In this document: positions 1 through 64,000 of the stretch, one piece after another
Layout of the letters: every line of letters begins with the position of its first letter
Numbering within the stretch: position 1 is the stretch's first letter
NCBI RefSeq assembly: GCF_001426905.1
Contig: NZ_LMFQ01000025.1
Location: 1-64,000, forward strand
Direction: 5' to 3'
DNA length: 64,000 nucleotides
From: Caulobacter sp. Root1455
GTDB lineage: Bacteria; Pseudomonadota; Alphaproteobacteria; Caulobacterales; Caulobacteraceae
Translations under genes and position numbers: made by a program
Notes under the pieces: generated by a model
Seen by the model: only the letters and a program-made list of their open reading frames with translations
What the model was told of the DNA's origin: nothing
Databases searched by the model: none

Positions 1-2
1 GC

Positions 3-3000
3 GCCTCCTACAACATGACGCTGTGCACCAGCGTCCAGATCTGCAACCGGCCCGACTGGATCAAGGACGAGCGCGGCAATCAGACCGACTTCACCTATGA
101 TCCGGCCCATGGCGGGGTGCTGACCGTCACCAAGTCGGCCGGTTCGGACGGCGTGCGGCCTCAGGTTCGCTACACCTACGGCCAGTTCACCGCCCGCTAC
201 ATCAAGAACGGCGTCCTGACGGCCGCGCCGGCGGTCTGGCGCCTGACCCGGACCTCGACCTGCGCGACGGGCGCGGCGCCGGCATGTCTCGGCACGGCCA
301 ATGAAACCGTGACCGACTATGCCTATGAATCCAGCGCCGCGGCCAACAATGTGCGCCTGCTGTCGGTGACCACCCGGGCCGGCGACAACAGCCTGTCGGC
401 CACCACCAGCTACGCCTATGACGCGCGGGGCGACGTGATCGCCACCGACGGGCCGCTGGCGGGTGCCGCCGACACGAGCCGGACCTATTACGACGCCTCG
501 CGCTGGAAGACCGGCGTGGTCGGTCCCGACCCCGATGGGGCGGGGGCGCTGCTCTATCGCGCCGCCCGCACCACCTACGCCGCCGACGGCCAGCCCACCC
601 TGGTCGAGACCGGCACGGCGACCAATCAGTCCGACACGGCGATGTCGAGCTTCGTCGCGCTGCAACAGAGCGTTCCGGCCTATGACGCCCAACGGCGCAA
701 GATCAGCGACAGCTTGGTGGTCGGCGGCGTGACCCAGGCCCTGACGCAAGTCGGTTACGACACGGCCGGCCGCCCAGTCTGCCAGACGGTGCGGATGAAC
801 CCGGCCGCGTTTGCCTCCGCGCCCGGCGCTTGCAGCCTGGGGACCCCGGGAACCGACGGGCCCGACCGGATCACTTACACCGTTTATGACGCCGGCAACC
901 GGGTCACCCAGGTGACCAGCGGCTATGGAACGACCGCGCCCTATACGCCCCGCGTCGAGAAGACCGTCACCTACACCGCCAACGGCCAGGAGCAGACCGT
1001 CGCCGACGGCAAGGGCAACACCACGACCTACGAATATGACGGCTTCGACCGGTTGGTGAAGGTCCGCTATCCCAGCCCGACCTGCTGCGCCAGCTCGACC
1101 GCCGACTACGAGTCCTACGGCTATGACGCGGCCGGCAATCGCACCACCTGGCGGCGGCGCAGCGGCTATCCCAGCCCGACCTGCTGCGCCAGCTCGACCG
1201 CCGACTACGAGTCCTACGGCTATGACGCGGCCGGCAATCGCACCACCTGGCGGCGGCGCAGCGCCAGCCTCGACCCCAACGCCGACACCATCACCTTCAC
1301 CTACGATGCGCTGAACCGGGCGGTCCACAAGGGTGGTCCGGTCGCCGACACCGACTACGGCTTCGACAATCTTGGACACCAGACCTCTGCCACCTATTCC
1401 AGCGGCGGCGGAGCCACATCGGCGACCTATGACGCCCTGGGGCGGATGAAGACCGAGACCACCAACGGCTTGACGATGAGGTACCAGTACGACGCGGCGG
1501 GCCGACGGATCGCGGCTATCTGGCCCGACAACACCTTCGCGTCCTATGCCTATGACGTGACCGGCGCGATGACGGGGATCTGGGAGAACGCCGCTCTTTC
1601 GCTTGCCGGCTACGCCTATGACGACCTGGGCCGCCGAACCGCGACCTATCGCGCCAATGGGGTCCACAGCTTTTACGGTTACGACGCGGCCTCTCGGCTA
1701 AACTGTCTGAGCCATAGGGTGGTTTGCACCGATCCGGCTCGGACCTGGAGCTTCGCCTACAACGCCGCCGGCCAGGTCACGACCCGTTCGGCCAGCAGCG
1801 GTCTGTACGAGTGGAGCCAGGTTCAGGCCAGCAAGACCTACACCGTCAACGGCCTGAACCAGTACGCCACGGCGGCGGGAGCGGCGATCGGCTACGATGC
1901 TCGGGGCAACCTCTCCAGCGACGGGTCCAAGACCTACGCCTACGACCTGCTCAATAATCTGACGTCCGCCGGAACAAGCGCTCTCACCTACGAGCCTTCG
2001 GGCCGTCTGTGGTCGACGGCGGCGAACGGTGTGACGACCAACTTCCTGTATTCAGGTCCGGATCTGGTGGCCGAGTACAGCGGTGGGGCGCTCCTGCGCC
2101 GCTATGTGCCCGGTCCCGGAGTCGATGCGCCGGCGGTGTGGTACGAAGGCTCGGGCACGACCCAGCCGCGCTACCTGCTGTCCGACGCCCAGGGCTCGAT
2201 CGTCTCGGTGACCGACGCGGCCGGCGCGGCGATCACCACGAACACCTATGACGAATACGGCCTGCCGAACGCCGGCAACCAGGGCCGATTCCAGTACACC
2301 GGCCAGATCTGGCTGCCGGAGGTGGGGCTGTACCACTACAAGGCCCGGGCCTATTCTCCGACCCTGGGACGGTTTCTCCAAACCGACCCCACAGGCTACG
2401 ATGATGGCCTCAACTGGTATGCCTATGTCGGCAACGATCCGCTGAATAAGGGAGATCCAACAGGTGAAGGGGCCCTTGAATTTGTTCAGAACGTACTCGC
2501 GGATCCGCAAACCCCAGGCGCTGTCGCCCAAATCCTAGGGGGAGGAAGCCTGGCCCTGCTCGGCGGAGCGGGTATCGGTGCGAGTGGTGTGGGAGAGCTT
2601 GCAAGTGGCGGCCTCGCCTCGCCGATTGCTATCCCAGCCGCGATCGCTTCTGCCGGTGTCACGGGCGCAGGGATTGGAATTGCCGCGAATGGTCAGGCCA
2701 AGTGGAACGACATTATCCACCGGGCGGACGCGAACTCTGGCTCCTCAGAATCGAAGCCTCTCCTTGGACGCAATCCGCAGGCTGGCGGAAGCCGCACCAA
2801 TACGGATTTGCCCGGCGGTCGCTCTACCGCCAAGAGTATTTTCCGGAATCAAACCCGTGGACAAAGTGTAAGCCAGCAACAACTGGGAAATGGCGGGGTT
2901 AGGCGGTCTGCTCCTGATGGGAAGCAAATACGAATGAATCCCAATGGTTCTACACGGGTGGACCTGCCCGGGCGTGGTCCGGCCAAGAACGGCGAGACTA

Positions 3001-3017
3001 TCCATGTTGAACCTTAA
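3..3017 (+). CDS. Rhs-repeat polymorphic toxin, 3' part (5' end outside window)
   Basis: Large secreted or surface Rhs/YD-repeat protein whose beta-cage delivers a C-terminal toxin. The frame is already open at the window edge, so at least the N-terminal third is missing. The complete Rhs protein at 34345-38319 aligns from its residue ~390 onward. Many YD repeats (YDAAGN, YDALNR, YDARGN types) run to the conserved core end near 2330-2460 (GLYHYKARAYSP, GRFLQTDPTGYDDGLNWYAYVGNDP). After that the sequence changes to a variable tip: a Gly/Ala-rich hydrophobic stretch, then a basic ~60-residue tail (IRMNPNGSTRVDLPGRG, ETIHVEP). The tail resembles small RNase-type Rhs tips, but I cannot name its family. 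A perfect 99-bp internal duplication lies in the core. The probable immunity gene follows directly. Confidence 0.9.
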   Translation, partial: ASYNMTLCTSVQICNRPDWIKDERGNQTDFTYDPAHGGVLTVTKSAGSDGVRPQVRYTYGQFTARYIKNGVLTAAPAVWRLTRTSTCATGAAPACLGTANETVTDYAYESSAAANNVRLLSVTTRAGDNSLSATTSYAYDARGDVIATDGPLAGAADTSRTYYDASRWKTGVVGPDPDGAGALLYRAARTTYAADGQPTLVETGTATNQSDTAMSSFVALQQSVPAYDAQRRKISDSLVVGGVTQALTQVGYDTAGRPVCQTVRMNPAAFASAPGACSLGTPGTDGPDRITYTVYDAGNRVTQVTSGYGTTAPYTPRVEKTVTYTANGQEQTVADGKGNTTTYEYDGFDRLVKVRYPSPTCCASSTADYESYGYDAAGNRTTWRRRSGYPSPTCCASSTADYESYGYDAAGNRTTWRRRSASLDPNADTITFTYDALNRAVHKGGPVADTDYGFDNLGHQTSATYSSGGGATSATYDALGRMKTETTNGLTMRYQYDAAGRRIAAIWPDNTFASYAYDVTGAMTGIWENAALSLAGYAYDDLGRRTATYRANGVHSFYGYDAASRLNCLSHRVVCTDPARTWSFAYNAAGQVTTRSASSGLYEWSQVQASKTYTVNGLNQYATAAGAAIGYDARGNLSSDGSKTYAYDLLNNLTSAGTSALTYEPSGRLWSTAANGVTTNFLYSGPDLVAEYSGGALLRRYVPGPGVDAPAVWYEGSGTTQPRYLLSDAQGSIVSVTDAAGAAITTNTYDEYGLPNAGNQGRFQYTGQIWLPEVGLYHYKARAYSPTLGRFLQTDPTGYDDGLNWYAYVGNDPLNKGDPTGEGALEFVQNVLADPQTPGAVAQILGGGSLALLGGAGIGASGVGELASGGLASPIAIPAAIASAGVTGAGIGIAANGQAKWNDIIHRADANSGSSESKPLLGRNPQAGGSRTNTDLPGGRSTAKSIFRNQTRGQSVSQQQLGNGGVRRSAPDGKQIRMNPNGSTRVDLPGRGPAKNGETIHVEP
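1066..1263 (+). repeat. Perfect 99-bp tandem duplication inside Rhs core
   Basis: Positions 1066-1164 and 1165-1263 are identical. The 33-codon unit keeps frame and repeats one YD module (YPSPTCCASSTADYESYGYD followed by AAGNRTTWRRRS). The homologous Rhs gene further right has a single equivalent module, so this looks like a recent slip or recombination event, or an assembly artefact. Confidence 0.95.
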
Positions 3018-3039
3018 TTTATGGTCTGCGAGGTGCGCC

Positions 3040-3570
3040 ATGCTTCGTGATGAGATGAAGGCCCTCCTGGGAGGCGGGTGGGGCGCGCTCGAAGCCCAAG
3101 GAGGTCAAGTACGCGAGCGTCAAAATATTCACCAAAATATTGCCTATGCCAGCGGGATTGTGATCCCCGTCTCCCCTCCGGTCATTGTAACTGGCGACTC
3201 GTTGGAGCAGTCCAACGTGGAGTTCTTCGGGATGAAGATCGAACTCGCCGACAGCGTTCTGCAATCTAAAATAACCCGGCCTCCCTTCAGTGCTATCGAG
3301 CAATGGCCGATTGAATGCACTTCACTGAGAGAATTTTCGTCTAGAGGGCCTACGCGAGCAACTATTGGCTGGCAAAGGGCTAGCCTCGATAAGGACTCGC
3401 GCGATTCCGATCCCCTTTTTGCTGCGTGGTGTTTGTTTGGGTCAGGTGCAGGGGAGGTTATCTTTTTTGCCGATGAAGCAGTCCCTTTAGACGTTGGTAT
3501 TTCTTTCGATTCAGAAGCAATCGCTGCGGTGAGGAAGTTCATCGTAGCAGAGTACGAAGAAGAAATCTGA
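3040..3570 (+). CDS. Putative immunity protein for the upstream Rhs toxin
   Basis: A 176-residue soluble protein with no recognised domain, signal peptide or membrane segment. It lies immediately after the Rhs toxin, where immunity genes sit. The frame stays open upstream through ATG at 3004, which would overlap the toxin stop. I prefer ATG 3040 because GAGG lies about 8 bases before it. The sequence is visibly lower in GC than the flanking Rhs core, as expected for an exchangeable toxin/immunity cassette. The immunity role is inferred from position only. Confidence 0.6.
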   Translation: MLRDEMKALLGGGWGALEAQGGQVRERQNIHQNIAYASGIVIPVSPPVIVTGDSLEQSNVEFFGMKIELADSVLQSKITRPPFSAIEQWPIECTSLREFSSRGPTRATIGWQRASLDKDSRDSDPLFAAWCLFGSGAGEVIFFADEAVPLDVGISFDSEAIAAVRKFIVAEYEEEI

Positions 3571-3663
3571 TCGTCTTGCTCTAGAGTGAATTCCCTCACC
3601 TGCTTATGATAGGCTAAAACCGCCTCAAGGGCCAAATCGGCGCTCCGGGCAAACCTCGCCCGT

Positions 3664-4242
3664 GTGAGCCGCCGCAAAGCCAAGTGGCGTAAGGAAAATC
3701 GCCCGATCTACGACGGGGCCGCGTCGGGGGATCTGTTTCTCCAAACCGACCCCATCGGGTCTAAGGCAGGTCTCAACTGGTACGCCTATGTGGGCAACGA
3801 TCCGCTGAGCCGGCGCGATCCAACGGGACTGTATGATTGCAAAGGCAACGAGGATGAATGCAAGCGCTTTGCCAGCGATCTTTCAACCCTGCGGAGAGCG
3901 AAAAATGTATCTGGATTGTCAAGTGCTGATCACAATAGGCTAGGCGGCGCTATAAAAGCTTACGGCACTAAAGGTGATGGAAATGGCGTAACGGTTAGTT
4001 TTGGGGCTCTTTCTGGAACCCCCTTTGCTGAAACCGCCGGTGGATTCCGCAGTAAAACTCAATCTATTACTATAAATTGTGCCAAAATTGACCAGCGCAC
4101 CAAACCGGGAGCTGGACGAGATGCATTGTCGGCAAGCGTGGTGGGGCACGAAGGGAAGCATGTCGAAGATCATATTTCCGGATATTTCGAGGCTGACTAT
4201 GGTTATCTCCAATATTTTCAGAAGTCAGAATATTCAGGATAA
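3664..4242 (+). CDS. Orphan Rhs C-terminal tip with HEXXH metallopeptidase-like toxin domain
   Basis: Displaced Rhs-CT module. From about 3736 it repeats the end of the Rhs core (FLQTDPIG, GLNWYAYVGNDPLSRRDPTG), roughly 80 percent like the same stretch of the upstream gene at DNA level. It then switches to an unrelated AT-richer tip. Residues 162-166 read HEGKH inside GHEGKHVEDH, an HEXXH zinc-binding motif, so the tip is probably a zincin-like peptidase toxin. The GTG at 3664 has no convincing ribosome binding site and the preceding 20 residues do not look Rhs-like. This is therefore more likely a silent cassette, usable by recombination onto the full gene, than an independently expressed protein. 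The protein may also be cut short after the HEXXH helix, because zincins usually need a third ligand further on. Confidence 0.6.
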   Translation: MSRRKAKWRKENRPIYDGAASGDLFLQTDPIGSKAGLNWYAYVGNDPLSRRDPTGLYDCKGNEDECKRFASDLSTLRRAKNVSGLSSADHNRLGGAIKAYGTKGDGNGVTVSFGALSGTPFAETAGGFRSKTQSITINCAKIDQRTKPGAGRDALSASVVGHEGKHVEDHISGYFEADYGYLQYFQKSEYSG

Positions 4243-4516
4243 CTTACAAGTTTTATAATTGATAAGGCTCTTGGATTTGCCAATCCCTTATTCCATAAGG
4301 AGCCCGCAGGAGGCATCCTATATATCTGACGAACTTGGAGATAAATATTGCCGCAGATCAAATAACGGTTCAGAGTACACGACTAACTGCTGATAGTATT
4401 GGTGGCTATGAAACTGATATTATTACTAATCGGAATAACTAGGCGGACAATTTTCTGACAAGTGAGGTGATTTTGCGATTAACGCTTGGATGTATGGTTC
4501 TTTAGGGGGGGCTCGC

Positions 4517-4744
4517 ATGAAAAGTCTGTTGAAAATTCTTAGTGGCGTTCTGATATCGACTGTTGTGTTGCTCGCGTCGATCCTAGTCGGTGGGCGCTAC
4601 GAAATGCGCTCCGTGGGTGAGGGGGGCATGGTGCGGATGGATCGGTGGACTGGAAAGGCAATGGTTTGTGTGCCGCGGCGCTGCGTGATGTATCCGACAG
4701 CCCGTCCAGACCCTCTTCCTCCTCCCGAACTTAAGATGAACTGA
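4517..4744 (+). CDS. Small signal-peptide/TM-anchored hypothetical protein
   Basis: A 75-residue protein. ATG 4517 follows a G-rich stretch (AGGGGGGG) at good spacing. Residues 4-26 form one hydrophobic segment after Lys2 and Lys6, either a signal anchor or an uncleaved signal peptide. The remainder is a short periplasmic-looking tail with VRMDRWTGKAMVC and a Pro-rich end. It follows the orphan HEXXH tip by 274 bases and could be its immunity protein or an unrelated small envelope protein. The family is not recognised. Confidence 0.55.
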   Translation: MKSLLKILSGVLISTVVLLASILVGGRYEMRSVGEGGMVRMDRWTGKAMVCVPRRCVMYPTARPDPLPPPELKMN

Positions 4745-4859
4745 AGATTAGAACGGCTGGATTGGCCTAATCGCATAATCTGTCGGAGCGAAGATAAGTA
4801 TGCGCCGGGGATTACGGTGACAGTGCACTAAATTGTGCGGAAGCGGGCCGTATGGAGGT

Positions 4860-5160
4860 GCGCTGTCACTTGATTACAACGCCGCCGGCCAGATCAAGAC
4901 GCGCAGCTCGTCCAATCCGCTCTACGAGTGGACAGCGGCCGCGACGCCGCGCGGCTACACGATCAACGGGCGTAAGCAGACCGCCGAGGCCGGCTCCTCG
5001 GTCCTGGCCTATGATGGCCGGGGCAACCTGACCAATGATGGGGCGACGGCCTTCGGCTACGACCTGGACAGCCCGCTGACCAGCGCCACTTCTGGCTCCG
5101 GCGTCGCCACCTTGAGCTACGACCCGCTGGGACGCCTGGACCAGACTGCCAAGGATGTGA
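4860..5160 (+). pseudogene. Rhs core fragment, truncated by IS6-family remnant
   Basis: About 100 residues of YD-repeat sequence (DYNAAGQIKTRSSSNPLYEW, AYDGRGNLTNDG, SYDPLGRLDQT). They are homologous to the region near 1750-2010 of the first Rhs gene. There is no start, no core end and no tip. The frame leaves Rhs homology near 5158, where the reverse-strand transposase sequence begins. This is a third Rhs relic in 5 kb. Confidence 0.8.
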
Positions 5161-5164
5161 CGGC

Positions 5165-5418
5165 CCGACGTTGCAGACCATTTCGTCCAGATGCCAGCGC
5201 GGCGACGGCGCGGGTCGGCGGCGCTTGAGGTTCCGGGCGATCCGCGGGCCGAACTTGACCGTCCAGCAGCGGATGGTCTCGTAGCTGACCTCGATCCCGC
5301 GCTGGGCGAGCAACTCCTCGACGTCACGAAAGCTCAGGGTGAAGCGGAAATAGAGCCACACCGCGTAGCGGATGACCTCGGCCGGAAACCGGTGACGCTT
5401 GAAGGAGACAGGACGCAT
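5165..5418 (-). pseudogene. IS6-family transposase, N-terminal fragment
   Basis: Starting from ATG at 5418, about 84 residues match the N-terminus of IS6/IS26-type DDE transposases: an FKRHRFPAEVIRYAVWLYFR opening, the LSFRDVEELLAQRGIEVSYETI helix-turn-helix and then WHLDEMV, which holds the first catalytic Asp. Identity is lost right after DEMV, where the frame reads into the reverse of the Rhs fragment, so the catalytic core is gone. No intact terminal inverted repeats were recognised. The insertion or its deletion joined an Rhs relic to a truncated regulator. Confidence 0.8.
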
Positions 5419-5514
5419 GCCGCGCCTCTGCCTTCCTAGACGAACCGTGTCCAGCCCTGGAGCTTCGGGGTCGCCCGGTTAAGCTGACAACACCTGCTTT
5501 CGGCCTGGCCGACC

Positions 5515-5907
5515 ATGGTCGACAGCTTTCGGCGCGCCCGCCGAACCTTCGAGCAAGGCTTGGCGCGCGAGGCCGCGCGCCTGGCCGACCAAACCGATCT
5601 TGCCAGTCTGGAAGCCTTGCTCGACGAGATGGCCGCCAGCCTGAAGAGCCCCGAGGCGTTCATCGCCGCGGAGCTGCGCTTTCACGCCCGCCTGGTCGCG
5701 GTTGCGCGCAACGTCATCTTCGACGCCATGGCCGAGACGGTGCTGGCGTGGTGGCGCGACCACCAGATCGACGCGGCGGCCGTCGCGGCGCGTGCGCGCG
5801 CCGTGCTCGCCGCCCATGGCGACACGGTTCGTGCGATCAAGGCCAAGGACCCCGACGCGGCGGAAGTCGCCCTGGCGGGCTATTTCGATCTGATCGCCGC
5901 CCCCTAG
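5515..5907 (+). pseudogene. FCD-domain (FadR/GntR-type) regulator, ligand domain only
   Basis: 130 residues match the all-helical FCD effector domain of GntR-family regulators: RARRTFEQGLAREAARLA, then FHARLVAVARN (a metal-binding position), then a final HGDTVRAIKAKDPDAAEVALAGYF helix pair. The N-terminal winged HTH (about 70 residues) is absent and the frame begins at an ATG just beyond the IS remnant. It is therefore a 5'-deleted remnant that cannot bind DNA through its own HTH. Expression is doubtful. Confidence 0.7.
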
Positions 5908-5944
5908 GACGCGCCGCCTTCGCTCAAGGATGTCGCGCGCAAGG

Positions 5945-6241
5945 TCAGGGCTTGAGCGCCAGCAGATGCCGATAGCCGGCGCGGGTCATCCATCTGGCGC
6001 GCTCGAGATGGGTTTCCCAGCACCGGCGGCTGAGATCGGGCGCCTGGCGCGCGTCGCGACCCAGGATCAACAAGCTGGCCTCCCGCCAGTCCGCGCCGTC
6101 CTGATCCGCGTCCAGGAGGCGCAGATAGGTGACCAGATGGCGCTGGTCATAGTCGGTCAGCGTCTGCGACCACGGCGCTTCATCGGCCACGGGATGTTGC
6201 AACTGGGACGTCAAACCAAGATCTCTGAATGCGGATGCCAC
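5945..6241 (-). CDS. DUF2285 protein, QseM-like ICE antiactivator candidate
   Basis: A 98-residue protein. Its body (HLVTYLRLLDADQDGADWRE, ILGRD, RCWETHLERARWM, GYRHLLAL) is the single DUF2285 HTH-like domain. In Mesorhizobium ICEMlSymR7A the DUF2285-only protein QseM binds and blocks the activator FseA, stopping element excision. This protein has the size and domain content of QseM. It is transcribed away from an FseA-like gene across a 160-bp shared upstream region. The start is GTG 6241 with no obvious ribosome binding site. Function is inferred from domain and context. Confidence 0.7.
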   Translation of the reverse strand: MASAFRDLGLTSQLQHPVADEAPWSQTLTDYDQRHLVTYLRLLDADQDGADWREASLLILGRDARQAPDLSRRCWETHLERARWMTRAGYRHLLALKP

Positions 6242-6401
6242 GAGCGCGTCACTCTATCAGGCCTGTCTCCCAAGGCCCTAGCGCCGCGGCGGCGGCGACG
6301 TCCATCAAGAACTTGGCTTTGAGATCGGGGCCCGCGGGTCGGCTCGACAGGCGAGGCGGGCTCGGAAACACTTTGGGCGTGGGAAGCTTCGAGCGGTCGC
6401 G

Positions 6402-7424
6402 ATGTCCGATGTCCGCGCCCTTGCGCCGGTCTGGCGACAGGCCGAAACCTATGAGCCTCTGCTGGGCGCCGATGCCTCGGTCTGGGCCTGGGAGTTCGCG
6501 CGGCGCGGGCGTGGTCGCGACGCGGGCCTGGACGGCGCGGACCCGGGCGAGATCGCGCCCGAGCTTTGTTTCGCGGGGCCCGGCCCCGCCGGAGACCCGC
6601 TGCCCGCCGTGCTCTGGCGCTGGCAGGCGGACGGGTCGGTGCCCGTCCTGAGGGCCCAGCCGGCGACGCCTGGCGACGCCGCCGCGCTTGACCTGGCCCG
6701 GCTGGACCTGCCGTGCCTCGTCGTGCGAACCGCCGACGGCGAGCAGCACGTTCAGATCAGCCAGGGCCTTGCCCGCCTGCGGTTGGCGCTGGTGGGGGGC
6801 GACATTCTCGCCGGTCCCGCGATCCTTCACTTCCATTTGCCGGACGCGGGAAGGGGGGGCGCGGCCCTAGCGGCGGTGGCCAAGCTGATCGCCCTGCGCG
6901 ACACCGGCCGGCTGCCCCCGCGACCGCGCGCCCTTTCGAAGGCCGGGCGCTGGCTGGAGGTCCTGCGCGCCCATGACGCGCGCCAGGCCGGCGCCAGTCA
7001 GCGCGACATCGCCCTGGCCCTGTTTGGCGAGGAGCGGGTGCGCCAGGACTGGAGCGGGCCTTCCGACTACATGCGCATGCGCGTCCAGCGTCTGGTGCGG
7101 GCGGCCGAGGAAGCTGTCGGCGGCGGCTATCGGCGAGTGTTCGGGCTCAGGGCCGCCGAGACCGGGCGCGCGCCGGTCGTCGACATCTGGCGTTCGCCCG
7201 CCTGGCGCGGCGGGTTTTCGTCGCTGGTCCTGGCGGTCGCGATTTTCCTGGGGACATCTTTCGGACCGACCCAAACGCGGCGCGAGTCGTGCCGATTTTC
7301 AGGAGACCCGTGCCTGAAAACGGTCGAGCGGTCCCGGATCGTGGCTCTGGCGGGGTTCACACGCCACAATTCTCGAGCCCAACTCGCCCCAGACGACGAC
7401 GCCGATTCCGGTCATGCGTCCTGA
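6402..7424 (+). CDS. FseA-like DUF6499-DUF2285 transfer activator
   Basis: A 340-residue putative transcriptional activator of ICE excision and transfer. Residues ~17-36 (YEPLLGADASVWAWEFARR) match the DUF6499 signature. Residues ~183-255 (WLEVLRAHDARQAGASQRDI through YMRMRVQRLVRAAEEAVGGG) form a C-terminal DUF2285 domain. In ICEMlSymR7A the equivalent protein FseA is made by +1 ribosomal frameshifting across two genes. Here both domains lie in one uninterrupted frame. About 80 residues follow DUF2285, including a hydrophobic stretch (SSLVLAVAIFLGTSF) not typical of the family. The gene diverges from the QseM-like gene and precedes a second DUF6499 gene. Confidence 0.75.
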   Translation: MSDVRALAPVWRQAETYEPLLGADASVWAWEFARRGRGRDAGLDGADPGEIAPELCFAGPGPAGDPLPAVLWRWQADGSVPVLRAQPATPGDAAALDLARLDLPCLVVRTADGEQHVQISQGLARLRLALVGGDILAGPAILHFHLPDAGRGGAALAAVAKLIALRDTGRLPPRPRALSKAGRWLEVLRAHDARQAGASQRDIALALFGEERVRQDWSGPSDYMRMRVQRLVRAAEEAVGGGYRRVFGLRAAETGRAPVVDIWRSPAWRGGFSSLVLAVAIFLGTSFGPTQTRRESCRFSGDPCLKTVERSRIVALAGFTRHNSRAQLAPDDDADSGHAS

Positions 7425-7440
7425 AGGGCTCAATAGGGGC

Positions 7441-7854
7441 ATGGCCAAGTCCCGCCTCGCGCCCCGCGGTCCCGTTCGCGCCGCCTCGCCCCGCGCCCAG
7501 CCGCGGCCGGATCCGACCGACCCCGACCGCGCCCGCATGGCCTGGGAGTTCCTGCGCCGAAATCCCGACTATCGGGCCGACTACCGCAGCTGGCGAGCCG
7601 GGGCGGCGATCGGCGTGGCCGAGCGGTGGGGCCTGCGGGCGCCGCTGGATCCGGATCTGCGCGATATCGACGCCGGCGCGATCTGGCGCGCCGACGGGGC
7701 GCCTTGCGCGCACCCGCCTGGCGCGGCGCGGCCGCCCGAGCCGCGGGCTATGGATCGTCGTGACGCAGCCGTGGCAGGTTCTCCGCCAGCCAGCGCTCGG
7801 CGCCTTGGTCCATCTTGTCCATGTGGCCTTCGAGACTGTCGTATGAACGCTTGA
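7441..7854 (+). CDS. DUF6499 protein (ICE-type transcriptional regulator domain)
   Basis: About 137 residues from ATG 7441, or 146 from ATG 7414, which overlaps the preceding stop. Residues ~32-80 carry the DUF6499 pattern (MAWEFLRRNPDYRADYRSWR, AERWGLRAPLDPDLRDI). Such short proteins normally sit next to DUF2285 genes in alphaproteobacterial ICEs and resemble the N-terminal part of FseA. The last ~35 residues overlap the convergent Xre gene by 107 bp and look like low-information tail. It may be the first half of a second, split FseA-like protein or a stand-alone regulator. Confidence 0.65.
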   Translation: MAKSRLAPRGPVRAASPRAQPRPDPTDPDRARMAWEFLRRNPDYRADYRSWRAGAAIGVAERWGLRAPLDPDLRDIDAGAIWRADGAPCAHPPGAARPPEPRAMDRRDAAVAGSPPASARRLGPSCPCGLRDCRMNA

Positions 7855-8242
7855 AGGCCTCGATGAAGAACTGCGGCTGGATGTTGGTCATCCGGTCGCC
7901 GACCTTCTGCTCGAACTTGTGGAACGAGGCGAGCTTGATCGAGGCGGCCTGGTTTTCGACACAGCGCAGGGCGTGATCCAGCGAGCCCAGCATCAGCGCC
8001 TCGATGATGCCGACCGGATCGCTGCCGGTGGCGTCGCCGAACCGGAAGATCCGGGCGATGTCCAGGGCGCCGGAGCCGGACTCGAAGTTGTAGTAGGTGC
8101 GCAGGGGCAGGCCCATGGCGTCGGCCACCTGGCGCGCCGACAGGTGTCGCAGGTCGCGAATGTGCTTCAGGATTTGGGACAGGAGCTGACCCTGGCGCCT
8201 CAGCTCCTCGGATGCGCGTTTGACCAAAGTATTACCCGGCAC
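7748..8242 (-). CDS. Xre-family HTH transcriptional regulator
   Basis: 164 residues. An N-terminal Xre-type HTH (LSARQVADAMGLPLRTYYNFESG, residues ~34-56) is followed by a helical ~100-residue region of unknown family. The second half (ALRCVENQAASIKLASFHKF and on) may be for dimerisation. The start is GTG 8242 with no clear ribosome binding site. A near-perfect 12-bp palindrome overlaps this start, suggesting autoregulation or a near-leaderless transcript. It borders the ICE control module on one side and the lasso cluster on the other, and its target is unknown. Confidence 0.75.
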   Translation of the reverse strand: MPGNTLVKRASEELRRQGQLLSQILKHIRDLRHLSARQVADAMGLPLRTYYNFESGSGALDIARIFRFGDATGSDPVGIIEALMLGSLDHALRCVENQAASIKLASFHKFEQKVGDRMTNIQPQFFIEAFKRSYDSLEGHMDKMDQGAERWLAENLPRLRHDDP

Positions 8243-8251
8243 TTGCTAGTG
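8240..8251. promoter_or_regulatory. Near-perfect palindrome at the Xre start codon
   Basis: CACTTGCTAGTG has five of six base pairs symmetric about its centre. It overlaps the GTG start of the reverse-strand Xre gene. Position and symmetry suggest an autoregulatory operator. Confidence 0.4.
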
Positions 8252-8467
8252 TCTATGAGGCGGCAAAGCGACGAACAGGTCAAAGCGCAGCCTGACGTGT
8301 CTTTGGAAAACTATTCTCGCGATACGGTTTCAAGCACGCCGACCCAGGGCCCGGGGCGAGGCGCGCGCCATTTTCCACGATGGTTTTACCGACTTATGGC
8401 GCGGGCCATGCCACGTAACGATTTGCCGCGCCGTTGAATCGGCGCTCACCCGGAAAAATACCCCCAA

Positions 8468-9214
8468 ATGTTCTCCGGCGACGGAGAAAAAGCGCTCCGC
8501 GGACGGCGGCCTTTTCCAGGGTCGGCGACAGTGTCGCCTCGACCTTTCGGGACCCACGCCTTGCCTCCAAGACGCGACGCCTTCGCCCTGGCGCTGAACG
8601 CCCTGAGACATCGGCTTCGCCAAGGCGTCGACGCGCCCGGCGACGCCCTGCCGATCCAGACGATCGCCGACGACCTGCGTCTGTCGACGACGCCCGTGCG
8701 CGAGGCGCTGTCTCGCCTGGCCGGCGAGAGACTGGTGGACAAGCGCGGCCCAACCTATACGCGCCCAAGGCCCGACGGGCCGACCCTGGCGGCGCTCTAC
8801 GACCTGCGCCTGGTCTATCTGACGGCCGCCCTGGGGCGGCGGATCGAGCGGCGGGACGGCGTTCGCCGCGCGCCCCTGGAGCTTCTGGCGGTGGCGCGGG
8901 CCCAGGCGGTCGGGGCGGGGGCCGCCGCCATGGTCGAGGCGCTGTTCCTGGACCTGATGCGCGGGGGCGACGACGGCGTCCTGTTCCAGGCCTATCAGCC
9001 GCTCGCCGATCGACTGGCGCCGTTCGCCGCGCTCGAGGACGTGGTCCTACAAGACGTCGGCCAGGACGCCTCGGCGCTGGTCGCGGCGGTCCAGGCGGGG
9101 CGGACGGCCGAGCTGAGACGGGCGCTGAGGCGCCATCACCGTGTCCGGATGACCCAGGCCGCCCAGATCGCCCGCCTGGCCGACGGCGAAAGATATCGAA
9201 CGGATATGATTTGA
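8468..9214 (+). CDS. GntR-family regulator of the lasso peptide cluster
   Basis: 248 residues. The winged HTH is visible at residues ~55-95 (LPIQTIADDLRLSTTPVREA, LSRLAGERLVDKRG), the usual GntR recognition-helix pattern. It is followed by a helical FCD-like effector region rich in Ala, Leu and Arg, with FHARL-type metal ligands not evident. Codon 1 is uncertain: an in-frame GTG at 8531 would remove an N-terminus of low-information sequence. It stands 71 bp before the first lasso precursor on the same strand. GntR genes are regular members of caulobacterial lasso clusters, so control of precursor expression is likely. Confidence 0.8.
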   Translation: MFSGDGEKALRGRRPFPGSATVSPRPFGTHALPPRRDAFALALNALRHRLRQGVDAPGDALPIQTIADDLRLSTTPVREALSRLAGERLVDKRGPTYTRPRPDGPTLAALYDLRLVYLTAALGRRIERRDGVRRAPLELLAVARAQAVGAGAAAMVEALFLDLMRGGDDGVLFQAYQPLADRLAPFAALEDVVLQDVGQDASALVAAVQAGRTAELRRALRRHHRVRMTQAAQIARLADGERYRTDMI

Positions 9215-9285
9215 ATATCGACCCCCCGGGGCGCGCCCTTTGAGGGCCGCGACAAGCGGCTTTCCGCAAACCCAAGGAGGTCCTG

Positions 9286-9405
9286 ATGACCACCCCTGCC
9301 ACCCTCACGCTGATCCGCCTCGGCTCGGCCAAGTCGCTGACCCTGGCCAACTTCCCGCTCGGCGAGCCCGAGCCGGTGGAGTTCACCGACAAGTACGGCA
9401 TCTGA
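9286..9405 (+). CDS. Lasso peptide precursor 1
   Basis: 39 residues with a strong AAGGAGG ribosome binding site 6 bases before ATG 9286. The leader contains LIRLGSAKSLTL, the RLG-AK-LT pattern of Caulobacter lasso leaders, with Thr at the penultimate leader position. Cleavage after residue 20 leaves a 19-residue core, ANFPLGEPEPVEFTDKYGI. The N-terminal Ala could form an isopeptide with Glu9 (9-residue ring, 10-residue tail), as in caulonodin VI, which also starts with Ala and has Glu9. Glu7 is a less likely alternative. Precursor 2 shares leader pattern, core length, A-N start, Gly6 and Glu9, which supports the prediction. B and C enzymes follow. The gene is too short for routine gene finders. 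Confidence 0.88.
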   Translation: MTTPATLTLIRLGSAKSLTLANFPLGEPEPVEFTDKYGI

Positions 9406-9479
9406 AGCCGGACCGCCGGTCGTCGGCGCCGCCGCGCGCCGGCGACCTCCCGTCGATCCCTTCGGTCAAGGAGAAGACC

Positions 9480-9599
9480 ATGACCCACCTCGTCCAAGGA
9501 CGCCTGCTGCGGCTGGGCGCCGCCAAGCGCCTGACCCAGGCCAATCTGCATCAAGGCATGCAGGAGGGCGAAGACCTCACCGACCGCTGGGGCGTGTGA
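9480..9599 (+). CDS. Lasso peptide precursor 2
   Basis: 39 residues from ATG 9480, preceded by CAAGGAGAAG. The leader includes LLRLGAAKRLTQ with Thr at position -2. The predicted core, ANLHQGMQEGEDLTDRWGV, is 19 residues. The ring would close Ala1 to Glu9, and the tail ends in TDRWGV against TDKYGI in precursor 1. The pair are clearly paralogues that kept the ring-forming positions (Ala1, Asn2, Gly6, Glu9) and the tail motif T-D-(K/R)-aromatic-G-aliphatic while the remaining core changed. His4 and several acidic residues make it chemically distinct. It ends 62 bases before the B protein start. Confidence 0.88.
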   Translation: MTHLVQGRLLRLGAAKRLTQANLHQGMQEGEDLTDRWGV

Positions 9600-9661
9600 G
9601 CGGCAGGCCGGACGCGCCCAAAGGGCCGTCCGGCCGCGACTTCGTCGGAAGGAGACTCCCC

Positions 9662-10324
9662 ATGGGATATTGGCTGGCGCCCGGCGTCCACGCGGTTCAT
9701 GTCGAGTCCGACCTGGTGTTCCTGGACATCGCCTCGGACGCCTATCTCTGCCTGGTCGGGGGCGCGGCGCACCTGCATGTCGGCGCGGACGGGGCGGTGA
9801 GCGCCGATCCGGCGTCATCGGCCCAGGATCTGGTGGAGGCCGGGCTTGTCGGCCTCCAACCTCGCGCGGGCTCGGGGCCCAGTCCGCCGCCGGTCCGCCA
9901 GGCGTTGGAGATCACGTCCAAGCCTTGTTCGCCGCTCGCGCTCATCGGCCTGCTGCCCGGCATGGCCGGCGCGGCCGCGATCAATCTGCGCGCCGCCCGC
10001 GCCGTCCAGACCCTGACCTTCGCGCAGGTCCTGGCCCTGGCCGGTCCGCTCAAGGCCGCGGCCTTCGCCGCGCCGTCGCCAGCCCTGCTGGCCGCTTGCC
10101 GCCGATTCGACCGCCTGGCGCCCTGGCTCCCGCGGTCTGGTCGCTGCCTGATGCGCAGCCTGGAGCAGCGCCTTTACCTGGCGCGGCGCGGTTTCGCGGT
10201 CGCCTGGGTGTTCGGCGTGCGCACCTGGCCGTTCGAGGCCCATTGCTGGCTGCAGGCCGGCGAGGTGGTGCTGGACGACAGCCTGGGGCACGCGCGCGGC
10301 TTCACGCCGATCCTGGTGGTGTGA
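9662..10324 (+). CDS. Lasso peptide B protein (leader recognition plus leader protease)
   Basis: 220 residues. It removes the leader from the precursors. The N-terminal ~85 residues form a PqqD-like RiPP recognition element (GYWLAPGVHAVHVESDLVFL, then DIASDAYLCL). The C-terminal part is the transglutaminase-like cysteine protease. The likely catalytic triad is Cys ~161 in SGRCLMRS, His ~193 in EAHCW and Asp ~204 in VLDDSLG. The start is set at ATG 9662 because GGAAGGAG precedes it, although the frame is open further upstream. Fusion of both functions in one protein is normal for proteobacterial lasso systems. The stop is two bases from the C protein start. Confidence 0.9.
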   Translation: MGYWLAPGVHAVHVESDLVFLDIASDAYLCLVGGAAHLHVGADGAVSADPASSAQDLVEAGLVGLQPRAGSGPSPPPVRQALEITSKPCSPLALIGLLPGMAGAAAINLRAARAVQTLTFAQVLALAGPLKAAAFAAPSPALLAACRRFDRLAPWLPRSGRCLMRSLEQRLYLARRGFAVAWVFGVRTWPFEAHCWLQAGEVVLDDSLGHARGFTPILVV

Positions 10325-10325
10325 G

Positions 10326-12095
10326 GTGCGCGACTACCTGGTCATCGAGATCGAAGCCGGAGCCGACCCCGCGCCCTGGCGCGAGGCCGAAGCCCTGGTC
10401 CTGGCCAGCGGCCAATGGTCCAAGGTCGCCGAACGCCGGCGGTTTTCGATCTTCCTGGAGGCGGCCCGGCCGCCGGCCTATCGCCATCTGGCCGGCGTCG
10501 GCGGCGGGCTGATCGGCGAGGTGTTCGACGCCCAGGCGGCCCGGCGGGGGGAGGGGCGCGATTTTTGCCTGGTGGGGCTGGGCGCGGAACCGCGCGAGGT
10601 CGCCGCCGCCCTGGCCGACCGCGCCTTTGGCCGCTACGTCGCCATCCTCAATGACGATCGCGGGCCCGCCCGGGTCCTGCGCGATCCGCTGGGCGTGATG
10701 GAGGCGATCGGCTGGCGGCGCGGCCCCTTGCGGTTCATCGGCTCGCGGCTGCCGGACCTGCGGGCGCTGTGGCCGCACGAGCTGTCGATCGATTGGCCGG
10801 CCCTGGCCGCCATCCTGCGCCAGAAGAACCTGGCCAGCGTCATCTGTCCCCTCAAGGGAGTGGTCAGCTATCCGCCCGGCGTATTGGCTGGACCGGACGG
10901 CGAGGGACCGCGGCTGTGGTCGCCGGCCGTCTTCGCCCGGCGGCCCTGGCGCGACGCCGACCCGCGCGCCCTGCGCGACGTGGTCGATGGGGCGGTCGCC
11001 GCCTGGGCCCAGGGCCTGGGCGGCGTCTTCTGCGAGATTTCCGGCGGACTGGACTCGGCGATCGTCGCCACCAGCCTGACGCACGCGCGCGCGCCGCTGC
11101 TCTACGGTCTCAACCACAGCTTTCCGCGCGAGGAATCCGACGAGCGCGCCTATGCGCGGGCCGTGGCCGATCACATCGGCGCGCCGCTGCGGATCGTCGA
11201 GCGCGGCCCGCTGCGCCTGGAGCCGGCCAAGCTGGTCGGCGCGGCGGGCGGTCCCCGGCCCAACTATGTCGGCGGCGATCCCGACCACGACGCCGACCTG
11301 TCCGCCAGGCTCGCGGAGCCGGGCGTGGAGGCGATGTTCACCGGGCGCGGCGGCGACGGGGTGTTCTTCCAATCCGGCCATCCGTCCCTGGCCCGCGACG
11401 TGCTGGCGGGCGCCTGCGGCGACGGTCGGATCGGCGGCCTGGCGCGCCTGGCCCGGCGCAACGGCGCGACCGTCTGGGACATCCTGCGAAGGGGCCTGGC
11501 GCCGCAGGACCTGACCGCGGGCCTCGGCGTCCAGATGTTCATGAGTGCGGCGGCCGCGGCCGGGCCCGTCGGCCGCCATCCCTGGCTGGGCGAGGCTCGC
11601 GACCTGGCCCCGGCCAAGCAGCTGCAGATCCTGGCCCTGGTCAACGGCCTCAGCGCCTTTGGGGAAAGCCGGCGCCACCGGGCCGGCGACGTGATCGACC
11701 CGCTGATGAGCCAGCCGGTCGTGGAGTTTTGCCTGTCGCTGGCGGCGGGGCGCCTGGCGATCGGCGCCAATGACCGCCCGTTCGCCCGCGCCGCCTTCGC
11801 CGAGCGGCTGCCCGCCGCCGTGCTCGAGCGTCGCGGCAAGGGGAACCTGACGATCTTCGTGGCCCAGAGCTTGTGCCAGAGCCTGGACGCTCTGCGGCCC
11901 TATCTGCTGGAGGGCCGCCTGGCCGCCGCGGGACTGGTGGACCGCGAGCGGCTCGACGCGGCCCTGTGCGCCGACCAGCTGGTGTGGACCAACATCACCT
12001 CCGAGCTTTTCGTGCTGCTGGCCCTGGAGGCCTGGGCGCGGCGCTGGACCGAGCGGCTCACTGCCTCGGCGGCCGCCCCGAGCCCGCCGGCATGA
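10326..12095 (+). CDS. Lasso peptide C protein, asparagine-synthetase-like macrolactam cyclase
   Basis: 589 residues, homologous to asparagine synthetase B. It adenylates the ring acid side chain and lets the new N-terminus attack it. The N-terminal half is a glutaminase-like domain lacking the catalytic Cys2. The ATP-pyrophosphatase loop EISGGLDSAIVAT lies near residue 236-248, followed by MFTGRGGDGVFF, the second nucleotide-site motif. The start is GTG 10326, immediately after the B stop (TGA then G then GTG), so translation is probably coupled. The 3' end overlaps the convergent isopeptidase gene by 38 bp. Confidence 0.92.
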   Translation: MRDYLVIEIEAGADPAPWREAEALVLASGQWSKVAERRRFSIFLEAARPPAYRHLAGVGGGLIGEVFDAQAARRGEGRDFCLVGLGAEPREVAAALADRAFGRYVAILNDDRGPARVLRDPLGVMEAIGWRRGPLRFIGSRLPDLRALWPHELSIDWPALAAILRQKNLASVICPLKGVVSYPPGVLAGPDGEGPRLWSPAVFARRPWRDADPRALRDVVDGAVAAWAQGLGGVFCEISGGLDSAIVATSLTHARAPLLYGLNHSFPREESDERAYARAVADHIGAPLRIVERGPLRLEPAKLVGAAGGPRPNYVGGDPDHDADLSARLAEPGVEAMFTGRGGDGVFFQSGHPSLARDVLAGACGDGRIGGLARLARRNGATVWDILRRGLAPQDLTAGLGVQMFMSAAAAAGPVGRHPWLGEARDLAPAKQLQILALVNGLSAFGESRRHRAGDVIDPLMSQPVVEFCLSLAAGRLAIGANDRPFARAAFAERLPAAVLERRGKGNLTIFVAQSLCQSLDALRPYLLEGRLAAAGLVDRERLDAALCADQLVWTNITSELFVLLALEAWARRWTERLTASAAAPSPPA

Positions 12096-14556
12096 CCGGC
12101 TCGGGAGCCGCCAGGGCCGCGTCGAGAAAGGCCAGCAGGCGCTGGTAGTAATCGCGGACATTGCCGGGCGCGTAGAACACATGGCCCTCGCCGCGATAGA
12201 TCACCAGGACCGCGTCCTTGTTCTGGCGATAGAGCGCGCCGAACAGGGCCTGGGGTTGGGCGACGTCCTTGTCGTTGTCGCCATGGAACATCAGCACCGG
12301 GGCGGTGATCTTGTCGGCGAAGACGATCGGACTGTTGCGCAGGTAGCGCTGCGGGTCGCTCCAGGGCGGGGCGCCCATCCGCGCCTGGCCGGTCTCCAGC
12401 CAGCCGCTCGAGGCGAACACCGTCATGCCCGCCTCCGGGACGGCGTAGGAGAACGGCGCCAGGCGGGCGTAGGCGCTGATCAGGTTGGAGGTCGCCGCCG
12501 TCGCCACCACGGCCTTGAAGCGCGGGCTCTGGGTCGCCGCCCCGAGCACCGCGTAGCCGCCATAGCTGTGGCCCCAGATCGCCACGCGCCCGGCGTCGAC
12601 CAGGCCCTGGGCGGCGGCCTGGTCGACCGGCCCGAGCATCTGGTCGGCCAGGCCCTCCATCGGTTCGCGGCCCGCCAGATAGGGCATGGCCGGCACGAGG
12701 GCGGCGTAGCCGTGGGCCGCCAGGATCTGGGCGTTGACCGACATCTGCAAGGCGCCCGGGGCCTGCTGGGCCGGCGGTGCGGCCGGCGCGCTCCCGGGAT
12801 AGGGCAGGACCACCACCGGCGGCGGGCCCCTGGACGATGGCGCGCCGGGCGGCGAGCCGTCAGCTGGGCGCGGCGGCAGATAGAGCCAGCTGGTCAGGTC
12901 CTGGCCGTCCAGGCCCTTGTGGCGGATGGCGATCGGCGCGGCGAACGCCACATCGTCCAGGGCGGCGTTGACCGTGACCAAGGTCTTGGCGGCCATGCCG
13001 TCCTGGGCCAGCAGGACGGTTTCGACGCCGTGGTCGTCCTTGGCGGTCTGGACGGTCCCGGCGGACGTCAGGGCGGTGACGCGCGCGCCCGGCGATGGCG
13101 CGGGCAGGCGCGGCCCGGGCCAGGACAGGGCCGGCGGGGCGGCGGCGGCGTCCAAGGCCAGGGCCTTGAGCGGCGGCACGAAATTCTGCGCCCCGCGAAA
13201 GCCGGGCGGCCGATCGGCCAGCGACTGGACCTGCGCCGCCGCGACGCCCCAGGCGTGAGCCCCGGCGCGCGTGACGCGCCAGACCTGGCCGCCGGCGCTG
13301 AGCGCCCAGACGCCGGGATCGGCGCCGATCGCCCGCGGCTCGCCGGGCAGGGCGGCCGTCAGGTTCGTCGGCCGCCGGCCGTCCAGCCGCCAGTAGTCCG
13401 CGCGGCCGCCGGCCGGGGGGCGGGCGAAGATCACCGGCTGTCCGTCCAGCCAGCCGCCGAGCGGCACGCCCTGCAGGTCGAAGGTGGGGGCGAACACCGG
13501 CTTCAGACCGCCCAGCGCCAGGGGCGCGGCGCCCCGCAGGCTCATGCGCCAATAGGCGCCCTCCGAGAACGGGACGTCGCCCCGGCGGGCGAAGACCAGC
13601 AGCGCGCGCCCGTCGTCGGACCAGCTGAGGAACCGGCCCATCACGTCGCAGTCGGGACAGGGCGTGACCGGCCCTCCGTCGTCGAGCCCGGCCAGCACCA
13701 GGGTCTTGGCGGTGGGCTCGGAGGCGGCGTTGGTCGGCTCGGGCGTCTGGGGCTGGATGTCCTGCCCCTCGACCAGGGCCGCCGCCGTCGCCCCGTCCGG
13801 GGCCAGGCTGAAGTCGCGCACCGCGCCGGGGACCACGACCCGGCTCTGTCCGGTCTTCAGATCGATCAGCATCAGGCCCAGGCTCGCGGCCCTGGCCCGC
13901 AGGTCCCGATAGCGGCCGCTGCCGACGACGCTGGCGCCCAGTTCGCCCCGCGCCGTGGCCGTCCATTGGCCGCTGACCCGCGCCTGGCCCTGCCAGCCGA
14001 AGCCGATCGGGGTGTCGGGGGCGTCCTGGGGCCGCGCGGAGACCAGCAGCTGGTCGTCGGTCCGCCACAGCAGGCTTGGACCCCAGACCGGCTGGCGCGG
14101 CGCGATCCCCAGCCAGCGCGCCTGGCCGGTGGCCAGCTCGACCACCCCCAGCTCGAAGGCGTGACCGGTGAGCCGGCCGACGGCCAGCCTGCGGCCGCCG
14201 GGCGAGACGCCCAGGGCGACGTAGCCGGGCCCCCCCGGCAGATCGAGCCTTCGCTCCGCCCCGCCGGCCTTGACGTCGAACACCTGGATGCGGCCCAGGC
14301 CCAGCCGGGCGCTCCAGTCCAGATCGTAGGCCGGGGCGCTGTCCCAGCGCGCGTAGCGCTGGACGACCAGCCAGCGCCCGCTCGGATCGAGCCTGGCCGA
14401 CTCCAGCTGCTCCAGGGCCAGCAGGCGCTCGACCGTGAACGGCGCCGCCGTTGCGACCGGTGCGACCGGTGCGACCGGCCCGGGCGCCGCGCCGGCGGCC
14501 GGGGGGAGAAGGGCGATCAGCGCGCGGCCGACCGCGAGCGCCGACAAGCGTCGCAT
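12058..14556 (-). CDS. Lasso peptide isopeptidase (prolyl-oligopeptidase family)
   Basis: 832 residues with an N-terminal signal peptide (hydrophobic residues ~8-24, AAGAA cleavage region), so it is periplasmic. The N-terminal two thirds form a beta-propeller-like region. The C-terminal alpha/beta-hydrolase carries Ser in GHSYGG (~residue 662), Asp in HGDNDKD (~757) and His in GEGHVF (~789). Astexin isopeptidases (AtxE type) of this family open the lasso isopeptide bond specifically. Here the gene lies back to back with the C gene and 42 bp upstream of the receptor stop on the same strand. The likely role is to linearise imported lasso peptide. A general dipeptidyl peptidase role is less likely in this context. 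Confidence 0.88.
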   Translation of the reverse strand: MRRLSALAVGRALIALLPPAAGAAPGPVAPVAPVATAAPFTVERLLALEQLESARLDPSGRWLVVQRYARWDSAPAYDLDWSARLGLGRIQVFDVKAGGAERRLDLPGGPGYVALGVSPGGRRLAVGRLTGHAFELGVVELATGQARWLGIAPRQPVWGPSLLWRTDDQLLVSARPQDAPDTPIGFGWQGQARVSGQWTATARGELGASVVGSGRYRDLRARAASLGLMLIDLKTGQSRVVVPGAVRDFSLAPDGATAAALVEGQDIQPQTPEPTNAASEPTAKTLVLAGLDDGGPVTPCPDCDVMGRFLSWSDDGRALLVFARRGDVPFSEGAYWRMSLRGAAPLALGGLKPVFAPTFDLQGVPLGGWLDGQPVIFARPPAGGRADYWRLDGRRPTNLTAALPGEPRAIGADPGVWALSAGGQVWRVTRAGAHAWGVAAAQVQSLADRPPGFRGAQNFVPPLKALALDAAAAPPALSWPGPRLPAPSPGARVTALTSAGTVQTAKDDHGVETVLLAQDGMAAKTLVTVNAALDDVAFAAPIAIRHKGLDGQDLTSWLYLPPRPADGSPPGAPSSRGPPPVVVLPYPGSAPAAPPAQQAPGALQMSVNAQILAAHGYAALVPAMPYLAGREPMEGLADQMLGPVDQAAAQGLVDAGRVAIWGHSYGGYAVLGAATQSPRFKAVVATAATSNLISAYARLAPFSYAVPEAGMTVFASSGWLETGQARMGAPPWSDPQRYLRNSPIVFADKITAPVLMFHGDNDKDVAQPQALFGALYRQNKDAVLVIYRGEGHVFYAPGNVRDYYQRLLAFLDAALAAPEPVMPAGSGRPPRQ

Positions 14557-14598
14557 CGTGGGTGTCTCCGGATTTGGGCGGTTAGGGGGAGGGGCGGC

Positions 14599-17500
14599 CT
14601 ACCAGGCCTTGGTCAGCTGCAGGCTGACCATGCGGCCCAACGGGTCGGCGTTGACCGGGTCGTAGCCGATCGCCAGCGGGTTGTCGTGGAACGGCGGGTC
14701 GGCGTCCAAGAGGTTCTGGACGTTCAGCGTCACCGACAGGCCATCGGCGGCCAGCAGCCGGCCTTGCCAGCGGCCCTGCAGGTCGAGCGTGGTCCAGGGA
14801 TGCACCCGCCGGCCGGTCTCGGCGTAGCTGTCGCCGACATGGTTGACCCCGGCGGTCACCGAGGCGGGGCCATGGGTCCAGGTGGCCGAGACGCGGCCGC
14901 GCAGGTCGGCCGGATAGCCGGCCACGCCGGCCAGTTCGGTCTGGACCGAGGTCGGGGTGAGCTTGCGCCTATAGTGCATCATCCACGACAGGGCGCCGGT
15001 GAACGTCAGCGGGTCGCCGGCCAGGGTGGCGGCGTAGGTCAGCTGGGCGTCCAGGCCCTGGACCTCCAGGCTGCCGGTGTTGAGGTTGCGCGCGTCGATG
15101 ATCGCCCCGTAGGTGTCGACCGCGTAGACCCCCGTGCCCGAGGCGTTGGGATCGGCCATCGCCGCCAGGACCTTGGCCCGGTCGGCCGGATTGGTCGCCG
15201 GATGGACGATCGTCACGAACGGCGCGAACTGCGCCGAGGTCAGGGCCTGGGTCAGGACGACCGGAGCGCCGACCCGGTCCTTGAACACGGTGCGATAGGC
15301 CGACAGCTCCACGGTCAGGTCCGGGACGTCTTGCGGCGTGAAGGTCACGCCGGCCGTCCACGACTTGGCGGTCTCGGGCTTCAGGTCGGGATTTCCGCCC
15401 TGATAGACCAGGGTGGGGAACTGGCCGCCGGCATAGGTGATGGCCACCGGCGAGACGGTGTAGGGCAGGTGCAGCTCCGACATGGCCGGGGCCCGGAACG
15501 AGGTTCCGTAGGTGGCCTTGAAGGCCAGGGCCGGGATCGGCGCCCAGATCACCCCGACCTTGGGGTTTTCCGTGCGGCCGACGTCGTCATAGTCCTCGAT
15601 CCGCCCGGCCAGCGACAGCTCCAGGCGCTCGATGAGCCGCACGGCGTTGTCGGGACCGACCAGGGGCGCGTTGAGCTCGGCATAGACGGCCCTGACCTCG
15701 CGGCCGAACCGGCGGGGGACCTTGGCGGTCCGCACCGCCCCGGCCAGGAACCGCGCGCCGCCGGTCCGCAGCTCTTCGCGGCGGACCTGGCCGCCGAGCG
15801 CCAGGCGCAGGGTTCCGCCCGGCAGGCGGGCCAGCGGTCCGTCGAAGCCCAGATTGACCGAGCGGTGCTCGCTGCGGCTCTTGGAGACGTCCCAGCCGGC
15901 CAGCACGAAATCCAGCACCTTGGCCGGGTTGGAGCCCTGGCCGATATAGGGGTTGAAATAGCCGTCGCGCGTGGCGCTGAACGATGTCAGCGGCGAGTCG
16001 GGCGCCAGGCCCGCGGCCTCGTTCAGGTTGCCGCCGTGCAGCAGGCCCGAGCCGTCGCTGCGCCCCAGCTCCTGGGCGTAGGTCGCCGACAGGTCCGCGT
16101 TCCAATCCCTGCCGAGCGGGGTCTTGGCCTCCAGGCTCGCGCCGAGGCTTTCGGAGACGCCCCAGTTGTCGATGCCGCCGCGCTCGTTCTGGAACGAATA
16201 GGTGATGCGCTCGGACGCCTGGCCGGTGGGCGAGACATAGAAGGGGTTGGCGGCGGTCACCACCAGGGTCGTGCCCGGCGCGGAATTGCGCGCGTCGATC
16301 TCGCGATGGGCGAAGCGGAAGTCCCCCGACAACTCCACCCGGCCCACCGACTGGGCGGCCGACAGCACCACGCTGTGGCGGATGGATTCGGGCAGCACGT
16401 CGTAGGCGCCGCGCTGGTTGAAGCGGTTGACCGTGCCGTACACGAAATCGCTCGGCTTCAGCTGCGTCCCGTCCTGGCCCGCTGGAATGGCGTAGGTGGA
16501 GACATAGACCCCGGCGCTGTTGAGCCGAAGGATGTTGCCCGGCGCGCTGAGGGTGATGCTGCGCCGGTCCGCGCCGCCCAGGGCGGTGAGGTCGGCGTTG
16601 CCGGCATAGGGCCGGTCGGCGCCGCGCAGGGCGTCGTTGCGGGCGTACTCATAGGCCGCCAGCACGTGGCCGCGCGACCAGGTCTTGCCCAGGGCCTGGC
16701 TGGCCAGGGAACGGGTGTAGCCGCCTTGCGTCGCCGTCCCGGCCGACAGACGCGTCTCGCCGCCGTCCAGATCGGCGCGCAGGCGGATGTCGACCACCCC
16801 GCCGACCGCGTCCGAGCCATAGAGCGCCGAGGCTCCGTCCAGCAGCACCTCGACCCGGCCCACCGCCGCGAACGGGATCGCCGAAATGTCGGAGAAGTCG
16901 CCGTAGATCCCCGCGCCGGCCATGCGCTTGCCGTTGAACAGCACCAGGGTCGAGTCCGCCCCCAGGCCTCGCAGGTCCACGCCCGTGCCGCGCATCATGT
17001 TGGTGCCGTTCAGGTCCGCCCCGGTGGAGACGCTGTCCTCGCTGGCGGTGCCGCCCGAGGCCTGGGGCAGGGAGGTCAGGGCCTCGGCCACGCTGGCGTA
17101 GCCGCCCCGGTCGATCTCGTCGCGGCCCAGGACCACGACGGGCGAGGCGCTGTCCTTGACGCCCCGGATATGGCTGCCGACCACCACTTCCGACAGCAGG
17201 GTGGCCTCGTCGGTCTTCGAGGCGGGGGCGTTCGGCGCGACCGGGTCGGCGGGCAGGCCCGCCAGCAGGTCGGGCTCGGCCGCGTCGGCGGCGGCGGGCG
17301 GCGGGCCGCCGCGCGGGCGCACCACCAGCAGGCGCGGACCGGCGCGCTGGGCTTCCAGGTCGCTGCCCGCCAGCAGGCGGGCGAGCGCCTCATCGAGGCT
17401 GAACACCCCGTCCAGGGCCGGAACCTGGCGGCCCTCGACCGCCTTGCTGGTGAACACGATCTGCACCCCGGTCTGCTGGCCCAGGGCCAGAAGGGCCGCG

Positions 17501-17649
17501 CCGAGCGGTCCCTTGGGCGTGCGCACCGCCGAGGCGGGCGCGGTCGCGGGCGTCTGCTGCACAGGCGCGGCCAGGCCCGGGCCGGCCAGGGCGGCGCTCA
17601 GGGCCAGCAACGATAGGCCCGCGAGGCCCCGACGAATCGACACAACCAT
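14599..17649 (-). CDS. TonB-dependent outer-membrane receptor with STN signalling domain
   Basis: 1016 residues. After the signal peptide (hydrophobic residues ~8-27) comes a secretin/TonB short N-terminal domain (residues ~45-110; PLGAALLALGQQTGVQIVFT, SLDEALARLLAGSDL). Then come a plug (LLSEVVVGSHIRG, RGTGVDLRGLG, FNGKRMAG) and a large beta-barrel ending in Trp (LQLTKAW). An STN domain signals ligand binding to a FecR-type anti-sigma factor, and FecR and FecI genes lie directly upstream on this strand. The receptor probably imports the lasso peptide, or a ligand bound to it, and reports its presence. It sits 42 bp before the isopeptidase, likely co-transcribed. Confidence 0.92.
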   Translation of the reverse strand: MVVSIRRGLAGLSLLALSAALAGPGLAAPVQQTPATAPASAVRTPKGPLGAALLALGQQTGVQIVFTSKAVEGRQVPALDGVFSLDEALARLLAGSDLEAQRAGPRLLVVRPRGGPPPAAADAAEPDLLAGLPADPVAPNAPASKTDEATLLSEVVVGSHIRGVKDSASPVVVLGRDEIDRGGYASVAEALTSLPQASGGTASEDSVSTGADLNGTNMMRGTGVDLRGLGADSTLVLFNGKRMAGAGIYGDFSDISAIPFAAVGRVEVLLDGASALYGSDAVGGVVDIRLRADLDGGETRLSAGTATQGGYTRSLASQALGKTWSRGHVLAAYEYARNDALRGADRPYAGNADLTALGGADRRSITLSAPGNILRLNSAGVYVSTYAIPAGQDGTQLKPSDFVYGTVNRFNQRGAYDVLPESIRHSVVLSAAQSVGRVELSGDFRFAHREIDARNSAPGTTLVVTAANPFYVSPTGQASERITYSFQNERGGIDNWGVSESLGASLEAKTPLGRDWNADLSATYAQELGRSDGSGLLHGGNLNEAAGLAPDSPLTSFSATRDGYFNPYIGQGSNPAKVLDFVLAGWDVSKSRSEHRSVNLGFDGPLARLPGGTLRLALGGQVRREELRTGGARFLAGAVRTAKVPRRFGREVRAVYAELNAPLVGPDNAVRLIERLELSLAGRIEDYDDVGRTENPKVGVIWAPIPALAFKATYGTSFRAPAMSELHLPYTVSPVAITYAGGQFPTLVYQGGNPDLKPETAKSWTAGVTFTPQDVPDLTVELSAYRTVFKDRVGAPVVLTQALTSAQFAPFVTIVHPATNPADRAKVLAAMADPNASGTGVYAVDTYGAIIDARNLNTGSLEVQGLDAQLTYAATLAGDPLTFTGALSWMMHYRRKLTPTSVQTELAGVAGYPADLRGRVSATWTHGPASVTAGVNHVGDSYAETGRRVHPWTTLDLQGRWQGRLLAADGLSVTLNVQNLLDADPPFHDNPLAIGYDPVNADPLGRMVSLQLTKAW

Positions 17650-17874
17650 GACGGCAATAATCCCCCAAATCGCGCCGGGTTCGTCGTCGTGACGAACGCG
17701 TGACGGGCGCGTCTGGGATGGAGACCCGCCAGGGGGCGGCCGGCCTTACCGCCGCGTGAAATAAATATGACGGTGTTCGCCCCGCGCCCGCTCGGCGCGG
17801 CGCCGTCGCAATCTGAAGATTGGCCGGCCGGTCCGGGCCATGGCCGACGGCGCGACCGGAAAGCCGGTCCGGCC

Positions 17875-18909
17875 CTAGGACCGGGCCTTGGCCGGACCCG
17901 TCGGGGCGAGCAATTCGATCGAGCCGTCGTCGCGCTCGGCGCTGTCCAGGTTCAGCGAGGCGGCCACGCCCCGCGCGAAGGCGCCGGTGTCGCCGGCGTC
18001 GAACACCCCGTTGACCCGCTCGTTGGCCGGCGCGCCGGCCCCCAGCACCACCTTCTGGCGGCTGTAGCGATTGACCTCGTCCACGGCCTCTCGCAACGGC
18101 GCGTCCTGGAAGGTCAGGCGCCCGTTGGTCCAGCCGGTCGCGGCCGCCACGTCGACGGCGACCGGACGGGCGGGGGCCTTGCCCGCGACCTCCAGCCGGG
18201 TTCCGGCGGTCATCATCGTCGGCATCGGCGCATGGGCCCTGGTCACCTGCACCCGGCCCTCGGCCAGGGTCACCCGCACCGCCGCCCCGGTCCTGTAGAC
18301 CTCGAACCGCGTGCCCACCGCCCGCACGGCGGTGTCGCCGGCCGTGACCACGAACGGACGCGCCGCGTCATGGGCCACGGCGAACAGCGCCTGGCCCCTG
18401 TCCAGGGTGATCGCCCGCCGCTCGCGCGTCAGCCGCACGCGCACGGCGCTGTCGGTGTTGAGCTCGATCGACGAGCCGTCGGCCAGCGACACCACCCGGC
18501 GCTCGCCCACCGCTGTGCGGTAGGTCTGGCCGAACGGCTGGCCGATGACGACGTAGCCGGCCAGACAGGCGGCCGCCAGGCTCAGGCCCGCGATCCAGAA
18601 GCCCGGCCGCCGGCCCAGCCGGGATCTCAAGGCCGTGGCCGGGCGCGGGCGATCCAGCGCCGCCTGGGCGAGGGCCCGCAGGCGCGGATCGTCGGCGTGG
18701 GCGCGCACGCCCTGGGCCAGGCGCTCGATCTGGCTGTAGGCGGCGTCGTTGCAGGCGTCCTCGCGCCAGGCGTAGAACGCCGTCACCTCGCGGTGGGCGA
18801 TCCGCTGGCCGCGCATCTTGGCGTACCAGGCGGCGGCTTCCTCGCGCGCCTGGCGACGCCGCGCGGGGGAGGGCTCCGCGGGCCGTGTCACGGTCGGGTT
18901 ATCGCTCAT
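17875..18909 (-). CDS. FecR-family anti-sigma factor / transmembrane signal transducer
   Basis: 344 residues. The N-terminal cytoplasmic DUF4880-like region holds AAAWYAKMRGQ and WREDACNDAAYSQIERL. One membrane segment lies near residues 104-124 (FWIAGLSLAAACLAGYVVIG). The periplasmic FecR domain includes GERRVVSLADGSSIELNTDS and AVGTRFEVYR. A C-terminal STN-contacting segment reads LTFQDAPLREAVDEVNRYS. It should relay the receptor STN signal to FecI. It starts 12 bp after the FecI stop, so the two form an operon. A short GC hairpin (17854-17869) lies just past its stop. Confidence 0.92.
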   Translation of the reverse strand: MSDNPTVTRPAEPSPARRRQAREEAAAWYAKMRGQRIAHREVTAFYAWREDACNDAAYSQIERLAQGVRAHADDPRLRALAQAALDRPRPATALRSRLGRRPGFWIAGLSLAAACLAGYVVIGQPFGQTYRTAVGERRVVSLADGSSIELNTDSAVRVRLTRERRAITLDRGQALFAVAHDAARPFVVTAGDTAVRAVGTRFEVYRTGAAVRVTLAEGRVQVTRAHAPMPTMMTAGTRLEVAGKAPARPVAVDVAAATGWTNGRLTFQDAPLREAVDEVNRYSRQKVVLGAGAPANERVNGVFDAGDTGAFARGVAASLNLDSAERDDGSIELLAPTGPAKARS

Positions 18910-18921
18910 GGCGTGGTCCGC

Positions 18922-19443
18922 CTAGCTCCCGATGTAGTCGGCGCATCGGGCGACAGCCTGTCTCATCCGCTTTTCCACCGCTCCCAGCGAGATCCCGAGC
19001 AGGCTCGCGATCTGCGCATAGGTTTTTCCCTCGACATGGGTCAGGACGAAAACATCGCGCAACTTTGGCGGCAAGGCGAGCATCATCTCGGTGAAAATCA
19101 GCGCCGCGTCCTGGTCGCCGTCGGCGCCGGCCCGATCGAGGGCGTGATCGCGCGGGTCGACGAGCACCGCGCGGGCCGCCTTGCGCCGGCGGTTTGACGC
19201 CAGGTTGAGCGCGATGCGCATCAGCATCGACTTGGGCCGGCGGATCGGGGCCGGCGGCACGTACTGGTGGACCCGAAGATAGGTGTCCTGGGCGATGTCG
19301 GCGGCCTCGGCGTGGCCGTAGCGCTGGGTCAGCACCGCCGTCAGCCAGGCGCGGTGACGCAGATAGGCGTCGGCCAGGGGCGGGGTTCCCGGATCCGGGG
19401 GCGGGGCGTGGGGGGACAGCAATTGGGCGTTGAGCGGGGGCAT
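18922..19443 (-). CDS. FecI-type ECF RNA polymerase sigma factor
   Basis: 173 residues from ATG 19443. Frames from further upstream (to 19518) add only Arg/Pro-rich sequence. Region 2 is seen in YLRHRAWLTAVLTQRYGHAE and ADIAQDTYLRVHQ; region 4 in LPPKLRDVFVLTHVEGKTYAQ and IASLLGISLGAVEKRMRQAV. Genes of this type direct transcription of the partner TonB receptor when FecR is activated through the STN domain. Here that points to lasso-responsive control of the receptor and isopeptidase. The target promoter is expected in 17650-17874, but I could not identify it by eye. Confidence 0.9.
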   Translation of the reverse strand: MPPLNAQLLSPHAPPPDPGTPPLADAYLRHRAWLTAVLTQRYGHAEAADIAQDTYLRVHQYVPPAPIRRPKSMLMRIALNLASNRRRKAARAVLVDPRDHALDRAGADGDQDAALIFTEMMLALPPKLRDVFVLTHVEGKTYAQIASLLGISLGAVEKRMRQAVARCADYIGS

Positions 19444-19532
19444 GGGCCGCGTTCCGAACCAGTGAATGCGGGACGGAATCCGGATCGAGCCGTGCCCGCG
19501 TGAACGTCGCGGACGCACGACGATATTTGGCC

Positions 19533-19552
19533 ACTTTACTCATAGTCTATTC
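19533..19552. promoter_or_regulatory. C-box-like operator/promoter upstream of controller 1
   Basis: ACTTTACTCATAGTCTATTC recurs with one change at 19834-19853. Its core TACTCATAGTC (19537-19547) contains the symmetric ACT-nnn-AGT of restriction-modification controller boxes (consensus GACTnnnAGTC). CATAGT could serve as the -10 element. The element ends 32 bases before the internal ATG of the first controller gene, exactly as in the second copy. Confidence 0.65.
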
Positions 19553-19563
19553 ACTGTCCAGCG

Positions 19564-19794
19564 TTGAACGTGCGCCTTCACGGCATGGATTTTCTGGCCG
19601 TGGTGGGAGCGAACGTGCGCGCCCTGCGGGAAGCTCGCGGGCTTCCGCAGGATGAGCTGGCTCACCTCGCGTCGATCCACCCGAGCTATATGTCCGATGT
19701 TGAGAACGGTAAGAGAAACTTCAGCTTGAAGGTCCTGGAGCGGATTGCGGTTGCGCTGCGCGTTCCAGAGACCGATCTGGTGATCCGCCGATAG
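19564..19794 (+). CDS. C-protein-like Xre regulator 1
   Basis: 69 residues from ATG 19585, or 76 from TTG 19564. Almost the whole protein is one Xre HTH: NVRALREARGLPQDELAHLA, the recognition region SIHPSYMSDVENGKRNFSLK, then VLERIAVALRVPETDL. Size and motif (HP-Y-S-VENGKRN-SL-VLE-IA-AL) match controller (C) proteins of type II restriction-modification systems, which bind C-boxes and regulate themselves. A C-box-like repeat lies just upstream. No methylase or endonuclease gene is adjacent. The second controller follows 74-90 bp downstream and is a paralogue. Confidence 0.8.
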   Translation: MNVRLHGMDFLAVVGANVRALREARGLPQDELAHLASIHPSYMSDVENGKRNFSLKVLERIAVALRVPETDLVIRR

Positions 19795-19833
19795 CGGGGG
19801 AAGTGTTCCTAAGGTTTGTCGAACTTTTTTGCG

Positions 19834-19853
19834 ACTTTACTTATAGTCTATTC
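19834..19853. promoter_or_regulatory. C-box-like operator/promoter upstream of controller 2
   Basis: ACTTTACTTATAGTCTATTC matches the first copy at 19 of 20 bases. Its core TACTTATAGTC (19838-19848) is one base from the GACTnnnAGTC C-box consensus. TATAGT (19842-19847) is a good -10 candidate, so bound regulator would control the promoter directly. Confidence 0.68.
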
Positions 19854-19867
19854 CGAAATGCACCGCG

Positions 19868-20101
19868 ATGGTGCGCCATCGGGGCATGGATCTCCGAGGG
19901 GTTGTTGGCGCAAATATTCAAGCTGCACGGAGTGCTAGCGGCGCCCTGCAGGACGACATCGCGCACGAAGCCGGCATCCACCCCACATACTTGTCTGGCA
20001 TTGAGAACGGTAAGCGCAACATAACGCTCCGTGTGCTTGAGCGCCTTGCGGCGGCGCTCGGCGTGACGGAAGCGGAGCTTGTGCGACGCAAAGATCGGTA
20101 G
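19868..20101 (+). CDS. C-protein-like Xre regulator 2
   Basis: 77 residues from ATG 19868, or 71 from ATG 19886, the position equivalent to ATG 19585 in the paralogue. The Xre HTH spans NIQAARSASGALQDDIAHEA, then GIHPTYLSGIENGKRNITLR and VLERLAAALGVTEAELVRRK. It resembles controller proteins of restriction-modification loci even more closely than copy 1. Both genes have the same operator at the same spacing, so they probably auto- and cross-regulate. It is convergent with the Gabija operon, 270 bp away, and no gene lies downstream on its own strand. Confidence 0.8.
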   Translation: MVRHRGMDLRGVVGANIQAARSASGALQDDIAHEAGIHPTYLSGIENGKRNITLRVLERLAAALGVTEAELVRRKDR

Positions 20102-20248
20102 ATCCTAACGGGCGTCTCGCCCGCTTCGCGCGCGATCGCGCTCTACGGCGCCGGGCGCCGCCGAGCCCGCTTCGCGGTCTCGGCCCTTCGGGTGACGATC
20201 GCTGACGCAATTGGCCGGGTCCGCAGTGAGGCTGGGTTTCGACCGCAT

Positions 20249-20343
20249 CTGACTCTTCTCCGAACTTGGGAGAGTCCGCTTGTTGGATGACTGTGGGTGG
20301 CGGCCGGCATCGGCCACACCTGACTCTAATCCGAACTTCGGGA
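20249..20343. repeat. Two copies of a ~24-bp repeat, one forming a stem-loop
   Basis: CTGACTCT-NN-TCCGAACTT-NN-GGAG occurs at 20249-20272 and again at 20320-20343. The first copy extends into a hairpin with arms GACTCT (20251-20256) and AGAGTC (20271-20276). It lies between the convergent controller 2 and GajB genes. It may be a bidirectional terminator or a remnant of a dispersed repeat. The second copy lacks the outer arm. Confidence 0.6.
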
Positions 20344-20371
20344 GGGCTGGTTCCTGGCGGCGACCGGGGCG

Positions 20372-22219
20372 CTAGCCGTCGATGCTGATCTGCTCGGTGG
20401 TAATGGCGAACCGCTCCATCAACTCGGCTCTGGCCGCCTCGGGCGCAGGGGTGAACAGGATGATCCCCAACTCATCTTCGGCCCGAGAGAACGAGACGTA
20501 GGCGAGTTTTCGGCTCTTTTCCAACTGACCCTCGGTGGGATCACCGGAGGTTTTGGGCGTCAGCATCTTGTTAAAATTGTAGTGGTGCCACTTGGCTTCG
20601 ACGTCGTCGTATAGGACCAGAACCCGGCCATACTCCTCCCCCTTCACCCCATGCTGGGTGCTGAATGCGGAGTTCTCCTGGATGAACTTGGCATAGGGAG
20701 CCAGGGGGGCGGGCACCATGTCGAAGAGGGCGTCCGCCAGCCAATCGGCCTTCTCCTGCACATGCAACGTCGGGTCATAGGCTTCGGCGCGTGGCGCGCG
20801 CGCCAGATGCTCACGCAGTCGATCCGAGACGCGGATCAGCCGGGTCTTGGCGCAATGGCGCAGGATTTCGCCGACCTTCTCTTCGGTCCAACGCTTGTGC
20901 AGCTCGTCTATTGCGGCCTGCGAGGCTTCGAGCATGTGGCGAAGGGATTTGGCGGCGTTCTCTCCGTCAATCGCGAAGGCGGGGCTTTCTCGTCGAAGGA
21001 TTTCGATCACTCGATGGCTCTCGCCGGCCTCCCTGGCCCGGAGCAACGGGCAGATCGTTGTGAGGAACGGAATGAGGAGAAAGTGAGTGCCTTCCTCATA
21101 GGCGTCCTTGGCGCGCGAGGAGGCCTTGGTCTCATCGTTGAACAGGTCATTCAATGTCGAAAAACCGAGCCGGCGGGCGATCATCTGTCGCGCCAGCAGC
21201 AGCTTCATGACGTCTTCGCGATCCTTCCAGCCCCAGGCGTCCAGGGCGTTGTCCATCCGCTCGAGGGCGCGCGCGACCTGGTCGTCGGAATAGACGTTGC
21301 GTTTTCCTTCGGGCTTTTCGGCCCTGATCAGCCGCACCGCGACACGGCCTGCACGTCCCTTGTTGTCGCCGGCCGGGTACTGCTCGACGTCATCGCGAAA
21401 AGCGTTGAGGAAGGTGATCACACTTTCGGAGCAGCGGAAGTTTTCGGTCTTGGTGATGAGCTTGCCGCCAGGCGGCGGGCCAAAGTCGCCAGCGCGATCC
21501 TCATAGATTTGCTGCCAGGGATCACCAAAATAGCCGACCAAGGGCAGGCCCTCGCCGGCACAGACCAAGTTCAAGCCCTCCACGATGCCTTTGAAGGTGT
21601 CCTGGGCCTCATCGACGAAAATGTAGGGAAAGCGAAGCGCGGTGATCCGCCGGAAGATCTTGTTGGTGCGGAGGAGGTAGGAGGCGATCTCGATGATGTC
21701 GGGGTGACCAAGTTCGCCCTTCACATAGTTGCTAAAATCGCTGTCTTCGTAGGTAAAGCCAGGAACCAGCTTGACCGCATCTAGCTCTTCCTTGAACCGA
21801 TCGGCTCTGTCGCGGTGCTTTTGGCCCTCCTTGGTGTGGCCGCCCTTCTCAAGCATCTTCTGCTCAGACTTGGCGATGAGCGCTGGCAGGCGGTCCTCGA
21901 TCAGGACCCGGCGGATATCCTCTTGGAAGCCGGCCAACTGGCCCCACAGGAAGCTGTGCAGGGTCGATACGAAGTATAGGTCGTCAAACCCCAGACGGGC
22001 CCTGATTACCTCGACCGCGCGTTTGGTATAGGTGATGCAGGCGACCCGCTGACCATCGCGTCGAAGGCGGGGCCCATCCGTTTCGCGGATGCGGGCCAGT
22101 GCGTCGATCAGCGAACTGGTTTTTCCCGAGCCCGCGCCGGCGATCAGAGCAAAGCTGCGTTTCTCGTCCAGGCAGGCGCGAACCTGCTTATCGGCTTCGG
22201 TTTCAATTCGCTTGGCCAT
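20372..22219 (-). CDS. gajB: Gabija GajB-like UvrD/Rep-family helicase
   Basis: 615 residues from ATG 22219. Superfamily 1 helicase motifs: Walker A AGAGSGKTSSLIDA (~residues 27-40), motif Ia CITYTKRAVEVI, motif II FVDEAQDT (~201), motif III-like GYFGDPWQQIY, motif IV region TENFRCSESVITFLN, and a late VSFSRAEDELGIILF (motif VI). It is short compared with UvrD, as GajB is. The start follows the GajA stop by only two bases (TGA-TC-ATG), so translation is coupled. In Gabija, GajB senses DNA ends or unwound DNA and works with the GajA nuclease to block phage. Confidence 0.88.
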   Translation of the reverse strand: MAKRIETEADKQVRACLDEKRSFALIAGAGSGKTSSLIDALARIRETDGPRLRRDGQRVACITYTKRAVEVIRARLGFDDLYFVSTLHSFLWGQLAGFQEDIRRVLIEDRLPALIAKSEQKMLEKGGHTKEGQKHRDRADRFKEELDAVKLVPGFTYEDSDFSNYVKGELGHPDIIEIASYLLRTNKIFRRITALRFPYIFVDEAQDTFKGIVEGLNLVCAGEGLPLVGYFGDPWQQIYEDRAGDFGPPPGGKLITKTENFRCSESVITFLNAFRDDVEQYPAGDNKGRAGRVAVRLIRAEKPEGKRNVYSDDQVARALERMDNALDAWGWKDREDVMKLLLARQMIARRLGFSTLNDLFNDETKASSRAKDAYEEGTHFLLIPFLTTICPLLRAREAGESHRVIEILRRESPAFAIDGENAAKSLRHMLEASQAAIDELHKRWTEEKVGEILRHCAKTRLIRVSDRLREHLARAPRAEAYDPTLHVQEKADWLADALFDMVPAPLAPYAKFIQENSAFSTQHGVKGEEYGRVLVLYDDVEAKWHHYNFNKMLTPKTSGDPTEGQLEKSRKLAYVSFSRAEDELGIILFTPAPEAARAELMERFAITTEQISIDG

Positions 22220-22221
22220 GA

Positions 22222-24480
22222 TCAAACCGCCTCGCCGACGATCTTCGTGGGGCAGAGGCGCCCTTCGAGCCACTGAAGACCCTGGGCGATGTATTGGGGT
22301 GTCGCCCAGTCGGCGTCCGTGGCTAGAAGGCTCATCGCAAAGGCTGTCTTCTTGAACTTGTCCGAGCGGATCTGGTCGTAGACGGCCTGGTGAAGCGCCG
22401 GCCATGTCGTAGGCACGTCGATGCCGATCGACATCGATTTGGCGTGCAACGCGGCGAGGTTTTCATAGGCGATGGCTTCCTCAAGCGTTCGAGGGATCGC
22501 CTGCTGCGCGACGCCGCCGACTTCAACAGGCACGGCGACCTGGAACGCGACGCAGCGATCCTTCTCGGCGCTTTGTTTGTCCTGCGTGGTCAACGCCAGA
22601 AGCGCCGGCACGGTGCTGACATTGCAGAGCTTCTTTAGGGTCGCATTGGAGGTGCGAGCGTTGGGCGTGTCGCCGCGACAGGCGCTGGGATAGCCCTTGG
22701 CGTTGACCGAGTCCAAATCGGTGATGACCAAGTAGGGGATCTTTAGGAAGCTCAACAGGCCCTCGAAGCGGTGGGCGTAGGCACCGCCAACCTCAAGCAC
22801 CGTCAAATAGGTCCCCCTCAACCGCCCGGCCGCCTTGTCGATCATCGTCGGCATCAAGAGCTTCTCGACGGCGCCTTCGACGAGGATCGCCGCGTCGGCG
22901 AAGAACAGGTCGCAGTGTGTTAGCCGCAGATAGCGCTTCAGGAACGCCAAGGCCTCGGTGGTGCTGAGCCGCTGGGCGTCGTCGGTCTCATCGACAGGGA
23001 AGCTTGCGCTCTTGGTCTCGTCCTCGGGGCGGAAGGCCTTGAGGCTGCGCACGATGGACGCGTTGCGGATGCTGTCGAGATCGGTCTCGCCTTCCAGGTG
23101 GCAGCGCTGGAAGTAGCGGACCTTTTCAAAATCGATGGTGTCCAGGATATGCGAGGAATGGGTGGTCACCACCACCTGCGGCACCAGCTCTGGCTCGCCA
23201 GCTTCCCTGGCGCTGTCGTTGATGACGCTCCAGATGTTGTTGATGAAGGTCTGCTGGACCTGAGCGTGCAGATGCACCTCGGGTTCTTCGATGAAGATCA
23301 GCAGGCAAAGCGGCCGGTTCTCGGTCGTTGCGATCCACTGCGAATGAAAGTGGCGGGCCTGGATCGCCATGTAGATCAGGTTTTTGAACCCCAGGCCGTT
23401 ATAGGGCTCGGGCAGGCGGTGGTTGCGGCCGGCGTCCACATAGATCAGCTCGGTATTGCCTTTGAGCGCCGCGTCTGGGCTCATCGAGGAGATAATCTGC
23501 AGTTCGCGATCGTTGATCGAGGGCACGCCCAGGTCGCGGATCAGGTTCATCAGCGACTTGAACTGTGAGCCATAGTGCTCGGTCAGGGCGGTGTTGTTGG
23601 CGTCGATCACGCTCTGGGCCTCGGCCGCGGCGCTAATCTGTTCCAGATTTTTGCGATAGTACGAGGCGAACGCCGTCGAGAGGCGGTTTGCGCGCGCGCC
23701 CTCGTCGTCATTGATATTGCGTTGGGCGTCGACGAACTCAGCGCGGATCAGATTTTTGACCAGGCGCTTGCCCTCGTCGGGATCCAGGCGAACGGCCTTC
23801 ACGGAGGCCGAGCCGTCGGCCTGGGGCGTTTCGCTCAGCGAGAAGTGACGCACCGCGCAATAGCGGCTGAGATTGCCTTCGATGCTGAGGTACTCGAACA
23901 GCGTCTTGGCCCTGGGCCCTTCCTCCGGTTTTGGATAGGCGGCCTGATACTCGGTGCGAAGCTTTTTGGGCTCCTCAACGCCGAAGGTCAGGCGAAGGCC
24001 GACCTTCGGCTCATCCGACAGGCTCTGCAGCAGCGTGTAGACCCGGCCAAACGCGATGCTGTCGGGATCGATTGTGAACCAGAGGTCCAGACTGATTTCC
24101 GGGAGCGGCGGCGGATCGGCAGCCGGCAAGGCGGGATCTGCATCCTCCTGAGGTTGGGCTTGGTCCTGCGCTGGCGCTGCCGCGGCGGCTGGTTCAACGG
24201 GCGCTTCACCTAGGATTGCCGCGAACGGATCGGCCTGCTCGGCCTGAACGGTCTGGGGCGCTTCAAGATCTTCGCCAAAGGCGTCGAACGCAGCGATCCG
24301 CGCGACGGAAAAGTCATGGATCTTGAACTCACGCGTGCCCAGAAAGGCGCGGAAGATGGCGGTCGCCGAGGTCTTCCCGCTGTTGTTTGGGCCGACAAAG
24401 ACGGTCTCGCGCTCCTCAACGTCGATGGTGACGTCCTCGAGCCGGCGAAAATTTCGGATCGCCGCTTTGCTGAGCTTCAT
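22222..24480 (-). CDS. gajA: Gabija GajA-like OLD-family ATPase/TOPRIM endonuclease
   Basis: 752 residues from ATG 24480, preceded by GGGGAAGGAAAC. N-terminal ABC-type ATPase: MKLSKAAIRNFRRLEDVTID, Walker A FVGPNNSGKTS (residues ~28-38), and a signature/Walker B region with LLIFIEEPEVHLHAQVQQ. C-terminal TOPRIM nuclease: AAILVEGAVEKLLMP (catalytic Glu, ~534) and VITDLDS (~587). This is the OLD class 2 architecture. It is longer than classic GajA (under 600 residues) because of an acidic Ala/Pro-rich insertion after residue ~75 and extra C-terminal sequence. Cotranscribed with the helicase, it forms a Gabija anti-phage system. Confidence 0.88.
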   Translation of the reverse strand: MKLSKAAIRNFRRLEDVTIDVEERETVFVGPNNSGKTSATAIFRAFLGTREFKIHDFSVARIAAFDAFGEDLEAPQTVQAEQADPFAAILGEAPVEPAAAAAPAQDQAQPQEDADPALPAADPPPLPEISLDLWFTIDPDSIAFGRVYTLLQSLSDEPKVGLRLTFGVEEPKKLRTEYQAAYPKPEEGPRAKTLFEYLSIEGNLSRYCAVRHFSLSETPQADGSASVKAVRLDPDEGKRLVKNLIRAEFVDAQRNINDDEGARANRLSTAFASYYRKNLEQISAAAEAQSVIDANNTALTEHYGSQFKSLMNLIRDLGVPSINDRELQIISSMSPDAALKGNTELIYVDAGRNHRLPEPYNGLGFKNLIYMAIQARHFHSQWIATTENRPLCLLIFIEEPEVHLHAQVQQTFINNIWSVINDSAREAGEPELVPQVVVTTHSSHILDTIDFEKVRYFQRCHLEGETDLDSIRNASIVRSLKAFRPEDETKSASFPVDETDDAQRLSTTEALAFLKRYLRLTHCDLFFADAAILVEGAVEKLLMPTMIDKAAGRLRGTYLTVLEVGGAYAHRFEGLLSFLKIPYLVITDLDSVNAKGYPSACRGDTPNARTSNATLKKLCNVSTVPALLALTTQDKQSAEKDRCVAFQVAVPVEVGGVAQQAIPRTLEEAIAYENLAALHAKSMSIGIDVPTTWPALHQAVYDQIRSDKFKKTAFAMSLLATDADWATPQYIAQGLQWLEGRLCPTKIVGEAV

Positions 24481-24596
24481 GTTTCCTTCCCCGAGCAGCC
24501 GAAGCCAGCGCCACACGACCAATTGCAGCGCTGAACGTCAAGGTTGCGGAGCTGTTAGCTGATCCTCAGAGATTCGCCATGCTGCTCGGCCAGGGA

Positions 24597-25637
24597 CTAC
24601 TCGCGCCAGGCAAATCCGGTGTTGAGCTCGAAGCCGTGCTCGCCGGTGGCCAGCCGCATAACGTCGCGCACGGTGTTGATCGCCGCGCCGCTGGTGTTGG
24701 GCACTGGTTCCTGGGCGTCGTGCATCAGTTCGTTGCGGGCCGTCCGGACCTCGCCGATGCGAAGGGCCAGGGACTTGCTGATCACTTGGGTCTCCAAGAG
24801 GAGATCAGTCAGCCCCGCAAAGCCCTTCTTCTTCATGTCGCCACGTGTCAGCAGCTTTCGTGTGATCGGGAGTTTAGGCGTCAGCCGCGCCGTCGCCCCT
24901 TCAACCAAGCCCATACCCAGTACCACTTCCTGCAAAGCCGCCTCGAGGACCACGGCCGAAAGGGCCAGGCTGGCGCCGGCGTGCTGGTTGCCGTGGAGGA
25001 CCGTCGCCTGGAATGTCATGGCGACCATCGCGACCGGATCGGCGACGGCATAGGTTGGCGCAGCCGCCAGAAGACGATCGGCCAAGGCCAGCCCTTCCAC
25101 GACGATGTCCAGGCCGATCACGGGCGGCCGCCTTCCGTGCTGACGGCGCGCCAGCCAAGGGCGTAGCCGTTCAGGGTCGCCCGGGCCCAAAGATAGATAT
25201 CCCGGCTGGATCTCGAACCAACCGTAGATGTGTTCCAGTGTGGGGTGCAGGAGGCCCTCGAGCGAAGTGTGGTTCCTGACGCCGTGAACGCCGAGTACGC
25301 AGGCGGAAACGAACGTCGCTAGCCGTAGACGATTGGACTGCAGCGCGATCATCGCCTCGCGGTTGGTCCAGTCGGCGTCATGTGCGTCATTAGGGCCGGC
25401 TCGGACCAGACGCTTGAAGCCGCCCAGTGACGTTCCGGCAAAGTCGAGACCGACAAGGCCCATATTGGTGACGACTGCGTCCATGCCCGTGCACATACGC
25501 CGACGCGCCACGATGCGCGTGCTGATGGTATCGACGTCGGCGGGTTGGTCGAAGACGTAGGTGCTGGACGGCAGGATGGCCAAGGTATCGGGGAAGGGTT
25601 GTTCGACCCGCGCCCTTTGATGTGTCGATGCAGCCAT
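24597..25637 (-). CDS. Unknown defence-island protein with HEPN-like RX4H motif
   Basis: 346 residues from ATG 25637, with GGAG 8 bases upstream. It is mostly alpha-helical and has no signal peptide. Near residue 300 it has ARNELMHDAQEP, matching the R-X4-6-H active site of HEPN ribonucleases, where Asn commonly follows Arg. The rest includes a helical segment rich in Ala/Leu (ASLALSAVVLEAALQEVVLG). It lies 116 bp upstream of GajA on the same strand. It could be an additional Gabija-associated effector or an independent HEPN protein. No family name is recognised, so the HEPN call rests on one motif and the context. Confidence 0.6.
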   Translation of the reverse strand: MAASTHQRARVEQPFPDTLAILPSSTYVFDQPADVDTISTRIVARRRMCTGMDAVVTNMGLVGLDFAGTSLGGFKRLVRAGPNDAHDADWTNREAMIALQSNRLRLATFVSACVLGVHGVRNHTSLEGLLHPTLEHIYGWFEIQPGYLSLGPGDPERLRPWLARRQHGRRPPVIGLDIVVEGLALADRLLAAAPTYAVADPVAMVAMTFQATVLHGNQHAGASLALSAVVLEAALQEVVLGMGLVEGATARLTPKLPITRKLLTRGDMKKKGFAGLTDLLLETQVISKSLALRIGEVRTARNELMHDAQEPVPNTSGAAINTVRDVMRLATGEHGFELNTGFAWRE

Positions 25638-25837
25638 CGAACCAGCTCCTTGAGGCTTGGCCACAATGCATGACCTGATTTTCCGCGTCGTCCCAAGGCC
25701 GGACGCGGCACGAGGTTGGCGGCCTCTTGGCCTTTCGCGCGGCGGGAGCACCGGTCAGATCCCGCTCTCGGCCATCTCCGGTCTTTCCTGAGAGTCGTCT
25801 AGGCGGTGAGGGCGGATTGCGCGTTTGGGGGCAGAGG

Positions 25838-26539
25838 TCAGCCGCCGAGAGTGAGCGCCCGGGCGGGATCTCGCGGATGGATTAAGACGACCCGCGAGAA
25901 GCATTTGAGGTCGATGTCGTCACCGATCCTGGCACGTTCGTCGGCATTGAGGTCTGGTCCTATGTGGTCGGGCAGGACCAGCCACCATTCCCTGTATCGG
26001 CCCATGCTCGGCGCGATCTTCTTGGCCTTTTCGGTGATGCAGAGGTTGAGGTTACGGAGGATTTCAGCGGCCACGAAGCCGCCGGCGTCGTAGTCGACGA
26101 AGCCGCCCAACATGTAGAAGTCGTCCACGGGTATGGAGGCCGGGGCGATCTCAAGCCGCAAGTTTGCGACCGGCACGAGTTCCGCGCCGCCTGGAGCCGG
26201 CGCAGCCTGAAAGGCCGCCAGGGCCGCGGGTAGCTCGCGCTTGGCCCGCTTCCCGTCGATTGGGCGGCGAAAGTCGTAGGTCACCCACCAGCCCCTCCGG
26301 TCCGGTGCGGGACCGAAGGTCGGCAGCAGGTTTTCGATGAAGCGGATGAGGCCGTGCTGCAGATCCTCCAGCCCGTCGTAGCCGTCCAGGCCTTCATGGT
26401 GCTGATTGAGGCGCCGGACCTCGATGGCGATATCGCCGATCGCGAAATCTGGTGTCGTCTGGCCGTCGGGCTCGAAGACGACTGGGCCCAGGCCCAGGCT
26501 CTCCAGATAAGTCAGCGCCTGTTGTTCCGAGAGGTTCAT
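25838..26539 (-). CDS. Unknown protein with PD-(D/E)XK-like nuclease signature
   Basis: 233 residues. ATG 26539 is preceded by GAGGAG at 9 bases. The N-terminus reads TYLESLGLGPVVFEPDGQ, then TPDFAIGDIAIEVRRLNQ (residues ~29-46). The PD-F...IAIEVRR arrangement fits the core strand pair of PD-(D/E)XK restriction-like folds, with Arg in the usual Lys position. The remainder is unannotated mixed alpha/beta. It sits inside the defence run on the same strand as its neighbours, 200 bp upstream of the HEPN-like gene. A nuclease role is an inference from that motif. Confidence 0.6.
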   Translation of the reverse strand: MNLSEQQALTYLESLGLGPVVFEPDGQTTPDFAIGDIAIEVRRLNQHHEGLDGYDGLEDLQHGLIRFIENLLPTFGPAPDRRGWWVTYDFRRPIDGKRAKRELPAALAAFQAAPAPGGAELVPVANLRLEIAPASIPVDDFYMLGGFVDYDAGGFVAAEILRNLNLCITEKAKKIAPSMGRYREWWLVLPDHIGPDLNADERARIGDDIDLKCFSRVVLIHPRDPARALTLGG

Positions 26540-26590
26540 GACTTCAACTCCTCGGACAGGGCAGGGGCGGCAATCGCGCGCGGGTCACGG

Positions 26591-26824
26591 TCACAGCGCC
26601 TCGAAGCTGGCCTGACTGACGTGGAACACCAGCATCGCCTCGGCCTTGACCTTGGGGATCCCTCGAACGGACGGATGGCAAAGGTGGCGCTTGTCGCCGT
26701 GCGTGATCCGGTAGTCGCGGCCGGCCTTGTAAACGCTGACCACGGCTGGGGTGCCATCAGCGCCGACCCCGCGCAGATGACCAAGCAGGATTTCCTTCGT
26801 TCGGGCCAAGACCAGGGTCTCCAT
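26591..26824 (-). CDS. Small hypothetical protein
   Basis: 77 residues with balanced composition and a plausible fold (METLVLARTKEILLGHLRG, VSVYKAGRDYRITHGDKRHL, EAMLVFHVSQASFEAL). The competing frames here are Arg/Ser/Pro-rich and look like shadows. No good ribosome binding site is seen before ATG 26824. It lies between the Schlafen-like and nuclease-like genes on the same strand. Function unknown. Confidence 0.5.
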   Translation of the reverse strand: METLVLARTKEILLGHLRGVGADGTPAVVSVYKAGRDYRITHGDKRHLCHPSVRGIPKVKAEAMLVFHVSQASFEAL

Positions 26825-26886
26825 GAAGATCGAACTGTCGATGAAGACAGCCTAGGCGCGGGGGGCGACAAAAGAGGACGTGTCGT

Positions 26887-28248
26887 TTAGCGGCCGTGCT
26901 CAAGGCGCCCCCGAACCACCCGTTCGACGAAGTCCGCGGTGAGGACTTCACCGCCAAACAGCGCGATCAGCGATTGCGTCGCCTTGCGGGCATAGGGGGC
27001 GACCGCCAATGGCGCGGTCGCGAGCGGGATCTCCACGAAGCTGACGGCCTCATCGTCAGCGGCCCGATCGAACGGCGGCCGCATTTCGCCCGACAGCGAG
27101 GTCAGCACGCGCCCCTGAAGGCCGGTCCAGCGAAACTGGAACCCAAGCACGGCCTCCTCGGCCGCCCAGCCCAGGGCCGCGGCGAACTGCAGACCCGCGG
27201 CCATCGCTTCGGCGACATCCTGGACCGCTAGGCCTGGATCAAAGCCGACGCCGGGCGTGCCGCCGTTGCGTTGGGCGAAGGCGTCGATCGGATACATTCG
27301 CCGCTGATAGAAGGCGCCCGTCGGGTCCGCGCGCATGAAGTCGAAAACCTGCCAGCCCTTGTCGATCACCACCCAGCTTTCCCAGGCGCCCTGCTTGATC
27401 ACCGGCGTCGCCGGCGGCCCCAGACCGCCCGCGTCCCACCAGAGGGTCATGCCGCCGTAGTGAGGATCAGCCACCTGTAAGGTCCGCCAGAAGGATTTGT
27501 CGGCAACCTGGTCTTCGCGCGGCGGCCAGATTTGCAAAGCCGTTTCCGCGCCGCCCCAGGCGGCTTGGAACGGGGGTGGACCATGTTCCACTAAAGCCGT
27601 GGCGAAGCGCTTCTTGCTCCGGTCCATCAGCGCAGCGGTCAGAGCCTTCAGATCGGGGGCGGCCACCGTTTCGATCGCCATCAGGCTCTTGATCAGCCCG
27701 GGGCTGACATCGGCCAGATGTCTGCGAATGAACGAAGCAACGTCGGCCTCGCGATTGTCGAAGCAGCGCTGGATCAGGTCGGGCCAGTCGCCGGCTTGAG
27801 CCAAAGCCGTGCTCACCGAGCCGTTTGTCCTGAGCGTGCGGACGTAGACGCCGTTCTCGGGGGTCTTGAGGATCGGCTTGCGCACGACCGCGGGAGAACG
27901 AACCCCCGAGGGGACCACGATAATCGGGTGTCGCACTCCCTGGCGCTCGGCGAAGCGCAGGGTGATCGGGGCGGGCAGGCTCAGGTGTTTGGAGACCAAG
28001 GTCTGCAGGTCGTCTTCGTTGAATATGGCCTCGACGTCCGGCGGGCCGCCCTCTGCGGTCGTTCGGCTGACATTGTCGATGCCGAAAACCAGATAACCGC
28101 CGTCCTGATTGTAAAGAGCGGCGACGGCGCGGACGATCTTCTCGCGGGCTTCGTCGGACGACGAATCCATCCAGCTTTTCAGTTCGACCCGCAGGCTCTC
28201 CGACGGCGCGTCAATCAAGCGCTGGAGGGTGTCTGGATCAGAATTCAT
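26887..28248 (-). CDS. Schlafen/AlbA_2-type DNA-binding domain protein
   Basis: 453 residues. The N-terminal ~140 residues match the AlbA_2 (Schlafen-like) domain: ESLRVELKSWMDSS with its conserved Glu-Leu-Lys, IVRAVAALYNQDGGYLVFGI and DN, and a later VYVRTLRTNGSVS. The C-terminal ~300 residues are not recognised. AlbA_2 proteins often act as DNA-binding or nuclease/ATPase-like regulators and are frequent in bacterial defence islands. It is the fifth gene upstream of GajB in the same direction. The C-terminal half could be a sensor or effector specific to this system. Confidence 0.75.
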   Translation of the reverse strand: MNSDPDTLQRLIDAPSESLRVELKSWMDSSSDEAREKIVRAVAALYNQDGGYLVFGIDNVSRTTAEGGPPDVEAIFNEDDLQTLVSKHLSLPAPITLRFAERQGVRHPIIVVPSGVRSPAVVRKPILKTPENGVYVRTLRTNGSVSTALAQAGDWPDLIQRCFDNREADVASFIRRHLADVSPGLIKSLMAIETVAAPDLKALTAALMDRSKKRFATALVEHGPPPFQAAWGGAETALQIWPPREDQVADKSFWRTLQVADPHYGGMTLWWDAGGLGPPATPVIKQGAWESWVVIDKGWQVFDFMRADPTGAFYQRRMYPIDAFAQRNGGTPGVGFDPGLAVQDVAEAMAAGLQFAAALGWAAEEAVLGFQFRWTGLQGRVLTSLSGEMRPPFDRAADDEAVSFVEIPLATAPLAVAPYARKATQSLIALFGGEVLTADFVERVVRGRLEHGR

Positions 28249-28412
28249 CAGGAACTCTCGACTTGCGGCGCATTTGCCAACTGCCGCTCAGCGCGCTTTG
28301 TGGGGGAGTTGTCGCCGTTAGCGCAGGCCGGTCAATGTCTAGTTCCTGGAGCCACACCAAGGTCCGGTTATGGCGCGATATTAACTACTGGGCGGACCTT
28401 CGAAATCTTAGT

Positions 28413-28434
28413 GGCTGCCGTTCGACCGGCAGCC
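28413..28434 (-). terminator. Stem-loop downstream of the SIR2 gene
   Basis: A perfect 8-bp inverted repeat GGCTGCCG/CGGCAGCC with a 6-base loop lies 25 bases past the SIR2 stop. On the minus strand it is followed by a weakly T-containing stretch (ACTAAGATTT). It is probably a transcription terminator separating SIR2 from the Schlafen-like gene. Confidence 0.5.
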
Positions 28435-28458
28435 AATTTCAATCTCGAATAGGTCGCG

Positions 28459-30234
28459 TTACCAAGGCGCGCCGGATTCGGCGTCCGCAATTCGCCGCAT
28501 GGTGTCGCTCATGCCCAAGGCTACGCAACGCCGCAGGAAATATTCCCGGGCCTTTTCTGCCCAGCGATTTTTGCCCTTCAAGCGCAGAGCTTTGATCACG
28601 GTTGCGGCGCATAATACTTCATCTACATCCCCTCTAGCAGGAAGTAGTTTCTTGCACCGATTCAGGCAAACAATAGCGGCGTACGGGCGAAAAGCCGCGA
28701 TATGAAATTCAGCGGCGCTTGCCCAATATTCCATCCAAATGTTGTCATCATTTATTGACTTGGCGTAAATCGATAATTTTTCAAACAGCGGCTCCGCCTC
28801 AGGAAGCAGGTTCATTTGAATGTTTGATAAAAATATCCCGTTATTCGCCTTAAATATATCTATGGGCTCTCCATGTAAGACCCTTCCTTGCATTGATGCC
28901 AGGAACGCCGCGCGCGCCATTCTTGGCCTAGAGGTATACAGAAGGTAGAGTCCTGCGCAATGCAGAGCTCGTGCGCGATGTAGCTGTACCTTGTATGGGC
29001 CACGCAATTTCGCAACTTTTAAGAGCCGGGAAAATGCCCTGAAGTGAATTAAAAATTCTCTCTTTCGTTCTAGGACGCAAAGAGCGTCAAGTATCATGTA
29101 CTCGTTGGATACCCTCGCATCTTCGCTCTTCATAGCCGGTCTAGCTCGCCGTGCGAGTCTCAGCATCTCTCCCCACGTGTCTTGCGATCTGGCGAGGTAT
29201 CGGAATGACCATTCCTTAATTCGACTTGCGCTGGACTTCTTGGAAATCGAGAGGCATTCACGAGCCGATACATAATTTCCTTGGTTTAGGGCCATTCTTC
29301 CCAACAAATACCAGCACTGATTCACGCTGTACTTGAATGATACGATATCTGCAGGCCTACCCACATCGCGGTGTAGCGGGAATAGTTTCGCAAGCAAATC
29401 GCCCTTTACGCAAGTGGTGGAAATGCCACGCCTTGTCCATTCTGATAGCAACTCATCTACACTCTCGGGAATTTCACTGCCCAAACACTCTAATCTCAAG
29501 GGGAAATTGTCATGGACAAACCAAGTGCAACTGGTCGGACTGGCCGCCTTCAGTGCGGGCTGGATGTCGAAGCTATCACTTGAACTATATCCGACCGCGA
29601 TAAGATCTCGCCCATTGATCATTTGAATCATCGATTGCAGATGCTGCGGGAAGCTTCCTATTTCGCTCCCTCGTACGACATCAAAGATAGTCACAGCTAC
29701 GCCGTCTGGTGAGGTATCTACAAAGCCTTTTCCGTCCCAGACTTGCGCGGTGCCGTGGGGCTTGATGAGATTGTGTTCGGCAAGAGCGATGTCGCCTCTC
29801 AGTAGAAGCGCATGCTCTATGAAGCAGTCGAAATTCGTCGTTACTACAATGGTGCCTTCGGAGATTAATTGCGCCAATAGCTGATGGTAGGGATTCGGGT
29901 GCGGTATAAGACTTGTTCTGCGGCGCCTGAGGCGCAATGGGGAGAGGAATCTATAAAATGGATCAATCTCTTTTAGGCAAAAGCAAATTAACTCGAAGCG
30001 AAGGCGCGGAAATGTTTCATTTCCCCAAATAATTGAATCAATGAACGTTGGCGAGGCCTTCAATTTACACTTAAAGTAATTTGAAAGTGCTTCCATGAAC
30101 TCGTTGACGGTATAAGCGCAGGTGGGAGCCGGAACCGATATTCCGCTGCCGCATAGGACGATCAGGCGCGCGGGATCAGCTGGTTCGGCAAAAGCCTGGA
30201 CGCTTTCTGCTAGCGCTGCCGGCTCAGTCAACAT
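28459..30234 (-). CDS. SIR2-like NAD-hydrolase domain protein with helical C-terminus
   Basis: 591 residues from ATG 30234, with GGAGG 8 bases upstream. The N-terminal SIR2 fold shows LIVLCGSGISVP (residues ~24-35), IVVTTNFDCFIEHA (~128-141), LIKPHGTAQ (the catalytic His region) and LIAVGYSSSDSFDI. Residues ~300-590 are a long helical, TPR-like array. SIR2 plus a helical sensor domain is the layout of many anti-phage NAD-depleting abortive-infection proteins. The gene is clearly AT-richer than its neighbours (codons such as AAT, TTT, ATA), a sign of recent transfer. It appears to be a single-gene unit closed by a stem-loop. Confidence 0.8.
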   Translation of the reverse strand: MLTEPAALAESVQAFAEPADPARLIVLCGSGISVPAPTCAYTVNEFMEALSNYFKCKLKASPTFIDSIIWGNETFPRLRFELICFCLKEIDPFYRFLSPLRLRRRRTSLIPHPNPYHQLLAQLISEGTIVVTTNFDCFIEHALLLRGDIALAEHNLIKPHGTAQVWDGKGFVDTSPDGVAVTIFDVVRGSEIGSFPQHLQSMIQMINGRDLIAVGYSSSDSFDIQPALKAASPTSCTWFVHDNFPLRLECLGSEIPESVDELLSEWTRRGISTTCVKGDLLAKLFPLHRDVGRPADIVSFKYSVNQCWYLLGRMALNQGNYVSARECLSISKKSSASRIKEWSFRYLARSQDTWGEMLRLARRARPAMKSEDARVSNEYMILDALCVLERKREFLIHFRAFSRLLKVAKLRGPYKVQLHRARALHCAGLYLLYTSRPRMARAAFLASMQGRVLHGEPIDIFKANNGIFLSNIQMNLLPEAEPLFEKLSIYAKSINDDNIWMEYWASAAEFHIAAFRPYAAIVCLNRCKKLLPARGDVDEVLCAATVIKALRLKGKNRWAEKAREYFLRRCVALGMSDTMRRIADAESGAPW

Positions 30235-30645
30235 TGGCGTAGCCTCCAACAAAGGGGCGGCTCTTTGCGCGCCGACGTGAAGCTGCTCACCTACGATGTT
30301 GAAACTTGGTCAGCCACCCAAGAAGAATAGTAATAAGATTCGGATCAAGCTACTCGCTATACAACGGATGAGGTCCGTACCCCGCAGATCGGGCCGCGTG
30401 GACAGGGTCGCTTGGTTTTCCAACATGTTTTCGCCGGATCATGCGGACGTCAGGACACCGGCAGGCCATCTCTTATTCGAGCTGATTGCAGATAATCTTT
30501 GACCTTTGAACGTCCGAATTCTGGAGCGGCCTGCATGTCCGCAACTGGCGCATGAAGGCCGGGGAGGTCTGCGAGGCTGGCGTCGCCCGATTCGCGACCA
30601 AGGGCGGGAGCGGCTAAATCGCCAGCATTTTCCCTCATTTCGGCC
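30235..30645. other. Intergenic gap in defence island
   Basis: 411 bases with no convincing gene. A 68-codon plus-strand frame at 30296-30502 has no ribosome binding site and unlikely composition. The region probably holds the SIR2 promoter. Confidence 0.5.
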
Positions 30646-31527
30646 TTAAGACGTAAAGACTTGGACGTCCGGATCGTGAGGCAAGGCCGACCAGTCGTCG
30701 TTCTGGACGAGCGTCAGCACTAGGCGCGCGATTTGGGGCGAGGTCAGGATGCTCAAGTGATCGAGCTCGCGAGCGCTCAGGTGTGCTGCGTGAAGCCTCA
30801 CCGGCCCGTTGGCATAACCGGCGAAATCGAACTCGGCGAACTCCGTGCTCGTGCGCGCCACGATGTTATTCTTGCCTTCGGCGACGATGCCGTCGTGCGG
30901 TCGGGCGATGTGGGAAACGCGTTCGAGCCCCAGTGTCACCGCGCCCATCAAGCCCTTTCCGCTTCGATAGCGCCGGCTAGCGTGGAAATAGAGACCCGGG
31001 ATGCTGGCGTAGCGCTTGTTGGCGACGGCGGCGCGGACAGTCGGGCGATCACGTCGTTCCAGGAAGATGTCTTCGGCAAGGGTCAATTCCACGACCCCGG
31101 GGCAGCGAGCCAGCGGAGAGACCCAGCGGACGCCGCCCATGAATTCCTGGCCAAGAAACCCAAGTTGCGATGTCGTGACGGCCCCTCGGTTGGGCGTGGC
31201 CAGAGTGATGACCGTCTGGACGGCCTTGAGGTTATGATCTGCGACGGCCAAGCGCGCTACGAGCCCGCCCATGCTGTAGCCCACCAGAACGATGTCGGTA
31301 CGCTTGAGCAAATCAAGCTGGGCGGCGAGGTGCGCCGCACTAAGGTGCAGCGGTTGGGTCCAGTCATAGTCGAAGATGGCGATGTCGGCCGCGGGCGTAT
31401 GCGAGCGGATCAAGTCGGCAAAGTCTGTCATCCCGGACGCCCTTTGCATGATCCCATGCACCAGGACGATCAGGCGGTCGCCATGACCGGTTTGGACAAA
31501 GAGCAGGCTGGGTGGCTTGCTCATCAT
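30646..31527 (-). CDS. Alpha/beta-hydrolase (lipase/acyl-hydrolase type) paired with the nucleotidyltransferase-like gene
   Basis: 293 residues, cytoplasmic (no signal peptide). Oxyanion-hole strand LIVLVHGIMQ (~19-28), nucleophile elbow LVGYSMGGLVARLA with Ser86, a late acid in RPHDGIV, and His in ELDHLSIL. It resembles PGAP1-like or esterase/lipase hydrolases. Its ATG overlaps the stop of the upstream gene (ATGA), so the two are translationally coupled and presumably act together. Located in the defence run, it might be an effector cleaving lipids or acyl groups when triggered. This is an inference, and the substrate is unknown. Confidence 0.75.
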   Translation of the reverse strand: MMSKPPSLLFVQTGHGDRLIVLVHGIMQRASGMTDFADLIRSHTPAADIAIFDYDWTQPLHLSAAHLAAQLDLLKRTDIVLVGYSMGGLVARLAVADHNLKAVQTVITLATPNRGAVTTSQLGFLGQEFMGGVRWVSPLARCPGVVELTLAEDIFLERRDRPTVRAAVANKRYASIPGLYFHASRRYRSGKGLMGAVTLGLERVSHIARPHDGIVAEGKNNIVARTSTEFAEFDFAGYANGPVRLHAAHLSARELDHLSILTSPQIARLVLTLVQNDDWSALPHDPDVQVFTS

Positions 31528-32948
31528 CCTTCTCCGAGCAACAGGACGCCTGGCTGCACTGGCTCATCCTCCTCGGCCGCATAGTACCGATGGCGATAGG
31601 CCTCCAGTTCGGTGGGACCCTCGAGCGCCGCCAAGGCAGCCAAGGTTTGCTCCAAGTCCGAAGGCGCCTGGCCCTGTACGACATTCAAGGCTTCATCAGG
31701 CCCACCGCCCAGGATGGGCTCGTTAAACCATTCGGGGTCCGACTCCTCGATCGTATGGGCCTGCAGGAAGGCGACACGGATAGCTTGGCCTGGGGCTCGC
31801 TCAAGCACAGGGCCGATGTCAATCCGCAGCCAGTGGGCGCCATTGGGCAGATCGCCTCCGACGGCCGTCGTGGCGTAAGGCCGCCCGGCTTGGTCGACGC
31901 AGAGAGCGGTGTAGACATGACTGCGCGGACCGGTGCGTCGCCAGATCAAGTGCAGGAATTCGCGCCGAGCGCCGTTCATGCCAAAGCCCGACGAAGGTGC
32001 ATGGCCCGCAGCCAGCGGGACGGGTAGGGTCATGCCGGCGGTGTCGAAGACCGGATCGATCTCGAAGGGGTCCGGGACCTTTTCGCGGGATGTGTCCACA
32101 AAGCGCGGATCAGCGTTGAAATCCAGATCGATGATGGGGGACGCGCGGAATTTCCCATCGGCCAAAGCGGCCGAGACGATCAAGGCTCTGCGCTCGTTGA
32201 ACGCCGGAGCGACGTCGGCAAAGCCTTGAAAGCCGCTGAAGAACGCGTCCAAAGCGCCCTGATCAGGCATCCGCGCCCGTAGTGCGGCGGTGAGGTAGTA
32301 GAGCCGACGCTTCAGCGGCCAAGAGCGGGCGAGCGCAGCCCGATCGTCGCTCTGCAGGAAGCGTTCGATAAAGCCTTCGTCCCCAATCACCCCGACGTTG
32401 CGATGGGAGATCACCGCCAGGTCCAACGCCGCTTCGATGGCGAGCAACAGGCTGAAAATCTCCAGGTCGGTCTCTTCGCGGCGTGCGGCGCTATCGGCGA
32501 AGCCTGGCCTGGCGATGCACCGAACGGCAAGCGCTTGCATGTCCTGCAGTGCGCGATCATCGACAGGGGCCGCCCGCCAAGAGTCGAATACGATATTTCG
32601 AAGCGGAATCTCCGCGCTCAGGGCGCGCCTTTTTTCCAGTCTCCTGCGCTCACCGTTCCCGGCGATCGACCAGCGGCACCAAATCGCCTCAGGGACCAGC
32701 GCCTGGATCGCCTCGTGGATCTTCGGCGTCAGGGCGTCATCCCCGTCATGCTCGAGATCGATGTCCGAACTGAACGGGCAAAGCTCGACTAGGCCTTGTT
32801 TAGAGAGGCTGTTGTGCATGAGGTGCATGGCCAGACGCGACGCTGTCCCGCCCGTCAGGCGCATGCGCACGCCGAATGCGTCGCCAACGGCCTTCAGGCC
32901 GCGAAACTGTGGAAGGTCGTAGAGCGTCAGGTCGAAGGGTTGAGCCAT
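31524..32948 (-). CDS. Unknown protein with nucleotidyltransferase-like N-terminus
   Basis: 474 residues. The N-terminus has RLTGGTASRLAMHLM (residues ~30-44), then FSSDIDLEHDG (~60-70). A Gly-Gly-Thr helix followed by a Asp-x-Asp pair is the arrangement of DNA polymerase beta-type nucleotidyltransferases, though the spacing is longer than usual. The middle is helical. The C-terminal ~200 residues are beta-rich (HLIWRRTGPRSHVYTALCVD, GDLPNGAHWLRIDIG) with no known match. It is translationally coupled to the hydrolase gene through ATGA. A nucleotide- or NMP-transferring sensor partnered with a hydrolase effector is plausible but untested. Confidence 0.65.
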   Translation of the reverse strand: MAQPFDLTLYDLPQFRGLKAVGDAFGVRMRLTGGTASRLAMHLMHNSLSKQGLVELCPFSSDIDLEHDGDDALTPKIHEAIQALVPEAIWCRWSIAGNGERRRLEKRRALSAEIPLRNIVFDSWRAAPVDDRALQDMQALAVRCIARPGFADSAARREETDLEIFSLLLAIEAALDLAVISHRNVGVIGDEGFIERFLQSDDRAALARSWPLKRRLYYLTAALRARMPDQGALDAFFSGFQGFADVAPAFNERRALIVSAALADGKFRASPIIDLDFNADPRFVDTSREKVPDPFEIDPVFDTAGMTLPVPLAAGHAPSSGFGMNGARREFLHLIWRRTGPRSHVYTALCVDQAGRPYATTAVGGDLPNGAHWLRIDIGPVLERAPGQAIRVAFLQAHTIEESDPEWFNEPILGGGPDEALNVVQGQAPSDLEQTLAALAALEGPTELEAYRHRYYAAEEDEPVQPGVLLLGEG

Positions 32949-33289
32949 GAGCGGGCTTACTCGCTACGAGGTCGCGACCAGTCGTCGCAAGCACTACCAT
33001 ACCGTGAATTAATGGCGCGCGTGGATCAAGCCGCTCTTCGACCGATGGAGGCGGACTGAATGTCTCGTTTCCGGAGCTGTGCCAACGTCAGCAATTGGCG
33101 CGGTCCGGCAGTGTACGGGCGTGGAAGTGCGGGCAGGCGGTGCGGGCAATGCGCCCATTCCCCAGGATGGCCCGGCTTTAGAACCGCACGGTCAAGGCTC
33201 GTCCACCATACAAGACTGTACGATCGGCCAACAACGGCGGTGTGAGTGCGCCCGCCCCGGCGGCGCCGATCACCACGATCTTGAGCGTT
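32949..33289. other. Intergenic stretch with no supported gene
   Basis: This stretch holds only fragmentary frames. It probably contains the promoter of the nucleotidyltransferase-hydrolase pair, but no clear -35/-10 was identified. Confidence 0.4.
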
Positions 33290-33433
33290 GGACCGCCGCT
33301 CGGCGCCGGGCGCGCCCCGCGGCCAGAGCGCAACCCTCGCCGGGCCGCCGGCGATCGCGCGCGGCGTCTCGGCCGCCGCCGCGAGCGGCGCGCCAGCCAG
33401 AAGCGCGACAAGGGCTACGGCGCGGACGAGCAT
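33290..33433 (-). pseudogene. 5' fragment of a secreted esterase-type gene
   Basis: Reading from ATG 33433, a signal peptide (LVRAVALVALLAGAPLAAAAE) is followed by ARVALWPRGAPGAERRSN. This resembles the LWP-GAPG-E-R-N opening of secreted alpha/beta-hydrolase esterases (acetyl-xylan esterase type). Homology ends after ~48 residues and the frame turns Arg-rich. About 290 bases beyond this, toward the Rhs locus, also show no intact gene. It is likely a decayed gene cut by rearrangement. Confidence 0.4.
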
Positions 33434-33726
33434 TGCGAACCTCCCGAACCGCGCCTGCGGTCCGTCTTCGCGATCCCGCCTCCACACTTTAGCGCGCGTC
33501 CCTGCTGCGATCATCGTCTAAGGCCGGCTTTGCCTGGCGCTAGCGGCGCGCGTAACTGGGGAGCGCCGAGCGCCGAATCGGGATCGACCTGGACGACGCC
33601 CTGGAGACGTCGGAGCAACTCGACCTTGGGCGCCAACGCCGCGGGCGGCGCAGTCTCAAGGCGACGCCCCAAAACAACCAGCGCCCGCGGCCGCCGTTTC
33701 TGGCGTCCCCACCGTGCCGCCCGACG

Positions 33727-34242
33727 TTACGACGATCGTATGATGGTGAAGGTCGGATAGATCGTGTGGCCATGTCCGTCCGACACGGCGTAGGTGAAGC
33801 TGGCGCCGGGGGCCCTGACGTTGTTGATGGTCGCATTGGCCCCGGAGAGGGTGCCCGTCGCGGCGTTGGTGAACCCCGTGAGCGAAACCAGCGTCAGCGC
33901 ATCGCCGTCGGGATCGGTGCAGGCCGGGCTTAGGGTGATCGGCTGAAGGGTCAGGGAGACGCCGGCGCCGCCATTTGGGATCGAACCGATATTGATCGAC
34001 CTGTTGGCGCAAGTCGGCGCCTGGTTGGTCGCGGGCGGCGCGCCATTGGTGACCTGCACGCGGGTGCGGTTAGCGGCGGCGTCGTAGGTGTAGGCGGTCT
34101 GAACACCCGACGTATAAGCCACGCCCGCCAGCCGGCCTTGAGCGTCATAGCTGAACGTCGCATTGGCTTGCGCCAACGCCCCTTGGGTCGCGGACCACAA
34201 CAGGCAGCATGCGGCCGCGCCGAGCAGAACACCTCGTGACAT
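33727..34242 (-). CDS. Small secreted protein with one Rhs repeat and an Ig/cadherin-like domain
   Basis: 171 residues from ATG 34242, with AGGGGGAACC upstream. The signal peptide is residues ~1-23 (CCLLWSATQGALAQA). Next comes a single YD repeat pair (FSYDAQGRLAGVAYTSGVQT, YTYDAAANRTRVQV). A beta-rich region follows (NQAPTCANRSINIGS, ACTDPDGDALTLVSL) typical of Ig-like or cadherin-like extracellular domains; it ends at FTIIRSS. It is divergent from the large Rhs gene with only ~100 bp between them, suggesting co-regulation. It could be an accessory surface or adhesion protein, or a shortened Rhs relative. Confidence 0.7.
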   Translation of the reverse strand: MSRGVLLGAAACCLLWSATQGALAQANATFSYDAQGRLAGVAYTSGVQTAYTYDAAANRTRVQVTNGAPPATNQAPTCANRSINIGSIPNGGAGVSLTLQPITLSPACTDPDGDALTLVSLTGFTNAATGTLSGANATINNVRAPGASFTYAVSDGHGHTIYPTFTIIRSS

Positions 34243-34344
34243 GGTTCCCCCTATCGTCGTTGTTCTCGAACAAACTACAACGTTGACGCGTACGCTAGCG
34301 CTACCGTAGGCTGAGGTCGAGACAGAAAACCCGGGGGGGAGTTG

Positions 34345-37300
34345 ATGGGACTTAGCGCGCACGTCGCGGGCGTTTGGGCGCGGGCTGGGTTCCTGATCGG
34401 CGTCACGCTGAGCCTGACCCTTTTGCCTCCAGCTGCCAGGGCGCAAACCTCCGCGCCGCCGCCGCCCGTCCACACCTTCGTGGACGCTAACGGCGTGGAT
34501 CTGCTCAGCGGCTATATCGTCGCGCCCCAAACCATCCTCACGATCGGCGCGCCTGACGCGGGGATGACCCTATCGCGCACTTTCGTCGGGGCCGGCGAAA
34601 GCGACAACCTGACGGGCACGGTCAACTTCCTGGGCGGCGGCGGCGTCTATCTGGTGAGCCTGGGGGGCAAGTCGGAACAGTTCTACGTTTCCGGACCCGG
34701 GATCACCGCGCCGAACGGCAAGGGCGCGACGCTGTCTTACGACAGCACCAGCTTCACCTACGTGATGAAGGACGGCGCCGTCGCCGTCTTCCTCAAATCC
34801 CTGGCCAGCGCCTTCACGTCCAAGGCCGACAGCGGACGCGTCAGCACCATCACCCGTCCGTCTGGCGAAGTGATCACCTTCAACTACTACGCCTACAATC
34901 TTTGCATGCCGAACGGTCAAGGCTGCACCAACGTGCTCGCCCACGGGCTGCTGTCGGTGGTCAGCAGCCTTGGCTACCAGATCCGCGATCCGTGGCAGAC
35001 GCCGACAGCCATCAACATGGCCGTCGACATCTGCAATCCCACCGGAACCTGCTCTCCGAGCGCGCCGGTCAATCCGATCGACAGTCTTTTGACCTACACC
35101 TCGACGGGATCGTCCAACCTGACCATCCACGCAGCCTCCGGCGCGACCAAGACCTATGCGCGCGACGGCATGCGGCGGGTCACGTCGGTCAGCAACGGCT
35201 CGGCGACCTGGAACTATTCCTATGTGGACAGCGGCGACACGCGAACCGCGACCGTCGTCGATCCGCTGGGGCATACGCGCGTTCTGACCTCGTCCATCGC
35301 TTACGCCCTGGTGCTTACGGACACCGACGGGGTTGGTCACACCAAGACCTTTCACTACGATTCTTCATTTCGGGTTGATCGCGTCACGCAGCCGGAAGGC
35401 AACTACGTCCAGTACGCCTACGACACGCGCGGCAATCTGACCGAGCGTCGGGAAGTCTCCAAAACCCCCGGCGCGCCAGCCGATGTCGTCATATCGGCGT
35501 CCTTCGACAGTGTTTGCCTCAATCCCAAGACCTGCAATCAGCCCAACTATGTCATCGACCCTCGCGGCGCGCGCACCGACTACACCTACGACGCCAGTCA
35601 CGGCGGCGTGCTGACGGTCACCGCGCCGGCCGGTGACAATGGCGTCAGGCCGCAGACGCGTTACGGTTACAGCCTGTTGCCGAGCTACGCCAAGGACAGC
35701 GCAGGAACGCTCGTTCAGGCCGGATCGGTGTGGCGGCTGACCAGCACGTCGACCTGCGTCACCACGGCGTCCTGCGCGGGCGGGAGCGACGAGTCCAAGA
35801 CCATTGTTTCCTATGCCGGCTCCAACACCTTGCTGCCGACGTCGACGACCAAAGCGTCGGGCGACGGCTTGATCGCCGCCACGACGACGATGACCTACGA
35901 CACGGCCGGCAATGTGTTGACCGTCGATGGTCCCCTGGCGGGCGCGGGCGATACCATACGCTACCGCTACGATGCTTCGCGACGCGTGGTGGGCGTGGTC
36001 CGGCCGGCGCTGACCAACTATCTGGGCCAAACCAAATACCCCGCCTCGCGCACGACCTATTCGGCGGGCCGCGTCGGTCAGATCGAGCAAGGAACCGTCG
36101 CCACCCAGGCCGACGCGGACTGGTCCGGTTTCGTGTCGCTGCAGCAGCAGGCCACGGCCTATGACGCGGTGGATCGCGTGGTGAAGACCACGGTCACGGC
36201 GGGCGGGACGGCCTATGCGCTCACCCAGTATAGCTACGACGCGGCCAATCGCCTGGATTGCACCGTCGTCCGCATGAACCCGGCCAACGCTTCGCCGCCG
36301 GGGGCCTGTGTTCTGGACGCGGCGAACGACCAGATCACCAAGTCGACCTACGACGCGGCCGATCGGGTCACCACTTTGTCGCGCGGGTTCGGCGCGGCGG
36401 GGGTGAGCAACGAGGTCACGGTCTATACGAACAACGGGCTCGTCGCATCCGTGGCCGACGGCAAGGGCAATCTTACGACTTACGACTATGACGGCTTCGA
36501 CCGTCTGGCCAAGACGCGCTATCCCAACCCTTCAGGCGGCGGCAGCTCCACGAGCGACTTCACCCAGAACGTCTACGACCCGGCCTCGAACGTCACCCAG
36601 GAAACGCGCCGGGGACAGGTCACCAACTACACCTACGACGCCCTCAATCGCCTGACGTTCCGCGACGACCCCAAGGGCTGGTACTATTACGACAACCTTG
36701 GCCGTCCGACCTTCACCTATTCCGGCGCGTCGGCCGAGCAGGTGATCGCGAATTACTATGACGGCCTGGGCCGTCCCTCCGTCACCTACGATTACAGAAA
36801 CAGCGTCTGGGTTCCGACCTACACCGGCTACGACTTGGCCGGGCGGCGTGTTTCGCTGCAATGGAGCGACGGCTTCGGAGTCAATTACTACTATGACGCC
36901 GGCGGGAGGCTTCAAAGCATCTATGAGAGCTCCGGCGCCATCCTGGCCGCGTTCAACTATGACGACCGGGGGCAAAGGCGGATGCTGGCCCGGGCCAACG
37001 GGGTCAACACGACCAGCGTCTACGACGCCGCCTCGCGCCTGACCTCGCTGAGCCACGCCTTCCCCAACACCGCCAGCAATCAGACCTTGACCTTCGGCCG
37101 CGACGCGGCCGGACGCATCACCAGCCGAACGGCGACCAATAGCGCCTATGCCGCGCCCGCGCCGGGCGTCGTGGATCGCGCCTACACCCTCAACGGCCTG
37201 AACCAGGTCACGATCTCGGGCGCGGTTTCGTTGAGCTATGACAAGGGCAATCTCACCGCCGACGGCGCGGGAACCACTTACGGCTACGACGCAGACAACC

Positions 37301-38319
37301 GCCTGATAAGCGCTTCGGGCGGCGGGGTGAGCGGCGCGCTGACCTATGATCCGATCGGCAGGCTGGAGCGGGTGGTTGGGCCGGCGACCACGCGGTTTGG
37401 CTATGATGGCGACAACCTGATCTCGGAATACAACGCCAGCGGCGGACTGATCCGTCGATACGTCTTCGGTCCGGGCGAGGACGAGCCGCTCGTCTGGTAC
37501 GAGAGCGCCAGCGCCACGCCGCCGGCGGCGGCCCGGCGATGGTTCGTCGCTGACGAGCGCGGCTCTGTCGTCGCCACCACCGACAACGCCGGCGCCGTGC
37601 TTTCCATCAACACCTACGACGAGTTCGGCGCCGGTCCCGCCAACAGCGGTCGTTTCGAATATACCGGCCAAGTCTGGATGCCGGAGATCGGCCTGTACCA
37701 CTACAAGGCTCGCGCCTACTCGCCCAATCTGGGCCGGTTCCTCCAGACCGACCCCATCGGCTACGACGACGGTCTCAACTGGTACGCCTATGTCGGCAAT
37801 GATCCGGTCAATCGAACCGATCCAAGCGGGTTGGCGGACGTCTGCTTTGCCCAGCAGAATCCGGGCAGTTTCGTGCAAAACAGTGACGGCAGCTTTACCG
37901 CGACCCTCGGTACGACATCGACCAGCTGCGTCAGCATGCCTGAACCGAACCTGACCTTGGCCCAGTTTTCGTCGCCATTGTTCGGAATCCCCGAAGAACT
38001 TGTGCCCCTGACGCCGTTGGAGGAAGCACTCGTCGAGCAGTACACCAAATATGGCGAGCTGCCGGGTGTTGGCCGAGGCCTGCCGCCGAGAGGGGTGCAG
38101 CCTCCCACCAAGGGTCCTTTCCGCGTAGGTCCCGCAAGCCGGCCTTCGGAGGTGCAGAAGGGCGGAAGAAGTCTCTATGACCCTGATGGCGGGGAGTGGC
38201 GTTGGGATCCGGGGACCAGCAAGTACCATAATCCACATTGGGACTATAAGCCGCCGGGCAATCCAAACGCGGGGTGGCAAAATATTCCCTGGGGAAATAT
38301 GCCCAACCTCGTTATCTGA
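34345..38319 (+). CDS. Complete Rhs-repeat polymorphic toxin
   Basis: 1324 residues from ATG 34345 (a TTG at 34342 is also in frame) after a GGGGGGGA ribosome binding site. It has a signal peptide (hydrophobic residues ~12-32, ARAQ cleavage) and then an N-terminal beta-rich head (TFVDANGVDLLSGYI, AGMTLSRTFVGAGESDN). Dozens of YD repeats and the core end (GLYHYKARAYSPNLGRFLQT, NWYAYVGNDPVNRTDPSG) stop near residue 1160. The variable tip runs ~165 residues and ends in GGRSLYDPDGGEWRWDP, then HNPHWDYKPPGNPNAGWQNI. That His-x2-HWDYK end resembles small nuclease-type polymorphic toxin tips, but I do not assign a number. The export route is presumably Sec. Confidence 0.9.
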   Translation: MGLSAHVAGVWARAGFLIGVTLSLTLLPPAARAQTSAPPPPVHTFVDANGVDLLSGYIVAPQTILTIGAPDAGMTLSRTFVGAGESDNLTGTVNFLGGGGVYLVSLGGKSEQFYVSGPGITAPNGKGATLSYDSTSFTYVMKDGAVAVFLKSLASAFTSKADSGRVSTITRPSGEVITFNYYAYNLCMPNGQGCTNVLAHGLLSVVSSLGYQIRDPWQTPTAINMAVDICNPTGTCSPSAPVNPIDSLLTYTSTGSSNLTIHAASGATKTYARDGMRRVTSVSNGSATWNYSYVDSGDTRTATVVDPLGHTRVLTSSIAYALVLTDTDGVGHTKTFHYDSSFRVDRVTQPEGNYVQYAYDTRGNLTERREVSKTPGAPADVVISASFDSVCLNPKTCNQPNYVIDPRGARTDYTYDASHGGVLTVTAPAGDNGVRPQTRYGYSLLPSYAKDSAGTLVQAGSVWRLTSTSTCVTTASCAGGSDESKTIVSYAGSNTLLPTSTTKASGDGLIAATTTMTYDTAGNVLTVDGPLAGAGDTIRYRYDASRRVVGVVRPALTNYLGQTKYPASRTTYSAGRVGQIEQGTVATQADADWSGFVSLQQQATAYDAVDRVVKTTVTAGGTAYALTQYSYDAANRLDCTVVRMNPANASPPGACVLDAANDQITKSTYDAADRVTTLSRGFGAAGVSNEVTVYTNNGLVASVADGKGNLTTYDYDGFDRLAKTRYPNPSGGGSSTSDFTQNVYDPASNVTQETRRGQVTNYTYDALNRLTFRDDPKGWYYYDNLGRPTFTYSGASAEQVIANYYDGLGRPSVTYDYRNSVWVPTYTGYDLAGRRVSLQWSDGFGVNYYYDAGGRLQSIYESSGAILAAFNYDDRGQRRMLARANGVNTTSVYDAASRLTSLSHAFPNTASNQTLTFGRDAAGRITSRTATNSAYAAPAPGVVDRAYTLNGLNQVTISGAVSLSYDKGNLTADGAGTTYGYDADNRLISASGGGVSGALTYDPIGRLERVVGPATTRFGYDGDNLISEYNASGGLIRRYVFGPGEDEPLVWYESASATPPAAARRWFVADERGSVVATTDNAGAVLSINTYDEFGAGPANSGRFEYTGQVWMPEIGLYHYKARAYSPNLGRFLQTDPIGYDDGLNWYAYVGNDPVNRTDPSGLADVCFAQQNPGSFVQNSDGSFTATLGTTSTSCVSMPEPNLTLAQFSSPLFGIPEELVPLTPLEEALVEQYTKYGELPGVGRGLPPRGVQPPTKGPFRVGPASRPSEVQKGGRSLYDPDGGEWRWDPGTSKYHNPHWDYKPPGNPNAGWQNIPWGNMPNLVI

Positions 38320-38333
38320 TAGAGAGCGGCGCT

Positions 38334-38654
38334 GTGAAAATAGAGTACTTCGTCGATACCGGACTTTACACCAACATCATATTTGTGATGTTGCGGGCGC
38401 GTGAAGTGGCAGAATTCATCGCGAGGCTGTCCGGCAGCGTCTTCTTGGAATTCGATGCGATTGATGGAGCTGATGTGCGCTTATCTGACAGCGCGGTTGG
38501 GAGCTTCGGTGTCTGCCTTGCGCTCAGCGAAGACGTTAAATCCGATTTGATCAGAAAGTGCGAATATCTGTCGAAAGAAAACCGACCTTGCCATGACTAT
38601 GTCGATATCGATGCGGTCTATTCCGTGATGATATCGAAAGATGAGTATTTTTGA
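38334..38654 (+). CDS. Putative immunity protein for the Rhs toxin
   Basis: 106 residues from GTG 38334, preceded by AGAGAGCGG. The frame is open further back to ATG 38274 inside the toxin gene, but that start gives an unlikely N-terminus. Mixed alpha/beta protein: VKIEYFVDTGLYTNIIFVML, then FLEFDAIDGADVRLSD, then YVDIDAVYSVMISKDEYF. It lies 14 bp after the Rhs stop and is AT-richer than the Rhs core, as expected of an immunity gene. No family recognised. Confidence 0.65.
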   Translation: MKIEYFVDTGLYTNIIFVMLRAREVAEFIARLSGSVFLEFDAIDGADVRLSDSAVGSFGVCLALSEDVKSDLIRKCEYLSKENRPCHDYVDIDAVYSVMISKDEYF

Positions 38655-39025
38655 CGGGTCATCGTAGCCAGGTGATGGCGGGAACGAAGGCTCGGTCATT
38701 GAGGGTCGGCCGATATTGGCGATTGGCGCTGCGCGGTCCGCCTGGAAGCCGAAAAAGCTACGGCTGAACGAGCCCATCGGCGACAAGCGCTTTTGGACTC
38801 CTTGTGGCGGCGGCGAAGCCTTGGCGTCCAGCGACAATGGCTTTGGTTGGCAGGCGACAAGGATCTCTCTGGCTGAGCCGCCGGGGAGGTTGGAGGCCGC
38901 GGCGTTTCCGAACCGGGATCGCACGAAGACAGAAGAAGGCCCAGGTCGTCACGCCGCCGGACCGCCCAGCCGGCGGCGAGCGGTCCTTATACCGGCCGCC
39001 CCGCCTGGCGCGGGCTCAAGGCCGT
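38655..39025. other. Intergenic region between Rhs immunity gene and S1/P1 nuclease
   Basis: 371 bases with no gene I can support. A plus-strand frame from 38716 has an improbable Pro/Gly/Arg-rich end that runs antisense into the nuclease gene. Confidence 0.45.
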
Positions 39026-40033
39026 TCAAGGGCAGCCGGGCTCGTCATAGGTCAGGGCCTGGTTGAGCAGGCGGGCAAGGCGCGCGCCGCCCAGCGAGAC
39101 CTGATCGCGCGTGGTCCGCACCGCGCGCTCGGCATAGGTTGGCGTCAAGTAAAACGGCCCCTTCTGACCGCGCTTGATCGGCGAGGCGTAGACCAGACGG
39201 TCCGCCAGATCATGGCTCTCGTCGAGCCAGGTCTGGACATGGATCACCATGGCCTTGTCCTGGTCGGCGAGGGGCAAGCCGGCCCCCAGATCGGCCGCAG
39301 TGGCCAGGCTGGCGCTGTCGTCTCCCGGCGCGCCGTCCCAGTAGGAATGGAGATTGGCGGGCAGGTATTTGGAGGCTGGATAATAGGTCGGATCGCTCCA
39401 GTCGGCCTTGGTCTTCCAGCTGAGGAGGACGCCGTTGCCGCCGTCGTCCTTGCCGCCGTTGAACGCCCCGCTGACCTGGGTGGCCGCGTGCAGGGGCTGA
39501 TGGACATCGCCCACCAGGTGGATCAGCCAGACCAGGTCGTAGGACTTCACATCGTCGGACGCCGTCGAGGCCAGGGTCTTGGCGAACAGTTCGATGCGCT
39601 CGCGCGCATTGATGGGCGGCGGCAGATTGGCCGCCGGCCTGGCCGGCACCGGGTAGTCCGCATAGTGCCAGTATTTGTGCATGTACCGATCGGAGAAGCC
39701 GACATTGTCACCGGCCTGAGCGCCCGTCGGCTCCTCGCCGTCATTGATATAGTGGGTCTTGTCCTGCTTGATCCGGTCGGGCCAGGTCGCGGCGCTGACG
39801 AACAGGGCCTCGTCGCCACGGTTCGGGCCCAAGGCGTTCAACTGATCGCCATAGGCGTCTTGGTGGGTTTTGAGCAGCTTGACCGCCCGGCAGCGGGCTC
39901 CCGGCGCCATCTGATCCCAAGCCACCTTGGCGGTCATCATATGACCTTGCCCATGCCAGGCCAGGGCGCTCGAGCCAAGACCGGCCCCCAGAGCGATCAC
40001 GCCGGCGAAAATAGCTTTACGAACTTGGGTCAC
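39026..40033 (-). CDS. Secreted S1/P1-type nuclease
   Basis: 335 residues. GTG 40033 is chosen because GGGGAGGG lies 6 bases upstream. The signal peptide ends at SSALA, leaving mature Trp-His (WHGQGH) at the N-terminus, which supplies the first zinc ligands as in S1/P1 nucleases. Other ligands and motifs: AATWPDRIK, THYIND, WLIHLVGDVHQPLHA, DDGGNG and LHSYWD. The enzyme cuts single-stranded DNA and RNA and removes 3'-phosphates in the periplasm or outside the cell. It is adjacent to a second secreted nuclease gene on the same strand. Confidence 0.9.
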   Translation of the reverse strand: MTQVRKAIFAGVIALGAGLGSSALAWHGQGHMMTAKVAWDQMAPGARCRAVKLLKTHQDAYGDQLNALGPNRGDEALFVSAATWPDRIKQDKTHYINDGEEPTGAQAGDNVGFSDRYMHKYWHYADYPVPARPAANLPPPINARERIELFAKTLASTASDDVKSYDLVWLIHLVGDVHQPLHAATQVSGAFNGGKDDGGNGVLLSWKTKADWSDPTYYPASKYLPANLHSYWDGAPGDDSASLATAADLGAGLPLADQDKAMVIHVQTWLDESHDLADRLVYASPIKRGQKGPFYLTPTYAERAVRTTRDQVSLGGARLARLLNQALTYDEPGCP

Positions 40034-40224
40034 GCTTGCCCTCCCCAGAACCGCGAAACGCGACACTACCTTGTCTTGTTGATTCGACCAGCGCGCCCTC
40101 AAGATGCATCGAGGTCCACGGCGAGCCTTGGGCCGGCGGCTCGAACGTCTGCTTGTGGCTCGTGGCCCAAGGTCTGTTTCTGGCGCATCTCGGTCATGAC
40201 GGCCAGGCCAACACTTCTCCGAGC

Positions 40225-41253
40225 TTAGGGAACGCCGCGCTGCCCGGCGCAGGCCGACGGGGCGTCCCAATAGCGCGTCTCGACGGGCCAAAGGTGATCG
40301 GCGGCCCGGGCGGTCAGATGTTCGCGATCCGGCCGCCCCACGAAAAAGCGCAGCCCGGTGCGAAGCTCGATCTGAGCGATGGACACCAACTGGGGCTTGG
40401 GGTCGTAGCGATGGTGCAGGCTTTTGGCTTTGTTGCAATTGACCCATTGGGCGCTGGGCGTTGGACGGCCGGCCGCGTCCAGGGCGTTGGGCTGTTCGTA
40501 GATGAACGCCAGGGTCTCGACGCCTGAGGGGCCTTCATGGAGGAGGATCTTGAAAAAGCCGTCGGGAATTTCGACCGGGGCTTCGCCCGCATCGCCGATC
40601 GTCAGCTTCGGGGTCGCCGGATCGAAGATCGGGCCGGTGACGATCCAGACGCTGCGATACTTGTTGGCCGCGGCGGCCGAATAGGTCTCCAGAAATCGCC
40701 ACGGGCCTTGGTTGAGGTCCTGGGCCTGGGGCGAGGCGTTCCAAAACTGATGGGTGTTGCAGGCGGCTTCAGCGCTGATGCGCTGGGCGTGATCGCTCAT
40801 CGCCAGGTGGCCGCGGTTCCACACGCTCCCCACCCCGGCGTAGGACTCATCCAGCCCCTTGGCGGTGACGCCGGGGACAGCGGCCAGAAGGGGCGCGAAC
40901 TCCACCGAGTTGTACCAACGGCTCGGGCGCTGGATTGAAATCGCGGGCTCAGGATAGTCGCCGGCGGCGTTGGGCCCCACGCCGCGAAGCTCATAGGCGA
41001 CGTATTCGGGATTGAAGCGAAGATCGGCGCGCCCGTCCCCGTCGTCGTCATCGGCGTCGTCGAAGACGGACTGATAGGCCGTGAACGTCTTCCTCAGGCC
41101 CGCGGCCTGCGGCGCATAGCGGCCATGATCGTGATCGTTCGGCGCCAGCGCGGGGAATGGCGACGTCGTCGCGCCGCCGCACGGAAAGTCCGCGGCGCTT
41201 GCCGCCCCTCCAAGGGCGAGGGTGATCGCCAGCATGCAGATCAGTTTCATCAT
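40225..41253 (-). CDS. Secreted DNA/RNA non-specific endonuclease (NUC family)
   Basis: 342 residues with a signal peptide (LICMLAITLALGGAASA). Catalytic block: VWNRGHLAMSDHAQ near residue 143-156, the DRGH motif with Asn replacing Asp, followed by CNTHQFWNASPQAQDLNQGP, where N-ASPQ-LN holds the metal-binding Asn. Next comes the family WIVTGPIFDP segment. NUC enzymes degrade DNA and RNA outside the cytoplasm. It stops five bases before the SRAP stop region on the same strand, in a run of three nucleic-acid enzymes. The Asn in NRGH occurs in some family members, so activity is likely. Confidence 0.87.
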   Translation of the reverse strand: MMKLICMLAITLALGGAASAADFPCGGATTSPFPALAPNDHDHGRYAPQAAGLRKTFTAYQSVFDDADDDDGDGRADLRFNPEYVAYELRGVGPNAAGDYPEPAISIQRPSRWYNSVEFAPLLAAVPGVTAKGLDESYAGVGSVWNRGHLAMSDHAQRISAEAACNTHQFWNASPQAQDLNQGPWRFLETYSAAAANKYRSVWIVTGPIFDPATPKLTIGDAGEAPVEIPDGFFKILLHEGPSGVETLAFIYEQPNALDAAGRPTPSAQWVNCNKAKSLHHRYDPKPQLVSIAQIELRTGLRFFVGRPDREHLTARAADHLWPVETRYWDAPSACAGQRGVP

Positions 41254-41257
41254 CGTC

Positions 41258-41872
41258 TCAACCTTTACCTTGTCCGCTGGGCGCCGGATCGGGCGCCTCG
41301 TCCAGGAGGGGCGGGAAGTCGCGCACGACGCTGAGCGTGCCCGCCGGCGCGGCGGTCAGCATCTGCGACTGGGGCCGCGTGAGGTCCAGCCAATCTCGCC
41401 CGTCCTCGGCTGACAACAGGACGATCTGACGGTCATGATAGGGCTTGATGTCCGCACCGGGCTCGGTCGTCAGCATGGTCCAGCAGCCATGCTTGACGAC
41501 GCCGGCGATCCAGAACAGCGGGTTGTCCACCATCGTGAATCTCCACCGCGTCTTGCGTTTCTGCCCCGGCAGCTTGTCGGTGAACTCATAGAAGGCGTCG
41601 GCGGGGATCAGCACGCGGTCGCTTTTTGCGAAGTCTCGACCGTCGGACTGGTAGTTGAACACCGGCCCCTTGGGCCCAGGCCAGGCCCACTGGGTCATCG
41701 AGACCATGGCCTTGTCGCCGACATGCCGCACGATCGGCGCCATCTCCGTCATTCTGATCTCCGGGCGCGGCTCGAAGTTCGACGCCCGACCTTCCCAGAC
41801 CACGGGCAGCTTCAGCACCTTGTTCCAGGTGGCGAAGAGGTCGCCGGTCTTGAGGCTGTAAAGGTTGCACAT
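41258..41872 (-). CDS. SOS response-associated peptidase (SRAP, YedK-like)
   Basis: 204 residues from ATG 41872. After Met removal the N-terminal Cys (MCNLYS) is the residue that crosslinks to abasic sites in single-stranded DNA. Other active-site elements: ASNFEPRPEI, WAWPGPKGP, LIPADAFYEF (Glu) and KPYHDRQIVL (His). Expected length for the family is ~200-230. A frame extended to 41905 would bury Cys2 and is rejected. It is translationally coupled to the preceding 62-residue gene by a one-base stop/start overlap. Confidence 0.93.
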   Translation of the reverse strand: MCNLYSLKTGDLFATWNKVLKLPVVWEGRASNFEPRPEIRMTEMAPIVRHVGDKAMVSMTQWAWPGPKGPVFNYQSDGRDFAKSDRVLIPADAFYEFTDKLPGQKRKTRWRFTMVDNPLFWIAGVVKHGCWTMLTTEPGADIKPYHDRQIVLLSAEDGRDWLDLTRPQSQMLTAAPAGTLSVVRDFPPLLDEAPDPAPSGQGKG

Positions 41873-42060
41873 CACGGACCCTTCCAGAGCTTCAGATGCC
41901 ACCACCCCCTCGGGGCATGGATCGGGTGTCCAGCCGCGTCGACGAACAGTTCAGCGTAGTAGGCCTCCTCGGCGAGCACGCCGACGCCCGCGTCTGGAGC
42001 GCCTTTCCCGTGGCGCTCCTCATCGGGTGGCCGATCTGGCTTTTTCGTGCCGTCGTTCAT
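41872..42060 (-). CDS. Small hypothetical protein coupled to SRAP
   Basis: 62 residues, charged N-terminus (NDGTKKPDRPPDEERHGKG) and a C-terminal part with EEAYYAELFVDAAGHPIHAP and RGWWHLKLW. Its stop shares one base with the SRAP start (TGATG arrangement), which supports a real, coupled gene. AGGAG abuts the ATG with no spacer, so the true start may differ. Function unknown. Confidence 0.6.
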   Translation of the reverse strand: MNDGTKKPDRPPDEERHGKGAPDAGVGVLAEEAYYAELFVDAAGHPIHAPRGWWHLKLWKGP

Positions 42061-42134
42061 CTCCTGGAACCTAGGCGAACGCTGTTCGGCCGACTAGTCG
42101 GGCGAGGCTTTGCCGACTCAGCTATGCCCCGTCC

Positions 42135-42401
42135 ATGACCCCTGACGACATCGACAAGCTGATCGATCTCCATGCTGACGAGGGCGGCCCCGGCTTGATC
42201 AGGCTGTCGGCCGACACCTGGTGCCGCATGCCGAGTGATTTCGGTGCGCGCTGCGTCAGTCCCCTGCGCGGCATCCGATATCGCGGTGTGCGGATCTGGG
42301 TTTCGCGGGCTTTCGAGGATCAAGTGTTGTCGCGCGCCGAGGCGATGGCGCTGGGTCATGACGAGTTCGAGGATTTGACCGCGCCGCCCGAGAGGCTTTG
42401 A
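42135..42401 (+). CDS. Small hypothetical protein
   Basis: 88 residues, soluble, with a plausible composition (MTPDDIDKLIDLHADEGGPG, FGARCVSPLRGIRYRGVRIW, LSRAEAMALGHDEFEDL). It diverges from the SRAP operon with ~75 bp between start codons. No recognised family or motif. Confidence 0.6.
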   Translation: MTPDDIDKLIDLHADEGGPGLIRLSADTWCRMPSDFGARCVSPLRGIRYRGVRIWVSRAFEDQVLSRAEAMALGHDEFEDLTAPPERL

Positions 42402-42461
42402 GACAAAAACCGTTGTTGTTGTCTTGGACCTTGCGCACCTTGTGGCGGGGAGGACGTGTCC

Positions 42462-42683
42462 ATGGCCAACAACTATCCCGATGGCGGCGAGCAGCCTCTG
42501 GGCCCGATCGAACGCAAGGTCCTGCCTTGGCTGGCATGGCTCCTCTGCACGTTCGTGGCCGGCGCGCTGATCATGCTCGCCTTGGCCCAGTTGCCGTTTA
42601 TCGGCAGCCTGGTCGCCGGACTTGCGGGGTTCACCGCGGGCGGGGTGTTTGCGGCCTGGGCGCTGAGGCCCTGGTCGTCCTAG
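42462..42683 (+). CDS. Small two-TM membrane protein
   Basis: 73 residues from ATG 42462, with GGGGAGG 8 bases upstream. Two hydrophobic helices (WLAWLLCTFVAGALIMLALA; GSLVAGLAGFTAGGVFAAWA) are separated by a short QLPFI turn. It is probably an inner-membrane protein of unknown role. Confidence 0.65.
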   Translation: MANNYPDGGEQPLGPIERKVLPWLAWLLCTFVAGALIMLALAQLPFIGSLVAGLAGFTAGGVFAAWALRPWSS

Positions 42684-42685
42684 AT

Positions 42686-42898
42686 CTACATCCTCGCGTC
42701 GGTGTCGATCCAGCCGTCTTGCCCGCGCGCGCCGCATCGGCTGCACCGCAGCTTGGCCCGGATGGTGTGGGGTTGGGTGTCGCCGCCCAGGTTCACGATC
42801 GCCTTCTCGCGCGACCAGATCTGCTGGTTTCCGCATCCCCGGCAGGTGATCGTCAGCGGCGATTTGATCCGCTGCAGGGTGGGCCAGATGACCGCCAT
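42686..42898 (-). CDS. Small zinc-ribbon-like protein
   Basis: 70 residues with two CXXC knuckles, CRGCGNQ (~19-25) and CSRCGARGQ (~52-60), separated by ~30 residues with a Trp and charged strand (QQIWSREKAIVNLGG). It is likely a structural zinc ribbon. It is the last of three small genes in one direction, stopping four bases before the next upstream gene stop, which suggests a compact operon. Confidence 0.65.
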   Translation of the reverse strand: MAVIWPTLQRIKSPLTITCRGCGNQQIWSREKAIVNLGGDTQPHTIRAKLRCSRCGARGQDGWIDTDARM

Positions 42899-42901
42899 GC
42901 G

Positions 42902-43297
42902 TCACCCGCGAGGCGTCGAGGCGAGGCCGACCTCGCCTGGCGCGATCCCCGCGTCCAGCAGCGTCTCGACCAGCCACGAGCGCCGACGCGCCGCATCGCC
43001 GCGGTCAAAGCCGTCGTGATAGCCGCCCGCCATCAGATGCAGGATCGGCATGGGGCCCCCGCAGGTCCGCACCGGGCAACTCACGGCGCGCTGGAGGCGC
43101 ATCATCGACCAAGCCAGGCGGGAACGCAGGCGCTGGCCGAGCATGTCGCGCCGGCCCCAGGTGCGCGCCATGCCGCAGTATTGGCACTTGAACCGGACGT
43201 CGTAGCCCAGCTCGACACAATCGATCAGCAGCGTCGCGGCGACGTCTGGCGCCAGCATCGCGGCCTTGCGGCGATCGCTGTCGCTAGGCTCAGGCAT
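42902..43297 (-). CDS. Hypothetical protein with Cys-rich centre
   Basis: 131 residues from ATG 43297, with GGAG ~10 bases upstream. It contains CQYCGMARTWGRR and CPVRTCGGPMPILHL, possibly another zinc-binding site related to the downstream zinc ribbon, since both have a C-x2-C-G knuckle followed by Trp/Arg. It overlaps the start-proximal end of the upstream gene by 8 bp, indicating co-translation. Function unknown. Confidence 0.65.
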   Translation of the reverse strand: MPEPSDSDRRKAAMLAPDVAATLLIDCVELGYDVRFKCQYCGMARTWGRRDMLGQRLRSRLAWSMMRLQRAVSCPVRTCGGPMPILHLMAGGYHDGFDRGDAARRRSWLVETLLDAGIAPGEVGLASTPRG

Positions 43298-43589
43298 CGG
43301 CCGGCGGCTCCACTTGGCGCACGGCGCGCCAGAACGACCACGGCTTGCCCTCGACCAACTCCATCTCGAACCACGCTTCCTCGCCTTCGAAGGGCGGGAC
43401 GTTCTCGGGGGCGATGAACGTCGATCGCGAGTTTCCCGAGCCGCCGCCGGGTGTGGTGAAGAACAGCGTCTTGCTCTCAGGGTCGGCGTACAGGCGCACG
43501 CGCGTGAGCCTTTTGACGTCGCGGCGGTAGACGCGGGGCGGCTTAGGGGCGTGCAGTGTCGCGCGCTGAGGGGCACGTGGGGGTGACAT
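43290..43589 (-). CDS. Small hypothetical protein
   Basis: 99 residues, first gene of a three-gene minus-strand operon with the two Cys-rich proteins. It reads as a folded alpha/beta protein (TRVRLYADPESKTLFFTTPG, FEGEEAWFEMELVEGKPWSF). No family recognised. The 260 bp upstream (43590-43849) should hold its promoter. Confidence 0.6.
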   Translation of the reverse strand: MSPPRAPQRATLHAPKPPRVYRRDVKRLTRVRLYADPESKTLFFTTPGGGSGNSRSTFIAPENVPPFEGEEAWFEMELVEGKPWSFWRAVRQVEPPADA

Positions 43590-43849
43590 TTGGCGGTTCT
43601 CGATGTTCCGCTAATGTTCTCATTCTGGATGGCGTGAGAGTCAATCGGCTTGAGGTGGAATCTGACTGAATGTCCGCTTGCAGGTGGCGGGCGAAGGGCG
43701 GCGGCCGGCGCGTGTCTGCCTCGCGGTGATCGATCACGAGCGCCGCGGGGAAGCTACCGCTGGTCGCCGATCACATGGCCCCGAGGCGATGGACAATCTG
43801 AGTGCGTAAAGCCAAGCTTGTTCGATAGCCAAGAAGGGGAGGGCGGGGC

Positions 43850-44386
43850 GTGAACAAGCGCATGAAAACCTGGGGCGCGGCGGCCGCGGGCGCGATCGTG
43901 CTGCTTGTCGGCGGCTATTTGGCGTCGCCCTACATCGCCGTCGTGGGCCTGGTGAACGCGGCTCGGGCCGGCGACAAGGACGGTCTTGAGGAGCGCGTCG
44001 ATTTCCCGGCCGTTCGCGAGCACTTGAAGGCCGAGCTTACCGCGACCTTCATGACCAAGTTTCAGGAGGATCCGGAGATGCAGTCCAATCCGTTCGCGGG
44101 TCTGGGCCTGGCCTTGATTCCCCTGATGGCCGACAAGGCCGTCAACGCGCTGGTGACCCCCGAGGGCCTGACGCGTCTGTTGGCCAAGACCCAGACGCCG
44201 TCCGACCGTAAGCCTGTTTTCGGCCTGCCCAAGGACGCCGGCTACGTGACGCTCGACCGCTTTCGGGTCGGCGCGCCCGCGGGGGATGACGGCGGCAAGA
44301 AGATCCAGCTCATCTTTCGCCGGCAGGGCCTGTTTTCCTGGAAGTTGAACCGCATCGACCTGCCGCCGGATTTGCTGGAGGACTAG
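43850..44386 (+). CDS. DUF2939 membrane-anchored protein
   Basis: 178 residues. GTG 43850 is the chosen start, followed in frame by ATG codons. One N-terminal hydrophobic segment (AAAAGAIVLLVGGYLASPYI), then the DUF2939 signature (YIAVVGLVNAARAGDKDGLE, ERVDFPAVREHLKAEL) and a C-terminal IQLIFRRQGLFSWKLNRIDL. The periplasmic domain is of unknown function and common in Proteobacteria. A GC-rich perfect hairpin (44388-44401) lies just after the stop. Confidence 0.8.
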   Translation: MNKRMKTWGAAAAGAIVLLVGGYLASPYIAVVGLVNAARAGDKDGLEERVDFPAVREHLKAELTATFMTKFQEDPEMQSNPFAGLGLALIPLMADKAVNALVTPEGLTRLLAKTQTPSDRKPVFGLPKDAGYVTLDRFRVGAPAGDDGGKKIQLIFRRQGLFSWKLNRIDLPPDLLED

Positions 44387-44562
44387 CGCGGCCTGGGCCG
44401 CTGGTGCGTCCTTGCATCGCGGGCGGCCCGCCGGGAACCGTACGCGAGGCCGACGCCGCCGACGCCGCGACCCGGACCTGCGGAGAGCACCGTCAGGCCC
44501 GGCTGGCGCGACGCACCGGGGCCGGTCGTGCATTATCAAATGGCTGAATGGGGAGCTCGCCG

Positions 44563-44949
44563 ATGTCCAAGCCGCCCGCGGAGGCCCCCGACCTGATCGA
44601 CGTGCATGTGGGCAAGATGATCCGGGCCCGGCGGCGTGCGATCGGCGTGTCACAGCATGACCTGGCGCCGGCGATCGGCGTGACCTTCCAGCAGGTGCAG
44701 AAGTACGAGGTCGGCAGCAACCGCGTCAGCGCGTCCAAGCTCTTCGCGATCGCCCAGGCCCTTGGCGTGCCGGCCGGGAGCTTTTTCAGCGACCTGGAGG
44801 AGGCTGGGGCGGATCCGTCGATCCTCTCCGAGTTCGGCGATTTCCTGGTCCTGAACGGCTCGGCCGAACTGGTGAAGGCCTATCGAAACCTGTCGGCGGA
44901 CCAGCGCCGCGTTCTTGTCGATCTGGCCCAGGTGATGGCCGCGTCCTGA
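44563..44949 (+). CDS. Xre-family HTH regulator at the left edge of the transfer module
   Basis: 128 residues from ATG 44563 (GGAG 8 bases upstream; ATG 44548 also in frame). The HTH occupies residues ~10-66 (VGKMIRARRRAIGVSQHDLA, PAIGVTFQQVQKYEVGSNRV, SASKLFAIAQALGVPAGSFF). A C-terminal region (AELVKAYRNLSADQRRVLVD) resembles the Caulobacter/Rhizobium Xre family with a helical dimerisation tail. It may repress ICE genes or be chromosomal; it is followed by 281 bp before the first ICE gene. Confidence 0.8.
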   Translation: MSKPPAEAPDLIDVHVGKMIRARRRAIGVSQHDLAPAIGVTFQQVQKYEVGSNRVSASKLFAIAQALGVPAGSFFSDLEEAGADPSILSEFGDFLVLNGSAELVKAYRNLSADQRRVLVDLAQVMAAS

Positions 44950-45230
44950 CATCGCCGCGCGCCGCTTGAGCCATGGCGCCGACCAAGCGGACATCGCGCT
45001 TCGCGCGATGACTTTCCTGAAGGGCCTTTCCCCTGAAAGCGGGGTGGGCGGCGCGCCGGCATAGGCCCGCCCGGGCCGGCGGCAAGCCGGCCTTCGGCCG
45101 TCTCCTCCACTTACGTTTCGGCCCTTCGGGTGCCGCCCGCCCTTGCGGCGGGCCTAACCGGCTTCTTCGCCGCCCACCCCCCTTTCCGGGGAAAGGATGT
45201 GGGGTTTTGGGGCGGTGAAGGAGCATCCTC

Positions 45231-46241
45231 ATGCGCCCCACCGGTCAACGCCGCAAAGGCCAGCGCCAAACGTCCGCCGCCTCGCCCTCCCGACGGGCGG
45301 GCGCCAAGACCGATGTCGTCAGCCTCTATGACGAGGTCACCCGCAAGATCATCGCCCAGCTGGAGGCCGGGCGTCTGCCCTGGGTCCAGCCCTGGGGGCG
45401 GGCAGGGGGCGCGGCGCTGTCCTTGCCGCGCAACGGGATCACCGGGCGCCGGTATTCGGGCGTCAACATCCTGCTCCTCTGGGGCGCCGTCATCGAGAAC
45501 GGCTATCCCTCGCAAGGCTGGCTGACCTTCCGCCAAGCCCAGGCCGCCGGGGGCTGCGTGCGCAAGGGCGAACGCGGCGCGACCGTGGTCTATGCCGACC
45601 GCTTCACGCCGCGCGAGGAGCTGGAGCGCGCCGCGCGCGACGGCGAGGAACCGGGCAAGGTGGCGTTCCTCAAGCGCTTCACCGTCTTCAATCTCGCCCA
45701 GTGCGAGGGCCTGGAGGACGTCGATCCCGAACCCGCGCCGCTCCCCGAGCGGCAGGTTGTCCCGCGCGCCGAGGCGCTGATCGCCGCCACGGGCGCCGAT
45801 TTCCGGATCGGCGGAACCAAGGCCTTCTATTCTCCGGCCCAGGACCTCGTGCAGGTGCCGCCGCAACCGGCCTTTCACGACCAGATCAACTATTACCGCA
45901 CCGCCTTTCACGAACTGTCGCACTGGACCGGGCACGGCTCGCGCCTGGACCGCGACCAGTCGGGCGTGCGGGGCGGCAAGGCCTATGCCCGCGAGGAACT
46001 GGTCGCCGAAATGGGCGCGGCCTTCCTCTGCGCCAGCCTGGGCATCGTCCCCACCGTTCGGCACGCCGACTATCTGGCCTCGTGGCTGGAGGTCGTGCGC
46101 GAGGACAACCGGGCCATCTTCCGCGCCGCCTCACAGGCCTCCAAGGCCGCCGACTTGCTGCTGGCCTTCGGTTCGCGGGCGTCGTCCGTCACGACCGGTC
46201 CGAAGGCGGCCGAGGTCCTGGAGCGGGAGTTGGTCGCATGA
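45231..46241 (+). CDS. ArdC-like antirestriction protein (DUF1738 / zincin)
   Basis: 336 residues, start supported by GAAGGAGC. The N-terminal ArdC ssDNA-binding-like domain holds YDEVTRKIIAQLEAGRLPWV, QPWGRAGG, RYSGVNILLLW and GWLTFRQAQAAGG. The C-terminal metallopeptidase-like domain has HELSHWTGH (~226) and EELVAEMGAAFLC. These proteins protect incoming single-stranded conjugative DNA from restriction. It is the first gene of the ICE maintenance block. Its stop overlaps the DUF2958 start (ATGA). Confidence 0.88.
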   Translation: MRPTGQRRKGQRQTSAASPSRRAGAKTDVVSLYDEVTRKIIAQLEAGRLPWVQPWGRAGGAALSLPRNGITGRRYSGVNILLLWGAVIENGYPSQGWLTFRQAQAAGGCVRKGERGATVVYADRFTPREELERAARDGEEPGKVAFLKRFTVFNLAQCEGLEDVDPEPAPLPERQVVPRAEALIAATGADFRIGGTKAFYSPAQDLVQVPPQPAFHDQINYYRTAFHELSHWTGHGSRLDRDQSGVRGGKAYAREELVAEMGAAFLCASLGIVPTVRHADYLASWLEVVREDNRAIFRAASQASKAADLLLAFGSRASSVTTGPKAAEVLERELVA

Positions 46242-46612
46242 CCCTGCTGCCGCCAACCCTTCGCGCCTTGCTGCTGATCAACGGCGCCGCCGAGGTCGAG
46301 ACCGACCACGTCCCGGTGGTCAAGTTCTTCAATCCGCTCGGTCCGGGCCGCTGGCTCGTCACCGAAATGGACGCGGACGGCGACACCCTGTTCGGTCTGG
46401 CGGACCTGGGCGAGCCGGAACTGGGGTCGTTTAGTCTCGCCGAAATCCAGGCCGTGCGTTTGCCGTTCGGCCTGACCATCGAGCGCGATCTCCATTTTTC
46501 GACGGGCCTGCCGCTTTCGGTCTGGACCGCCGCGACGCGTCGCGCCGGTTCGATCTGCGCCGCCGAGACGCTGCTGCGGGTCATCGCCCGTCGCGAAGGC
46601 GGCGCGTCATGA
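46238..46612 (+). CDS. DUF2958 ICE protein
   Basis: 124 residues. The family pattern is clear: LLPPTLRALLLINGAA, then VPVVKFFNPLGPGRWLVTEM, DGDTLFGLADLGEPELGSFS and ERDLHF. DUF2958 genes regularly accompany ArdC-like and ParB genes in ICEs and broad-host plasmids; the molecular role is unknown. It is translationally coupled to the preceding gene by ATGA. Confidence 0.88.
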   Translation: MTLLPPTLRALLLINGAAEVETDHVPVVKFFNPLGPGRWLVTEMDADGDTLFGLADLGEPELGSFSLAEIQAVRLPFGLTIERDLHFSTGLPLSVWTAATRRAGSICAAETLLRVIARREGGAS

Positions 46613-46646
46613 TCCCAGTCGCCCGATCCAAACCCTGAAATTCCGC

Positions 46647-46668
46647 GCGCCGGGGCAAGCCCCGGCGC
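46647..46668. repeat. Perfect GC-rich hairpin between DUF2958 and ParB genes
   Basis: A 10-bp stem (GCGCCGGGGC/GCCCCGGCGC) encloses a two-base AA loop. No T-run follows, so it could be an attenuator, an RNA stability element or a protein site rather than a classic terminator. Confidence 0.5.
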
Positions 46669-46782
46669 CGGACGCCCGCGCCAATCCCGGCGCATCCCCG
46701 ACCCCGCCCCAAGCCTGGACAGCATCGCGGGCGGGGTCGGTTCCACCCCCAAATCCCCAACAGGAAAACAGGAGCGTTCGCT

Positions 46783-48621
46783 ATGAGACTTGCTTTCGCC
46801 GATCCCCGCAACATGACGATCTCGCCGCTCAACATGCACTTTGGACAACCCGCGCCGGACGTTTCCGACATCCGGCCGTCCATCGCAAAGCGCGGCGTCC
46901 TTGTTCCCATGCTGGTCCAGGAGAGGTTCGCCGACGGCGCCGTCATGCCCGGCGCCTTCGCGGTCGTGGCCGGGGCTCGCCGCCTGACGGCGGCCCAGGC
47001 CGAAATCGCCGCCGGGGTCGATATCGATCCCGTGCCGATCTGCATCCTTGATCCCGGCGACGACGCCGCCGCCATCGAGGCCTCGCTGATCGAGAACCTC
47101 CATCGCCTGCCGCCCGACGAGGTTTCGACCTGGGAAGCGTTCGCCAAGCTGATCAAGGAGGGGCGAACGCCCCAGGAAATCGCCGCGACCTTCCATATGT
47201 CCGAAGCCGTGGTGAACCGCACCCTGGCGCTGGGCAATCTTCTGCCGCGCCTGCGCAAGCTCTATCGCCGCGAGGCGGTCAATGTCGCCACCATCCGCCT
47301 GCTGACCCTGGCCACCAAGAGCCAGCAGAAGGCCTGGCTGGCGATCCATGACGACCCCGACCAAGTCACGCCGGTGGGGCAGGGCTTGAAGAACTGGCTG
47401 TTCGGCGGCGCCGCGATCCCGACCAAACACGCCCTGTTCAGCCTGGAGGACTACCCTGGCGCCATCATCGCCGACCTGTTTGGCGAAGACAGCTATTTCA
47501 CCGATCCGGGATTGTTCTGGACCTGCCAGAACGCGGCCTTGGCCGCCAAGCGCGAGGCCCTGCTGGCCGAAGGCTGGAGCGCGGTTGAGGTGCTGGAGAC
47601 GGGGCGCTCCTTCGACAGCTGGAAACACGAACGCGTCAGCAAGGCCAAGGGCGGCAAGGTCTATCTGTCGGTCAGCCAGCGCGGCGAGGTCACCGCGCAC
47701 GAGGGCTTCCTGACCGCCAGGGAGGCTCGCCGCGCCCAGGCCGTCGCGGCGCAGATGGCCAAGGGGACCGCGCGCGGCGAGGAGGGCCGCGCCGATCCGA
47801 AGACCGATCGCGCCGAGGTCACCAGCAGCCAGCAGGCCTATATCGACCTGCACCGTCATTCGGCCGTCCGCGCGGTGCTGACCGATCATCCGGGCGTGGC
47901 CTTGCGGCTCCTGGTCGCCCACGCCGTGGCCGGAACCCATCTGTGGCGGGTCGAGCCCGATGCGCGCCGGGCCGGGTCGGAAGCGGTGGCCCAGAGCGCG
48001 CAGGCCAGCCCCGCCGAGGCCCGGTTTCAGGTCAAGCACAAGGCTATCTGCGCCTTGCTGGGCGCCGACCCCGAGCGCGCTCTGGTGGGGCAACGGCGCG
48101 AAGGCGGCGCGGCGGGCGCCTTCGCAAAGCTGCTCGCCTTGCCCGACGCCGACGTCCTGGCGGTCGCCGCCGTGGTCATGGGCGAGACCCTGGCCGCCGG
48201 GAGCGTCGAGGTCGAGACGGCGGGGACCTTCCTGAAGGTCGACATGGGCGCGGTCTGGACGCCCGATGAGGCTTTCTTCGAGCTGATGCGCGACCGCGAA
48301 GCGGTCAACGCCATGCTCAGGGAGGTTGGCGGCAAGAAGGTCGCGGACGGCAACCTGACCGAAAAGGTCAAGACCCAGAAGACCATCCTGCGCGACTTCC
48401 TGGACGGGACCAACGACCGGCCCAAGGCCGCTCGCTGGACGCCAAAATGGCTGACCTTCCCGGCCCAGGCCTATACCCGCAGGCCCTTCGCCACCGCCCA
48501 GCGGAGCAGGGCGGTCGCCCCGCTGCTGCGCGGCGTGCGCCTGCCGAGCCCCGCCGCCACGCCGCCCTCGACCATGGCCCCGGCGGTCGATCCCAACCCG
48601 GCGATCCTCGCGGCCCAATAG
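46783..48621 (+). CDS. ParB/Srx-family partition-type protein of the ICE
   Basis: 612 residues. ATG 46783 follows AACAGGAAAACAGGAGC. The ParB N-terminal nuclease-like domain spans residues ~10-115 (SDIRPSIAKRGVLVPMLVQE, VVAGARRLTAAQ, SLIENLHRLPPDEVSTWEAF). The KorB-like HTH follows (RTPQEIAATFHMSEAVVNRT, LALGNLLPRLRKL). The long C-terminal half is typical of the ICE/plasmid ParB group and includes a strongly helical region. It is likely involved in element maintenance or regulation. There is no ParA gene next to it. Confidence 0.9.
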   Translation: MRLAFADPRNMTISPLNMHFGQPAPDVSDIRPSIAKRGVLVPMLVQERFADGAVMPGAFAVVAGARRLTAAQAEIAAGVDIDPVPICILDPGDDAAAIEASLIENLHRLPPDEVSTWEAFAKLIKEGRTPQEIAATFHMSEAVVNRTLALGNLLPRLRKLYRREAVNVATIRLLTLATKSQQKAWLAIHDDPDQVTPVGQGLKNWLFGGAAIPTKHALFSLEDYPGAIIADLFGEDSYFTDPGLFWTCQNAALAAKREALLAEGWSAVEVLETGRSFDSWKHERVSKAKGGKVYLSVSQRGEVTAHEGFLTAREARRAQAVAAQMAKGTARGEEGRADPKTDRAEVTSSQQAYIDLHRHSAVRAVLTDHPGVALRLLVAHAVAGTHLWRVEPDARRAGSEAVAQSAQASPAEARFQVKHKAICALLGADPERALVGQRREGGAAGAFAKLLALPDADVLAVAAVVMGETLAAGSVEVETAGTFLKVDMGAVWTPDEAFFELMRDREAVNAMLREVGGKKVADGNLTEKVKTQKTILRDFLDGTNDRPKAARWTPKWLTFPAQAYTRRPFATAQRSRAVAPLLRGVRLPSPAATPPSTMAPAVDPNPAILAAQ

Positions 48622-48789
48622 CGCCGCGTCGGTCGTCAACCTCGCCCCCGGATCATTGGATCCGGGGGCTTTTGCGCGCCGCCGAGACTTCGGACGCTAC
48701 GACGGGGAGAGCCGCCCCTGGACGCGAGACGGACCTGGATCGCGTAAGACGGGGCCCGGGGCTGGGCCGTGGTCCCCGCGCCTTGCGAC

Positions 48790-49125
48790 ACGGAGGCGGG
48801 GCGGTCAGGCCTCGCCGGTTCCAGATCGGGGCGAAGCCGTCGTCGTCGTCCTGACCGGCCGCGCGCCCCAGTTCGGCCTGGCGGGCGGGCGGCCCGAAAG
48901 TCGGGATGGGCCAGGCCGACGGACGTCTGCTGGCGGGTCTGGCCGACACCGCGCCAGCCCCCGCCGATCTCGACCCCGAACACGCCGACCGTCCGCCGGA
49001 TCGGCCGGTGGAGGCCTTGTCGCGGACGGGCACGACGTCGATGTCGGCGGGCGCCCTGGCCTGCGCGGACGCCCCTTGAAGACGCGGGGTTTCCAGACGG
49101 GTGACGAAGCCGAGCGGGTGGTTGG
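48790..49125 (-). pseudogene. Decayed inverted copy of DUF736
   Basis: On the minus strand LGFVTRLET, ADIDVVPVRDKAS and LGRAAGQDDDDGFAPIWN reproduce the start, middle and end of the intact DUF736 protein at 49393-49719. The middle is frame-disrupted and the ATG context has changed (GCCAACCACC in place of ATGACCGCCA). It is evidently a non-functional duplicate. Confidence 0.75.
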
Positions 49126-49392
49126 CGGCGGCCCCCTCGGAAACCCATCGCGGCACGAACCCACGACGATGGCGTAGACCCTATGGGGGCTTGGCCCCGC
49201 CTTGAACCATCGCGCCGACCTTTTTTCCCCGTCGCGCCCAAGCGGCGGGCGCGCCTCCTCGCGCGCAAAAAAGCCCGTCGCTCCGGTCCTCCGCTGCGCT
49301 GCGGCCCTCCGGGTCAAGACGGGGCCAAGCCCCCATGACGGGCGCCTGTCGCCGGGGATCGGCCCCGACGGATCACTGAAAGGACCACCGCC

Positions 49393-49719
49393 ATGACCGC
49401 CACGCTCGGCTTCGTCACCCGCCTGGAAACCGGCGCTTTCAAGGGCCATCTGCGCACCCTCAACATCAGCGCCGACATCGACGTCGTGCCCGTCCGCGAC
49501 AAGACCTCGTCCAGCTATCCCGACTATCGGGTCGTCTCGTCCGGGGTCGAGATCGGCGCCGGCTGGAACAATGTCAACCAGACCAGCCAGCAGCCCTATG
49601 TCGGCCTGACCCTGGCCCATCCCGACATCGGCCCGCGCACCTACAAGGTCAAACTGGGCCGCGCGGCCGGTCAGGACGACGACGACGTCTTCGCCCTGAT
49701 CTGGAACCCCGAGGACTGA
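49393..49719 (+). CDS. DUF736 ICE protein
   Basis: 108 residues. ATG 49393 follows GAAAGGACC. Family pattern: MTATLGFVTRLETGAFKGHL, then SADIDVVPVRDKTSSSYPDY and YVGLTLAHPDIGPRTYKVKL, ending KLGRAAGQDDDDVFALIWNP. DUF736 genes are near-universal members of this ICE class between parB and traF; their role in transfer or maintenance is unknown. It forms one arm of a large inverted duplication. Confidence 0.88.
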   Translation: MTATLGFVTRLETGAFKGHLRTLNISADIDVVPVRDKTSSSYPDYRVVSSGVEIGAGWNNVNQTSQQPYVGLTLAHPDIGPRTYKVKLGRAAGQDDDDVFALIWNPED

Positions 49720-49915
49720 TCGGCCCAGCCCCCGCGTCGCAAGGCGTGGGGGCCACGGCCCAGCCCCGGGCGCCGTCTCTGGAGGGGAACGTTTCTCGCA
49801 AGGCCGTTTTGCGTACGTCCCGCCCGCGCGCTCGTAACGGTCTGCTCGCCCTGGCGCGGCCCAGCCCATTCAACCCACCGCCGCGCCCCCCCCACGGGAA
49901 CTCAGGAGCACGGCG

Positions 49916-50149
49916 ATGATGGATGAAGACGACGCGATCAAACGGGCCGCCCGCGCGCGAAAGGGCAGCCCGTTCCTCAACACGGCCCAGGCCGCCCACT
50001 ATGTCGGCTTGGCCGAACGGACGCTGGAGGCCATGCGCGGCCAGGGCCAGGGACCGGCCTTTCGCCGCCACGGCCGTTTCATCCGCTATCACATCGATGA
50101 CCTGGACGCTTGGTCTGCCCGTCAGGGCGGCGGGCGACGCCATGTTTAG
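49916..50149 (+). CDS. HTH_17/AlpA-like excisionase-family DNA-binding protein
   Basis: 77 residues, CAGGAG 8 bases upstream. Helix-turn-helix of the MerR/excisionase type: FLNTAQAAHYVGLAERTLEA, MRGQGQGPAFRRHGRFIRYH and DDLDAW. In related ICEs such small proteins act as directionality or transfer-gene regulators. It overlaps the traF start by 8 bp, so the two are coupled. Confidence 0.85.
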   Translation: MMDEDDAIKRAARARKGSPFLNTAQAAHYVGLAERTLEAMRGQGQGPAFRRHGRFIRYHIDDLDAWSARQGGGRRHV

Positions 50150-50663
50150 CCGCGTGTTCACCCCGCGCGGCCAGGGTCTGGCGGCCCTGATCGCTCTGGC
50201 CCTGGCCGGTCTGGCCGCGCCGTCCGTGTTCGATCCGCCGCCGCGCCTGGTCTGGAACGCCAGCGCCAGCGCGCCCGTCGGCCTGTGGGCGATCAACCCC
50301 GGCGCGCCGATCCAGGTCGGCGACAGCGTGCTCGCCTGGCCGTCGCCCGCCGCCCGCCGTCTGGCCGCCCAGCGCCATTACCTCCCGGCCAATGTGCCGA
50401 TGATCAAGACCGTGGCCGCCGTCGCGGGCGACCAGGTTTGCGCGGCCCAGGCGACGATCACGGTCAACGGCCGGCGCGTCGCCGTGCGGCGCCTTGCCGA
50501 TGGTCGTGGGCGGATGCTGCCCTGGTGGCGCGGTTGCCAACGCCTGTCTCGCGGTCAGCTGTTGCTGATCAATCCCGCCCCGGACTCGTTCGACAGCCGC
50601 TATTTCGGGCCGGTCGAGGGGCGGGCGATCATCGGCGAGGCGAGGCTGCTATGGCGACGATGA
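50142..50663 (+). CDS. traF: TraF-like S26-family conjugation signal peptidase
   Basis: 173 residues. An N-terminal membrane segment (LAALIALALAGLAAPSV) is followed by NASASAPVGLWAI, where the Ser of S-APVG is the nucleophile, and YLPANVPMIKTVAAVAGD, where Lys is the general base. The C-terminal DSRYFGPVEGRAIIGEA is the usual S26 end. TraF processes pilin-type subunits (TrbC) for the mating pore. Its end overlaps the transglycosylase start by 13 bp. Confidence 0.88.
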   Translation: MFSRVFTPRGQGLAALIALALAGLAAPSVFDPPPRLVWNASASAPVGLWAINPGAPIQVGDSVLAWPSPAARRLAAQRHYLPANVPMIKTVAAVAGDQVCAAQATITVNGRRVAVRRLADGRGRMLPWWRGCQRLSRGQLLLINPAPDSFDSRYFGPVEGRAIIGEARLLWRR

Positions 50664-51274
50664 TCGTCCTGGCGGCGGTCGTGGCCAGCCACGCCCCATC
50701 GCCCTCCGCGGCCGTCGCTCGTGTCGAGCAATGGCGGCCGTGGATCGTGGAGGCCTCGCTGCGATTTGATGTTCCGCAGGCCTGGATCGCGGCGGTGATC
50801 ACGGCCGAAAGCGGCGGCCGAACCCATCTGAACGGTCGGCCGATCACCTCGCGCGCCGGGGCGATGGGCCTGATGCAGGTGATGCCGCAAACCTATCGGG
50901 CGTTGGCCAGGACGCACGCCCTGGGTCCTGATCCGTACGACCCACGCGACAATATCCTGGCGGGAACAGCCTATCTGGCGGTCATGCGCGCCCGGTTCGG
51001 CTACCCTGGACTCTTCGCCGCCTACAACGCCGGACCGGCCCGTTACGAGGCCCATCTGCGCGAGGGTTTGGCCCTGCCCAGCGAGACCCAGGCCTATATC
51101 CAGGTGTTGTCGCGCGCGCCCGGATCGGTCGATCTGCCGCCCGCCGTGCTGTCGGGGACGCGCCTGTTTTTCCCTGTTGCATCCCGCACCGATCCAATGC
51201 GGACGGGCGCGTCGCCAGCGCCTTCGGGCGGGTTGTTCGCGCCCGTGGGATCGCGGCCGGGAGGGGAGCGATGA
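50651..51274 (+). CDS. Conjugation lytic transglycosylase (SLT domain)
   Basis: 207 residues. A short signal peptide (MIVLAAVVASHA) precedes an SLT domain: WIAAVITAESGGRTH with catalytic Glu, AGAMGLMQVMPQTYRAL, NILAGTAYLAVM and FAAYNAGPARYE. It opens peptidoglycan for the mating channel (VirB1/TrbN role). It overlaps traF and precedes the relaxase region. Confidence 0.88.
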   Translation: MATMIVLAAVVASHAPSPSAAVARVEQWRPWIVEASLRFDVPQAWIAAVITAESGGRTHLNGRPITSRAGAMGLMQVMPQTYRALARTHALGPDPYDPRDNILAGTAYLAVMRARFGYPGLFAAYNAGPARYEAHLREGLALPSETQAYIQVLSRAPGSVDLPPAVLSGTRLFFPVASRTDPMRTGASPAPSGGLFAPVGSRPGGER

Positions 51275-51386
51275 GGCGATGGGAGCGGGATGAGGAGGGA
51301 GGCGGGCTACGGCAAGATGAAGCAACGTCGCCATCCCTTGGGATGTCGCCGTAAGTCATTGTCTGCACGTCGGCTTCTTCTTCGTG

Positions 51387-51447
51387 GCATGGCGCCATGC
51401 GCGCGGGTTTGGCGCCGCGGCGCCGCCAAGGCCTTGCGTGGCAAGGC
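51387..51447. other. Candidate oriT: cluster of perfect palindromes upstream of relaxase
   Basis: Three perfect dyads lie within 61 bases, 66 bp before the relaxase ATG: GCATGGCGCCATGC (51387-51400), GGCGCCGCGGCGCC (51411-51424) and GCCTTGC-gtg-GCAAGGC (51431-51447). No gene occupies 51275-51512. Origins of transfer commonly lie beside the relaxase gene and carry such repeats. The nic site is not identified. Confidence 0.5.
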
Positions 51448-51512
51448 GTTGCGATGGCGCCCGTTTCGCTGGAGCGCGGGGGCGCCCACCTTGCCGGTTG
51501 GAGGCCTGTGTC

Positions 51513-53501
51513 ATGGCGCAAGACGACGATTTCGATCCCCGCCTGGGCAAGCCCCGCGCCCTGGGCGGCAAGCCCCAGAGCTATCTGTCGCGCATCCTGC
51601 GCTCGGCCATGCTGGCCAGCGGCGGGACCTTCGGCCGCGCGCCCCGGCGGTCCGGCTTCACCGGCGCGCGGATCGGCCGAGGGGCGGGCGTGGGCCAGGT
51701 CCTGATCTCGCGCGACCGTCTGGCCGCCTATCGAAGCCGCCGCGTGATCGTGAAGTTCTCCATCCCCAAGCTTTCAGGCAAGGGGCTCGCCGCGGCCCGC
51801 GCCCACATGCGCTATGTGCAGCGCGACGGCGTCACCCGCGATGGCGCGCCCGGCCAACTCTACGGAGCCGACACCGACCAGGCCAATGGACGCGCCTTCA
51901 TCGACCGCGCCGAGGCCGGCGAGGACCCCCGGCAGTTCCGGTTCATCGTCTCGCCCGAGGACGGGGCCGAATACGAGGACCTCAAAGCCCTGACCCGCCG
52001 GCTGATGGCGCGGATGGAAAAGGACCTGGACACCAAGCTCGACTGGGTGGCGGTCGACCATCACAACACCGGCCATCCTCACACCCACATCATCGTGCGC
52101 GGACGCGACGACCAGGGCGGCGAACTGGTGATCGCCAAGGACTACCTGACCCAAGGCCTTCGCGAGCGCGCCGCCGAGCTGGTGTCGCTGGACCTGGGGC
52201 CGCGCAGCGACCGCCAGATCGAGATGCGGCTGCGCGAAGAGGTCGGCCAGGAGCGGCTGACGAGCCTGGACCGGGGTCTGCTGCGCGATGTCGGCGAAGA
52301 CGGCCTGGTCTCGCCGCGACATGTCGATCCCTTGCAGCATTCGGTGCGCGCCGGCCGGCTTCAGACCCTGTCGCGCCTGGGCCTGGCCCGCGAGGACGCG
52401 CCCACGCGCTGGCGGCTGGCCGGCGGGCTGGAGGTGACCCTCAGGCGCATGGGCGAGCGCGGCGACATCCAGAAAACCCTCAATCGCGCGCTGATCGAGG
52501 GCGGCGTGGACCGCGACCGGGCCGACCAGGTGATCTATCAGCCTGCCGCGCCGGGCGCGCGGCCGGTGGTCGGGCGCTTGGTGGCGCGCGGACTTTCGGA
52601 CGAGTTGAAGGACCACCATTACCTGGTCGTCGACGGCGTCGATGGCCGCGCCCACTATGTCGAGATCGGCAGGAGCCTGGCCACCGAGCCGATCGCGTTG
52701 GGCGCCCTGGTCAGGGTCGAACCGCGACCCATCGAGGTTCGAGCCGTTGATCAAACCATCGCTCGCATCGCCGCGGCGCATGACGGGCGCTACAGCATCG
52801 ACCTGCACTTGGCCCACGACCCGACCGCCTCGGTATCCTTCGCCCAGGCCCATGTTCGGCGCCTGGAGGCCCTGCGACGGGGGCGCGTCGGCGTCGAGCG
52901 GCATGACGACGGCGCCTGGACCATCGGCGCCGATCATCTCGATCAGGCCGTCGCTTTCGAAAAACGCCAGGCCCAGACCGCGCCCGTGGTGGTCAAGACC
53001 CTGAGCGCCCTATCGCTCGAAGCTCAGGTCGGGGCCGACGGCGCGACCTGGCTTGACCGCCAATTGCTCGCGGACGCGCCCGAGCCGCTGCGCGACGCGG
53101 GCTTTGGGCGCCAAGCGCGCCAGGCCCTGGCCTTGCGGCGACAGTGGCTGATCGACCAAGGCCTGGCCCGCCAGGAGCTGGACCAGGTGATCTACCGGGC
53201 GGGGTTGCTGACCCGCCTGCAGCGCCGCGAGCTGATCGTCGCGGCTGAAGGCCTGGCGCGGGAGACGGGGCGGACCTTCTTCGAGGCGCGTCCAGGCCAG
53301 CGGGTCGAGGGCGTCTACCGGCGCGCGGCGGACCTGGCCAGCGGCCGGTTCGCGGTTGTCGAACGCAGCCGCGATTTCACGCTGGTTCCGTGGAAGCCGG
53401 TGCTGGAAGGGCGAGAGGGCAGGTTGGTCTCGGGCGTCCTGCGCGAGGCGGGGGTGAGCTGGACGATTGGCCGGGGACGCGACGGGCCGGTGATCTCGTG
53501 A
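51513..53501 (+). CDS. MOBP-like relaxase (VirD2/RlxS-type with DUF3363)
   Basis: 662 residues from ATG 51513, with TTGGAGG upstream. The N-terminal relaxase has VIVKFSIPKLSGKG, AHMRYVQRDGV, FRFIVSPEDGAEYEDL and the metal site DWVAVDHHNTGHPHTHIIVR (residues ~180-198). The C-terminal DUF3363 region (~320-650) includes IDQGLARQELDQVIYRAG and WTIGRGRDGPVIS. It nicks oriT and pilots the strand through the TraG/Trb channel. Length and domains match RlxS-type relaxases of alphaproteobacterial ICEs. Confidence 0.92.
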   Translation: MAQDDDFDPRLGKPRALGGKPQSYLSRILRSAMLASGGTFGRAPRRSGFTGARIGRGAGVGQVLISRDRLAAYRSRRVIVKFSIPKLSGKGLAAARAHMRYVQRDGVTRDGAPGQLYGADTDQANGRAFIDRAEAGEDPRQFRFIVSPEDGAEYEDLKALTRRLMARMEKDLDTKLDWVAVDHHNTGHPHTHIIVRGRDDQGGELVIAKDYLTQGLRERAAELVSLDLGPRSDRQIEMRLREEVGQERLTSLDRGLLRDVGEDGLVSPRHVDPLQHSVRAGRLQTLSRLGLAREDAPTRWRLAGGLEVTLRRMGERGDIQKTLNRALIEGGVDRDRADQVIYQPAAPGARPVVGRLVARGLSDELKDHHYLVVDGVDGRAHYVEIGRSLATEPIALGALVRVEPRPIEVRAVDQTIARIAAAHDGRYSIDLHLAHDPTASVSFAQAHVRRLEALRRGRVGVERHDDGAWTIGADHLDQAVAFEKRQAQTAPVVVKTLSALSLEAQVGADGATWLDRQLLADAPEPLRDAGFGRQARQALALRRQWLIDQGLARQELDQVIYRAGLLTRLQRRELIVAAEGLARETGRTFFEARPGQRVEGVYRRAADLASGRFAVVERSRDFTLVPWKPVLEGREGRLVSGVLREAGVSWTIGRGRDGPVIS

Positions 53502-53529
53502 CCATCAATTGGCGCCCTGCGGGCGCGGA

Positions 53530-53657
53530 TCAGCGCAGTTGGTGGATCGCGACGGCGACGCCGGCGACCATCAGGCCCAAGGCGCCCGCCCAGGCCCAAA
53601 ACGCCGCGCGGCGCTGGAGCCGGATCGAGCGCGAGGGCGGAAGAATCTGGAAGGCCA
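53530..53657 (-). CDS. Small single-TM protein
   Basis: 42 residues from ATG 53657: MAFQILPPSRSIRLQRRAAF, then a helix WAWAGALGLMVAGVAVAIHQ. The positive N-terminus before one membrane helix is convincing for a tiny membrane protein. There is no strong ribosome binding site. It is convergent with the relaxase gene. Function unknown. Confidence 0.4.
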
Positions 53658-53731
53658 TGAGGCCATTGTGCCTGGAAGCAAGGCGGTTGGCAAAGCCGGG
53701 CGTCGCCAGCGGGCTTGCCGGGTGTGGACAT

Positions 53732-53741
53732 CGTATATACG
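53732..53741. promoter_or_regulatory. Palindromic operator of the toxin-antitoxin pair
   Basis: The perfect 10-bp palindrome CGTATATACG lies 27 bases before the antitoxin ATG. It overlaps an AT-rich segment (CGTATATACGTTAT) that could be the -10 element, a typical site for autorepression by a ribbon-helix-helix antitoxin. Confidence 0.55.
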
Positions 53742-53768
53742 TTATCAGTACGGTCAAGGAGAGCGCCG

Positions 53769-54062
53769 ATGAGCAAGGATGCGGTATTCACGCTCAAGCT
53801 GGAGCCTCAGCTGCGAGACGCCTTCCTAGCCGAAGCCCAGGCGGCCCATCGACCGGCGTCCCAGATCGTCCGCGACATGATGCGTGATTTCATCCAGCGC
53901 CAGCGTGACGACCGCGAGCACGACGCCTTCGTCAGAGGCAAGGTCGAAGCCGGACGCCGCGATCGCGCCGCGGGTCTGGGATTCACCAATGACGAGATCG
54001 AGACCGAGTTCGCGGCGCGTCGGGCCGCGCTCCTGGGAAAGGCGGCTGAGGCCAAGGCGTGA
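53769..54062 (+). CDS. ParD/RHH-type antitoxin
   Basis: 97 residues, with AAGGAG before ATG 53769. The N-terminal ribbon-helix-helix (AVFTLKLEPQLRDAFLAEAQ, RPASQIVRDMMRDF) binds DNA. The C-terminal half, with ARRAALLGKAAEAKA, would wrap the toxin. The stop overlaps the toxin GTG (GTGA). It probably stabilises the ICE against loss. Confidence 0.85.
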   Translation: MSKDAVFTLKLEPQLRDAFLAEAQAAHRPASQIVRDMMRDFIQRQRDDREHDAFVRGKVEAGRRDRAAGLGFTNDEIETEFAARRAALLGKAAEAKA

Positions 54063-54343
54063 ACGTCCGCTGGACAGCGACGGCGCGGCTCGATCGTCTC
54101 GAAATCATGGACTACTTCGCCGCCGAAAATCCGCGGGCGGCCTTGCGCATGGACCAGCTCTTTTCCGACGCCGCCGCTTCGCTCGCGGCGTTTCCGCTAC
54201 GCGGGCGGCCCGGTCTCGTCGCCGGCACGCGCGAACTCTTTCCGCATGAGTCCTATCGGCTGATCTACGAGGTGGACGGTCAGACCGTGTGGATCCTGAC
54301 GCTGCTGCACGCCGCTCGCCGGTGGCCGCCCCAGCGCGACTAG
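54059..54343 (+). CDS. ParE/RelE-superfamily toxin
   Basis: 94 residues from GTG 54059. ParE signature: VRWTATARLDRLEIMDYFAA, NPRAALRMDQLF, LAAFPLRGRPGLVAGTRELF, YRLIYEVDGQTVWILTLLHA and RRWP. ParE toxins target DNA gyrase. It is translationally coupled to the upstream antitoxin and sits between relaxase and traG, so it acts as an addiction module of the element. Confidence 0.88.
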   Translation: MNVRWTATARLDRLEIMDYFAAENPRAALRMDQLFSDAAASLAAFPLRGRPGLVAGTRELFPHESYRLIYEVDGQTVWILTLLHAARRWPPQRD

Positions 54344-54514
54344 CGTCACGGTCTGATTGACCTTGGGCGACGCCGCCGCCGCGCGGGCGAGCGGGAAGGA
54401 CGGCGCCTTGCGCGGGCTTGACCGGGCACAGACGCCCTAAGCGGTTTTGGCATCTGGCCGGAGTCTGGCCTGGCCTCGCCGCGCCCCTGCCGCGAAGGCG
54501 CCGGGATCAGGCGC

Positions 54515-56548
54515 ATGACGCCCACAAAGCTCCTCATCGGTCAGATTCTCGCGGTCTTCGCGATCATGATCCTGGGCGTGTGGGCCTCGACCCAGTGGGC
54601 CGCGGCCATGCTCGGCTATCAGGCCCCGTTGGGCGCGCCCTGGGCGGCGCCGCTGGGGCTGCCGATCTATCGCCCCTGGCAGCTGTTCGACTGGTGGTAT
54701 CACTACGAGGCCTACGCGCCGGCCGTGTTCAACAAGGCCGGGATCCTGGCCGGCGCCAGCGGCTTCCTCGGCTGCGCGTGCGCCATCGCCGGCTCGCTCT
54801 GGCGGGCTCGGCAGGCGGGACAGGTCACCACCTACGGCTCTTCACGCTGGGCCACGCCCCGCGAGGCCGCCGCCGCGGGCCTCTTCCATGACCAGGGCGT
54901 GTTTCTTGGCCGGCTGGGACGGCGCTATCTGCGACATTCCGGGCCCGAGCACGTCATGGCCTTCGCGCCGACCCGGTCGGGCAAGGGCGTGGGCCTGGTG
55001 GTCCCAAGCCTGCTGTCCTGGACCGGCAGCGCCGTCGTCCACGACATCAAGGGTGAGAACTGGACCCTGACGGCCGGTTGGCGGGCCCGCTTCTCCCACT
55101 GCCTGCTGTTCAACCCGACCGACGCCCGCTCGGCCCGCTACAATCCATTGCTGGAAGTGCGCAAAGGGCCAGACGAGGTCCGCGACGTTCAGAACATCGC
55201 CGACGTGCTCGTAGACCCCGAAGGGGCTTTGGAGCGCCGGTCGCACTGGGAGAAAACCAGCCACAGTCTGCTGGTCGGGGCGATCCTCCATGTCCTGTAC
55301 GCCGAGGAGGAAAAGACCCTCGCCCGGGTCGCCACCTTCCTGTCCGATCCCCAGCGCTCTTTCGCCCATACCCTGCGGCGGATGATGGCCACCAATCACC
55401 TGGGCACGCCGGACGCGCCCCAGGTCCATCCCGTGGTGGCCAGCGCGGCGCGCGAGGTCCTCAACAAGTCGGAAAACGAACGCAGCGGCGTGCTCTCCAC
55501 CGCCATGTCGTTCCTGGGGCTCTATCGCGATCCCACCGTGGCCTTGACCACCAGCGCCTGCGACTGGCGCATCGCCGACCTGGTCGACGCGCCATCGCCG
55601 GTCACCCTCTACCTGGTCATTCCGCCGTCCGACATCTCTCGCACCAAGCCTCTGGTGCGACTGGTGCTCAACCAGATCGGCCGGCGTCTGACCGAGCGGC
55701 TGGAAGGCGATCCCAAGAAGAGCCGCAAGCATCAGCTGCTGATGATGCTGGACGAGTTTCCGGCCCTGGGACGGCTGGACTTCTTCGAGACCGCCCTGGC
55801 CTTCATGGCCGGCTACGGCATCCGCGCCTATCTGATCGCCCAGTCGCTCAACCAGATCTCCAAGGCCTACGGCGAGAACAACGCCATCCTGGACAATTGC
55901 CATGTCCGCGTCGCGTTCTCCTCCAACGACGAGCGCACCGCCAAGCGGATCTCGGACGCGCTGGGCACGGCCACCGAGCTGCGGGCCCAGCGCAACTACG
56001 CCGGCCATCGCCTGTCGCCCTGGCTCAGCCACGTCATGGTCAGCCGCCAGGAAACCGCCCGGCCGCTGCTGACGCCCGGTGAAGTGATGCAGCTGCCGCC
56101 CAATGAGGCCCTGGTGCTGGTGTCGGGCCTGGCGCCCATCCGCGCCAAGAAGCTGCGCTATTACGAGGACCACAACTTCACCGCCCGCCTCGCGCCGCCG
56201 CCCGCCTTGACTGACGGCCCCTATGGCGATCGCCCGCCGGCCCGCGGCGACGACTGGGGCGGTCAGGTGCGCGGACTCCACGCGGGTCTGGGGACCGAGG
56301 CCGAGGACGATCTGGATGCCGCGGTCGAGGGCGGCCTGCAGCAGGAGCGTCATCCAGGCCTGTTCGATGAGGTCGTCGCCCGTCCCGCGGCCGACGAGAC
56401 GGAGCTCGGTTTGGGGCTGGCCGACGACGACAGCGACGCGGTCGCCGATCGCCAGGCCATGGCCCGCGCCGGCCAACCGATCGCCCGCGCCCACGCCATG
56501 AATGAAGGAGCCGGTCGTGACGACGACGACCTGCTGCCGGCTTTTTGA
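54515..56548 (+). CDS. traG: TraG/VirD4-type coupling protein
   Basis: 677 residues. Two N-terminal membrane helices (QILAVFAIMILGVWASTQWA; GILAGASGFLGCACAIAGSL). Walker A FAPTRSGKGVGLVVP (~148-162), Walker B LLMMLDEFPALG (~405-416), and the characteristic AFSSNDERTAKRISDALG. It pumps the relaxase-DNA complex into the Trb channel. The last ~100 residues are unusually acidic and low in complexity (EDDLDAAVEG, LADDDSDAV), extending beyond the family core. Confidence 0.93.
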   Translation: MTPTKLLIGQILAVFAIMILGVWASTQWAAAMLGYQAPLGAPWAAPLGLPIYRPWQLFDWWYHYEAYAPAVFNKAGILAGASGFLGCACAIAGSLWRARQAGQVTTYGSSRWATPREAAAAGLFHDQGVFLGRLGRRYLRHSGPEHVMAFAPTRSGKGVGLVVPSLLSWTGSAVVHDIKGENWTLTAGWRARFSHCLLFNPTDARSARYNPLLEVRKGPDEVRDVQNIADVLVDPEGALERRSHWEKTSHSLLVGAILHVLYAEEEKTLARVATFLSDPQRSFAHTLRRMMATNHLGTPDAPQVHPVVASAAREVLNKSENERSGVLSTAMSFLGLYRDPTVALTTSACDWRIADLVDAPSPVTLYLVIPPSDISRTKPLVRLVLNQIGRRLTERLEGDPKKSRKHQLLMMLDEFPALGRLDFFETALAFMAGYGIRAYLIAQSLNQISKAYGENNAILDNCHVRVAFSSNDERTAKRISDALGTATELRAQRNYAGHRLSPWLSHVMVSRQETARPLLTPGEVMQLPPNEALVLVSGLAPIRAKKLRYYEDHNFTARLAPPPALTDGPYGDRPPARGDDWGGQVRGLHAGLGTEAEDDLDAAVEGGLQQERHPGLFDEVVARPAADETELGLGLADDDSDAVADRQAMARAGQPIARAHAMNEGAGRDDDDLLPAF

Positions 56549-56560
56549 GGGGGCGGCGAC

Positions 56561-56965
56561 ATGAAGCCCCGCCATCACCTTTATCTCGACGACGCCCTGA
56601 CCGAGGCGCTCGACCGCCTGGGCGGCAAGCCGGGAACCTCCAAGTCGGCGATCGTGGCCGACGCCCTGCGCGCCTATCTGGACCGTCGCGCGGCCAGCGA
56701 GATGGACACGCTGTTCAAGGTGCGGCTGGACCGGATGAGCCGCCAACTGAACCGGCTCGAGCGCGACCAGAAGGTCCTGCTCGAGAGCCTGGCCTTGTTC
56801 GTCCGCTACCAACTGACCGTCACCGCGCCGCTGCCCGAGGCCGACAAGGCCGCCCAGGCCGTGGGACGCGAGCGCTTCCAGCGCTTTGTCGACCAGGTCG
56901 GCCGGCAGCTGGCCAGCGGCCACGCGACCCTGGACGTCGACGGGGACGGGGAGGGCGCGCGATGA
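56561..56965 (+). CDS. Ribbon-helix-helix accessory protein of the trb operon
   Basis: 134 residues. The N-terminal RHH reads PRHHLYLDDALTEALDRLGG, then TSKSAIVADALRAYLDRRAA. A coiled-coil-like centre (KVRLDRMSRQLNRLERDQKV) follows. Proteins of this type regularly lie between traG and trbB in alphaproteobacterial ICEs (sometimes annotated CopG-family). The stop overlaps the trbB start (ATGA). It is probably a DNA-binding transfer regulator. Confidence 0.85.
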   Translation: MKPRHHLYLDDALTEALDRLGGKPGTSKSAIVADALRAYLDRRAASEMDTLFKVRLDRMSRQLNRLERDQKVLLESLALFVRYQLTVTAPLPEADKAAQAVGRERFQRFVDQVGRQLASGHATLDVDGDGEGAR

Positions 56966-57969
56966 GCCTCATTCAGCCCGAGACCTTCGAGCGCCGCCGC
57001 ACCATGCTGCGCACCGCCATGGGGCCGGCCATCCAGGCGGCCCTGGTCGATCCGGCCGTCGTCGAGGTGATGGTCAATCCCGACGGCGCCCTGCGTCTGG
57101 ACCGGCTGGGCGAGGGCCGGGTCGACACCGGGGTGGTGCTGGCCCCGGCCGAGGTCGAGCGGATCATCCGCCTGGTCGCCAGCCACGTCCGCGCCGAAGT
57201 CCACGCCGGCGCCCCGATCGTCAGCGGCGACCTGCCGCCCCGCGACGGCGCGCTGACGGGCGAGCGCTTCGAAGGCGTCCTGCCGCCGGTGTCGGCCGGT
57301 CCGTGCTTTTCGATCAGGAAGCCGGCGAGCCGGATCCACACCCTGGACGACTATGTGGCCGACGGGGTCCTGGCCCCGGTCCAGGCCGACCTCCTTCGTC
57401 AGGCGATCGTCGACCGCCTCAACATCGTGATCGTTGGCGCGACCTCGGCGGGCAAGACGACCCTGGCCAATGCCTTGTTGGCGGAGATCGCGCGCCAGGA
57501 CGAGCGGGTCGTCATCTTGCAGGACGTGCCCGAGCTGCAATGCGCCGCGCCCGATTGCGTGGCGCTGCGCACACGGCCCGGCGTCGTCAGCATGGCCGAT
57601 CTGGTGCGCTCGACCCTGAGATTGCGGCCTGACCGAATCGTCGTGGGCGAGGTGCGCGGCGGCGAGGCGCTCGATCTTCTCAAGGCCTGGAACACCGGCC
57701 ACCCGGGCGGCCTGTCGACGATCCACGCCAATTCGGCGCGCTCGGCCCTCTATCGGCTGGAGCAACTCGTCCAGGAGAGCGTCATGGCCGTGCCGCGCCG
57801 GCTTATCGCCGAGGCGGTCGATCTCCTGGTCTTCATACGTGGTCGGGGAACCGGCCGACGTGTCGAGAGCCTCGCCCGGGTCACGGGCCTCGACTCCGCC
57901 GGCGACTACGTCGTCGCCGATCTCGACCCTCCTCAGCTCAAAGCTCTAAGGCACGGAGAAATAAAATGA
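56962..57969 (+). CDS. trbB: TrbB, type IV secretion ATPase (VirB11 family)
   Basis: 335 residues. Walker A IVGATSAGKTTLANALL (~155-171), Asp box VVILQDVPELQ, Walker B region RPDRIVVGEVRGGEALDLL, and the His box WNTGHPGGLSTIHAN. It is a hexameric traffic ATPase at the base of the mating-pair formation system. It is coupled to neighbours by ATGA overlaps at both ends. Confidence 0.94.
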   Translation: MSLIQPETFERRRTMLRTAMGPAIQAALVDPAVVEVMVNPDGALRLDRLGEGRVDTGVVLAPAEVERIIRLVASHVRAEVHAGAPIVSGDLPPRDGALTGERFEGVLPPVSAGPCFSIRKPASRIHTLDDYVADGVLAPVQADLLRQAIVDRLNIVIVGATSAGKTTLANALLAEIARQDERVVILQDVPELQCAAPDCVALRTRPGVVSMADLVRSTLRLRPDRIVVGEVRGGEALDLLKAWNTGHPGGLSTIHANSARSALYRLEQLVQESVMAVPRRLIAEAVDLLVFIRGRGTGRRVESLARVTGLDSAGDYVVADLDPPQLKALRHGEIK

Positions 57970-58304
57970 ATGACCGCGCGACTTCATGCGCGCCGCGCGA
58001 CCTGCGCCCGCTGCTTCTCACCCTCACCCTGACCTTGCTGGTCAGCGTCCAGGCCCAGGCGGCCGGATCCGGCATGCCCTGGGAGGAGCCTCTCCAGCAG
58101 GTGCTGGAGTCCGTCCAGGGGCCTGTCGCCAAGATCGTCGCGGTGCTTGTGATCATCAGCACCGGCCTCGCCCTGGCGTTTGGCGAGACCTCGGGCGGCT
58201 TTCGCAAGCTGATCCAGATCGTCTTTGGGCTCAGCATCGCGTTCGCGGCCTCCAGCTTCTTCCTGTCGTTCTTCAGCTTCGGCGGCGGAGCGCTGGTCGC
58301 GTGA
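57966..58304 (+). CDS. trbC: TrbC, conjugative pilin precursor (VirB2 family)
   Basis: 112 residues. Long signal-type helix (LLLTLTLTLLVSVQAQAAG), then PWEEPLQQVLESVQGPVAKI and a second membrane segment (FGLSIAFAASSFFLSFFSF), the standard two-helix TrbC/VirB2 layout. It is cleaved and probably cyclised with TraF. Both ends overlap neighbouring genes. Confidence 0.9.
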   Translation: MNDRATSCAPRDLRPLLLTLTLTLLVSVQAQAAGSGMPWEEPLQQVLESVQGPVAKIVAVLVIISTGLALAFGETSGGFRKLIQIVFGLSIAFAASSFFLSFFSFGGGALVA

Positions 58305-58600
58305 CGGGTCCAGCCACCCCTTCGAATGTCGGGACGCCCGGCTCCGGTGTCGCCGGTTTCGACATCCCGCTGCATCGGGCGCTGACCGCGCCGATCCTCC
58401 TGGGCGGCGCGCCCCGGGCGATCGCCATCCTCAACGGCACCCTGGCCGGGGCGCTTGGCCTTGGCCTCCAGCAATGGATCCCCGGGCTGGTGGTGTGGGT
58501 GATCGGCCATAGCCTGGCGGTGTTCGCCGCCAAGCGGGACCCGCAGTTCGCCCCGGTCCTGATGCGTCACCTTCGCCAGAAGGGGTGGCTGCGATGCTGA
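58301..58600 (+). CDS. trbD: TrbD (VirB3 family)
   Basis: 99 residues from GTG 58301, overlapping the trbC stop. VirB3/TrbD pattern: FDIPLHRALTAPILLGGAPR, membrane helices AIAILNGTLAGALGLGLQQW and PGLVVWVIGHSLAVFAAKRD, then DPQFAPVLMRHLRQKGWL. Inner-membrane subunit next to the TrbE ATPase. The stop overlaps the trbE start by 7 bp. Confidence 0.9.
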   Translation: MTGPATPSNVGTPGSGVAGFDIPLHRALTAPILLGGAPRAIAILNGTLAGALGLGLQQWIPGLVVWVIGHSLAVFAAKRDPQFAPVLMRHLRQKGWLRC

Positions 58601-61035
58601 ACCTGCGCGAATATCGCGACAGCGCCGACCGCCTGGCCGACCACGTCCCCTGGGCCGCCCTGGTCGCTCCTGGCGTCGTGCTCAACAAGGACGGCGGCTT
58701 CCAGCGGACCTTCCGCTTTCGTGGCCCCGACCTGGAAAGCGCGACGGACGCCGAACTCGTCGCCGTCTGCGCGCGGGCCAACAACGCCTTGCGCAGACTG
58801 GGCAGCGGATGGGCCCTGTTCTTCGACGCCGAGCGCGCGCCGGCCCTGGGCTACCCCGACAGCGCCTTTCCCGATGCTGCGTCCTGGCTGGTCGACGAGG
58901 AGCGGCGTGGCGGTTTCGACGGCCGCCGGGGCGAGCTCTTCGAGAGCCGCTGTCACCTGACCTTCTTCTACCTGCCGCCCGCCGACCAGGTCAGCCGGGC
59001 CGAGCGGATGCTGATCGAGCGTGAAACCGGCCAGACGGGGCGAGACTGGCGCCAGGAGCTTGCGGCCTTCGTCGCCCAGACCGATCGGATCCTCGATCTG
59101 CTGGCCGGCTTCATGCCGCAGATCCGGCCGCTCGATGATGTCGAAACCCTGACCTTCCTGCACGCGGCGGTGTCGGCCAAGCGCCATCGCGTCGCCGTGC
59201 CGCCAACGCCGATGTACCTGGACGGTCTTCTGGTCGACACGCCGCTGAGCGGCGGCATGGAGCCCCGTTTGGGCGAGCGGCGCCTGCGCACGCTGACGGT
59301 GCTGGGCTTTCCAAACACCACGCGGCCAGGGCTGCTGGACGCCCTCAATCATCAAGGGTTCGCCTATCGCTGGTCCACGCGGTTCATCGCCTTGGACAAG
59401 CCCGCGGCCGCCAAGGCCCTGGGGCGGATCCGCCGCCAATGGTTCAACAAGCGCAAGTCGGTCGTGCAGATCCTGCGCGAGGTCATCAGCAACGAGCCCG
59501 CGCCGCTGACCGACAGCGACGCCGACAACCAGTTGGCCGACGCGGACCTGGCGCTGCAGGAACTGGGCGGCGACCACGTCGCCTTCGGCTTCCTGACCAC
59601 CACCATCACCGTGGTCGACGCCGATCGCGACGCGGCCGAGGAGAAGGTTCGTCAGGTCGAACGCGTCCTGGGCGGGCTCGGGTTCACCTGCATTCGCGAG
59701 CAGGTCAACGCGGTGGAGTCCTGGCTCGGATCGCTCCCCGGTCAGGTCTACGCCAATGTCCGCCAGCCGCTGGTTCACACCCTGAACCTGGCCCACCTGA
59801 TGCCGTTGTCGGCGGTGTGGGCCGGGCAGGCGGGCAATCCGCACCTGAAGGGACCGGCGACCTTCTACGCCGTCACCAGCGGCTCCACGCCCTTTCGCTA
59901 TGCGACCCATGTCGACGACGTCGGTCACCAACTGCTCGCCGGCCCGACCGGCGCGGGCAAGTCGGTGCTGCTGGCGCTGCTGGCGCTGCAGTTTCGGCGC
60001 TACGACGAGGCCCAGGTCTATGTGTTCGACAAGCGCTTTTCCTCGCGCGCGGCGGTGCTGGCCATGGGCGGTCGCCATCACGGCCTGGCGGCCGACGCGG
60101 GCCTGGCCTTCCAGCCTCTTCGGCGCATCGACCAGCCGGGCGAGCGCGCCTGGGCCATCGACTGGCTGGGCGATCTGCTGGCCGGCGAGAACCTGGTGGT
60201 CACGCCCCAGACCAAGGAGGCGCTGTGGTCGGCCCTGGGGAGCCTGGCCAGCGCCCCGGCCGCCGAACGGACCCTGACAGGGCTCTCGATGCTCCTGCAG
60301 TCCAACGCCCTGAAGGCGGCCCTTGCGCCCTACACGCTGGACGGGCCGTTTGGGCGCCTGCTGGATGCGGCGGAAGACGGCCTGGATCTCAGCGACGTCC
60401 AGTGCTTCGAGACCGAGACGCTGATCAAGACGCCTTCGGTGGTCGCACCGGTCCTGACCTATCTCTTCCATCGCCTGGAGGCGCGGTTCGATGGCCGCCC
60501 GACCCTGCTGGTGCTCGACGAGGCCTGGAAGTTCCTCGACACCCCGTTGTTCGCCGCCCGGATCCGCGAATGGCTCAAGGATCTGCGCAAACGCAATGTC
60601 GCGGTGGTCTTCGCCACCCAGTCGCTGGCCGACATCACCGACAGCCCCATCGCGCCGGCCATCATCGACGGCTGCCCGCAACGTGTATTCCTGGCCAACG
60701 ACCGGGCGATCGAGCCGCTGTCGCGCAAGGCCTATGCCGGCTTTGGGCTCAACGACCGGCAGATCGAGCTGATCGCCCGGGCCACCCCCAAGCGCCACTA
60801 CTATTTGCAGTCCCGCCTAGGCAACCGCCTGTTCGAGCTCGGCCTTGGCCCCGTGGCGCTGGCCCTGTGCGGCGCTTCGGATCCCGCGGTCCAGACCCTG
60901 ATCGACAAGGTGCTCGCCGATCATGGCCAGGCCGACTTCGCGGCGGGCTTCCTCGCCGCTCGCGGCCTGCCTTGGGCCGCGTCGCTGATCGCCGATTTCG
61001 TCCCCCCTCAAACCCACAAGGAGTCCGCGCCATGA
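58594..61035 (+). CDS. trbE: TrbE, type IV secretion ATPase (VirB4 family)
   Basis: 813 residues from ATG 58594, with a family-typical start MLNLREYRDSADRLADHVPW. Walker A LAGPTGAGKSVLLALLAL (~447-464), Walker B LLVLDEAWKFLDTP, and a VVFATQSLADITDSP motif. It is a large ATPase energising assembly and substrate transfer. Overlaps trbD and trbJ. Confidence 0.94.
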   Translation: MLNLREYRDSADRLADHVPWAALVAPGVVLNKDGGFQRTFRFRGPDLESATDAELVAVCARANNALRRLGSGWALFFDAERAPALGYPDSAFPDAASWLVDEERRGGFDGRRGELFESRCHLTFFYLPPADQVSRAERMLIERETGQTGRDWRQELAAFVAQTDRILDLLAGFMPQIRPLDDVETLTFLHAAVSAKRHRVAVPPTPMYLDGLLVDTPLSGGMEPRLGERRLRTLTVLGFPNTTRPGLLDALNHQGFAYRWSTRFIALDKPAAAKALGRIRRQWFNKRKSVVQILREVISNEPAPLTDSDADNQLADADLALQELGGDHVAFGFLTTTITVVDADRDAAEEKVRQVERVLGGLGFTCIREQVNAVESWLGSLPGQVYANVRQPLVHTLNLAHLMPLSAVWAGQAGNPHLKGPATFYAVTSGSTPFRYATHVDDVGHQLLAGPTGAGKSVLLALLALQFRRYDEAQVYVFDKRFSSRAAVLAMGGRHHGLAADAGLAFQPLRRIDQPGERAWAIDWLGDLLAGENLVVTPQTKEALWSALGSLASAPAAERTLTGLSMLLQSNALKAALAPYTLDGPFGRLLDAAEDGLDLSDVQCFETETLIKTPSVVAPVLTYLFHRLEARFDGRPTLLVLDEAWKFLDTPLFAARIREWLKDLRKRNVAVVFATQSLADITDSPIAPAIIDGCPQRVFLANDRAIEPLSRKAYAGFGLNDRQIELIARATPKRHYYLQSRLGNRLFELGLGPVALALCGASDPAVQTLIDKVLADHGQADFAAGFLAARGLPWAASLIADFVPPQTHKESAP

Positions 61036-61760
61036 CCCGGCGTCCCTTGGCGACGTGTGTCTGCGTCGCCGCTCTTGTTGTCGCGCCCCTGACGGCTTCG
61101 GTCTCGCCGGCCGCCGCCCAGATTACGGTTTTCGATCCGGCCAACTACACCCAGAACGCGTTGGCGGCGGCGCGCGCCCTGCAGCAGGTCAATGGCCAGA
61201 TCCAGGCCCTGCAAAACCAGGCGGCCATGCTGCAGAACATGGCCCGTCAGTTGAAGTCTCTCGACTACAGCTCGCTCGACGCCATCAAGTCCAATCTGCA
61301 GAGGATCGACGCCCTGATGGCTCGGTCCGAAGGCATGGCGTTCGACCTGACGTCCACGCAGTCGGTGTTGGACACCGCCTTTCCATCGACGCTGGACGCG
61401 GGCGCCACCACCCGCCAGCGGGCCGACCTGGCCCGCACCCAGGCGCGACTGGCGATGGACGGCTACCGAAAATCGCTCAAAATCCAGGCTCAGGTCGTCC
61501 AGAACGTCCAGGCCGACGGCGACCTGATCAGCGCCTTGATCGGCCGGAGCCAGGCCGCGAGCGGGCAGCTGCAGGCGCAACAGGCGGCCAACCAGCTGCA
61601 GGCTCTGGCCATCAAGCAGGACCAGCAACTGCAGACCCTGATCGCCGCCCAGGCCCGGGCCGACGCGCTCGAACGGGCGCGCCAGGCCCAAGTGCTGGAC
61701 GCTGGGCGACTGGCCACCCGCCAGTTCATCGGCTCGGCCTTGGCCTACTCGCCCCATTAG
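61032..61760 (+). CDS. trbJ: TrbJ (VirB5-like pilus-tip/periplasmic subunit)
   Basis: 242 residues. The signal peptide ends at SPAAAQ. The mature protein begins ITVFDPANYTQNALAAARAL and is almost entirely helical and Gln/Ala-rich (QQAANQLQALAIKQDQQLQT), as in TrbJ. No trbK entry-exclusion lipoprotein lies between it and trbL, where many operons carry one; only 34 bp separate them. Confidence 0.9.
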   Translation: MTRRPLATCVCVAALVVAPLTASVSPAAAQITVFDPANYTQNALAAARALQQVNGQIQALQNQAAMLQNMARQLKSLDYSSLDAIKSNLQRIDALMARSEGMAFDLTSTQSVLDTAFPSTLDAGATTRQRADLARTQARLAMDGYRKSLKIQAQVVQNVQADGDLISALIGRSQAASGQLQAQQAANQLQALAIKQDQQLQTLIAAQARADALERARQAQVLDAGRLATRQFIGSALAYSPH

Positions 61761-61794
61761 CCCCGCCGCAACGCTTTAGCCAAAGGCCGCTCCC

Positions 61795-63138
61795 GTGGAC
61801 GTCGCGCCCGATCTCAACATCATCGACCGCATGATGGCGGCCTATGCCGCCCTGATCGACAGCGGCTTTGGCCTTCTCGGTCCCAAGGTCCGTAACCTTT
61901 CCTCGATCCTGATCGCGCTGGACGTCACCCTGGCGGCGCTCTGGTGGACCCTGGAAGGCGACGACAACATCCTGGGTCGCCTGATCAAGAAGGTGCTCTA
62001 TGTCGGCGCCTTCGTTTTCATCCTGAACAACTTCGCCTCGCTCAGCGGGATCATCTTCCGCTCGTTCGCCGATCTTGGCGTCACGGCCGGCGGGGGCGGC
62101 ATCTCGACTGCGGACCTGCTTCGGCCCGGAAAGCTGGCCGGGGTCGGCTTCACCGCCGCCCATCCGCTGATCGACAAGGCCAGCGACCTGATGGGCTTTC
62201 CGGAGTTCTTCGCCAACGCCCTGACCATCTTCATCCTGCTGCTGGCCTGGGTGTTGGTGGTGCTGGCCTTCTTCGTCATGTCGATCCAGATGCTGGTCAC
62301 GGTTCTGGAGTTCAAGCTGACGAGCCTGGCCGGGTTTGCGCTGGTGCCGTTCGCCTTCTGGAACAAGTCCAGCTTCCTGGCCGAGCGCGTGCTGGGCAAC
62401 GTCATCTCCAGCGGCGTGAAAGTCATGGTGCTGGCGGTGATCGTCGGCATCGGCAACACCTTTTTCGACACCTTCCTGTCGACCCTTGGGCCCGATCCCG
62501 ACCTATCAGCGGCCATGACGCTGCTGCTGAGCGCTCTGACGCTCGCGGGCCTTTCGATCTTTGGGCCAGGGATCGCCGCGGGCCTGGTGTCTGGTGCGCC
62601 GCAGCTTGGCGCGGGCGCGGCGGTTGGCGCCGCCGCTGGCGCGGCCATGCTCGGTGGCGGCGCGGCGATGCTCGGCGCCAAGGCGGCGGGGATCGCCGGG
62701 GCCGGCGGCCTGGCGGCGGTTCGCGCCGGCGCCGCGCTGGGCTCGGGAGCCAGCGCGGCCTATCAACTTCGCCAGGCCACGTCCGGCGCGTCAGGCCTGC
62801 AAGGCGTGGCTGCCGGGCTCGGCGGCGTCGGTCGCGCCATGGGTGGAGCGGCGATGGCGGGGATGCGCGACGTCGTCGGACGCGCCGGCGACGCCCTTCA
62901 GTCCAGCGCCCAGAGCGGTCGCGCGGCCGCGTGGCGGGCGACGGGCGGCGCAAGTCCGGTCTCCGGCGGGCCGAGCCCCGGCGGCGCGCCTGGCGCGAGC
63001 GATATGCCCCCGCCTTGGGCTCGCGATCTTCACGTCAACCGGTCGCCGAGCCTGGGTCACCACGCGGCCATCCAGACCCTCAAGGACGGCGATCGCCCCG
63101 GCGCGCCGGCCAACCCAGACCTCAGCCAGGAGGACTAA
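61795..63138 (+). CDS. trbL: TrbL (VirB6-like polytopic inner-membrane subunit)
   Basis: 447 residues from GTG 61795. Five or more membrane helices lie between residues ~25 and 265 (SSILIALDVTLAALWWTL; LTIFILLLAWVLVVLAFFVM; MTLLLSALTLAGLSIFGPGI). A long Ala/Gly-rich low-complexity region (~265-400) and a hydrophilic tail follow. The family DLNIIDRMMAAYAALIDSGF opening is present. It forms part of the inner-membrane channel. Confidence 0.92.
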   Translation: MDVAPDLNIIDRMMAAYAALIDSGFGLLGPKVRNLSSILIALDVTLAALWWTLEGDDNILGRLIKKVLYVGAFVFILNNFASLSGIIFRSFADLGVTAGGGGISTADLLRPGKLAGVGFTAAHPLIDKASDLMGFPEFFANALTIFILLLAWVLVVLAFFVMSIQMLVTVLEFKLTSLAGFALVPFAFWNKSSFLAERVLGNVISSGVKVMVLAVIVGIGNTFFDTFLSTLGPDPDLSAAMTLLLSALTLAGLSIFGPGIAAGLVSGAPQLGAGAAVGAAAGAAMLGGGAAMLGAKAAGIAGAGGLAAVRAGAALGSGASAAYQLRQATSGASGLQGVAAGLGGVGRAMGGAAMAGMRDVVGRAGDALQSSAQSGRAAAWRATGGASPVSGGPSPGGAPGASDMPPPWARDLHVNRSPSLGHHAAIQTLKDGDRPGAPANPDLSQED

Positions 63139-63141
63139 GTA

Positions 63142-63951
63142 GTGCTCTTCAAGCGAAGCCCTCAGCGTTACGGGCGAACGCCGCCCCCTGAAACGCCCTA
63201 TCAGGTCGCCGGCCAACTGTGGGACGAGCGGATCGGTTCCGCCCGGGTCCAGGCGTACAACTGGCGCCTGGCGTTCTTTGGAGCGCTCACCCTCAGCTGT
63301 GGTTTGGCCGGCGGCGTGATGATGCTGGCCTTGCAGAGCAAGATCACCCCCTACGTCGTCGAGGTCGATCGGCTGGGCGAGGTTCGTGCGGTCGGTCCCG
63401 CCGAGCAGAACTATCAGCCTTCCGATGCTCAGGTCGCCCGCGAGCTGCGCCAGTTCATCGTCAATGTCCGCTCATTGTCCTCGGATGGCGTGGTGGTCCG
63501 CCAGCGTTGGAACCAGGCCTATGACTACGCCACCAAGACCGGACAAGCCTTCCTGGACAGCTACGCGCGCGCCAATGAACCGCTGGCCGGCTTTGGCGAG
63601 AAGACCGTCCTGGTCCAGCCCACCAGCGTGGTGCGCGCGACCTCGACTTCGTTTCAGGTCCGCTGGACCGAGCAGACCTTCGAGCGCGGAGCCCTGGCCA
63701 AGACCGAGCGCTGGACCGCCATCCTGACGCTCAAGCGACAAGCGCCGAAGACCAGGGGCCAGCTCGAGCAAAATCCCCTTGGCCTCTACGTCGATGGTGT
63801 CGACTGGGCCCAGGAGGCCGACAGCGCCGCGGCCACGCCCAGGGCCTCGGACACGCTCGCCCCGCCGCCCGCCGTGGTCGTCGCGCCGCCGCCAGCCACC
63901 GCGCCTGCGCCCCCATCACCCCTCTCGGCTCAGGGAGAAATCCAGCCATGA
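63142..63951 (+). CDS. trbF: TrbF (VirB8-like inner-membrane subunit)
   Basis: 269 residues from GTG 63142, with CAGGAGG upstream. The cytoplasmic N-terminus contains ETPYQVAGQLWDERIGSARV, then one membrane helix (LAFFGALTLSCGLAGGVMML). The VirB8 periplasmic domain includes ITPYVVEVDRLGEVRAVGPA and TSFQVRWTEQTFERGAL. The last ~45 residues are Pro/Ala-rich. Stop overlaps the trbG start (ATGA). Confidence 0.93.
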   Translation: MLFKRSPQRYGRTPPPETPYQVAGQLWDERIGSARVQAYNWRLAFFGALTLSCGLAGGVMMLALQSKITPYVVEVDRLGEVRAVGPAEQNYQPSDAQVARELRQFIVNVRSLSSDGVVVRQRWNQAYDYATKTGQAFLDSYARANEPLAGFGEKTVLVQPTSVVRATSTSFQVRWTEQTFERGALAKTERWTAILTLKRQAPKTRGQLEQNPLGLYVDGVDWAQEADSAAATPRASDTLAPPPAVVVAPPPATAPAPPSPLSAQGEIQP

Positions 63952-64000
63952 TCGCCAAGATTCTCATCCCGCTCGTCTGTTCGACGGCCCTGGGCGCCTG
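63948..64000 (+). CDS. trbG: TrbG (VirB9-like), 5' end only
   Basis: Only the first 17 codons are in the window. They encode a signal peptide start (MIAKILIPLVCSTALGA). The identity rests on operon order (trbF followed by trbG) and the ATGA coupling with trbF. The gene continues past the right edge. Confidence 0.75.
   Translation, partial: MIAKILIPLVCSTALGA

Follow-up and report, generated by a model that had tools for sequence, protein, structure and literature searches.

A complete isopeptidase-type lasso peptide cluster in Caulobacter sp. Root1455 with two new precursors and a mosaic build

The gene set and its two precursors

Positions 8468-19443 of the window (the whole 64-kb stretch of Caulobacter sp. 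Root1455 DNA analysed here) hold a complete isopeptidase-type lasso peptide gene set. A GntR-family regulator, two precursors, B and C lie on the forward strand, while an S9 peptidase, a TonB-dependent receptor, FecR and FecI lie on the reverse strand. The initial annotation had claimed a complete caulobacterial cluster with two precursors, and both profile matches and gene order bear this out. It had left unnamed the GntR gene (8468-9214, forward; PF00392, 39.3 bits). Isopeptidase-type proteobacterial clusters are recognised by a GntR gene, an S9 peptidase, a TonB receptor and a sigma/anti-sigma pair without an ABC exporter, and this combination is found here: ABC transporter families are absent from the Pfam matches of the cluster's genes, among which no exporter was recognised. 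In 55 of the 60 relatives fetched around C, the genes for B, C, peptidase, receptor and FecR were all found, and all 55 keep the window's gene order and strands. Such an order is common to all known isopeptidase clusters, according to sections of a review (PMC9266682). Because the gene order is of the caulosegnin type, the cluster belongs to an already known kind; both of its lasso peptides are new. Beyond the initial annotation, its peptidase is of a second type, a conserved promoter-like box precedes the precursors, and the build is a mosaic. A megablast search of PLSDB returned no plasmid-borne copy.

Precursors A1 (9286-9405, forward) and A2 (9480-9599, forward) are 39 codons each, with leaders MTTPATLTLIRLGSAKSLTL and MTHLVQGRLLRLGAAKRLTQ and cores ANFPLGEPEPVEFTDKYGI and ANLHQGMQEGEDLTDRWGV, respectively. 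The two matched leaders with Thr at -2 and the 19-residue cores are exactly as first described, and each core has an acidic residue within positions 7-9. A leader-core pattern, composed in a strict and a loose version after both precursors were known, matched only A1 and A2 when the 64-kb window was read in all six frames. In 40 first-order Markov copies, the strict version averaged 0 matches and the loose one 0.58 (maximum 2). Adjoining the precursors is B (9662-10324, forward), comprising an N-terminal part and a B2 cysteine protease (Transglut_core3; NF033537 lasso_biosyn_B2, 67.8 bits against a cut-off of 33). Its likely start is the ATG at 9662, preceded by GGAGA, and its N-terminal part is, by position, the predicted leader-binding RRE. 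The asparagine-synthetase-like lasso cyclase C (10326-12095, forward; PF00733 Asn_synthase, 84.7 bits, likewise above cut-off) retains SGGxDSA in an alignment of eight.

Among full-length loci, the closest product genes are those of L036 (G197), L037/L097 (Caulobacter sp. UNC279MFTsu5.1) and L038/L098 (602-1), whose C proteins are 72%, 64% and 52% identical to the window's. Each has two precursors, as in the window. The cores of L036 and L037 share Ala1, Gly6, Glu9 and the Tyr/Trp-Gly tail pair with the window, whereas those of L038 begin with Gly; none of the three loci has a core identical to either of ours. Nor does either core string, whole or as its first nine residues, occur in the open-access PMC papers covered.

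The rings had been assigned to a rarer Ala1-Glu9 type. Glu9 as the predicted acceptor is supported: all four orthologous cores, those of L036 and L037, retain it, and it is the sole acid at positions 7-9 of core 2; core 1 has Glu7 besides. The rarity is not, as Ala comes first in 30 of the 80 distinct cores found in window-type clusters of this family. Among lasso peptides overall, Ala comes first in 16%, according to part of a review (PMC7549694). Judged from these cores, Ala1-Glu9 rings are not rare within this lineage.

A second type of S9 peptidase

The peptidase (12058-14556, reverse; PF00326) has a hydrophobic N-terminus and is a predicted lasso isopeptidase. The initial annotation listed B, C, isopeptidase, TonB receptor, FecR and FecI as the set, and all of these genes are present; the curated AtxE2-family model does not, however, recognise the isopeptidase. 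NF033523 scores it at 55.1 bits against a cut-off of 400, over residues 643-812 only, which rules out AtxE2-family membership by NCBIfam. Five AtxE2-type peptidases reach 527-789 bits with the same model, and five further peptidases of the window's long type fall far under its cut-off. (A class-wide search with NF033523 at E 1e-5, used only as background, matched 270 of 385 genomes, with one match above cut-off.) By sequence, the window's enzyme represents a second type of about 800 residues, also present in the caulosegnin cluster. Long and AtxE2 types follow a deep split in the cyclase tree with one exception; of the 70 clusters that share the window's side, 67 have the long type.

From its core letters, we take L046 (G182), one of the 55 relatives with the window's gene order, to be the caulosegnin I-III cluster. 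It shares with the window GntR-A-B-C set against peptidase-TonB-FecR, a long-type peptidase (39-40% identical), Glu8/Glu9 rings and a TTTGAATAT box. It differs in that its cores begin with Gly, it has three precursors, its control genes and box are type II, and its C is only 40% identical. L193/L194 and L183, presumably the astexin-2/-3 and benenodin-1 clusters, again on the strength of core letters, likewise have lasso precursors, B and C with a peptidase on the opposite strand. In contrast to the window, their peptidases are AtxE2-type (710-779 bits to a local AtxE2-type profile), their leaders lack the RLG.A[KR].LT motif, their cores begin with Gly, and they fall on the opposite side of the cyclase tree. 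A shared overall architecture for clusters of the astexin/benenodin type is described in sections of a review (PMC9266682).

Cores beginning with a residue other than Gly are confined to long-type clusters (38 of 80 distinct cores vs none of 34 in AtxE2-type clusters; Fisher p 4e-8, related cores not being independent). The precursor pattern matched in 54 of the 68 long-type loci and in 25 of the 26 AtxE2-type ones; since it missed the precursor in some loci, the core list is incomplete. Eight of 142 precursor matches were left out before counting. One of these eight, GGGQYHKAD... of L185, is probably real, with Gly1 and Asp9.

By sequence, the solved protein that the peptidase matches best is a chloroplast glutamyl endopeptidase, and this led us to test a pairing of the long type with Glu rings and of AtxE2 with Asp rings. 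The rule fails on both sides. Of the 34 distinct cores from AtxE2-type clusters, 18 carry Glu7 or Glu8, including one Glu7/Glu8 core. Of the 80 from long-type clusters, 4 carry Asp8 or Asp9 and a further 7 are ambiguous.

Could the enzyme instead be a periplasmic trimmer of already linear peptide, or act on an unrelated substrate? Its low score with the AtxE2 model would fit such a role, as would the fact that its best solved relatives are other S9 peptidases. Two AtxE2-type queries hit the solved chain 5jrk, which we take to be the sphingopyxin isopeptidase, with 83 and 73 bits; at E 0.001, it is not among the matches listed for any of three long-type queries. Yet the long type also sits at the isopeptidase position in caulosegnin-type clusters, and the triad is retained, with Ser664 and His792 invariant and Asp762 kept in at least 90% of 39 homologues. 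The family profile, moreover, retrieves AtxE2 by sequence (E 6e-21), and peptidase distances track those of receptor barrel and cyclase (r 0.89 each). An AlphaFold2 model (pLDDT 92) has the S9 fold, predicting a beta-propeller and an alpha/beta-hydrolase domain with the catalytic triad. AtxE2 was not among the best 50 listed in either of two fold comparisons, which is no argument against kinship because the profile matches it by sequence. In the mostly open-access literature, parts of which were covered, we found no biochemical test assignable to a long-type peptidase. We regard either role as unlikely and keep the enzyme as a predicted lasso isopeptidase.

Control elements and a mosaic of two parts

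The receptor (14599-17649, reverse) is a TonB-dependent transducer with STN, plug and barrel domains (PF07660, PF07715, PF00593). Adjacent to it lie the anti-sigma factor FecR (17875-18909, reverse; PF04773, 80.7 bits) and the ECF sigma factor FecI (18922-19443, reverse; Sigma70_r4_2, 59.7 bits; Sigma70_r2, 28.9 bits), both of the type I lineage. The FecI frame, with sigma-70 regions 2 and 4, was read as 18925-19518, with an ATG at 19443; a frame overlapping it (18899-19543) had no Pfam match. Contact between an STN domain and the C-terminus of an anti-sigma factor is established for FoxA/FoxR, according to part of a published account (PMC11637429).

Ahead of the precursors lies a box (9192-9219, forward) made up of three ATAT half-sites, spaced by about 11 bp, and TTTGAAT (9210-9216). 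After 15 nt comes CGC at 9232-9234, in the register TTTGAAT-N15-CGC. ATATN{3,4}TTGAATAT has a single match in the 5.08-Mb genome, at 9204-9218, and 22 of the 68 window-type loci have TTGAATAT ahead of B, against 0 of 26 AtxE2-type loci. By these patterns, the box is conserved and promoter-like. The type II box consensus found no match in the window at up to three mismatches: the window's box is of the other subtype, which is spaced differently. We dropped FecI as its regulator, since a different motif lies upstream of the receptor. The adjacent GntR, the simplest candidate, is the putative regulator. We found no paper on a lasso-cluster GntR operator in a search of mostly open-access literature. 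A hairpin, GCCGC-GACAA-GCGGC (9246-9260, forward), stands just ahead of the A1 ribosome site. A perfect 5-bp stem somewhere at -55 to -10 was found in 43 of 47 upstream regions, against 10.1 expected from mononucleotide shuffles; many of the 43, though not all, correspond to the stem described here, whose letters vary on both sides.

The trees show the cluster to be a natural hybrid of two parts with different histories. The product part takes in B, C, the peptidase and, from the receptor, the plug and barrel; the precursors lie next to these genes, and the trees cover genes other than the very short precursors. The control part takes in GntR, the promoter of the precursors, FecI, FecR and, from the receptor, the STN domain. 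In the control part, the window's closest relatives are L039, L040/L099 (Caulobacter radicis 695), L041/L100 (UNC358MFTsu5.1) and L045. These four share the ATATC-type triple box, yet their C proteins are only 40-45% identical to the window's and their Ser1 or Ala1 cores are of other sequence, presumably resembling caulonodins IV-V. L036, L037 and L038, conversely, differ from the window in having type II GntR, FecI, FecR, STN and box.

The product tree (B, C, peptidase, barrel) joins the window to L036-L038 with support 100, the other set being rejected (AU p 3e-68), while the control tree (FecI, FecR, STN) joins it to L039/L040/L041/L045 with support 100 and rejects L036-L038 (AU p 4e-4); these and all other AU values are post hoc, since the lineage groups were chosen once identities were known. 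Single trees of GntR, FecR, FecI and STN agree with the control tree, and those of barrel and peptidase with the product tree. L096, whose C is 73% identical to the window's, has a type I GntR and box. GntR is 46-59% identical to the type I set vs 29-32% to L036-L038, and its grouping with the latter is rejected (AU p 6e-10). In the best B tree, the window and L036-L038 form no clade, a grouping that is not rejected (p 0.45).

The seam runs through the receptor itself. Residues 1-120 (17290-17649, reverse), the signal peptide and STN signalling domain, are of the type I lineage, and from about residue 160 on the protein is of the L036 lineage. Residues 61-120 are 45-65% identical to type I vs 33-37% to L036-L038, and over residues 181-300 the identities are reversed. 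AU p is 1.7e-6 for STN and 9.6e-6 for the barrel. The short STN domain groups with type I at a support of 82, which is not starred, and none of the columns in residues 1-125 is strictly diagnostic. No paper on STN shuffling was found in the same largely open-access search.

Across 59 clusters, barrel distance correlates with C at 0.91 and with peptidase at 0.89. By partial Mantel-type tests, whose calibration is only rough, STN and FecR correlate at 0.60 given the barrel, and STN and its own barrel at 0.03 given FecR and FecI; with the window's group left out (45 clusters), the values are 0.63 and 0.01. A clean two-cassette picture is nonetheless not borne out for GntR and FecR, which also follow the product parts. 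GntR correlates with C, barrel and peptidase at 0.81, 0.79 and 0.77, and with FecR, FecI and STN at 0.75, 0.73 and 0.67 (59 clusters). Given the control parts, its partial correlations with product parts are still 0.48-0.55, and FecR keeps 0.49 with the barrel.

The exchange may also have run the other way: the window's control genes would be the ancestral ones, those of L036, L037 and L038 would be replacements, and these three loci would be the hybrids. The order among the window, L036, L037 and L096 is poorly supported (C tree supports 36-82), and the type II control genes of L036/L037 and of L038 are of different sublineages, both of which leave room for such a replacement. We entertain it as a tentative alternative. 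Nothing decisive opposes it, and it alters the direction of exchange only; the separate histories of product and control parts stand.

Proposed mechanism and role

We consider it probable that a complete isopeptidase-type cluster, a scheme of recapture, linearisation and reporting, and a two-part mosaic together explain this locus. By homology, B would remove both leaders, cutting after Thr-Leu and Thr-Gln, and C would link Ala1 to the Glu9 side chain. Each of the two resulting 19-residue lassos would probably be plugged by a tail residue, Tyr17 or Trp17; their calculated [M+H]+ values are 2105.0225 (A1) and 2137.9719 (A2). The TonB receptor would recapture the lasso peptide, the S9 peptidase would linearise it in the periplasm, and uptake would be reported via STN, FecR and FecI. 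That STN tracks FecR while the barrel tracks cyclase and peptidase fits a lasso acting as its own receptor's ligand.

The role of isopeptidase-type lasso peptides is still called enigmatic in sections of a review (PMC9266682). We speculate, with some reserve, that these clusters are two often-exchanged parts meeting in one receptor, GntR and the precursor promoter belonging less strictly to the control part, and that the mature lasso is a secreted autoinducer sensed by its own receptor and later destroyed by the peptidase; because GntR and FecR also follow the product part, we give this reading a lower probability. The lasso may instead act outward, as an antimicrobial or a scavenger of metal or organic cargo, in which case the receptor, as with siderophores, would sense loaded cargo and not the peptide by itself. 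A siderophore-like role is proposed in the same sections of that review, and phenanthrene degradation ceased in Sphingomonas once a lasso gene was disrupted, according to part of the published account (PMC11006600). Sequence decides nothing here, as co-variation of barrel and cyclase fits either form of ligand, and we see the cargo reading as possible, short of probable.

Barrels that vary with the peptide-making enzymes, and STN domains that vary with the anti-sigma factor, offer assay-independent evidence of a tie between the receptor's ligand and the peptide of its own cluster. The cluster also supplies natural chimeras and a defined promoter, usable for a reporter test. If the autoinducing reading is true, the 'enigmatic' role of these peptides would be signalling among cells with the same barrel.

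A two-precursor lasso cluster of a known kind

The cluster opens with a GntR gene (8468-9214, + strand) 5′ of two 39-codon precursor genes on the same strand, A1 (9286-9405, leader ...IRLGSAKSLTL) and A2 (9480-9599, leader ...LRLGAAKRLTQ), and these frames bear out the positions, leaders and cores quoted in the initial annotation. B (likely ATG at 9662, +) and C (10326-12095, +) follow. Downstream of C, on the minus strand, come genes for a peptidase of family S9, an STN-bearing TonB receptor, FecR and FecI. An ATG at 19443 in the FecI frame matches the annotated range of the cluster; the mechanically listed frame 18899-19543 had no Pfam match. In the window, a strict leader-core pattern, composed after the precursors were seen, matches the two precursors and nothing else, and it has no match across 40 Markov copies of the window; a looser pattern gave a mean of 0.58 matches per copy in 40 copies. 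The host genome is 5.08 Mb.

The annotated observation is confirmed and its interpretation partly supported. The description of both rings as a rarer Ala1-Glu9 type does not hold: among 80 distinct cores of window-type (long-type) clusters, which carry peptidases of ~800 residues, the first residue is Gly in 42, Ala in 30 and Ser in 8, and the ring acceptor is Glu9 in 45, Glu8 in 24, Asp8/Asp9 in 4 and ambiguous in 7. Ala1-Glu9 is thus ordinary in such clusters. All 34 distinct cores from clusters with an AtxE2-family isopeptidase begin with Gly. Like the window, the nearest full-length clusters, L036 (AHLPTGEQESSDVSDKYGI and AHLPFGEQESMDVSDCWGV) and L037 (AQIPYGELESGNPFDGYGV and AQMPVGELENGDLTSRWGI), have Ala1, Gly6, Glu9, one Tyr-Gly and one Trp-Gly tail, a resemblance seen in the core letters. 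Among the fetched loci, the window cores were found solely in stretches of the window's own genome, and neither string was found in the open-access PMC library searched.

At E 1e-30, homologues of C were detected in 74 of the family's 199 genomes. We gathered 60 C loci with flanks, then 26 loci around AtxE2-type peptidases plus 14 further C loci; the genome collection supplied 80 named loci, among which many of the fetched clusters recur. With window proteins as queries, B and C were each found in 60/60 of the first C loci, GntR and the peptidase in 56/60 each, the receptor in 58/60 and FecR in 57/60, counts that cover these six genes. B, C, peptidase, receptor and FecR stand together in 55 of the 60, and in all 55 they keep the window's order and strands. 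From their core letters, we take L046 to encode caulosegnins I, II and III, L193 and L194 to encode astexin-2 and astexin-3, and L183 to encode benenodin-1. Two further loci, L220 and L221 (about 6580-9000), combine an AtxE2-type cyclase and precursors with a peptidase of ~800 aa that matches the long type weakly (226 and 205 bits), which suggests either that the peptidase was swapped or that it represents a third type. In its account of the isopeptidase clusters uncovered to date, a review places GntR 5′ of the precursor in all of them, and a TonB transporter with a sigma/anti-sigma pair downstream of the peptidase (PMC9266682). This description, together with the conserved order among relatives, assigns the window cluster to an already known kind.

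Conserved elements upstream of the precursors

A promoter-like box lies 5′ of the precursors (9192-9219, +), where ATATN{3,4}TTGAATAT has its single occurrence in the window genome (9204-9218), overlapping the GntR stop. On the precursor strand, TTGAATAT occurs 31 times in 68 window-type loci (1.31 Mb; L043 and L044, both counted, are one cluster). Twenty-nine of these occurrences fall within a 1.6-kb stretch whose end lies close to the B start; they come from 22 of the 68 loci, so the exact word is absent from two thirds of long-type loci. The opposite strand has six, none at that place, and the same B-upstream stretch of AtxE2-type loci has none (0/26). Of the 53 regions upstream of a first precursor, 34 contain a (T/G/A)TTGAAT word with CGC-like letters 15 nt further on (C in 27, G in 32 and C in 28 of these 34). 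Between -55 and -10, a perfect 5-bp hairpin occurs in 43 of 47 regions (L062, L063, L069, L075, L220 and L221 left out) versus 10.1 in mononucleotide shuffles, although these counts, like those of the box, come from kin sequences and are not independent events. No such hairpin was found in L041, L045, L055 or L082. Many hairpins sit at a common position and have GCCGC/GCGGC, GTCGC/GCGAC, GCTGC/GCAGC or CCGCC/GGCGG as their stem; some have other stems.

A second recurring element, like CGTCATAATTTTTTCAC, was seen by eye 5′ of TonB receptor genes, with CGTCATATTTATTTCAC as the window version (in 17650-17875, - strand) and, also by eye, GTCTC farther downstream in several of 18 regions. It is possibly a sigma-factor promoter of the receptor gene.

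A mosaic of control and product parts

The window cluster has two sets of closest relatives. In B, C, the peptidase and the receptor from residue ~160, it is closest to L036-L038 (C identity 72%, 64% and 52%, versus 43% for L039 and L041). In GntR, FecI, FecR and receptor residues 61-120, it is closest to L039, L040, L041 and L045, the type I control lineage, with identities of 46-59% versus 29-32% for GntR, 56-62% versus 29-37% for FecI and 45-65% versus 33-37% for the receptor segment; FecR is nearer this lineage in all six segments compared along the protein. Receptor residues 121-160 show no preference. The box subtype splits like the control genes, an ATATC triple box being present in the window, L039, L040, L041 and L045, and an AATATAG-RTTTGAATATA box in L036-L038 and the caulosegnin group.

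Trees of 19 clusters agree. The joint control tree (FecI, FecR, STN) groups the window with the type I lineage (support 100), and forcing it to join L036-L038 carries a penalty of 424.5 log units (AU p 4e-4). The joint product tree (B, C, peptidase, barrel) groups it with L036-L038 (support 100), and here the penalty for the alternative arrangement is 850 units (p 3e-68). Single-gene trees of 18 clusters concur, against L036-L038 for GntR (p 6e-10), STN (1.7e-6), FecR (6e-91) and FecI (2e-56), and against the type I lineage for barrel (1e-5), peptidase (8e-62) and B (1.3e-3). Strictly diagnostic columns are few throughout: GntR has 10 control-type and 1 other, FecR 6 control and 1 product, FecI 4 control and 1 other, B 1 product, C 9 product and 1 control, the peptidase 5 product and 1 control, and the receptor after residue 125 has 22 product, 2 control and 1 other, with none before residue 125. 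Identities, trees and columns together place the joints between the precursor box and B, and within the receptor between STN (residues 62-112) and plug (165-285).

Among 19 named loci compared, GntR, FecR, FecI, STN and box are all readable in 12 of the same group, four of which contain reference sequences of the types, and each locus is of one type throughout. The scores of the L106 STN for the two types hardly differ (70 versus 67 bits); L113, a more distant locus, is mixed. L096, a short MAG contig on which no FecI, FecR or STN was found, carries a type I GntR and box beside a C 73% identical to the window's, so the hybrid is not confined to this assembly.

Across 59 clusters with all parts (69 long-type clusters minus five set aside and those lacking a gene), the receptor STN goes with the anti-sigma factor and the barrel with the enzymes. 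Barrel distances correlate at r 0.91 with those of the cyclase and at 0.89 with those of the peptidase. Once barrel, C and peptidase are accounted for, partial correlations are 0.56 for STN-FecR, 0.40 for GntR-FecI, 0.29 for GntR-STN and 0.28 for GntR-FecR, each reached in 0/500 row permutations. Between STN and the barrel of the same receptor, the partial correlation given FecR and FecI is 0.03. When only the 45 clusters that do not belong to the window's group are taken, this last value is 0.01, and STN-FecR given barrel is 0.63. The nearest neighbour of STN is that of FecR in 29/59 and that of the barrel in 17/59.

GntR follows both parts. Product and control genes name the same nearest neighbour in 23/59 clusters; GntR's is the control one in 32/59 and the product one in 20/59. 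Of the 36 discordant clusters, 15 have a GntR that shares its nearest neighbour with the control genes, 3 with the product genes and 18 with neither. A clean division into control and product parts is disfavoured by the GntR-C correlation (0.81, above GntR with any control gene), by GntR with product parts given control parts (0.48-0.55) and by FecR with barrel, which keeps 0.49. We therefore limit the firm statement to the receptor.

Genomic setting and proposed mechanism

An RHS-repeat protein of 1000 aa is encoded at 15-3017 (+). A gene with a RovC-type DNA-binding domain (6402-7424, +) overlaps a Trans_reg_dom (PF20109) gene (7414-7854, +), a pair that we take to be reminiscent of ICE activators; an HTH_3 gene (7748-8242, -) overlaps the latter. 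Two tandem small phage-repressor-like HTH regulators (19564-20101, +) are divergent from FecI, both with GAATAGACTATRAGTAAAGT-like sequence 5′, on the minus strand. A Gabija defence pair adjoins the lasso cluster (20372-24522, -), comprising GajA (22222-24522, -; PADLOC 684 bits) and GajB (20372-22405, -; 580 bits), with 61% GC versus 69-78% in the lasso genes. Conjugation genes for a TraG/VirD4-type coupling protein, a TrbB-like ATPase and TrbL occupy 54515-63951 (+), a stretch matched by 135 plasmid records in megablast, the top records reaching 73-77% across portions of it. Together with the regulators at 6402-7854, these genes suggest that the lasso cluster and the Gabija pair may be carried by an integrative conjugative element.

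From the gene content, homology, mosaic and conserved cis elements established here, a mechanism can be proposed. B and C would make two Ala1-Glu9 lassos, which would leave the cell (no recognised exporter was found within the cluster) and then be captured by the receptor barrel. A contact between STN and the anti-sigma factor, as demonstrated for FoxA/FoxR in the account of PMC11637429, would relay the signal to FecI. The peptidase, whose hydrophobic N-terminus resembles a signal peptide, would open the lasso ring in the periplasm. The box is the probable site of GntR action. Exchange of either part would be possible because the control part mainly needs to fit itself and its promoters, and because within the product part the barrel, peptide and peptidase have to match one another. 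The mosaic sensor renders the ligand question testable.
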